The notes under the pieces: generated by a model
Told to the model about the DNA's origin: nothing
Seen by the model: only the letters and a program-made list of their open reading frames with translations
Databases searched by the model: none
Shown: positions 1 through 28,479 of the stretch, piece by piece
Layout: the number at the start of each line of letters is the position of its first letter
How positions within the stretch are numbered: the stretch's first letter is position 1
Origin: a virus
Length of the DNA stretch: 28,479 bases
Virus record (IMG/VR): IMGVR_UViG_3300025120_000392
Location: 1-28,479 of that record
Direction: 5' to 3' (one strand)
Position numbers and translations under genes: made by a program

Positions 1-63
1 AAGATTTGGCAAGATGAGGGATACGAGAAGAAGCTTGTATTTTACGAATTACCAGTGGAGTAA
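1..63 (+). CDS. 3' end of an unidentified phage gene (partial)
   Basis: Frame 1 is open from the window edge and stops at TAA (61-63). The last 20 codons end in ...FYELPVE. The stop lies just 5 bases before the next ATG, and the last codons (GTG GAG) supply the GGAG that serves as ribosome binding site for that gene, so the two are packed as in one operon. Too little is present to name a family. Its position upstream of late-type genes suggests a structural gene, which is inference from context only. Confidence 0.55.
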   Translation, partial: KIWQDEGYEKKLVFYELPVE

Positions 64-68
64 TATAA

Positions 69-1355
69 ATGTTTTTAAAGATGATACCTAAAAGAATTAA
101 AGTGTGGCTTATTAAGCACCTATATACCGATATTGCAGCTATGGGTGACGGAGGCGATACGGCCCTTGCACACGTCAACGAAAAAGAAGTCGCTTTATTA
201 AAAGCTCACGGTGGCGCAGGGACTATAAACCCACGTACTGGACTTATAGAGTTTAAAGGCAAAGGTGGTGGTGGATCGCCAGCTCCATCAGTACAAGAAT
301 CTGTTTCTTATTCATCTAACTTGCCAGAATACGCAGAGCCATACTATAAAGAACAAATGAAGCAGGTAGCTAAGGAAGTATATACTACCGACTCATCAGG
401 TAATGTGACAGGCGTTAAACCTACAGCTGTATATAAAGGACCTAGAGTCGCTGGGTTTAGAGATGACCAAACAACTGCTCAAGACCAAACAAGAGGTTTA
501 ACAGACCCTACTCAAATAGCTAGTGGAACTAGTGCATTAAACAGAGGTTTAACAGGAGCTAATACTGCAATGGGCGGTATAGACGAAGCAATGAAATACA
601 CTCCTGCATTTACTGTAGGTGAAACTGTAACTACTGAAAGATTTACTGATCCTGGCGTTGCAGCAAATTATATGAACCCATATCAGCAACAAGTGGTTGA
701 TGTACAAACTGCTGAAGCTAGAAGACAAGCTGATATTGCAAAAGCAGCTAGAGGTTTAGGCTCTATAAATCGAGGTACTTTTGGTGGTGGTAGACAAGCG
801 CTAATGGAAGGTGAAGCAGACAGAGCACTAGCAACACAACTAGGAGCAATACAAGCGACAGGTAGTCAACAAGCTTACGAACAAGGACAAAAAGCGTTTA
901 CTCAAGATTTAGCACGTGACTTTGATATGCAAAAAGCTAATCAAGGAGCTGACTTACAAGCTCAACAAATGAATATTGCAGGACGACAGTTTGATGCGGA
1001 TTTAAATAAACAGTTAGGATTGTCTGGACTACAAGCTCAAAGTACACTAGGTGGTCAACTAGGACAGATAGGTGCGCTCGATCAACAAACAGACCTACAA
1101 AGAATTCAGGCTCTAGCAGCTTCTGGTGGAGAGCAACAAAGAATGGACCAAGAGTATTTAAATGCAAACAAACAAAGATACTTAGAAGACGAAAATGCAA
1201 GAAAAGCAGCGTTAGAGTATCAATCAAATATACTACGTGGTACTGCAGGTGCATTAGGTTCAACAAATACACAGTATGCGCCGGCTCCAAGCATGGCATC
1301 TCAAATCGGTGGATTAGGTCTAGCAGGTCTAGGTCTCTACAATAAATTAGGCTAA
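69..1355 (+). CDS. Late-type phage protein, Gln/Ala-rich, probable internal virion or tail-associated protein
   Basis: A 428-residue protein. The ATG at 69 has GGAG 8 bases upstream. Residues 25-62 contain MGDGGDTALAHVNEKE and then GGAGTINPRTGLIEF, a short segment I recognise from many phage virion-associated proteins of unknown role. A Gly-rich linker (about 63-70) follows. The middle (about 190-390) is rich in Gln, Ala, Arg and Asp and is predicted by eye to be helical or coiled. The C-terminal 20 residues are a Gly/Leu-rich hydrophobic tail. There is no signal peptide and no catalytic motif that I recognise. It is followed after 8 bases by another gene on the same strand and then by the giant protein, an arrangement like podovirus internal-core genes. 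The function is inferred from context; it could equally be a tail-tube or fibre-related protein. Confidence 0.8.
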   Translation: MFLKMIPKRIKVWLIKHLYTDIAAMGDGGDTALAHVNEKEVALLKAHGGAGTINPRTGLIEFKGKGGGGSPAPSVQESVSYSSNLPEYAEPYYKEQMKQVAKEVYTTDSSGNVTGVKPTAVYKGPRVAGFRDDQTTAQDQTRGLTDPTQIASGTSALNRGLTGANTAMGGIDEAMKYTPAFTVGETVTTERFTDPGVAANYMNPYQQQVVDVQTAEARRQADIAKAARGLGSINRGTFGGGRQALMEGEADRALATQLGAIQATGSQQAYEQGQKAFTQDLARDFDMQKANQGADLQAQQMNIAGRQFDADLNKQLGLSGLQAQSTLGGQLGQIGALDQQTDLQRIQALAASGGEQQRMDQEYLNANKQRYLEDENARKAALEYQSNILRGTAGALGSTNTQYAPAPSMASQIGGLGLAGLGLYNKLG

Positions 1356-1363
1356 GGTAAAAT

Positions 1364-2707
1364 ATGAATATTATTCAGGTACAGGATAGGTTAAAAGGCG
1401 TAACAGATGACGCATTAGTTCAATATGTAGAGAACCCTACAGGGGAAGTACCTACTTATTTAGCGTTAGGAGAGATTGGCCGTAGAAAAAGTGTGCGAGA
1501 CGAGTATCAAGCAGCTCAAGCTGAACAACCTAATCAAACTGTTGCTGAAGAAATGATAGCTCAATTATCAACACCTACAGGGATAGGTGCACTGACTAGT
1601 AACATGGGGGCTCAACTGCCACCAGAAGAAGTTATGTCTAGTTCAGAAACTATAAGTGAGACTGGCGTAGCTAACCTACCCACACCAAATATGACACAGG
1701 AGTTTAAAAGAGGTGGTATCGTTGGAGATGATGGTACTATTTATGGAGCTGCAGGATTTCTTGTCCCTGCTGTTAGAGCAGGATTAGGTTATGCTGGGCG
1801 AGGATTAGGTTTTTTAAAAGATAAATTAATTGGTACCAAAGGAGCGCCTGCAAAACCAGGATATAATCCAAAGTTAGCTCCAGGTATGACTAGTGTAGGA
1901 GGAAGTGCGGGTACTCCTGGAACTAGAGGATTATTATTACAACCAGGCTCATACGTAGTTGGCGGAGTAACCTACATGTTAACACCTAACGGACCTGTAG
2001 ATGAAGACGGAAATCCTCCACCACCAGAAGTTACAGATACAATAACAGAACAACTTACTGAAACAGTAACAGAGTCAGTACCTGAACCTACTATGGAAGA
2101 GAACGCTCAAAAAAGAATGGATCTGTACAAAAAGTTTGCAGGTGAAGATGAAGGCGCAGCACGTATAGCAGAACGTATGGCTAAAATGGAAGAGCGAACT
2201 GCAGGTGTAGAAGAAGATGCAGAAAATATGATGCTAATAGAAGCGGGTTTAGCTATGGCTGGGGGAAAATCTCAAAACTTTTTAGAGAATGTAGTAACAG
2301 GGGGTAAAAAAGCAGTAGAGTCTTACAGTGATTCAATGGATAAAGTAAGAGAACTTGAGAAAGAAACTTTTGCTATAGACGTAGAACTTAATAAAGCTAA
2401 ACGAGCAGAGCAACTTGCAATTGCAAGTAAAGGCATAGACAGTATAGAAGCTCAAGAAGCTGCCGAAAGAGCATCAGCACTACAAGCACAAAAAGATAAA
2501 GCATTTAAGGATAGACTTAAAATTCAACTTGCAGAAACAGGAAGGATTAATGAAAAAGATATAATTGAAGCCTATACAAAAGCTGGAGGATATGACATAG
2601 CTACAGAACAAACATTACCTTATCAACAATGGAAATCACAATTTTTAGATTCTTTTGGTGTAGAAGATCCAGAGGCAGATAGATTAGTAGATAAGTACGC
2701 TAGTTAA
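1364..2707 (+). CDS. Late-type phage protein with hydrophobic segment and coiled coil, probable virion component
   Basis: A 447-residue protein. The ATG at 1364 follows a weak AAGG-type binding site. The N-terminal 50 residues (MNIIQVQDRLKGVTDDALVQ, then ...YLALGEIGRRKSVRDEY) form a small module seen at the start of phage proteins near the tail/internal-protein genes. Residues about 110-120 carry EFKRGGIVGDDG. Residues 131-151 are a Gly/Ala-rich hydrophobic stretch that could touch a membrane. A Pro/Thr/Glu-rich linker covers about 205-245, and the rest (about 245-400) is highly charged and helical. It ends 2 bases before the ATG of the giant gene, so translation is probably coupled. No enzyme motif is visible. 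A role as an internal or ejected protein is inference. Confidence 0.78.
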   Translation: MNIIQVQDRLKGVTDDALVQYVENPTGEVPTYLALGEIGRRKSVRDEYQAAQAEQPNQTVAEEMIAQLSTPTGIGALTSNMGAQLPPEEVMSSSETISETGVANLPTPNMTQEFKRGGIVGDDGTIYGAAGFLVPAVRAGLGYAGRGLGFLKDKLIGTKGAPAKPGYNPKLAPGMTSVGGSAGTPGTRGLLLQPGSYVVGGVTYMLTPNGPVDEDGNPPPPEVTDTITEQLTETVTESVPEPTMEENAQKRMDLYKKFAGEDEGAARIAERMAKMEERTAGVEEDAENMMLIEAGLAMAGGKSQNFLENVVTGGKKAVESYSDSMDKVRELEKETFAIDVELNKAKRAEQLAIASKGIDSIEAQEAAERASALQAQKDKAFKDRLKIQLAETGRINEKDIIEAYTKAGGYDIATEQTLPYQQWKSQFLDSFGVEDPEADRLVDKYAS

Positions 2708-2709
2708 TA

Positions 2710-5700
2710 ATGGCTACAAGAGAACAATTAATTGATGCTTTGAAAAAAGCTGATGCTGCTGGTAACACAGAAGACGCTAAAAAGTTAGCTAACTACATCA
2801 AGTCATCTTCTGGAGCCTTTGGAGTACCTAACCAACAAAGAGAAGGCACGGCTGGATTCTTTGAAGGTGTAGTAGGTGGTGCTAAAAATATTCTATCTGG
2901 CTCACAGACTGCAGTAGAAGCACCATTTATATCAGGCGAAGAAGCAGCACTTAGAGGAATAGAAAGACAGAAAGGTCGAACAGAAAGACCTGGATTCAGC
3001 CTCGACGAAATAATTAAAACCTACGATCAAGACGGTTTGTTTTCTGCAGCCGGCGAAACTCTATCACAAATCCCAGGTGCCATTGGTGAACAACTTCCGT
3101 TCTTAGCTTCTATGAAAGCAGGGTTTGCCGCAGGGTCTGCGTTACCTCTTCCCCCTCAAGCTAAACTACTTGCAGGTGTTGCAGGGTCACTCTTAACTCC
3201 ATTCTTAGTTTCTTCTGGTAGTGCCATGGAGAGAAAAGCTTCTGAACAATTAAAAAGAGGCGACAAAGTAGACATCAATGAACTAGGTGCCTATGGTACA
3301 GGTTTAGCTTCTGCAGGATTAGAAAGAGCAGCGCTTGGTTTATCAGGATTAAGTAAGGTCATGGGCATTGACTTCCTTAAAGGTGCCGGTACAGAAACAG
3401 CTGAACAAATTGCTAGACGTAGCCTTGCTGCTACATTAGCTAGAGGTGGCGGAAAGTTAGTGGCTGCGGAAGTCCCTACTGAAATGGGACAACAAGCTTT
3501 AGAAAGATACTATGCAGGACTGTCTCTTACAGATGAAGAAGCGATGAGAGAATATGCTGAAGCTGGCGCAGGTGCAGCTATGTTAGCACCTCTCGGTATG
3601 GCAGGTAGTGCATACCAAAGAAGCCAAGTTAGAAAAGATATTAAGAAAAAAGAAGAAGGTATACAAAAAGAAAACGAAAGGATAAAAAGAGAACAAGAAG
3701 CTGAACTAAAAAGAAAAGAAGAAGAAAAAGAAATAACTGAAACAGCAGCAAAATTAGAAAGACAAAGAATAGAACAAGAAGCCCAAGAAAGAAAAGATGC
3801 AATTGAAGCGGAGCTACAAAGAGCTCGTGAAACAGGCGAGCCAGTCAAGTCTATACAACAGATTATTAACGAGATGACAGGGGTTGTACAAGACCCTTTA
3901 GATGAAAAGCAACTTGCAGATATTGCAAAAATAGATACTGAAAGAGATAGAGTATTCTCTCAACTTAGAGCGAATAGAGACTTAGGTGCTATAACAGAAG
4001 ACGAGTATAAAGGAAAACTATTATTTCTTGATGAGCAAGTGAGCAAGGCTAAAAAAGAGTTAAGCCAAAAGCAAGTTAAAGAAAGAAAACCTTTGACAGG
4101 TAAAAAATTAACAGCAAGACAAAAGCAATTTCAAGAAGGACTAGATGAACCTTCAGGTCAATTTGTAGCAGGGGTTGATGGTATTGAAAGAGAGCGAACA
4201 GAAGCAGAAGCTCAAGGCATTCCTGTACAAGAATACGACCCGACAAAACAAAAATTAACTAAAGAGTTTATAACTTCTAAAAAAGGTCTAGGCATAGTGG
4301 GTACGGCAAAAGCATTTGGTTTAGATCATGGAGATGGGCCAGTACCTAGACTAAAAGATTTTTTAGAAGCGAAAGACCCTACTAATGTAGAAGACAATGG
4401 AATGATACGCCTTACTTTAAATGAGAATTTAAAAACTAGAAGAAAAGGTCTAGACGACGCGCCTTCTTTAGAAGCACAACAGAAAAGACAAGAAGTAATT
4501 ACTAAGATTGAAACCTACTTGACCGCTTTACCAACAACACAGGAGTTAGAGAATGGTGAATATCAAAAAGCCCTTGACGCCGAAGCAGCTAGAAGAGGCG
4601 ATGAAGTGGATGATGGAACCGCAGCAGTTGATGCCTTTATTTCTAGCGTCAATGACACAGGAGGAGTTGATCAGTCTGGAGCTATTAGTAACGAACTTGC
4701 TAGACGAGCGGGACCAGAGCCAGATTCATTAGTAGACCCAGAGACTGAACAAGAAGTAGATCTTACAGGAGCGCTTCCTAAAGAAGAGTTTGACGCTAAA
4801 CAGCTAGAAGCAGATAATAAAGAAATAGAACAAAAAGAAAAAGAAATTAAAACGAAAGAAAACCAAGCTAAGATAGGAAAAAATAGAACACTTCGATCGT
4901 TTCTGTATGAAACCAAACTCCCTAGAAGCGATATGAACGATATTATGGGTGAGACTTCAGGTAAATCAAAATACTTGTCTGTTTTTGATGGAAAAAAGAA
5001 GTTGACCCCCTCTCCATCACTTATGTCACTTATTGAAGGGGGACGAGTAGATAAATTTTTACCTCCTGATTTAAGACTAGAAGCAGATCGTGCAGTAGAT
5101 ACTGCGTTTGATGCAGAGCCTGCGTATAACTACCTAGCAGAAAGAATGAGAAATCAGCAAGAGGTAATTGAGTTTGATGTAGCAAATGATATAGAGCAAG
5201 AACAACTTATTCTAAATAATATGGAAGAGTCTGTAGCAAAGTCAACGGGAGCAGTCGTAGAAATCAATGGTCAGTCTATACCTAAAACACTTATTGACGC
5301 GTACAAATCAAGAAAACCAGATCGCGATAGCACACTTCCAAATCTTAACACGTCTGATTATTATAGAGAACTACAAAAATATATAGGGGATTATTATACA
5401 GATAAAACTCTAAGTGATTTAGAAAACCTTATAGAAGAATACGTTAAGAGTCAGCCGCAAGACCTTCGATATGTAGTGTTCGGAAAGATTAAGGGAACAG
5501 ACATAGAGACTGTGTGGCAAGAAAAAGTAGGCGGTAAACAAAGAGCCGAAGAAATTGCAAAAACTTTAGAGCAGGAGGGAAAAGCAACTGACACTAGAGT
5601 ACAGGAGTACGATTTAAACCAAGGATCTATGGGCGCAGAATCAGATTCATATAAACGCGAAGGTCTTATAAACTCTCTCAAAGAACTTGAAAGCACAATA

Positions 5701-8700
5701 GCTAAAGCATATTCTAAAACTCCTCTACCAAGGTCTCGTCCAGACCAATTAACAGTTAATAACGAGGTTAAAAAATTAAACGCTAAATTTGAAAATGAAA
5801 TAAAAGAAGCTTATGGACCAGACGCTAATCGAGATGAAATTGAAATGTCATTGGAAACTCAGATAAAAAGAAACGAAACTGGCGGTCAATATGATCCGCA
5901 AAAAGTTCCAGCTCAATTTACATCTGGCGAGTCACTTGTACAGACTTATATTAAAAGACAAGCACAACCAGCAGCAACACCTACACAAGAACAAACTCAA
6001 ACCACTGCACCTGCAGCAACGCCTAAAACGTACACCTTTGAAGGTAAAAAGATACCTCAAAAACTTATTGACCAGTATAGAAAAATGCAGGAAAGCGACG
6101 CCGTATCTGCTAGAGCAATGAGCACTCGGTCTGGAACTATTATAAGTAAGAATTTCTTAAAACAAGCACAAGAGTTTTTAGGGGGAAAAGAAAATGCTAT
6201 TACTTTGACAAGAGGTCGCGAATTTACCAGTCTTTTAAGTAGAATTATTCGCCCAGGACAGTCGGCAACCGTACCAGTTTCTGTAGATGGGACGATCCGA
6301 ACTAATGACCAAGGTAAACAAGACCCGCGCGACGCTGCTAATTTTGAGGACGTACAAGAAGCACAACCAGCAGCAAGACCTACACAAGACAACATACAAG
6401 AATCTACAACAGAAACAGAAGCTATAGTACCTATGATTAATGGCATAGAAATACCTCAAAATCTTATAGACACCTATCAAGACCTTGATCGCGCTAGAAG
6501 AAACGCTTTTAATGAGGACGATAATCCTCAGTATAAACAACTTAGGAAAGCGGCTCAAAAGGAAGACAATAGATTTGATAAGGAACTAGAAAAAATATTT
6601 GGTAAGGACTTAGAAGGGCTAAATTTTTCTGAAATGCTTATTGAACAAGGTGTTTCTGTAGAAGCATACGACAACAAAAAGTTTCGTCAACAAGCAGTAG
6701 AGGACGCTATAACGAATGTATTAAAAGGTGAACCTATTGGAACTAAGTCTGAGGATTACTACTTTGCGCCCAACAACTATATCGAGCCTGTTAAATACAA
6801 AATAGACCCTATACAAAAAGAAACTGAAGAACAGACAGGGGATAGCACCTTTTACAAGAAAGTAGACGATATACAAGAGTCACGAACTGAAACAGAACAA
6901 GACAAACTAGCGTTTGAACTTAGGGAAGCTGAGTATCAAGCAGGCAGTTACATAAAAGCAAGTGAAAGAGTTCCTAAACGGTTAAGAGATCGAATCAAAA
7001 AACTAAAAGAACAACTATCAGTACAAGAGTCTAGGTCTGATACACTAGGTCCTATAGAGACTGTAGATTCTATTATCGAATCATTAAGAAAAGAATTTGG
7101 TTCAGACATTGACAAAGCAATCGACTCAGGACAATTAGTTATTGTTAATAATTTATCTGAGCTCCCTAATAATTTTAACTTTGCCCCTACAGCTAATGGT
7201 GCATACGACCCTAGATCAAATAAGGTTTATATCGTTGCATCTAAAGTAATGCCAGGACAAGGTAGAAAAGTATTACTGCATGAACTTGGAGAACATTACG
7301 GACTAGAGCGTATGCTAGGTGATAGCTATGGCGCTACTCTAGGTAGACTAAACAGCCTTAAAAATACTGACCCTAAAGTTAAAGCGATATGGGATCAAGT
7401 AGGAAGACAATATCCAGACATTGAAGTAGGCGGTAAGTTATATCTACAAGAAGTCATGGCTAAAATAGGTGAGCAAAGTCCACAAAATACATTGTTCAAA
7501 CGAGTAGTTGCAGCGGTCAAAAACTTCTTGCGTAAGCTTGGGTTCTTCAACCCTAATACATTAACTACAGCAGACATGCAAGACTTGATTATGTATTCTA
7601 CTAGATCAGCTCTAGCTAAAAGCGATAAGGTTACTGCAAGCCAATTAGCAGCAGGTCAATCCCCTGACATCATGTTCTCTAAAACAGATGTACCTGCAGG
7701 ACTAGAGCAGACTAGCGTATACCTTTCTGGAGTTAAAGACGATAGTAAAACATTCTATAATAACTTTGTAGACGTAATTGGCAAAGTTTTTAACAATCCA
7801 GCAGAATCTTTACCTTCATTATGGAATCAAATAAGAATAAAAATGGTTTCCTCAGGTGCAGGTATAGAAAGAAAACTTTTAAACGAATATGAAGGTGCCG
7901 TTACTGATAGCTTAAAAAGGGTAAGACCCGACATAATACAGTCCCAAGCAATAGATGATAGCGTAATGGCCTCACAATCTGCAGCAGAAGGAAAAGTTGT
8001 ATTCGGTGAAGACCGTGTTGCTAGAGTTGTGGTTGATGAAAACAACATAAATAATTTAGTAAAACTAAGACAACAACTAGCAGATCAAACATCTATTGAA
8101 TTTGCTGAAGGACTTATACAGTCTTACACTTCTGCTAGACGATATAGGCTAGAACTAGATAGAGTGGAAAGAAGAGAAGCTAATATTGCGAGACTAAACA
8201 AAAGCTTAAGTGAAACAAGGCAAGAACTTAAAACTGCTAAAGGAAAAGATAGAAGAGCCAAAGAAGCCCTTATGGATAAATACAAAAAAGAAATTAGCAG
8301 AGATACAAAGAAAAATGAAAGTATTAATATTACTCCGGAACAAGAAGCAGCTATTGAACCAGGACTAGCATACGCCCAACAATACCCCTTGCTTGTCGAA
8401 GTGGGTGCAATGATTGATGCAATTAACAAAAACAGAATTGATCTGCTAGAGGATTCTGGAATTTATACAAAAGACATGGCTGATGATTACAGAGATAGAG
8501 AAGGGTATGTCCCACTATTCCGAGAAATGATAGAGGACATAAGTAAGGGGGACGAAGTTATGACACAATACATTACTGGGTTTGCTGACATCGGAAGAGA
8601 GTATGCGTTTACAGGGTCTGATAAAAACTCTAAGCATATCTTAGGTAACATACTTCAACAACACTTCTGGGCGGTTAGTGCGTCTCTGCGAAACAACGCT

Positions 8701-10446
8701 AACCTTGAAGTTGCTAAACAAGTAGGACTAACTGACGAAAAAGGTGAGCTTAAAATATATGAGAAGAATCCTGAAACTGGTACGGCGGCGCCTGTTATGA
8801 TTGAGGGAAAAAGAAAGTTTATAGAATATTCTGATCCCGCATTAGCAATAGGTATTCAAGGGGCACTTCCTGTATACAAAGGCATACTAAAATACTTTGG
8901 TATAGCAGCTAAATGGTTTAGATTAGGTATTACTGCTAACCCTGTCTTTCAAACTTACCAAGTAATTAACGATGCTCTTGGCGCAGCAATGTATTCAGGA
9001 GTTAAAAGCCCATTAAAACTAGGAAAAGAAATTATTGGTGGATATGTTAGAGACCAATACTTTAGAGATACTAAAGCAATAGATGATCAAATGGCTAGAC
9101 TAGGTATTGCAGGTGGATTCGGTAGAACACCTGGAGATATATTCTTACGAGCTCAAAGACAACTAGGTGTTGAGAACATGACTAAATGGCAGAAACTAGT
9201 TGATTTTACTGATGCCTTTGCATCTCGATCTGACTTGGCTCAACGACGAGGTATATTTGTGCAGACACTTTTAGAGTCTGGCGGAGTGAGACAAGCCGAT
9301 GGATCTGTTGCTGGCGGTAATGAAATAGAAGCTATGAACCGAGCACTTAATATTATTAACTGGCAGAAAAGAGGCGCAAGTAGCTCAGTAAGAACTATGA
9401 CTCATATTATTCCATTTGCTAATGCGTATCTTCAGGGTATGGACGTATTGCTAAATGCTATGGCAGGTAAAGGTCTATCAGGAACAGATGCCCAAACAGC
9501 AAGAATACTATTCTTAAAAACAGCATTGTCACTTACAATGTTTAACATGCTTTATTCAATGGTAGTTGCTGGAGAAGAAGAGTACGACGAGCTAGATGAT
9601 CGAATTAAATTTAGAAACTACATAGTGCCTGGAACAGGATTTAAGTTGCCTGTCCGTGCGGAGATTTCATTACTCACTAAATATATTCCAGAACAAGCAT
9701 ATCAATATGTAACTAAACTAGGTACAACTAATGAAGTTGATGCCACTAAATTATTTAACGGCATGAGCCTTGCAGTTAGAGATGCAGCGATGGGCCCTAA
9801 CTTATTCCCTCAGTTAATAAGGGGTTCTGTTGAAGTGGCGACTAACTATAACTTCTATACAGGCAGACCACTCGTCGGACTAGGACTTAGCAGACTAGAT
9901 ACGGCTGAACAATACAACGAAGCTACTTCCGAACTTGCTAAACTTTTAGGCAGCACCGGCATGGTCGCGCCAATTAATGCTGACCACATAATTCGTTCTT
10001 ACTTTGGTACTGTAGGTTCTACTGCATTGTTTGTTATAGACCAAGCGGCGAATACAATGATTGGTAATGAGAAACCTGCGATGAGGCTAAAAGACTTTCC
10101 GCTTATATCTCCGCTTCTTTATTCCGCTCAAGGTCGAGATAAACTAAACGACTTCTACGAACTAAAACAAGCTTCAGATGAAGCCACTGCAACAGCAAAT
10201 AGACTAATGAAATACAATCCAAGAAAAGCAGCGGAGTACCGTAAAGATAACGCTAAAATGCTTAGAACTAGAACTCAAGTAAATACGCTATCAAACACTC
10301 TCAAAGATTTGAGAGCTCGTAGAAAACTTATAATAGAATCTGGAATGGACGGGGATAAAAAACGAGCCGCCCTAACCAATGTAGAAAAACAAATGAATAA
10401 TGTAGCTAGCAATATTGCCCGACTACGAATTGCATCGGGCTTATAA
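2710..10446 (+). CDS. Giant polyvalent phage protein (2578 aa) with zincin-like site and LPD38-like C-terminal region
   Basis: One continuous frame of 2578 residues. Residues 5-32 (EQLIDALKKADAAGNTEDAK region) form a short helical motif common at phage protein N-termini. Residues about 115-175 and 280-295 are hydrophobic and Gly/Ala-rich. Residues about 305-380 and 1810-1870 are highly charged coiled coils. A module with consensus [IF]-x-G-x-x-IP-x-x-LID-x-Y occurs three times, with its Pro at 858, 1116 and 1249. Residues 1518-1533 contain VLLHELGEHYGLE: an HExxxH arrangement (H1524, E1525, H1529) as in zincin-like domains of polyvalent proteins. Residues about 2200-2578 (NIINWQKRG around 2214, a hydrophobic helix around 2271-2290, then helices) resemble LPD38. 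Proteins of this class are thought to be packaged and injected with phage DNA. Peptidase activity and injection are inferences; the frame and motifs are seen. Confidence 0.88.
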   Translation: MATREQLIDALKKADAAGNTEDAKKLANYIKSSSGAFGVPNQQREGTAGFFEGVVGGAKNILSGSQTAVEAPFISGEEAALRGIERQKGRTERPGFSLDEIIKTYDQDGLFSAAGETLSQIPGAIGEQLPFLASMKAGFAAGSALPLPPQAKLLAGVAGSLLTPFLVSSGSAMERKASEQLKRGDKVDINELGAYGTGLASAGLERAALGLSGLSKVMGIDFLKGAGTETAEQIARRSLAATLARGGGKLVAAEVPTEMGQQALERYYAGLSLTDEEAMREYAEAGAGAAMLAPLGMAGSAYQRSQVRKDIKKKEEGIQKENERIKREQEAELKRKEEEKEITETAAKLERQRIEQEAQERKDAIEAELQRARETGEPVKSIQQIINEMTGVVQDPLDEKQLADIAKIDTERDRVFSQLRANRDLGAITEDEYKGKLLFLDEQVSKAKKELSQKQVKERKPLTGKKLTARQKQFQEGLDEPSGQFVAGVDGIERERTEAEAQGIPVQEYDPTKQKLTKEFITSKKGLGIVGTAKAFGLDHGDGPVPRLKDFLEAKDPTNVEDNGMIRLTLNENLKTRRKGLDDAPSLEAQQKRQEVITKIETYLTALPTTQELENGEYQKALDAEAARRGDEVDDGTAAVDAFISSVNDTGGVDQSGAISNELARRAGPEPDSLVDPETEQEVDLTGALPKEEFDAKQLEADNKEIEQKEKEIKTKENQAKIGKNRTLRSFLYETKLPRSDMNDIMGETSGKSKYLSVFDGKKKLTPSPSLMSLIEGGRVDKFLPPDLRLEADRAVDTAFDAEPAYNYLAERMRNQQEVIEFDVANDIEQEQLILNNMEESVAKSTGAVVEINGQSIPKTLIDAYKSRKPDRDSTLPNLNTSDYYRELQKYIGDYYTDKTLSDLENLIEEYVKSQPQDLRYVVFGKIKGTDIETVWQEKVGGKQRAEEIAKTLEQEGKATDTRVQEYDLNQGSMGAESDSYKREGLINSLKELESTIAKAYSKTPLPRSRPDQLTVNNEVKKLNAKFENEIKEAYGPDANRDEIEMSLETQIKRNETGGQYDPQKVPAQFTSGESLVQTYIKRQAQPAATPTQEQTQTTAPAATPKTYTFEGKKIPQKLIDQYRKMQESDAVSARAMSTRSGTIISKNFLKQAQEFLGGKENAITLTRGREFTSLLSRIIRPGQSATVPVSVDGTIRTNDQGKQDPRDAANFEDVQEAQPAARPTQDNIQESTTETEAIVPMINGIEIPQNLIDTYQDLDRARRNAFNEDDNPQYKQLRKAAQKEDNRFDKELEKIFGKDLEGLNFSEMLIEQGVSVEAYDNKKFRQQAVEDAITNVLKGEPIGTKSEDYYFAPNNYIEPVKYKIDPIQKETEEQTGDSTFYKKVDDIQESRTETEQDKLAFELREAEYQAGSYIKASERVPKRLRDRIKKLKEQLSVQESRSDTLGPIETVDSIIESLRKEFGSDIDKAIDSGQLVIVNNLSELPNNFNFAPTANGAYDPRSNKVYIVASKVMPGQGRKVLLHELGEHYGLERMLGDSYGATLGRLNSLKNTDPKVKAIWDQVGRQYPDIEVGGKLYLQEVMAKIGEQSPQNTLFKRVVAAVKNFLRKLGFFNPNTLTTADMQDLIMYSTRSALAKSDKVTASQLAAGQSPDIMFSKTDVPAGLEQTSVYLSGVKDDSKTFYNNFVDVIGKVFNNPAESLPSLWNQIRIKMVSSGAGIERKLLNEYEGAVTDSLKRVRPDIIQSQAIDDSVMASQSAAEGKVVFGEDRVARVVVDENNINNLVKLRQQLADQTSIEFAEGLIQSYTSARRYRLELDRVERREANIARLNKSLSETRQELKTAKGKDRRAKEALMDKYKKEISRDTKKNESINITPEQEAAIEPGLAYAQQYPLLVEVGAMIDAINKNRIDLLEDSGIYTKDMADDYRDREGYVPLFREMIEDISKGDEVMTQYITGFADIGREYAFTGSDKNSKHILGNILQQHFWAVSASLRNNANLEVAKQVGLTDEKGELKIYEKNPETGTAAPVMIEGKRKFIEYSDPALAIGIQGALPVYKGILKYFGIAAKWFRLGITANPVFQTYQVINDALGAAMYSGVKSPLKLGKEIIGGYVRDQYFRDTKAIDDQMARLGIAGGFGRTPGDIFLRAQRQLGVENMTKWQKLVDFTDAFASRSDLAQRRGIFVQTLLESGGVRQADGSVAGGNEIEAMNRALNIINWQKRGASSSVRTMTHIIPFANAYLQGMDVLLNAMAGKGLSGTDAQTARILFLKTALSLTMFNMLYSMVVAGEEEYDELDDRIKFRNYIVPGTGFKLPVRAEISLLTKYIPEQAYQYVTKLGTTNEVDATKLFNGMSLAVRDAAMGPNLFPQLIRGSVEVATNYNFYTGRPLVGLGLSRLDTAEQYNEATSELAKLLGSTGMVAPINADHIIRSYFGTVGSTALFVIDQAANTMIGNEKPAMRLKDFPLISPLLYSAQGRDKLNDFYELKQASDEATATANRLMKYNPRKAAEYRKDNAKMLRTRTQVNTLSNTLKDLRARRKLIIESGMDGDKKRAALTNVEKQMNNVASNIARLRIASGL
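5962..6389 (+). repeat. Direct repeat pair marking a 133-codon tandem duplication inside the giant gene
   Basis: Bases 5962-5990 and 6361-6389 match at 28 of 29 positions and encode AQPAATPTQ and AQPAARPTQ. They lie 399 bases apart. The downstream IPxxLIDxY motif shows the same offset (Pro 1116 to Pro 1249, 133 codons), so the repeats mark one duplicated linker-plus-module unit. The rest of the units has diverged. Confidence 0.75.
10417..10440. terminator. Possible hairpin at the convergent gene junction
   Basis: GCCCGA (10417-10422) and TCGGGC (10435-10440) are perfectly complementary around a 12-base loop, directly before the overlapping stop codons of the two converging genes. Neither side has a T-run, so it is not a canonical intrinsic terminator. 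It also lies inside the coding end of the giant gene. It is listed because no other termination signal is visible where the two transcription units collide. Confidence 0.25.
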
Positions 10447-10641
10447 CAACCTCCAACATCTAACTCCCATACACCCATCTTTCAATGTAACAAAGGCGCG
10501 TGCTTTTACTTTGGCTCTTTTTGCCCCAGACTCAATAGCATAAATAGTCTCGGCAGTTTTAAGTGTAGGTATAAAAAAACTATCCCCGACTTCCATAGCC
10601 TCAAAGGGAAACACCCATTCAGCCTCTCTATGCGTTATCAC
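10441..10641 (-). CDS. Small conserved-type phage protein, last gene of the replication cluster
   Basis: A 66-residue frame. Its pattern (FPFEAMEVGDSFFIP, then Lys/Arg-rich helix, then DGCMGVRCWRLL) matches a small protein I recognise from many phages near replication genes, with the layout F-x-F-x-x-M-x-VGDSF-x-x-P ... G-x-R-x-WR. Its function is unknown. The start at 10641 is GTG and overlaps the primase-helicase end by 14 bases. A second GTG at 10614 has a better GAGAGG binding site 8 bases upstream and would begin right at the conserved FPFEAM, so the true protein may be 57 residues. Its stop (10441-10443) overlaps the end of the giant plus-strand gene by 6 bases. Confidence 0.75.
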   Translation of the reverse strand: MITHREAEWVFPFEAMEVGDSFFIPTLKTAETIYAIESGAKRAKVKARAFVTLKDGCMGVRCWRLL

Positions 10642-13468
10642 TTATTGTCTCTAGAATTTTATCAAAGCTATCAAGAGGGAACCGATACGCCATAACAGGA
10701 GTACTTGCAGCTGCGTCTTTCCACCCTGCACCCATACGCTTTTTAACTTCAGTCACTTGAATACCTATCTTATTCAACTCGTACACAATCTCACGAGAAC
10801 TCACCATGTTTTCAGACAAGAACTTTCGGAAGTCAGGTTTAGATATAAACATTAAATTACTATCTAATTCTGCTCGTATCATCAATGCCGTCCTCGGCTC
10901 CATCTCTAATGTTCCTTTGTTAAACGCAAGCATACCTGTTTGATTCTTCATAATAAACTCACCTACAAGTCCTGCATAATCTACTTGGTTAACCTTGACA
11001 ACGCCATCTCTTATAGCGATTAACTCACTAACAATTTTTTCAAAAATACGGTCGAGGTCATAGTCAATTATATGAGCTTGTAGAGCAATCTCTCCTGCTG
11101 TCATAGTAGCTGCGATAAGATTTTCATAAAACCTGTAAGCCGTATCTTCCCCAAACTGTTCCCTAAACTTTGTCACCCATACTTCCATCATGTGCTGAAC
11201 TTCAGCGTCAGAATGTTTATACAGGTTAAATATAAAGTCTCTACCTGCATGACCATAGTTAAATCTAAACTTATCAAATATCTCTCTACCCATAGTCGCG
11301 TCATCTTTAAATAGTTGTGGCTTCTTAATTGAAAACTCAATTAGTCTAGCTACCTCTCCATTTGGGTCTTTCTTCAAAGTGCTTAACTTGTCATACAACG
11401 AATGATTAGAAGTAAAGATTGCTACCAAACTTGCTGACATCTCATGGTCTCTTTCTGCATTAACAGAAGCCTGCATTCTAATTTTAGATTTACCTTGAGA
11501 TACTTTGTGGATCAACTGAGATAAGTCTTTAGGTAATATGTTACCTACTTCATCAAGCCCAAACGGTATATTGTGCAGTCCTAAATATCTACCTGTCATA
11601 CCATTACCTGTTGCTTCTAGAACAGACAAGTCTTTAGGGTTGCCCCACACAGATAAGCTTCCATATAATGCACCTGTTTTAGCAGCACCTGACTCCCCTG
11701 TTAAACACAAAGTCACACCCGAAGTAGAAGTATAGTTCATTAATACAGAACCAAATCCTGTAAGAAGTGTGAACGCGTGAAGTTCAAGAGTGCGTTGATT
11801 GAGTCTATTGGCTGCTCTTTTCCACTCCAAATAATCTCCACTTACATTCAAGTGTTTAGCAATACCTCGACATAGAGGTGATGTAGGTGAAGATACTTGG
11901 TCACCCTTACGAGTAAGCTCGTGTTCCCCCACTACAAATGATTCTCGATCGGGAGTCCACCCCATCTGCATTCTCATTATTTCAGCGGACTTTTGAGCGG
12001 TCAGATAGTGACCCCATTTTATTATATAGTTCATTAGATTTTTTGCTCCTTTAGCATCAGGGTTAAACAATACTCCGTTACCTGCGAGTATCTCTTTAAG
12101 TCTTTCAATTGCATAAACATACCGCATGGGTAACAAGAACTCTCGCTCAGGGTCATGAGGTAATATAGCTTTCATTAATAGGCAGTCGCCGTCATGAGGA
12201 CTGTTGATTCTTTTAATCGGAAATACATCATACAGTGTTACCAATTCAGGTTCTTGAGGTATAGCCACACCATCGTCATCATATTTAACCATAGGCATAT
12301 AGTAGATACCCCCTTGCTTACCATACACGAACGGATAAAGTTCTTCAGGCAATTTCATTAGGCCTGTTCCTTTAGCAGTCTTGTCTGCGATAGCATCAAC
12401 AGTTGCAGGGGGAACATCTTCCCCAACAGCTACACCATTATGTTTGAGGGCGTTCTCATCTTCAGATGTTGCTACTTGCAATACTTTTCCTAATGATAAA
12501 GGGTTAGTAATTTTACCTCGATGCGAACAACCATTACAAACTTCAGGATTGATAGAGTTAAATGTCTCACACGAATGAGGTTTATCTTGAGACTGAAGAG
12601 CTTTCTTTTCTGTCTCTTCAGGGCTATAAGACGGATAGTCTTTGGATATTTCATGTATAGCCGTGTCTCTATCTTCACAATGTTGAGCAATAGATAATGC
12701 TGAATACCATAAAGGTTCAGGTAAAGTCTTAGCGTTATCAAGAACATATTGAATTTGAGCACACCCTTTTTGTTTTATCTTTGCAAAACTAGACTTAAAA
12801 TTATCTAGCTTCATAAGTTGCATTTGATTTTTAGATACCTTTGGGAATGGCTGAATGTCTATAATCTTTCCTAGATATTCTTTAAACTCCTCAAAGTCAT
12901 ATACGGGTAGCGCCTCATCAATAATTTTAGTGGGACTTGGTGGATCAGTCTTAAGATTAAATGTTTCAGGACACCGAAGTATTCTTGCTAAATCAGCAGT
13001 CACTACAGGGTCAATTCTTAATCCTCTCTTGATACATAAGTCCTTAAACTTTTCAGCATACGGCTTCCATTCATCTGCGGGTATGTCTTTATTAAACAAC
13101 CAATAAGCATGAATGCCTCCTCCTGAATCAATTTTTATAGGCGGGGGAAGGTCAGCGTGATCGACAAATTTATCTACTGCTTGTGATGCTTCGTCTTTAG
13201 TGCTATACCCTTTACCCTCTCCTACATCTAAATCTACAAAGAAAGACCTTACATAAACTGCGTCATCTGCCTTACGGCTATAGCCTGAAAAAGAACTAAG
13301 TGCAACAAAAATATTTTGTTTTTCTCGGTTAAATTGGTTGACAGCAGCTTCAATGTCATCAATAGATTCCACAAATTTATGACTAGGTATCTTCTTAATT
13401 GGATCAATTGCCGCCACACAATATACTCCACTGCTTGGTAACGCTTTTTTATAGAACTCATTAATCAT
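10628..13468 (-). CDS. Primase-helicase: AEP-like primase plus DUF927-type AAA+ helicase
   Basis: A 946-residue fusion. The N-terminal part shows archaeo-eukaryotic primase features: FFVDLDVG with metal-binding D79 and D81, SGGGIH (115-120, H120) and DLARILRCPETFN (159-171, with R162 and R165). A Cys cluster follows (C300, C311, C314, with H316), typically the zinc-binding segment after such primases. The C-terminal half has Walker A GESGAAKT (591-598), Walker B FGLDE (636-640) and a sensor-like FTSNHS (685-690), fitting the DUF927 helicase-like ATPases. By family knowledge it would make primers and unwind DNA at the phage fork. The ATG is preceded by AGGA and overlaps the HTH gene stop as ATGA. 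The reading as a replicative primase-helicase is strong; strand polarity and primer type cannot be told. Confidence 0.9.
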   Translation of the reverse strand: MINEFYKKALPSSGVYCVAAIDPIKKIPSHKFVESIDDIEAAVNQFNREKQNIFVALSSFSGYSRKADDAVYVRSFFVDLDVGEGKGYSTKDEASQAVDKFVDHADLPPPIKIDSGGGIHAYWLFNKDIPADEWKPYAEKFKDLCIKRGLRIDPVVTADLARILRCPETFNLKTDPPSPTKIIDEALPVYDFEEFKEYLGKIIDIQPFPKVSKNQMQLMKLDNFKSSFAKIKQKGCAQIQYVLDNAKTLPEPLWYSALSIAQHCEDRDTAIHEISKDYPSYSPEETEKKALQSQDKPHSCETFNSINPEVCNGCSHRGKITNPLSLGKVLQVATSEDENALKHNGVAVGEDVPPATVDAIADKTAKGTGLMKLPEELYPFVYGKQGGIYYMPMVKYDDDGVAIPQEPELVTLYDVFPIKRINSPHDGDCLLMKAILPHDPEREFLLPMRYVYAIERLKEILAGNGVLFNPDAKGAKNLMNYIIKWGHYLTAQKSAEIMRMQMGWTPDRESFVVGEHELTRKGDQVSSPTSPLCRGIAKHLNVSGDYLEWKRAANRLNQRTLELHAFTLLTGFGSVLMNYTSTSGVTLCLTGESGAAKTGALYGSLSVWGNPKDLSVLEATGNGMTGRYLGLHNIPFGLDEVGNILPKDLSQLIHKVSQGKSKIRMQASVNAERDHEMSASLVAIFTSNHSLYDKLSTLKKDPNGEVARLIEFSIKKPQLFKDDATMGREIFDKFRFNYGHAGRDFIFNLYKHSDAEVQHMMEVWVTKFREQFGEDTAYRFYENLIAATMTAGEIALQAHIIDYDLDRIFEKIVSELIAIRDGVVKVNQVDYAGLVGEFIMKNQTGMLAFNKGTLEMEPRTALMIRAELDSNLMFISKPDFRKFLSENMVSSREIVYELNKIGIQVTEVKKRMGAGWKDAAASTPVMAYRFPLDSFDKILETISDNA

Positions 13469-13767
13469 AATTTTCCTAGCATATAGTCTTTAATAAATAG
13501 TTTAGCTTCTTTATAGGTTTGAACAGGAAGCTTTTTATCTTGAATGCTATCCTCAACCAACCGCATAAACACTTCTATGCGGTCTACATTTTTACTTCGT
13601 ACGGCACCGCCCCTAAACCAATTGTAAACAGTCATGCGAGATACATTTAAAACTTTAGCTATCTCGCTAGGTGGCAGGTTTGCCGAAGCACATAGTCTTC
13701 CAAGCTGAACTCCCAACCTCTTCTCGTTAAAAGAATAAAGGTCTCTTAAATATCTTTCGGTATACAT
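13465..13767 (-). CDS. Helix-turn-helix DNA-binding protein
   Basis: A 100-residue protein. Residues 34-53 (SEIAKVLNVSRMTVYNWFRG) are a clear helix-turn-helix: a first helix with AKVL, a turn NVS, and a recognition helix R-M-T-V-Y-N-W. It lies between the ssDNA-binding protein gene and the primase-helicase gene. A strong AGGAGG sits 4-5 bases before the ATG and contains the stop of the preceding gene. Its own stop overlaps the primase ATG as ATGA. It is small and has no C-terminal peptidase domain, so it resembles Cro- or excisionase-like regulators more than LexA/CI-type repressors. It may regulate this cluster; the candidate targets are the palindromes and repeats at 24163-24483. That link is inference. 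Confidence 0.85.
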   Translation of the reverse strand: MYTERYLRDLYSFNEKRLGVQLGRLCASANLPPSEIAKVLNVSRMTVYNWFRGGAVRSKNVDRIEVFMRLVEDSIQDKKLPVQTYKEAKLFIKDYMLGKL

Positions 13768-13775
13768 AAGACCTC

Positions 13776-14477
13776 CTAGTTTTTAACAGACCATTTTTTA
13801 ACAATGTCATTTACATCTGTAGGTTCTGCTACAGGTGCTTTGCCACTATCTTTTAATACAGGTTGTTCAACTGCCAAGTCAGACTGAGGTAGTGCGTCAG
13901 CTGATAGCGGAGCAGGTTTACTAGGTGCTACTTGTTCAAATGTTTCTTCTGCGGGTTGTGTAAAGCCCTCAACAGGATTAAACCCAAAGTTATCTGCGTT
14001 TGAGTTAGTGCCACCCTCAACATACTTAATCACTTGCACTGCTGATAATCTAAGACTAACGCCACAACCGATCAATGCGGTAAAGTAAGGAACTACTTGA
14101 GCGTTAACTCTAATCTCCGAGCCACCCCAAATATTACTTTCAGTCATTAGTTTACCTGACGCATCAAAAATCTTTGGCTTAAACTTTGACTTAAATCTTA
14201 TAATCATATTACCTGTAGGTTTGCCGTCATCACCAAACTCTTGAGCGAACGGCGGCGTTGCAGTTTTAGGTGCTTTGCCTGTTTCTTCAGTTGTTGTTTT
14301 TACATTTTCTGCAAATACATCACTGATAGTTTTGATAAGTGGTTCAGCGTCTGCTTCAGAAAGAATTAGATTAGTTTTGAACTCACCCTCTTCGTTCCAT
14401 TTAGTGTCCGCTTTAGATAACCACGGGTACTGTGCTACTCCTGTTGGAGTAGTTATTGCTATAGGCTGTTGAGCCAT
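13776..14477 (-). CDS. ssDNA-binding protein, DUF2815 type
   Basis: A 233-residue protein beginning MAQQPIAITTPTGVAQYPWL. The pattern (P-x-G-x-A-x-YPWL-x-KADTKWNEEGEFKTNL, then IRFKSKFKPKIFD, then GGSEIRVNAQVVPYF) is that of DUF2815 phage proteins, which adopt a T7 gp2.5-like OB fold and coat single-stranded DNA. I place the start at 14477, not at the upstream 14504, because AAAGGAG (14486-14492) sits 8 bases before that ATG and the gap to the upstream gene is then 2 bases. Residues about 165-215 are a Pro/Ala/Glu-rich linker. The C-terminus TDVNDIVKKWSVKN matches the tail of the upstream gene product. Such tails usually contact polymerase or helicase partners in gp2.5-like proteins. Confidence 0.87.
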   Translation of the reverse strand: MAQQPIAITTPTGVAQYPWLSKADTKWNEEGEFKTNLILSEADAEPLIKTISDVFAENVKTTTEETGKAPKTATPPFAQEFGDDGKPTGNMIIRFKSKFKPKIFDASGKLMTESNIWGGSEIRVNAQVVPYFTALIGCGVSLRLSAVQVIKYVEGGTNSNADNFGFNPVEGFTQPAEETFEQVAPSKPAPLSADALPQSDLAVEQPVLKDSGKAPVAEPTDVNDIVKKWSVKN

Positions 14478-14479
14478 AT

Positions 14480-15298
14480 TTATTTCTCCTTTAAGTGTGA
14501 CCACTTTTTAACAATAGCATTAGCTTCTGTCTTGCGGTCGGTTTGCATAGTGTCTTCACTGCTAAAGCCAAAACTTTCAGCGTTAGGTAGTTTAGGCACT
14601 ACGTTTAATTGCACTGCGTTGAGTGCTTCTTTACTCTCCCCTAAATTCTTTAGTATCTCAACATATTCCGAGTCTACTGCTGAACTAGGAGAAAATAATA
14701 CTTTGGGGTATGCGACCATAGGGTCTAAATGAAGTTTGGTTATTAACCTACTTGCATTAACATTGTTGGTGGCGAGCATACTAACATATGCTTTCAATCC
14801 CCATTTACCAAATGATTCTTTTTGCCAACATGAGTTAGAGGGTACAACAAATTGAAATACCCCTGCCTCTACATCGTCTTTTATTACTACGGCTATTAGC
14901 CATGAAATCTTACATGAAGTCCCGTTACTAATAACACTGTTACGAACACTGTAAGGACACTGATTACAAGAACTAGATAAAGGTTTAGCTACCTCTGGAT
15001 CAGGAACTCTAGAATCACTAGACCAACAAGTCGGTTTAGTGTATTGAGTAGAATCAAAAGACGCAGGGTAATACATTCGACTAGGCGATTGTGCCATACG
15101 AACAATAACAACTTTAGCTTCATGTCCTTTCAAAGTTTTAATAGAGTTATCCATATGTTTATGAAACAACCCATCTTTAATCTTTAGTCTTTGATGCGTC
15201 GCATATCTCGCACCTGCAACAGATAAGGTATCTAAATCTAAAGAGTCAGTCGCTACTTCAGGATTACTATCTAAAATTTTATCTAATTCGTTTACCAT
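14480..15298 (-). CDS. Cys-rich phage protein sharing a C-terminal tail with the ssDNA-binding protein
   Basis: A 272-residue protein of a family I recognise from phage replication clusters but cannot name by function. Four cysteines (C91 in PTCWSSDS, C111 and C114 in SSSCNQCPYS, C129 in TSCK) look like a zinc site. It is followed by a beta-rich segment (ISWLIAVVIKDD ... FQFVVPSNS) and FGKWGLKAYVSML, which together suggest a nucleic-acid-binding fold. Residues about 260-268 (ANAIVKKWS) repeat the tail of the next gene product. It sits 3 bases after the gene at 15302-15721 and 2 bases before the ssDNA-binding gene. The ATG lacks a strong ribosome binding site, so it may rely on coupling. A second ssDNA-binding or replication-mediator role is plausible but not shown. 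Confidence 0.82.
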   Translation of the reverse strand: MVNELDKILDSNPEVATDSLDLDTLSVAGARYATHQRLKIKDGLFHKHMDNSIKTLKGHEAKVVIVRMAQSPSRMYYPASFDSTQYTKPTCWSSDSRVPDPEVAKPLSSSCNQCPYSVRNSVISNGTSCKISWLIAVVIKDDVEAGVFQFVVPSNSCWQKESFGKWGLKAYVSMLATNNVNASRLITKLHLDPMVAYPKVLFSPSSAVDSEYVEILKNLGESKEALNAVQLNVVPKLPNAESFGFSSEDTMQTDRKTEANAIVKKWSHLKEK

Positions 15299-15301
15299 GA
15301 T

Positions 15302-15721
15302 CTATGCTTTATTAGATGGCTTTTTAACTACAATACTATACTCACGCATAGAGTTAATTCCTGGGGGCAACCCGTCTTCGCCATGACTAACTAAATATTC
15401 TTTTAAGTTGCCGTTATGTAATCTTTGTTGTAACAGTTCCACCAAATTGTTTTCCATGATAAAGCTTTTTAGTCCGTCCCAATCACTACAAACAAAGTTC
15501 TCTCTTAATGTTTTAATGACAGTTCCTGAACTTGTCTTAATACTTTCGGCGTTCATGTTATTACACTCCTGCAACATAACTGCTTCTAGTTTTTTAAGTT
15601 CTTCTTTCAAGCCAACATCTTCAGCTTCAAACTTTCTTTTTAATGTATCTCTTTGATTACGAATGGCAATATAAGCACCAACATAATCTCCTAACTGAAT
15701 CTTATCTTCTACTTCACTCAT
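15302..15721 (-). CDS. Coiled-coil phage protein, Gp157-like layout, function unknown
   Basis: A 139-residue protein. The N-terminal half (about 8-60) is a charged helix (RDTLKRKFEAEDVGLKEELK) typical of a coiled coil. A compact part follows (SSGTVIKTLREN ... W-x-x-LKSFI ... LLQQRLHNGNLKEYL ... LPPGINSMREYSIVVKK). The layout, a helix and then GT-x-x-K ... P-x-G-[VI]-N, is common in small phage proteins near ssDNA-binding and helicase genes and recalls siphovirus Gp157-like proteins. I do not know its activity. Start and stop are translationally coupled: its ATG overlaps the stop of 15718-15969 as ATGA. Confidence 0.78.
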   Translation of the reverse strand: MSEVEDKIQLGDYVGAYIAIRNQRDTLKRKFEAEDVGLKEELKKLEAVMLQECNNMNAESIKTSSGTVIKTLRENFVCSDWDGLKSFIMENNLVELLQQRLHNGNLKEYLVSHGEDGLPPGINSMREYSIVVKKPSNKA

Positions 15722-15969
15722 TTTTTATTTCCTCTCATAAATGGTTTTAAAAGTTTTTCTACATCTTTCATTGACGCCATAGCATTCCTATGAACGCCTA
15801 CTAAGTTACTCGCAAAAACAGAAGGGCTGATTTCTCTTTGCTGCAAAATGCACACTACTATCGCAGTCAAGATTAAAAACGCTTGGTCTTCTACATCAAC
15901 GAGGTCCTCAATTCTTTCATTAACTAATTCAATTAATTCTTTTATTTCGTCTTCCGGAAAATCTTTCAT
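15718..15969 (-). CDS. Small helical phage protein, function unknown
   Basis: An 83-residue protein, mostly helical by composition: an acidic N-terminus (MKDFPEDEIKELIELVNERI), a hydrophobic middle (DQAFLILTAIVVCILQQ) and a basic C-terminus ending RGNKK. The hydrophobic part is about 14 residues long, interrupted by polar residues, and is more likely a buried helix than a membrane span. The ATG overlaps the helicase stop as ATGA, and its stop overlaps the next ATG in the same way, which is strong evidence that it is translated. No family is recognised. Confidence 0.72.
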   Translation of the reverse strand: MKDFPEDEIKELIELVNERIEDLVDVEDQAFLILTAIVVCILQQREISPSVFASNLVGVHRNAMASMKDVEKLLKPFMRGNKK

Positions 15970-17528
15970 GATATAACGTCCCTATATAAATCAACTAAAC
16001 TTGTATGAGCATCTACTTTTCCTTGTAGCATGGCATACATTTTTCTCTCTACTTCTGATCCCTGTAAATGAACTACAGTCATCTTATTCTTTTGTCCCAC
16101 TCTATCAATACGAGCAATACATTGTAGGTAAGCCTCAACTGAACTAACAGGCGACCAAAAAACAACTGTGTCTGCTTTAGTCAAAGTCACGCCGTGCGAA
16201 GCTGACTGAGGTTGAATAATAAGAACCCTAGGGTCATCAAAGTTTTGAAACCTATTAAATATATTACGGCGTTCGTTTGCACTTACATCACCATTAATAA
16301 TCTCACACCCATAACCTTGCTTTACTAAATGTCTATTAACCAATTCTATTGTATGTCTGAATGGGACAAATATTAGTATCTTTTCATTTGTTTCATCTAT
16401 TACTTCATTAAGTGCGGCGAGTCTTGGTTTAATATCAAACTCAATAACATCTTTTTTGTCGGTGTAAACGGCTCCACCTGAAATCTGTAGTAGCTTGGTC
16501 AAGCCACTTGCAGCGTTAACTGCACTAATCATTTCACCCGCAGCTTCGATAAGCATTTGATCTTTTAAGGTTTTATAATACTTAACTACTTGAGGAGTTA
16601 GTGGCACATCTCTAGTCTGATACATGACATCAGGTAAATCTAAACAATCATTTTTAGCAAATCGTATCGCAGGTTGTAATGCTTTAAATACTAAATCTTT
16701 TGCAGCCGATCTTGGCACCCACTTAAATCTTGTTACTTGGGTCATAACTTTATCTCGCCACGCCCCACTAAATTTTGGGACTCTCTCTGGCGAGACTAGC
16801 TTGGCTAGTCCATATGCGTCTACAGGCGATTGAGCTGCGGGAGTTCCTGTCATAAGCCATAACCTAGTTTCAGGTTTAATTATCTTTGCTAACGTCTTCC
16901 ACCTCGCCGTGCTTGGTGATTTGTATGCGTTAGCTTCGTCTATAATAATCAGATCAAAATTATTTTTTGCTATAGTCTCTCTAACAATACCTACGCCATC
17001 ATAATTAATACATATAAAATCAAAGGGCTCTTCAATAATTAATTCTCTTTTCTTTTGTGTTCCATGAGCAACCCCTACTGTTCGGTGCATAACCGTATTC
17101 TGAACATCAGCTTCCCATGCAGAATACATAATAGACAACGGGCAAATAATTAACACTCGTTTAATTAAACCGAGCTTCATAAGATAATCCGCCGCCCATA
17201 AAGCAGAAGAAGTTTTACCTGTCCCCGCTTCGTTGAAACAGAATCCTCTTTTATTTATAGATAAAAATTCAGATGTAGTTTTCTGATGATCGAACGGCTC
17301 AAAGACCCCGGGCCAATCATAGTCTCTAGTAATGGGAGACGGTAAAGGTTTACGAAAAGAAACTAATTGGTTTAACCTTGTCATCTCTTGCACCCCCCAA
17401 TATATCACTACTTCGGATAGGTTGCCTTTTTGTCCGACAACTTCAAACTTCTCAATCTCTTTCTCAATATGTGGAACCATATAATCAGGCACCGTCATTT
17501 TTACTGCTGTGTTATCTATAACTTGCAT
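15966..17528 (-). CDS. SNF2-family DEAD/H-box helicase (superfamily 2)
   Basis: A 520-residue protein with the full superfamily 2 motif set. F-x-P-x-HQ near 78-82 is the Q-like motif. Walker A is NEAGTGKT (99-106), motif II is IIIDEAN (194-200) and motif III is TGTP (227-230). ILIFVPFRHTI (384-394) starts the second RecA domain. Motif V is SHGVTLTKAD (444-453) and motif VI is QCIARIDRVGQ (469-479). These match SNF2/Rad54-like ATPases, which translocate on duplex DNA. In phages such proteins replace or assist the fork helicase, or remodel recombination intermediates. It is the first gene after a 68-base spacer that carries a good promoter, so it likely heads a sub-operon running to 10441. Its exact substrate is not decided by sequence. 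Confidence 0.93.
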   Translation of the reverse strand: MQVIDNTAVKMTVPDYMVPHIEKEIEKFEVVGQKGNLSEVVIYWGVQEMTRLNQLVSFRKPLPSPITRDYDWPGVFEPFDHQKTTSEFLSINKRGFCFNEAGTGKTSSALWAADYLMKLGLIKRVLIICPLSIMYSAWEADVQNTVMHRTVGVAHGTQKKRELIIEEPFDFICINYDGVGIVRETIAKNNFDLIIIDEANAYKSPSTARWKTLAKIIKPETRLWLMTGTPAAQSPVDAYGLAKLVSPERVPKFSGAWRDKVMTQVTRFKWVPRSAAKDLVFKALQPAIRFAKNDCLDLPDVMYQTRDVPLTPQVVKYYKTLKDQMLIEAAGEMISAVNAASGLTKLLQISGGAVYTDKKDVIEFDIKPRLAALNEVIDETNEKILIFVPFRHTIELVNRHLVKQGYGCEIINGDVSANERRNIFNRFQNFDDPRVLIIQPQSASHGVTLTKADTVVFWSPVSSVEAYLQCIARIDRVGQKNKMTVVHLQGSEVERKMYAMLQGKVDAHTSLVDLYRDVIS

Positions 17529-17555
17529 ACACCGTTCTCTCTATTGTGGAATATT

Positions 17556-17583
17556 AGTGTAACATATCCCAAACATGAGTCAA
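17556..17583 (-). promoter_or_regulatory. Putative sigma70-type promoter for the helicase-to-primase sub-operon
   Basis: On the minus strand TTGACT (17578-17583) and TACACT (17556-17561) are separated by 16 bases, matching 5 of 6 and 4 of 6 consensus positions. They lie in the only spacer of notable length in the 10441-24080 cluster, about 28 bases upstream of the helicase ATG. No other promoter of this quality is visible between 10441 and 24080, though the overlapping genes could hide weak ones. Confidence 0.55.
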
Positions 17584-17596
17584 GTGCTGGTTGACA

Positions 17597-18268
17597 TTAA
17601 GTTCTTTGAAATTCGCAGGTTTTTACAGAACACCATCCGCAAAGGGGTGTAGGGTTAGGGCGCCAATTACCGTACTCGTAAGCTAGGTCTAGGCGTGTGA
17701 GGATTTTCTCAAAAGTTTTCCAATGCTTTTCTTTGTCTTCTCTTTTGTATTGAGCAGTTATAAAACTATTTTTAGCAACAAACATTAGCCCACCTTTAAC
17801 TGTATTTACTTCAGGGAAGTGTTCAAAAATCATGAGAGCCATAAGTTTTAACTGTTTAGTATCAGGGTATTTATTACTGCCTGTTTTATAATCAACTACA
17901 AACGCATAGTCCCCGTCAATAATAACAAGATCGGCTATGCCGCGGCAGTATCTATCTTCACTATCAAAGGCACAAGGTTTTCTATCGTGTGTCAAAGCCA
18001 TCTCTAATTCACAATGTTTAGTTCCCGGAATAGCTATTAGCTCATCTACCATACTTTTAAACTGTTGGTAGTTCTTTGCTAACTCAACACCGTCTCTTAC
18101 ATAATTCTCTAATGCAGTATGAACCTCTTTACCATAAATCATGGCTTCGTTTTCTTTAACTGTATAATTTTTAAGCACCCGTATTTCATGATATTGCTTT
18201 GGGCAATTTTGATATTGTTTAAGTGAAGAAAAACTCCATGTGTAATTGTCTTTAGTTTGTTCTTCCAC
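17597..18268 (-). CDS. PD-(D/E)XK nuclease, RecB/Cas4-like, with probable Fe-S cluster
   Basis: A 223-residue protein. It shows WSFSSLKQYQNCPKQY at the start, YGKEVHTALE (H50), GIADLVIIDGDYAFVVDYKTG with D113, D126 and K128 as the nuclease core, and QLKLMAL (Q139) as the following helix: the order of the PD-(D/E)XK RecB/Cas4 type. C22 together with C210, C213 and C218 forms the one-plus-three cysteine pattern that holds a 4Fe-4S cluster in Cas4 and AddB. The likely role is a DNA exonuclease for recombination or for degrading host or intermediate DNA. The start is GTG at 18268, with AAGGA 6 bases upstream, and overlaps the preceding stop as TAGTG. Prediction of a nuclease is firm; the cluster is inferred from cysteine spacing. 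Confidence 0.88.
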   Translation of the reverse strand: MEEQTKDNYTWSFSSLKQYQNCPKQYHEIRVLKNYTVKENEAMIYGKEVHTALENYVRDGVELAKNYQQFKSMVDELIAIPGTKHCELEMALTHDRKPCAFDSEDRYCRGIADLVIIDGDYAFVVDYKTGSNKYPDTKQLKLMALMIFEHFPEVNTVKGGLMFVAKNSFITAQYKREDKEKHWKTFEKILTRLDLAYEYGNWRPNPTPLCGWCSVKTCEFQRT

Positions 18269-18408
18269 TATCTTCCTTGCCCACGATATTTTTTGAAGTC
18301 TTTCTTAAAGTATTTGTTCATAGTAGAAGTCTTGGCTACCCTACCACCTTGACTTGTTCGTTTATGTATGGGTTCTCTTTCTTGTTCCGTTTGTTTTATT
18401 TTAGCCAT
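18268..18408 (-). CDS. Very small basic phage protein (46 aa)
   Basis: The frame extends back to 18462, but I place the start at the ATG at 18408, giving MAKIKQTEQEREP and then a Lys/Arg-rich tail ending MNKYFKKDFKKYRGQGR. GAGG precedes this ATG by 9 bases and it overlaps the HNH stop by 8 bases. The pattern (short, ending SxMNKxxKxxxKKYRGQGR) is one I recognise as a widespread tiny phage protein. The very high basic content suggests nucleic-acid contact, but no function is known to me. The stop overlaps the GTG of the nuclease gene by 1 base. Confidence 0.7.
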   Translation of the reverse strand: MAKIKQTEQEREPIHKRTSQGGRVAKTSTMNKYFKKDFKKYRGQGR

Positions 18409-18916
18409 TCCATCTTTCCTCATTAAAATTTTGTTTTGCTCTATTCCATGTTGCGGGAACAATCTGTAAGTTATCTAGTGAGTGTGTACCCCCTTTAGAT
18501 AAAGGCCTAATGTGGTCTACTTCCCACTTAATATCTGTTATTTCTGAAAGCTTTGAGGACATAGTATATACCCATCTCGCCATCTGTTTATCTTCGCTAG
18601 AAATAATACAATTGTTTTTTTGTTTATTTGCTTGATATGTCTTTGCATATGCATTTAGTTTACCTCTATTAGCTTCAATATAAGATTTCATATACGTCTT
18701 TCTTTTTTCTTTGTTGACTTTTCTATAAGCCATCTTTTTTGCTAATATCTTTTCTCTATTAGCTTTATAGTGCATTTTACTATACGCAATCGTCCTTTCT
18801 TTATTAGCTTCACGATAAGCTTCTATTTTTTCTATATTAGCTCGGTAATAAGCTTTATACTTTTCTTTGTTTCCCTCGTACCAAGCTTTTCTATCTTCAG
18901 GATTCTTATGCGGCAT
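18401..18916 (-). CDS. HNH endonuclease with N-terminal tandem repeats
   Basis: A 171-residue protein starting at the ATG at 18916 (AAGGA 6 bases upstream, TGATG overlap with the previous gene). The C-terminal 45 residues are an HNH domain: WEVDHIRPLSKGGTHSLDNL with D134 and H135, H145 and N149, then N158 in ATWNRAKQN. Before it, residues 14-100 contain seven copies of a basic unit with core A-N-[KR]-E-K. Its Asn falls at 16, 27, 38, 53, 68, 83 and 97, a spacing of 11 that turns into 15. Such lysine-rich repeats may form a long helix that grips DNA. It may be a homing-type or a packaging-related nuclease; position within the replication cluster favours a mobile or accessory gene. No cysteine pair typical of the zinc-bound HNH type is seen. 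Confidence 0.87.
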   Translation of the reverse strand: MPHKNPEDRKAWYEGNKEKYKAYYRANIEKIEAYREANKERTIAYSKMHYKANREKILAKKMAYRKVNKEKRKTYMKSYIEANRGKLNAYAKTYQANKQKNNCIISSEDKQMARWVYTMSSKLSEITDIKWEVDHIRPLSKGGTHSLDNLQIVPATWNRAKQNFNEERWNG

Positions 18917-19185
18917 CAATTGTCCTTAGTAAAAGTTTTAGGGTCTACTCCGACGAAGCCACAGGATTGTGGTTCGGTTATTTCAAATCCAAATACATCA
19001 GGGTGGTCGCCAGGAAGATTGCTATACTCCGTTAATAAACAACTTGCCGCCATATATTCACTACAGTTCTCATGATAGTATTCTATTGCCGTCTGGCAGT
19101 CATTAAAATATCCAACGAATTCTAGATCGTCGTAGTCGCCACTCAGACTTACTGTCAAAATGAATGCACCTTCTGTTAAAGTCAT
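18916..19185 (-). CDS. Small hypothetical protein
   Basis: An 89-residue acidic protein beginning MTLTEGAFILTVSLSGDYDD. It contains a beta-like stretch, DDLEFVGYFNDCQTAIEYYHENC, and three further cysteines or polar turns. I recognise no family. GGAG lies 9-10 bases before the ATG, the stop overlaps the HNH ATG as TGATG, and it sits 11 bases after the oxygenase-like gene, so it is almost certainly translated as part of the operon. The early hydrophobic part is short and is not a clear signal peptide. Confidence 0.68.
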   Translation of the reverse strand: MTLTEGAFILTVSLSGDYDDLEFVGYFNDCQTAIEYYHENCSEYMAASCLLTEYSNLPGDHPDVFGFEITEPQSCGFVGVDPKTFTKDN

Positions 19186-19196
19186 TTCTTTTTCTC

Positions 19197-19856
19197 CTAA
19201 AAAAATGCTTCTAGTAACCCATCTCGTCTGACTATATGTCCTTGCAATGTAATTCTGTATTCATTAGGGATATATTTTTTCATACCTGCTATCCTATGAA
19301 TTATTTGTCCATTATGTATCACTAGGTCTTTCTCATTATACGCTAAGTGTTGCTGTTGATGAAACTCGTCTATGTAGTCCATGCCACCGCCAGATTTAGG
19401 TAGCTTAACCGCCAGAGTAAAAGCATAGCTATCTATATCATCTAGCCCTAGTGTAGTATGAGGATAGTCTTGATGCCAATTGCCTGTTATCTTTAAAAAC
19501 TTTTTGTCACTTGGAAAGATATGAAATCCCGGAACTCTTAATTGGGTCGTTAGATAAACATCTTCTGCAAATACACTATTCAATACTACCCCTATTTGTG
19601 TATATAAATCAGCAAATGTGTGAACCATTATCTCATTTTCAACAGATAGATTTTTATAATATTCTTTTGTTTTTCCGTCAAGATACGCCCCTCTACCTAA
19701 AGTATAAAACGGGTAGTCTTTTGACCTACTAATCCATTTGTCTTTCGCAGACAAAACTTTATTAGTTATCGCTTCTCTATCAATATCCATAGGTATAACA
19801 GTAAAAGGTGATGTTTTTCTTACCACTTCTTCTTCCCACTCAATATCTAAATCCAT
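19197..19856 (-). CDS. 2-oxoglutarate/Fe(II) dioxygenase-like protein
   Basis: A 219-residue protein from the ATG at 19856 (GGAG 7 bases upstream, TAATG overlap with the polymerase stop). The pattern of a 2OG-Fe(II) oxygenase is visible: NWHQDYPH with H128 and D130 (the HxD pair), a glycine-rich turn LPKSGGGMDYID, then VIHNGQIIHRIAG (H181, H187) and about 14 residues later EYRITLQGHIVR with R201, the usual 2OG-binding arginine. Enzymes of this fold hydroxylate proteins, nucleobases or small molecules. The assignment rests on this spacing alone, and the substrate cannot be read. Its place directly behind the polymerase gene makes modification of nucleic acid or a replication protein an attractive but unproven idea. 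Confidence 0.68.
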   Translation of the reverse strand: MDLDIEWEEEVVRKTSPFTVIPMDIDREAITNKVLSAKDKWISRSKDYPFYTLGRGAYLDGKTKEYYKNLSVENEIMVHTFADLYTQIGVVLNSVFAEDVYLTTQLRVPGFHIFPSDKKFLKITGNWHQDYPHTTLGLDDIDSYAFTLAVKLPKSGGGMDYIDEFHQQQHLAYNEKDLVIHNGQIIHRIAGMKKYIPNEYRITLQGHIVRRDGLLEAFF

Positions 19857-21724
19857 TAACAATCTCCGTAGTTATCAGCCACGCCTGATTCACAAGCAAT
19901 AGGCAATCCGTCTGCCCATTCAGGTGCAATAGACATGATGTTCTCAATATACTTTGTTCCAGACTCTACTTCTTCATCAGGTAGCACACAAACAACTGCG
20001 TCATGAACTGTCAATGCGGGTCTATACTTCTCATTAATCTGTATCATCTGTTCCCCAATCACAATCCTAGCTAATGCTTGAACTACATTCTCGGTTACAC
20101 TCCCACCCCAAATAGTGACTTGCATGTTATATCTTTTTTTATATAGATAGCGTTTATTAGATTCAGAAGTGTCTACATGAAGATCGGGATAGCGTATATA
20201 AAGTCCGTTCGGAAACTTGATTCCCTCTTTGTCTACGAGTAAAGTGTTGTGCTTGTCTAAATAGTATGGTTCTTTCCCCTCGGGCCAATAAACTAAATCT
20301 TGCAATGCGTTCTCACAAGTTCGCCAGAAGTCCGTAACCTTATTGTTCATCTCTCTATACACCTGAACTAATCTTTTACATTCGGCTTCATCGAACTCTA
20401 CACCCGCACCTAGCTTCAAAACATTCTGAAGTTTAGCAGCACCCGTTCCATATCCTAATCCTAGAATACAAGTCTTACCGACTGCTCGTTCTACCTTGTT
20501 TCGCTTGTCTATCTTCCTGTTATAAACCTTACTTGCAAACTCACAATAAACATCTCTACCCTCGGCATACCATTGTGTGACATCTTCTTGTCCTGATAGC
20601 CATACTAAAATCCTAGCTTCAATCTGAGATGAGTCGCAGTTAATTACCTTATGACCATATGGTGCGACCACCGCTTGTTTCAATGTTTTCTTCCGTGCGT
20701 CTCTCGACGGTAAGTTCTGAAAGTTAACTTTGTCTGACCCTGACCAACGCCCCGTATGCGCCCCGTAGTATTTCAACGGGATAGGTAGCCTACCTTTGTT
20801 TCTAGCACCCACGCCTATGAATCGTTCTATCCTAGTTTTTTCTATCGTAGACTTCGTGCCTAACCGAACGGCACACAACTCTTGTATAAAAGAGTCCTCA
20901 TGCCCCTGCAAGTCTATAAATCCTTGGTCAGTCTTTGCTAATGCAAAGGTTTCTTTTTCGGTCGTAGGGGATATCTTCATAGGAACAACTGCACCCAACT
21001 CGGTTATCAATTCAGCAAACTGTTTGTTACTTGCTAACTTCTTCCTAACAGATTCTACATCTTCACACTCAAGTCTAGCCATGAGTCCTTGTAACAACTC
21101 CTGGGTTTCTATCTTAAGTTCTTCAAGTCTTGTAATAAGTAGCCCGTCGTTAACTTCTAGTAGGGGTTCTGTAAACATTCTAATAGTTATATCTATTAGT
21201 TTTAATTCGTCGTGGGGAAAGTCTTTGGATAAAATCTGAAATAGTTTATAGGTTAACTCGGTGTCATTGATACAGTATTGCCCATATCTATGTAGTTCGT
21301 GAGGTTGAAAGTCCTCTAACCTTTTACCTTTAGCGTCAAGGACTTCTGTTCCTTTTTCACCTAGATTGTAATGCTTGGATAAGTATGCTAACGATCCCCC
21401 CGCGTTTGTTCCATGTATTGCACGAGCCATACACAAAGTGTCAAGGTATATCTTTGGGGTTATGTTATATATAAAACTTAAGATAGCCCCGTCAAAAAGC
21501 ATATTGTGGCAGACAAGTAATGAATTATCCCAATCTATTTTATCAAGTGCTGCCTTGAGTTCTTCATGTGAACCTGAATACCATTTAGTCTTGCCGTCAT
21601 CTATCTTGACCGCAAACCCAACTACTTGAAACTTTGGGTCTCTAATGTATTCTTCTGTTGTTAAATTTGATAAGCTGAAACCTACATCATAAAATGTTTC
21701 AAAGTCAATCGTTATTAGATTCAA
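19856..21724 (-). CDS. polA: Family A DNA polymerase with 3'-5' exonuclease domain
   Basis: A 622-residue replicative polymerase. The exonuclease motifs are DFET (D7, E9), CHNMLFDGA (N74, D78) and Y150-C-I-N-D154. Polymerase motif A is INCDSSQIEAR (D364), motif B is R413-AVG-K417-TCI-L421-GLG-Y425 and motif C is VHDAVV (H574, D575). GAHTGRWSGSDKVNFQNLP (321-339) is the conserved template/primer region. There is no 5'-3' exonuclease domain, as usual for phage enzymes. The residue equivalent to Phe762 of E. coli Pol I is Leu421. The start must be TTG at 21724: an in-frame TAA lies 21 bases upstream, and the first internal ATG comes after the exonuclease motifs. AAAGGG precedes it. It overlaps the upstream zinc-ribbon gene by 20 bases and the oxygenase-like gene as TAATG. 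Confidence 0.95.
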   Translation of the reverse strand: MNLITIDFETFYDVGFSLSNLTTEEYIRDPKFQVVGFAVKIDDGKTKWYSGSHEELKAALDKIDWDNSLLVCHNMLFDGAILSFIYNITPKIYLDTLCMARAIHGTNAGGSLAYLSKHYNLGEKGTEVLDAKGKRLEDFQPHELHRYGQYCINDTELTYKLFQILSKDFPHDELKLIDITIRMFTEPLLEVNDGLLITRLEELKIETQELLQGLMARLECEDVESVRKKLASNKQFAELITELGAVVPMKISPTTEKETFALAKTDQGFIDLQGHEDSFIQELCAVRLGTKSTIEKTRIERFIGVGARNKGRLPIPLKYYGAHTGRWSGSDKVNFQNLPSRDARKKTLKQAVVAPYGHKVINCDSSQIEARILVWLSGQEDVTQWYAEGRDVYCEFASKVYNRKIDKRNKVERAVGKTCILGLGYGTGAAKLQNVLKLGAGVEFDEAECKRLVQVYREMNNKVTDFWRTCENALQDLVYWPEGKEPYYLDKHNTLLVDKEGIKFPNGLYIRYPDLHVDTSESNKRYLYKKRYNMQVTIWGGSVTENVVQALARIVIGEQMIQINEKYRPALTVHDAVVCVLPDEEVESGTKYIENIMSIAPEWADGLPIACESGVADNYGDC

Positions 21725-21887
21725 GTTTTCCCTTTCTCTCTTTTATACAAAATCCTTTTAAGTTCATCACACCCATGTCTGATTCAATAGAGCAATACCA
21801 CTTGCCCCCGTGATTAATCTTTGCGTCTTTACCACACTCGCAACAAACTGCGGGACCAACTCGGTTATCTTCTTTTATAATAGTCAT
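21705..21887 (-). CDS. Tiny zinc-ribbon protein
   Basis: A 60-residue protein with CCECGKDAKINHGGKWYCSI: C15 or C16 with C18, then C32, and C47 in GFCIKER, enough to hold a zinc. Its ATG overlaps the stop of the next upstream gene as ATGA, and its own stop lies 20 bases inside the polymerase frame, so expression of the two is linked. The WYCSIE segment resembles WCSIEC of the neighbouring gene, so the two may be diverged copies. Function unknown; a nucleic-acid or protein adaptor role is typical for such ribbons. Confidence 0.72.
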   Translation of the reverse strand: MTIIKEDNRVGPAVCCECGKDAKINHGGKWYCSIESDMGVMNLKGFCIKERKGKLESNND

Positions 21888-22078
21888 AATTTATTCGCAT
21901 ATTTTGTATGTTCATCACGACATTCTATACTACACCACCTACGATTGTCTTTTACTTTTGCTTCACACCATATACAACGCCCTGTATTATTATCAGGCAC
22001 TTCAGTATCTACATTAGATAATGTTGCTTCGAGCATAAGCCGAGTTTCTTTATCGGCATTATCTAAATCATCACTCAT
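21884..22078 (-). CDS. Tiny zinc-finger protein
   Basis: The frame runs from 22099, but I choose the ATG at 22078 because it overlaps the upstream stop as ATGA, giving 64 residues (MSDDLDNADKETRLMLEATL ...). The C-terminal half has C35-x-x-C38 and C49-x-x-x-C53 in GRCIWCEAK ... RRWCSIECRDEH, a compact zinc site known from many small phage proteins. The N-terminal half is an acidic helix. Its stop overlaps the next ATG. Function unknown. Confidence 0.75.
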   Translation of the reverse strand: MSDDLDNADKETRLMLEATLSNVDTEVPDNNTGRCIWCEAKVKDNRRWCSIECRDEHTKYANKL

Positions 22079-22293
22079 ACCATATGTCCCTTTGTCCATG
22101 GACTTTTTCTTATTCTTTGTTTAGCAGTTATAGGTTTAGGTAGGACAACTCCCCACCTTTCTAATACTGAAATAGCTACTCCCGAGTAAACTGCTACTTT
22201 GTTTCTTGTAGTTTCAGGTTTTCTATTCATATAATCTTCTGCTCTTTCTATAATCTTTTTCTTTTCTTCTTCAGTGTAAGCCACTTTTGGCAT
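22075..22293 (-). CDS. Small phage protein with possible helix-turn-helix
   Basis: A 72-residue protein. An acidic-basic helix (TEEEKKKIIERAEDYMNRK) is followed by ETTRNKVAVYSGVAISVLERWG (about 28-48), which has the helix-turn-helix look: a small first helix, a Gly turn, and a second helix with V-L-x-x-W. A basic C-terminal tail follows (KQRIRKSPWTKGH). The ATG is preceded by two AAGGA-like sites. It could be a minor DNA-binding regulator; this is weaker than the clear HTH at 13465-13767. Confidence 0.62.
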   Translation of the reverse strand: MPKVAYTEEEKKKIIERAEDYMNRKPETTRNKVAVYSGVAISVLERWGVVLPKPITAKQRIRKSPWTKGHMV

Positions 22294-22308
22294 TCCTTTT
22301 CCTTTCGT

Positions 22309-22521
22309 TTAAAATAAACATTCTTCACAATTATCAAACGCTAATTCGTATTGTGAGATTTGTTGTGTTGGTTTCGGTTGTTTTAATCTTACTATCCTAC
22401 CTTGAAAATGATTTTCAGTAAACCACTTTGCTTCACTTTTACTCCACCTATACTTCCTAATAATCTCGCCCTCATCATCTAGTAGGGCGTGAGTAAAGTC
22501 ACTCAACGCCTTTATCCTCAT
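22309..22521 (-). CDS. Small conserved-type phage protein
   Basis: A 70-residue protein. HALLDDEGEIIRKYRWSKSEAKWFTEN matches a motif I know from tiny phage proteins (a short strand, then D-x-x-G-x-[IV]-x-RK-[FY]-x-x-K-x-EA). The C-terminus has NCEECLF. The ATG at 22521 overlaps DUF3310 by 23 bases and lacks a close binding site. A TTG at 22506 lies just after GAGGATAAAGG and would shorten the protein by 5 residues and the overlap to 8 bases. Function unknown. Confidence 0.68.
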   Translation of the reverse strand: MRIKALSDFTHALLDDEGEIIRKYRWSKSEAKWFTENHFQGRIVRLKQPKPTQQISQYELAFDNCEECLF

Positions 22522-22732
22522 ATGATTTTATCTGCCTTTGGGCATACCATATCATTTTCTTTAGGTCTTGAATTGGGTTTCCCTTATGTTTACATCTCAT
22601 CAGGTATTTGCCACATTGCCACAACAAAGGGTCTTGCGGAAAAAACTCTTCCAATACATCTATGACTTCAAACTTTGTCGTAGTGTAGTGTTTGGGTCTG
22701 TCGACGGGATCGTCTTTTAAATTTGCTCTCAT
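22499..22732 (-). CDS. DUF3310 protein
   Basis: A 77-residue protein with the DUF3310 pattern: DPVDRPKHYTTTKFEVIDVL at the start, then LLWQCGKYLMRCKHKGNPIQDLKKMIWYAQRQI. The family is widespread in phages next to nucleotide and replication genes. Its biochemical role is not settled. GAGGG stands 8 bases before the ATG, and it lies 4 bases after the VRR-NUC gene. Confidence 0.87.
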   Translation of the reverse strand: MRANLKDDPVDRPKHYTTTKFEVIDVLEEFFPQDPLLWQCGKYLMRCKHKGNPIQDLKKMIWYAQRQIKSYEDKGVE

Positions 22733-22736
22733 GTAT

Positions 22737-23042
22737 TTACCCTCTTAATAAATTTATGTCTTGCGTTTTAAAAAATAATTCTAATGCGTCTAGGTCGGTT
22801 TCGTCAATGACCATTGAATATCCCCCCGCCTTTCTTATCTCGGATAGGTTTCTATTTTGAAGTGCCGTTGGTTTATTACCATTAGCTTTACACTCAATAC
22901 CTAAAAACATTCCTTTATAACAGGCGATAATATCAGGCACACCCGATGAACCATATCCCCCTGTTGACGCGTAAAAGTGGTAGCAGTCGTTCGCTTTTAA
23001 TATCTTCACCACTTTGTTTTTAACTTTCTTTTCAGGTGTCAT
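22737..23042 (-). CDS. VRR-NUC nuclease
   Basis: A 101-residue stand-alone VRR-NUC domain. It has E4 in the first helix, SGVPDIIAC (D37), FLGIECKANGNKP (E50-x-K52) and ALQ (Q62), the complete catalytic order of this PD-(D/E)XK branch. Phage members cut branched or single-stranded DNA structures such as Holliday junctions. Its ATG overlaps the upstream stop as ATGA, with GAGGGGG 6-7 bases before the ATG. It is likely to act in recombination or in resolving replication products with the SNF2 helicase and the PD-(D/E)XK protein of this cluster. Confidence 0.92.
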   Translation of the reverse strand: MTPEKKVKNKVVKILKANDCYHFYASTGGYGSSGVPDIIACYKGMFLGIECKANGNKPTALQNRNLSEIRKAGGYSMVIDETDLDALELFFKTQDINLLRG

Positions 23043-23302
23043 AAATACCCCCTCGATATAACAGGGATAATACTTAACTTATTTCCCTCGGAAGTCCACA
23101 ACGCACCCGCGTCATTACCCTCGTCGTCCATCATAGGAACAATCCAATGCCCGTCAGTGAATTCTATAACGATATTAGCTTTAGTCCACCCTAGGTCGTC
23201 TACTTCTTGGGCAGTCATATATCTAATATGTTTAACAGTTTTACCCACTAAAAAGTTACTTACTTTGCCCGTCCAATTTTCTACTAATCCCTCAGTCTTC
23301 AC
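23039..23302 (-). CDS. Small conserved-type phage protein
   Basis: An 87-residue beta-rich protein. LVGKTVKHIRYMTAQEVDDLGW, then VIEFTDGHWIVPMMDDEGND-x-GAL, then IIPVI. This pattern (RY-[ML]-x-x-x-E-x-x-x-LGW ... DG-x-x-[LI]-x-P-x-x-DDEGND-G) is a small phage family I recognise but whose role is not known to me. The start is GTG at 23302, supported by a near-perfect AGGAGG 5 bases upstream, and overlaps the previous gene by 11 bases. Confidence 0.78.
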   Translation of the reverse strand: MKTEGLVENWTGKVSNFLVGKTVKHIRYMTAQEVDDLGWTKANIVIEFTDGHWIVPMMDDEGNDAGALWTSEGNKLSIIPVISRGYL

Positions 23303-23588
23303 AATTACCTCCTATACAAAATTTACTATTAGATATAATCTCGTCTTCGAGTTCTTTAAACGCGTCGTCTTTCATAATCTTTTTTCGTTCTTCACTTAAC
23401 CTTTCAACAAGCGGATTACTGCTCTCGGTTACCTCTATCTGAATCAATAGACCTCGATCTCGAGCATGGTCTGCTATGACTGATTTTACAAAGTCTACAG
23501 GTTCAATGCCCTCCCAATTTGATACCTTTTCATACTTCTCGTCATCAAGTTTTACATCAATGATAACGCTAAACCTTTTATACCCCAT
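23292..23588 (-). CDS. Small hypothetical phage protein
   Basis: I take the ATG at 23588 (GGAG 7 bases upstream) over the GTG at 23594, which would sit almost on the binding site. The 98-residue protein begins MGYKRFSVIIDVKLDDEK. It has a strand, a helix (DFVKSVIADHARDRG) and a second strand (LLIQIEVTE), followed by a charged helix and a C-terminus with two cysteines (FCIGGNC). No family is recognised. Both ends overlap the neighbouring genes by 11 bases. Confidence 0.7.
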   Translation of the reverse strand: MGYKRFSVIIDVKLDDEKYEKVSNWEGIEPVDFVKSVIADHARDRGLLIQIEVTESSNPLVERLSEERKKIMKDDAFKELEDEIISNSKFCIGGNCED

Positions 23589-23766
23589 TTTCACTCTCCT
23601 CTAATTCTTTAAGTTTCCTATCAAGTTCCACGTCAGTATAATCTTTCAACCCTGTGAACCCATTTAACAATACCCACTCGCACCACCCGTCTTGAACCTC
23701 TGTTGACATACTTAGTTCTTCAAATTCAAGCTCTGCAATCTTTTGTATCTTTTCTTCTCTACTCAT
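23578..23766 (-). CDS. Small acidic phage protein
   Basis: A 62-residue protein: MSREEKIQKIAELEFEELSM, then WCEWVLLNGFTGLKDYTDVELDRKLKELEE. The GF-x-GL-x-x-Y-[TS]-x-x-EL segment is shared by many small phage early proteins of unknown role. GGGGAG lies 7 bases before the ATG. The preceding gene's TAG ends immediately before the ATG. Confidence 0.75.
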   Translation of the reverse strand: MSREEKIQKIAELEFEELSMSTEVQDGWCEWVLLNGFTGLKDYTDVELDRKLKELEESENGV

Positions 23767-23958
23767 CTAAGCTCTCCCCTTTTTATTATGGTCTCGATAG
23801 ATATAATCATCACGAGTTATATCAGGGTCTGATTCTAATTCAGAAATCCACTCGTCGACTGTATCTGCTACATTATTAGGACATTCGGATAGATTAACTA
23901 CTTGGCCGTCATTGGTATACCCAACAATTTCCCACGCTATAATTTTTTCTGTCACCAT
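23767..23958 (-). CDS. Small hypothetical protein
   Basis: A 63-residue protein starting at the ATG at 23958 (GGAGG 10 bases upstream), which overlaps the stop of the small membrane-protein gene as TAATG. The longer frame back to 24024 would run through that gene and is rejected. The sequence MVTEKIIAWEIVGYTNDGQ, then an acidic helix (TVDEWISELESDPDITRDD), has no family I recognise. The first 25 residues look like a small beta-hairpin. Confidence 0.7.
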   Translation of the reverse strand: MVTEKIIAWEIVGYTNDGQVVNLSECPNNVADTVDEWISELESDPDITRDDYIYRDHNKKGRA

Positions 23959-24080
23959 TATATTAATACCTCCCTTGTTAAAAATCCAAGTGCGAACCCA
24001 AGCAACAACCCTAGTAAATACCAATTCCGTTTTTTGAGTCTTACTTCAATAGTTTCATAACTTCTGTTTCTATAACTCAT
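23958..24080 (-). CDS. Small single-pass membrane protein (40 aa)
   Basis: A 40-residue gene. The ATG (24078-24080) has GAGAGG 7 bases upstream, and its TAA overlaps the next ATG as TAATG. The N-terminal half is polar and basic (MSYRNRSYETIEVRLKKR). Residues 20-34 (WYLLGLLLGFALGFL) form one membrane span, and a short tail follows (TREVLI). The basic side before the span predicts an inside N-terminus. It is the first gene after the repeat-rich region and its promoter. Function unknown; small phage membrane proteins can be holin-like, superinfection-exclusion or host-takeover factors. Confidence 0.75.
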   Translation of the reverse strand: MSYRNRSYETIEVRLKKRNWYLLGLLLGFALGFLTREVLI

Positions 24081-24119
24081 GTTGTTTCCTCTCTAGTTAA
24101 AAAATAAAACGAATCTAAA

Positions 24120-24148
24120 ACACTACACCCTGTTTTCAATTGTGTCAA
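24120..24148 (-). promoter_or_regulatory. Putative promoter for the replication cluster
   Basis: On the minus strand TTGACA (24143-24148), a perfect -35 hexamer, is followed after 17 bases by TAGTGT (24120-24125), which matches only half of the -10 consensus. It sits about 40 bases upstream of the first gene of the cluster (ATG at 24080). Six tandem repeats lie just upstream. The weak -10 suggests it may need an activator bound to them. Confidence 0.5.
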
Positions 24149-24162
24149 ATATTGTATTACAA

Positions 24163-24172
24163 GTCGATCGAC
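24163..24172. promoter_or_regulatory. 10-bp palindrome, candidate operator
   Basis: GTCGATCGAC is a perfect palindrome. It lies between the -35 box (24143-24148) and the first 12-base repeat (24178), a position suited to a repressor or activator site. A related GTCGAC occurs at 24458-24463. The binding protein is unknown; the HTH protein at 13465-13767 is a candidate. Confidence 0.4.
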
Positions 24173-24177
24173 GGATT

Positions 24178-24254
24178 GGTTTCCCTTTAGGTTTCCATTT
24201 AGGTTTCCATTTAGGTTTCCATTTATCTTGGTTTCCATTTAGGTTTCCACTTTA
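24178..24254. repeat. Tandem 12-base repeats (iteron-like), six units
   Basis: GGTTTCCATTTA repeats at 24178 (with C for A at position 8), 24190, 24202 and 24214. After a 4-base TCTT break it repeats at 24230, and at 24242 (13 bases, one extra C). Three copies are adjacent and exact. Period 12 is close to one helical turn, so proteins would bind on nearly the same face. It is non-coding in all frames. Confidence 0.9.
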
Positions 24255-24344
24255 GATTATATTTTTTTAGGTTAAATTTTGAGTTTTAAGTTTCGGCTGC
24301 GGATTTCATATCACTGGCGAGTGGTAGGAAAAATTGAGTGAATT

Positions 24345-24381
24345 GGTCAAATAAGGTCAAACAAGGTCATATCAAGGTCAA
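24345..24381. repeat. Tandem GGTCA repeats at one-turn spacing, four units
   Basis: GGTCA begins at 24345, 24355, 24365 and 24376, so the spacing is 10, 10 and 11 bases. The units read GGTCAAATAA, GGTCAAACAA, GGTCATATCAA and GGTCAACGGC. Its minus-strand form, TTGACC, is a different motif from the 12-base family, so two different proteins or two modes of binding are likely. Confidence 0.8.
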
Positions 24382-24438
24382 CGGCGAAAAATAAACGCCC
24401 ATAATCGACCGCTATGCAATTTAAATAGCACAACCTAA

Positions 24439-24458
24439 CCATAGGTATTACCCTATGG
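24439..24458. repeat. 7-bp inverted repeat
   Basis: CCATAGG (24439-24445) and CCTATGG (24452-24458) are perfect reverse complements around TATTAC. No T-run follows on either strand, so an operator or a cruciform-type origin element is more likely than a terminator. Confidence 0.6.
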
Positions 24459-24483
24459 TCGACTTATCGCTCGTCTATGGTCG
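24453..24483. repeat. Direct repeat CTATGGTCG, two-turn spacing
   Basis: CTATGGTCG occurs at 24453-24461 and 24475-24483. The starts are 22 bases apart, about two helical turns. The left copy overlaps the right arm of the inverted repeat. With CCATAGG this makes three related half-sites in 45 bases, a typical multi-site operator layout. Confidence 0.6.
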
Positions 24484-24505
24484 CGTGGTGTTGTGGCTTA
24501 TGTAT

Positions 24506-24628
24506 TTATTTTGTGGACTGTATCAATACCCATGCAACATACACAAGTATTGCACCGCCCAAGGCGTAGAACAACACGCCCGTGAACAGTAGAATTAAAA
24601 CGAATATGAATACTATAAAGGCAATCAA
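24506..24628 (-). CDS. Small two-span membrane protein with TTG start (40 aa)
   Basis: The frame reads IAFIVFIFVLILLFTGVLFY and then ALGGAILVYVAWVLIQSTK, almost wholly hydrophobic: one long or two short membrane spans around a Gly-Gly turn. The start is TTG at 24628. An in-frame TGA (24632-24634) lies just upstream, so no longer start exists. AGGGGGG ends 8 bases before it, and the TTG overlaps the peptidase TGA as TTGA, the counterpart of the ATGA overlaps in this genome. The ATG in another frame (from about 24635) gives a poorer protein and is not preferred. Translation from TTG is inferred; a holin-like or inhibitor role cannot be told. Confidence 0.55.
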   Translation of the reverse strand: MIAFIVFIFVLILLFTGVLFYALGGAILVYVAWVLIQSTK

Positions 24629-25704
24629 TAGTCATACCCCCCTGTATCTCGTATGGCGATAACATCTTCTGCCATGAACTTCACAAGGTCAGCTATCTCG
24701 GTCGGCGTATAGTCTTTGATAGCTTTCTCGACTTCTGCGGTCGACATATAGGCGAACTCTTCATAGTCGTATATGGCGGTATTACCCCCCCGATAATCTT
24801 CATAATCCCAATCATCAGCTAACCCCCAACCACTTACGCCACTGCGATAAGAGTGTTTAGGTTCAGGTTTACGCGTGGCGGATATAGGTGCGGTCGCCCA
24901 ATTAACACTCACAAGTTTATCCCGTAGCTTAACTAGGAAGTTAAGGTCTTGAGTTTCGCGGTGCGAATGTTGTGCCATATATCCCACGCCAAGATTGGTG
25001 CATTCGGGTATGAGATGAGTAAATTCAGCAGAATCCGTATAGACACCTTTAGGGGATATTTTGAATCCCATGCCGAGTATCTTTGCAAACTCATTGCCAA
25101 ACTCATTCGAGCAACATTGTGATGAGTGTTGAGTAGTAATAACTTCATCACAACCCATGCGGTCTAAACTTATCATGTGAGTAAAGGTCTTGAAATAATC
25201 TTCCTGTTCCTCTGCCAAACATGATGAGCCAATACAACCTTGCTCTTCACCTCGGAAAAATATATAAGTGCCAAATACATTAGCTCTTATCATCTCCAAC
25301 ATAAGCCATACGCCCGACCCGTCATCTGCACCGAGACAATCCTGTTGTGTATCAACGAACGCCGTGCCGATTGAATCAATATAAACATCTTGAAGTATTC
25401 GTTCAGGTTCGGTTCTATGAACTGTATCGATATGACTTGCCCAACATATATTATTGTCAGACTTTTGGTTCGCGTTGTCATACTTGTATGCCATTATCTC
25501 ACCGCGTTCAGACTTGATAGGCGTAAAGTCTTTCATGTATCTATCGATAAACGCTTGTTCGCCTTTGCTCTCATGTTCTCGGCGGTATGAATAGATAGTG
25601 CATATATCTATAAATTCAGGATTGGTATTGTCATCACTAACAATATCCCCTTTATTCTCAATCTTTACATCTGTTACCTTTGTATCAAAAATATCGTAAC
25701 TCAT
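24625..25704 (-). CDS. M28-like zinc metallopeptidase
   Basis: The 359-residue protein starts at the ATG at 25704 (AGGAG 7 bases upstream). The longer frame back to 25971 overlaps the 746-aa gene and is rejected. The metal-ligand order of M28-type co-catalytic zinc peptidases is visible: WASHIDTVH (H91, D93), LGADDGSGV (D127), FFRGEEQGCIGSS (E153, E154), SLDRMG (D181) and YMAQHSHRET (H246 or H248), with TDSAEF before the last. M20 and M42 are related alternatives, but the short distance from E154 to H246 leaves no room for the extra M20 domain. Residues about 275-345 form an acidic Tyr/Asp-rich tail. There is no signal peptide, so it should act in the host cytoplasm. Its substrate is unknown. 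Confidence 0.82.
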   Translation of the reverse strand: MSYDIFDTKVTDVKIENKGDIVSDDNTNPEFIDICTIYSYRREHESKGEQAFIDRYMKDFTPIKSERGEIMAYKYDNANQKSDNNICWASHIDTVHRTEPERILQDVYIDSIGTAFVDTQQDCLGADDGSGVWLMLEMIRANVFGTYIFFRGEEQGCIGSSCLAEEQEDYFKTFTHMISLDRMGCDEVITTQHSSQCCSNEFGNEFAKILGMGFKISPKGVYTDSAEFTHLIPECTNLGVGYMAQHSHRETQDLNFLVKLRDKLVSVNWATAPISATRKPEPKHSYRSGVSGWGLADDWDYEDYRGGNTAIYDYEEFAYMSTAEVEKAIKDYTPTEIADLVKFMAEDVIAIRDTGGYDY

Positions 25705-25714
25705 TAAAAATCTC

Positions 25715-27955
25715 CTATGGTAAGTAAATAAAATCAGGGTTATCAATCTGGCAAGTAGTGCCGTCAGGTAAAGTCTTAACCCTTGTTTTGTGAACATGGG
25801 TAATTTTTCTAAATTCACCCCTAAATATATATTGGCTTTCATCTGTTGGTAATGTAACGAGAATATCGTCAGGTGTAACATAAGTATTAAATGTAACCTT
25901 AACAAAGTCAGTAGGTAGAATTTCTTTAACACCCAACATCTTGCAAACCTTGTTATATTCTTTTCCAACAAAAATCTTTGGTCGTTTAATTGAACATTCT
26001 AAATCCAAAAATACTTTGTAAGTTTTTTCAGTCATCACCCAACCAAGTTCAGTCGACATTAAATCATGCGACTTACTCCAATATTTCAATCCGTTAAATC
26101 TTGTTGAATACTTATTCGAGGTGTAATTGTAGTCATCATCATAATCAAGATAATTAGTGAATGGATCTTGTAACGAATCGAATCTTGGGTTCATAAATAA
26201 AGGTCTAACATATCCCGCTACATTCATATATAAATCGAATCGTTTATCATCTAATCCTGAATCTATTGCTACATAGTTTTTATCTTTATACGAATCAACA
26301 ATCTTAAATACATCAGACGAATTTCTATGGCGGTCTTCAGGAAAACTTCTGCCCTCGCATATAGGCAATCCATTTTCGTCACGCGAAAATTCATTATGAT
26401 AGTTTATTGTATTAATTTGGGGAGTTATAACCTCTCTAGCTACATCTTCAAAACATGACAAGCATAGTCTTTCTTGGTCAAGAGTGTGAGCATCATCTTC
26501 GTGTATTGATTCGTCACAATTTTCGCAATAAGTATAATTGTCATCTTCTTCATCTTCATCACTGTCTGAATATGACCGCCCGTTAGTATTTTCAAGATAA
26601 AAGTCAGTTTCATAATCGGATTCAATGTGTAAATAGTCTCGGTCGTTTATGGTTTTCTCAACCGCATAAACCCACTTATCGCCCAATTCATCATGGCTCT
26701 GCCCGTCAATATATGGCACTGAATAACTGTCATATTCTGATAACCATTTGCCGTCAAGATAAACGCCGTTTAGATTCACGCGGTCGGTATATCCGTCTGC
26801 TGACAATTTTTGTTTCAGAAAATTACCTAGCTTGGATTCACTCGCGTGGGGATATAACCTGATGTAACCTTTATGTTCATCATCACGAACAATGCTACGC
26901 CCGTGAATATATCCTTGCTCATCTTTTAAGACTGCGAGTTTCAAAACAGATTTTGGATTCGCGTAAACTTTGACGGCCCGTTTATTAGTCATACATGAGT
27001 GAGAACGCTCGTATCGTTCGCTCTGATTATCCTCATGATAAGCACTAAACCATTTGTCCTGTTGGTTATCTACTGATTCCTGATTGTTCTCGCACTTGCC
27101 GTCAATATAATCTAGCGATAAGTCATTAAATCCAGCGTGTAAAGTCAAAAAATTATCCGCGAGTTGTTTAATCTGTTTCTCGTTCAGTCCTAAAAAATCT
27201 CTGAACCTCGCGAGGTATTTTCCAAAGGTGGTCACAATCTCACGCCCTCGTTTCATGTCTGCTAAATCACGATAATATGCCACGCTACCCTCTTTGGTCA
27301 GACTTTGGTGTAAGAAAGTTAAATTATCCAAACGATTGATTTGAATTTGGTGAGTGTCATAATCATAATCAGTCCCTTGGCATAACTCTTGCCAACCCAA
27401 CATACGCCAATCTTGTTTTCTTCTTAAATCGATAACCTCGTTGTAGTCCGATATAGTCGGATATCCTATTTTTGCAAAGTTATTATATTTCCGTCTCATC
27501 TCAAGATTTTTAGTCTTTAAAACTGACAATCCATATATACCCGTAAATATCAATTTAGAGTAGGCGTTCGCAATATCAATCTGATAACTTAACATCATTG
27601 CAAATTTTGTTCCTGAATCCAAATTGCTCGACCTTGCATTTGCCTTAATAAAACTCAAGGCGTAGCTTAATTCTTTCCCTTGGTCGTGCCATACTTTATG
27701 TTCACTTCGATATATAACTCGGTTCTTATTGCCATATCTCTTTATATCCCCGTTCCAATTCTCACGAATATAATTAAGCATGGTGCTTTTATAATACGAT
27801 TGAGCCGTATAACTACCCGTCTCATAATGACTTAAAACGCCATGAGCCGTATTCGATAGTTTCATCAATCGGGTTTCCCCTTTGGATTCCTGTTGGTTTC
27901 CTATTTGGGTAATATTTTCTGATACTTCTGGTGCTATTGTTTCATATTCAGTCAT
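25715..27955 (-). CDS. 746-aa phage protein with SCM motif and zinc ribbon, function unknown
   Basis: The ATG at 27955 has AAGGA 6 bases upstream. Residues about 35-290 are helical with no known domain. Residues 318-345 carry SHSCMTNKRAVKVYANPKSV (S320-C321-M322), then HGRSIV, RLYPHASESKLGNFLKQKL and VPYIDG (413-418), a pattern I have seen in large phage and plasmid proteins of unknown function. An acidic run (462-473) leads into a zinc ribbon with C477, C480, C498 and C501 (YCENCDESI ... CLSCFEDV). The C-terminal 150 residues contain a repeated-looking beta segment ending NPDFIYLP. It sits 10 bases upstream of the peptidase gene. No catalytic site can be assigned. Confidence 0.82.
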   Translation of the reverse strand: MTEYETIAPEVSENITQIGNQQESKGETRLMKLSNTAHGVLSHYETGSYTAQSYYKSTMLNYIRENWNGDIKRYGNKNRVIYRSEHKVWHDQGKELSYALSFIKANARSSNLDSGTKFAMMLSYQIDIANAYSKLIFTGIYGLSVLKTKNLEMRRKYNNFAKIGYPTISDYNEVIDLRRKQDWRMLGWQELCQGTDYDYDTHQIQINRLDNLTFLHQSLTKEGSVAYYRDLADMKRGREIVTTFGKYLARFRDFLGLNEKQIKQLADNFLTLHAGFNDLSLDYIDGKCENNQESVDNQQDKWFSAYHEDNQSERYERSHSCMTNKRAVKVYANPKSVLKLAVLKDEQGYIHGRSIVRDDEHKGYIRLYPHASESKLGNFLKQKLSADGYTDRVNLNGVYLDGKWLSEYDSYSVPYIDGQSHDELGDKWVYAVEKTINDRDYLHIESDYETDFYLENTNGRSYSDSDEDEEDDNYTYCENCDESIHEDDAHTLDQERLCLSCFEDVAREVITPQINTINYHNEFSRDENGLPICEGRSFPEDRHRNSSDVFKIVDSYKDKNYVAIDSGLDDKRFDLYMNVAGYVRPLFMNPRFDSLQDPFTNYLDYDDDYNYTSNKYSTRFNGLKYWSKSHDLMSTELGWVMTEKTYKVFLDLECSIKRPKIFVGKEYNKVCKMLGVKEILPTDFVKVTFNTYVTPDDILVTLPTDESQYIFRGEFRKITHVHKTRVKTLPDGTTCQIDNPDFIYLP

Positions 27956-27964
27956 ATTAGTTCC

Positions 27965-28067
27965 TTATGTTGATTTTTCAAAAAATTTCTTATTTGGGTC
28001 TGTTGGTGGTTCGTTTGTTCGTGGTTCTTTTTCTTGTGGATCTCGTGCAATTTTTAAACTCCCCAAA
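27965..28067 (-). pseudogene. -1-frame continuation of the small membrane protein
   Basis: Immediately after a run of six T (28065-28070 on the plus strand as A), the -1 frame reads LGSLKIARDPQEKEP and on to a natural-looking end ...PNKKFFEKST, stopping at TAA (27965-27967) just before the AAGGA of the next gene. Upstream, this frame has no good start codon. Together with the 59-aa frame upstream it would give an 89-residue membrane protein with a cytoplasmic tail. A one-base deletion in the T-run, a sequencing error, or ribosomal slippage are the alternatives. Confidence 0.5.
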
Positions 28068-28233
28068 AAACAAGAACAGACAACGCCAATAAAACAAGCA
28101 TAATATTGAACGCGACTAAATACCCCGCGTTTTTCCTTAGTTTATTTTCTCGGCGTATCTGTTCGCGTATCTCTTCCGCTCTGATAGTCTCTAATAAAAA
28201 CTCTTTGCGGGTTCTTTCGTTTAAGTCGTGCAT
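28054..28233 (-). CDS. Small membrane protein, apparently frameshifted (59 aa as read)
   Basis: The ATG at 28233 has AAAGGAG 10 bases upstream. The product has a charged helix (MHDLNERTRKEFLLETIRAE, then EIREQIRRENKLRK) and one membrane span (about 39-57, YLVAFNIMLVLLALSVLVF), ending right after a T6 run with WGV and a stop. The -1 frame continues with a soluble tail (listed separately). The early stop directly after the homopolymer suggests a recent or technical frameshift, or programmed slippage. The span and the basic side before it place the N-terminus inside the cell. Function unknown. Confidence 0.62.
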   Translation of the reverse strand: MHDLNERTRKEFLLETIRAEEIREQIRRENKLRKNAGYLVAFNIMLVLLALSVLVFWGV

Positions 28234-28279
28234 ATTGTCAAAACTCCTTTAAAAGTCAAAAAGTGTAAAATTAGGGGTT

Positions 28280-28310
28280 CATTTAAAGCCCGTCACGCGT
28301 TTTTTAAATG
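28280..28310. promoter_or_regulatory. Inverted repeat CATTTAAA-N15-TTTAAATG, candidate operator
   Basis: CATTTAAA (28280-28287) and TTTAAATG (28303-28310) are perfect reverse complements, and each contains the palindrome TTTAAA. It lies 47 bases upstream of the ATG at 28233. I see no convincing -35/-10 pair around it. The arms are AT-rich, so chance is a real alternative. Confidence 0.35.
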
Positions 28311-28336
28311 TTCCCCCTTGTAATGCCCTTGCTTAT

Positions 28337-28477
28337 TTAATGCTTTTCTTCTGTGTTTCGCCGTGTGTATCTTATCGGCTCATCAGTGGCGGACTTACCG
28401 CCAGACACAAAAAACGCCAAGCGTTTGACTTGGCGTTCTTGTTGTTTTAGTTGGTCGCGTAATTGTATGATGTAAGC
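28337..28477 (-). CDS. 3' end of an unidentified gene (partial)
   Basis: One minus-strand frame is open from the right edge for 46 codons. It has a helical stretch (YIIQLRDQLKQQERQVKRLA), then FFVSGGK, and a charged end, RYTRRNTEEKH, with TAA at 28337-28339. The amphipathic helix and natural-looking end favour a real protein. However, the hairpin at 28409-28437 looks like a terminator and would lie inside it. A second frame that stops earlier (TAA at 28447-28449, ending ...NYATN) would fit that terminator instead. The edge leaves both open. Confidence 0.42.
   Translation of the reverse strand, partial: AYIIQLRDQLKQQERQVKRLAFFVSGGKSATDEPIRYTRRNTEEKH
28387..28403. repeat. 6-bp hairpin next to the terminator-like structure
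   Basis: TGGCGG (28387-28392) and CCGCCA (28398-28403) form a perfect stem with a 5-base loop, just downstream of the stronger hairpin in the minus-strand direction. It lies inside the partial frame that ends at 28337, so it may be a chance result. Confidence 0.35.
28409..28437 (-). terminator. Intrinsic terminator-like hairpin with T6 (leftward)
   Basis: AACGCCAAG (28413-28421) and CTTGGCGTT (28429-28437) form a perfect 9-bp stem with a 7-base loop. In the minus-strand direction it is followed by a T run (A at 28409-28414, two of them inside the stem). This is the best intrinsic terminator in the window and would end transcription entering from beyond the right edge. It conflicts with the open frame ending at 28337. 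Confidence 0.6.
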
Positions 28478-28479
28478 TC

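What the first reader, a model, noticed from the sequence alone, without database searches (positions are those of the whole stretch)
24178..24254. Six 12-base iteron-like repeats upstream of the replication-cluster promoter
GGTTTCCATTTA is repeated six times (three copies exact and adjacent) with near one-turn period, right next to an AT-rich segment and a promoter with a perfect -35 and poor -10. This is the classic make-up of an iteron origin or an activator array, in a phage whose replication genes start directly to its left. I know of no initiator in this phage class that would use it.
Basis: partly seen in the sequence, partly recalled or inferred. Interest (0 to 1): 0.65.

Follow-up and report, generated by a model that had tools for sequence, protein, structure and literature searches.

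The report
Repeat array before phage replication promoter
Six copies of a 12-base DNA word sit just in front of the switch that turns on a phage's DNA-replication genes; related phages carry different repeated words in the same place, so it is most likely a fast-changing protein-docking site that controls that switch, while a better candidate for the replication start lies a few thousand bases away.

Summary
In detail: six head-to-tail units (TAAATGGAAACC on the - strand) at 24178-24253, far beyond chance, 29 bp upstream of a TTGACA-17-TAGTGT promoter that reads into the replication cluster. Four close relatives have the same array with 4, 6, 6 and 10 units. GGAAACC is invariant in all 32 units, while copy number and linker vary. 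The array was not found in 84,980 bacterial/archaeal genomes. In other lineages the same spot (behind an M28-peptidase gene, before a TTGACA promoter) holds a different repeat: 3x32 bp, 4x GGGAGGGTGAGG, 5-6x AGAAACGGGG, 7x AATGTCACTTGG, 5x42 bp. Some relatives have the gene or promoter but no array. A better origin candidate lies 4.2-4.9 kb upstream, just outside the window, in every array-bearing lineage whose contig reaches it: 8-9-bp iterons, mostly in both orientations, beside an A+T block; its motifs are usually unrelated to the array unit. So I read the array as a lineage-specific operator controlling the replication-operon promoter (repression more likely than activation), not the origin. 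The binding protein is unidentified; nothing was tested experimentally. New variant of a known kind.

The parts
24178..24253 (-). Array of six 12-bp units, (T/A)AAA(T/G)GGAAACC on the - strand; 4-bp spacer at 24226-24229
   Evidence: orthologous arrays aligned
24143..24148 (-). -35 hexamer TTGACA of the replication-operon promoter, 29 bp from the last unit
   Evidence: conserved in L004/L006/L007/L012
24120..24125 (-). -10 hexamer TAGTGT (TAATGT in L006, L007, L012), 17-bp spacer
24163..24172 (.). Perfect 10-bp palindrome GTCGATCGAC between array and -35
   Evidence: one mismatch in L004
24254..24290 (.). AT-rich stretch next to the array, with degenerate AACCTAAA part-units
   Evidence: TRF and k-mer hits
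24345..24381 (.). Second short repeat, GGTCA with about 10-11-bp period; kept in L004 (2-3 copies) and L007, replaced in L006/L012
24438..24459 (.). Inverted repeat ACCATAGG/CCTATGGT inside a well conserved non-coding block (about 24385-24510)
23958..24080 (-). First gene of the operon, 40-aa membrane peptide; its ribosome-binding site GAGAGGAAAC (GGAAACCA in L006/L012) resembles the array core
   Evidence: read directly
10441..24080 (-). Downstream cluster: Hjc-like nuclease, DNA polymerase, exonuclease, helicase, ssDNA-binding protein, HTH protein, primase-helicase
24625..25692 (-). M28-family peptidase gene that precedes the intergenic region in every array-bearing lineage where that side is held
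27872..27901 (-). Mini-cluster of the core (2x GGAAACC plus GGAATCC) in the first codons of the 746-aa gene

Best explanation
The array is a lineage-specific operator for the promoter of the phage replication operon. A DNA-binding protein, most likely phage-encoded, binds the asymmetric GGAAACC units side by side as a head-to-tail oligomer and controls transcription from the TTGACA-17-TAGTGT promoter 29 bp downstream. I think holding the promoter down until, or after, the right stage is more likely than activating it. Shown: the array, its position, its conservation in close relatives, and its replacement by other repeats at the same spot elsewhere. Inferred: that a protein binds it, which protein, and the sign of regulation.
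For: Array kept in all four near relatives that cover the spot, with invariant core in 32/32 units while copy number is 4-10 and linkers vary. Position is fixed while sequence is replaced between lineages: L009/L010/L089, L044, L097-L104, L121, L128/L130, with the arrays ending shortly before a TTGACA. With at least 4 copies of an 8-mer within 350 bp as the criterion, 10 of 381 other segments qualify against 4 of 18 sequence clusters at this spot. Units are nearly exclusive to this site in 66-kb and 52-kb contigs and always in one orientation. Units or near-units recur at the ribosome-binding site of the first gene in L006/L012, L044 and L097/L098, and once inside the -35/-10 spacer in L098, where bound protein would block RNA polymerase. 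Distance from last unit to -35 is variable (about 11, 23, 25, 29, 38, 46, 60 bp), unlike direct-contact activators. The origin function has a better candidate elsewhere.
Against: No binding protein is identified. Lineages L016/L132 and Rhizobium phage RHph_TM3_14A keep a similar promoter without any array, so it is not essential to the promoter in general. Candidate regulators do not track the motif: a 72-aa candidate protein is only 58% identical in L006 although the unit is the same. The ribosome-binding-site resemblance may partly be chance, since such sites are purine-rich.
Confidence: 0.55

Rival explanations
1. The array is an iteron replication origin, or a second cis-acting replication element working with the other one (as P4 uses ori plus crr; recalled): an initiator such as the primase-helicase binds the units and melts the adjacent AT-rich DNA.
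For: Near one-turn direct repeats beside AT-rich DNA, in front of replication genes; an initiator-like primase-helicase is encoded. The ori-like region lies 4.2-4.9 kb away in the lineages checked, and in the window clade the two motifs share GGGAA (GGGAACA versus GGGAAACC).
Against: A more origin-like region exists and is also present where the array is absent. In most array-bearing lineages the two motifs are unrelated, e.g. AGAAGACAC versus AATGTCACTTGG, GTGTGACAA versus GTACATAAGCAT. Units have one orientation only. In the lineages of L121 and L130 the array lies about 18-19 kb from the DNA polymerase gene.
Confidence: 0.17
2. The array is a neutral minisatellite that arose by slippage of a short segment, without function.
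For: Adjacent units are often identical, copy number varies 4-10, and in L007 two unit types form blocks, as slippage produces. The whole intergenic region is only about as conserved as neighbouring genes.
Against: All variation among 32 units lies in the linker, none in the 7-bp core. Independent, sequence-unrelated arrays at the same spot in several lineages are not expected from random slippage.
Confidence: 0.13
3. The unit acts in RNA: a read-through transcript of the array, and ribosome-binding sites sharing the motif, are bound by an RNA-binding regulator, with the array as a decoy.
For: All units are in the sense strand, and the unit recurs at ribosome-binding sites in three lineages.
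Against: The array lies upstream of the -35, so the operon's own transcript lacks it. No such recurrence in L121 or L128. No unusually stable fold in the neighbouring non-coding stretch (z -0.99) and no Rfam match in the region.
Confidence: 0.06
4. A partition-type (centromere-like) or host-factor binding site.
For: 11-12-bp direct repeats in front of an operon promoter resemble parC or tubC layouts (recalled, not tested).
Against: No ParM-, ParA- or TubZ-like NTPase appeared in the proteins scanned. The array is absent from 84,980 bacterial/archaeal genomes.
Confidence: 0.04

Closest known systems
Iteron origins and autoregulated Rep promoters of plasmids
   Same: Short head-to-tail repeats near one helical turn, beside AT-rich DNA and next to the promoter of a replication operon
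   Different: No initiator shown to bind; the units do not recur at the more origin-like region; several array lineages use unrelated motifs at the two sites
Satellite phage P4 ori (alpha protein) and SaPI-type origins
   Same: A primase-helicase candidate initiator and an iteron-plus-A/T region; P4 alpha binds repeats at its origin through a winged helix (PMC4234260)
   Different: This description fits the region outside the window, not the 12-bp array; P4's ori and crr share iterons (recalled), while here the two motifs mostly differ
Multi-site phage operators (for example stoperators of cluster A mycobacteriophages; recalled)
   Same: Asymmetric sites of about 12-13 bp, repeated in one orientation relative to transcription, differing between lineages
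   Different: Here clustered at a single promoter rather than spread over the genome, and no repressor identified
Rhizobium phage RHph_TM3_14A (MN988472)
   Same: Nearest sequenced phage by DNA polymerase (34.8% identity); metallopeptidase gene, intergenic gap, TTGACA-17-TAATCT promoter, replication genes
   Different: No array in that gap

Membership tests
Iteron replication origin | Tandem short direct repeats near helical period | tested here: met
Iteron replication origin | Adjacent AT-rich unwinding region | tested here: met
   24254-24290, (weak criterion; window is 38.5% GC)
Iteron replication origin | Cognate initiator that binds the repeats | not testable with these tools
   a candidate primase-helicase exists; binding unknown
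Iteron replication origin | Replication starts there; no better origin candidate in the genome | tested here: inconclusive
   a better candidate region was found in relatives just beyond the window end; start site not mapped
P4-type ori/crr pair | Same iterons at both elements | tested here: not met
   motifs differ in L101, L121 and L128 lineages; only partial similarity in the window clade
Activator array (class I/II) | Sites at a fixed distance or helical phase from the -35 | tested here: not met
   distance 11 to about 60 bp between lineages; 29 versus 38 bp within the clade
Promoter operator array | Repeats tied in position to one promoter across relatives | tested here: met
Promoter operator array | Regulator binds and changes transcription | not testable with these tools
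   needs reporter and binding assays
parC/tubC partition site | Adjacent partition NTPase and adaptor genes | tested here: not met
   none among the proteins scanned; the genome is incomplete

The most novel reading that the evidence does not exclude
The arrays mark competition groups: each lineage of this phage family carries its own repressor-operator specificity on the replication operon, rapidly replaced by diversifying selection, so that a resident phage can shut off the replication operon of a co-infecting relative that shares its repeat.
Probability: 0.1. Interest if true: 0.75.

Novelty: new variant of a known kind. Interest (0 to 1): 0.45.

Why it matters
A regulatory site whose position is fixed but whose sequence is replaced between lineages points to a fast-evolving pair of protein and DNA site controlling phage replication in a large uncultivated group. 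The comparison also exposes a likely origin of replication for that group, which makes both questions testable in a sequenced relative or by cloning.

Tried and rejected
ORF 24077-24238 (-), which would translate the repeat as NGNLNGNL: rejected, because a 1-base difference in L006/L012 breaks the frame and the promoter lies inside it. Repeated ATG-GAA-ACC-TAA mini-ORFs: rejected, since the AAAGGG units lack the ATG. A stronger-than-coding conservation of the region: not found, about 95% like its neighbours. Host or prophage origin of the array: no match in bacterial genomes. DNA similarity to sequenced phages for 23500-26000: none. Literature searches found no description of this array, but only open-access papers were searched.

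Full report
What is there. The window is a 28,479-base virus record, here a fragment of a phage with polymerase, helicase, exonuclease, ssDNA-binding protein and primase-helicase genes, all on the - strand. At 24178-24253 there are six units of GGTTTCCATTTA (TAAATGGAAACC in the direction of the genes), spaced 12, 12, 12, 16, 12 bp on the + strand, four exact. The TRF score of 104 exceeds the best of 300 shuffled windows, 82. The promoter lies 29 bp downstream on the - strand: TTGACA, 17 bp, TAGTGT. It reads into a 40-aa membrane peptide gene (23958-24080) and then the replication cluster.

Close relatives. Four contigs whose polymerase is 97-98% identical cover the spot and have the array with 4 (L004), 6 (L006), 6 (L012) and 10 (L007) units. 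In all 32 units GGAAACC is invariant; only linker positions 1, 4 and 5 vary. A 4-bp spacer is kept in all. The promoter is kept, with TAATGT as -10 in three of them. The array patterns were not found in other viral contigs of the 2.9-million collection or in bacterial and archaeal genomes.

Other lineages. The intergenic region follows an M28-family peptidase gene. In L009/L010, whose polymerase is 80% identical, the same spot has 3 x 32 bp AGGAAACC...TTATGTCCACACCT, directly before TTGACA; L089 shows the beginning of the same array. In L044 there are 4 x GGGAGGGTGAGG before TTGACA-17-TAATTT. A search with a peptidase alignment added L097-L101 and L104 with 5-6 x AGAAACGGGG, L121 with 7 x AATGTCACTTGG and L128/L130 with five copies of a 42-bp unit; in those read in full (L097, L098, L121, L128) a TTGACA follows. 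L016/L132 and Rhizobium phage RHph_TM3_14A have a similar promoter but no array, and many more distant peptidase loci have neither. With a criterion of at least four copies of an 8-mer in 350 bp, 10 of 381 control segments qualify, against 4 of 18 sequence clusters at this spot. By a rough binomial estimate this is about one in a thousand; the control segments are mostly coding, so it is only indicative.

Where else the units occur. In the 66-kb and 52-kb contigs the unit occurs only at this site. In the AGAAACGGGG lineage one or two further copies exist; the one inspected lies at the ribosome-binding site of a downstream gene. Units or near-units also lie at the first gene's ribosome-binding site in L006/L012, L044 and L097/L098, and one lies between -35 and -10 in L098. 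In the window there is a mini-cluster in the first codons of the 746-aa gene; part of this may reflect conserved protein sequence.

The rival origin. Beyond the window's right end (window base 28479 corresponds to L012 628) lies a non-coding region with repeats of 8-9 bp period and a nearly pure A+T block. It is seen in L012, L010, L036, L041, L057, L061 and L062 and, in looser form, in RHph_TM3_14A. It is also seen in the array-bearing lineages of L097, L101, L121 and L128, 4.2-4.9 kb from the array where both could be placed. Repeats are mostly present in both orientations. L010 also has TTATCCACA, a DnaA-box consensus (consensus recalled). The motifs there (for example AGAAGACAC, GTGTGACAA, GTGAACAAC) differ from the array units of the same lineages. 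The 946-aa primase-helicase resembles the SCCmec Cch replicative helicase and is the natural initiator candidate for that region. Origin-binding primase-helicases are known from P4 (PMC4234260).

How it most likely works. I infer a head-to-tail oligomer of a DNA-binding protein on the units. Variable distance to the -35 (11 to about 60 bp) and units inside the spacer or over the ribosome-binding site favour blocking over contact activation. The strong -35 with a poor -10 is compatible with either. The binder is unknown. The 100-aa HTH protein beside the primase gene is present in nearly all relatives where that part is held, including those without an array, and so does not single itself out. 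The 72-aa protein diverges without a change of motif. The 746-aa protein with a weak DksA-like zinc finger precedes the peptidase in most of these loci, and also where no array exists.

Limits. Most relatives are fragments. No experiment bears on any of this. All functional statements are inference from position, repetition and comparison.

Noticed in passing
L012 1-75; L010 3144-3430; L036 2190-2570; L041 1420-1790; L057 570-930; L061 890-1210; L062 1-370; L169 6090-6310; L171 and L173; L093 1726-2496: Probable replication origin of this phage group: 8-9-bp iterons, mostly in both orientations, beside a nearly pure A+T block, upstream of the early operon; motif differs between lineages. Just outside the window's right end.
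   Followed up: partly
window 24625-27955 and most of L095-L141: A gene like the 746-aa protein (weak DksA-like zinc finger) is paired with the M28 peptidase gene across very different phages.
   Followed up: partly
window 23292-23588 and many loci: The C-terminal tail DEILNGKYCVGGNCED is shared by several otherwise different small proteins of these phages.
   Followed up: no
L121 6218-6790; L128 6187-6768: The operon behind the array encodes a sigma-70-like factor in these lineages (family match made for L121).
   Followed up: no
window 24345-24381: Second short repeat array (GGTCA, 10-11-bp period), replaced by other DNA in L006 and L012.
   Followed up: partly
window 13465-13767: HTH protein encoded next to the primase-helicase gene in nearly all relatives where that part is held.
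   Followed up: partly
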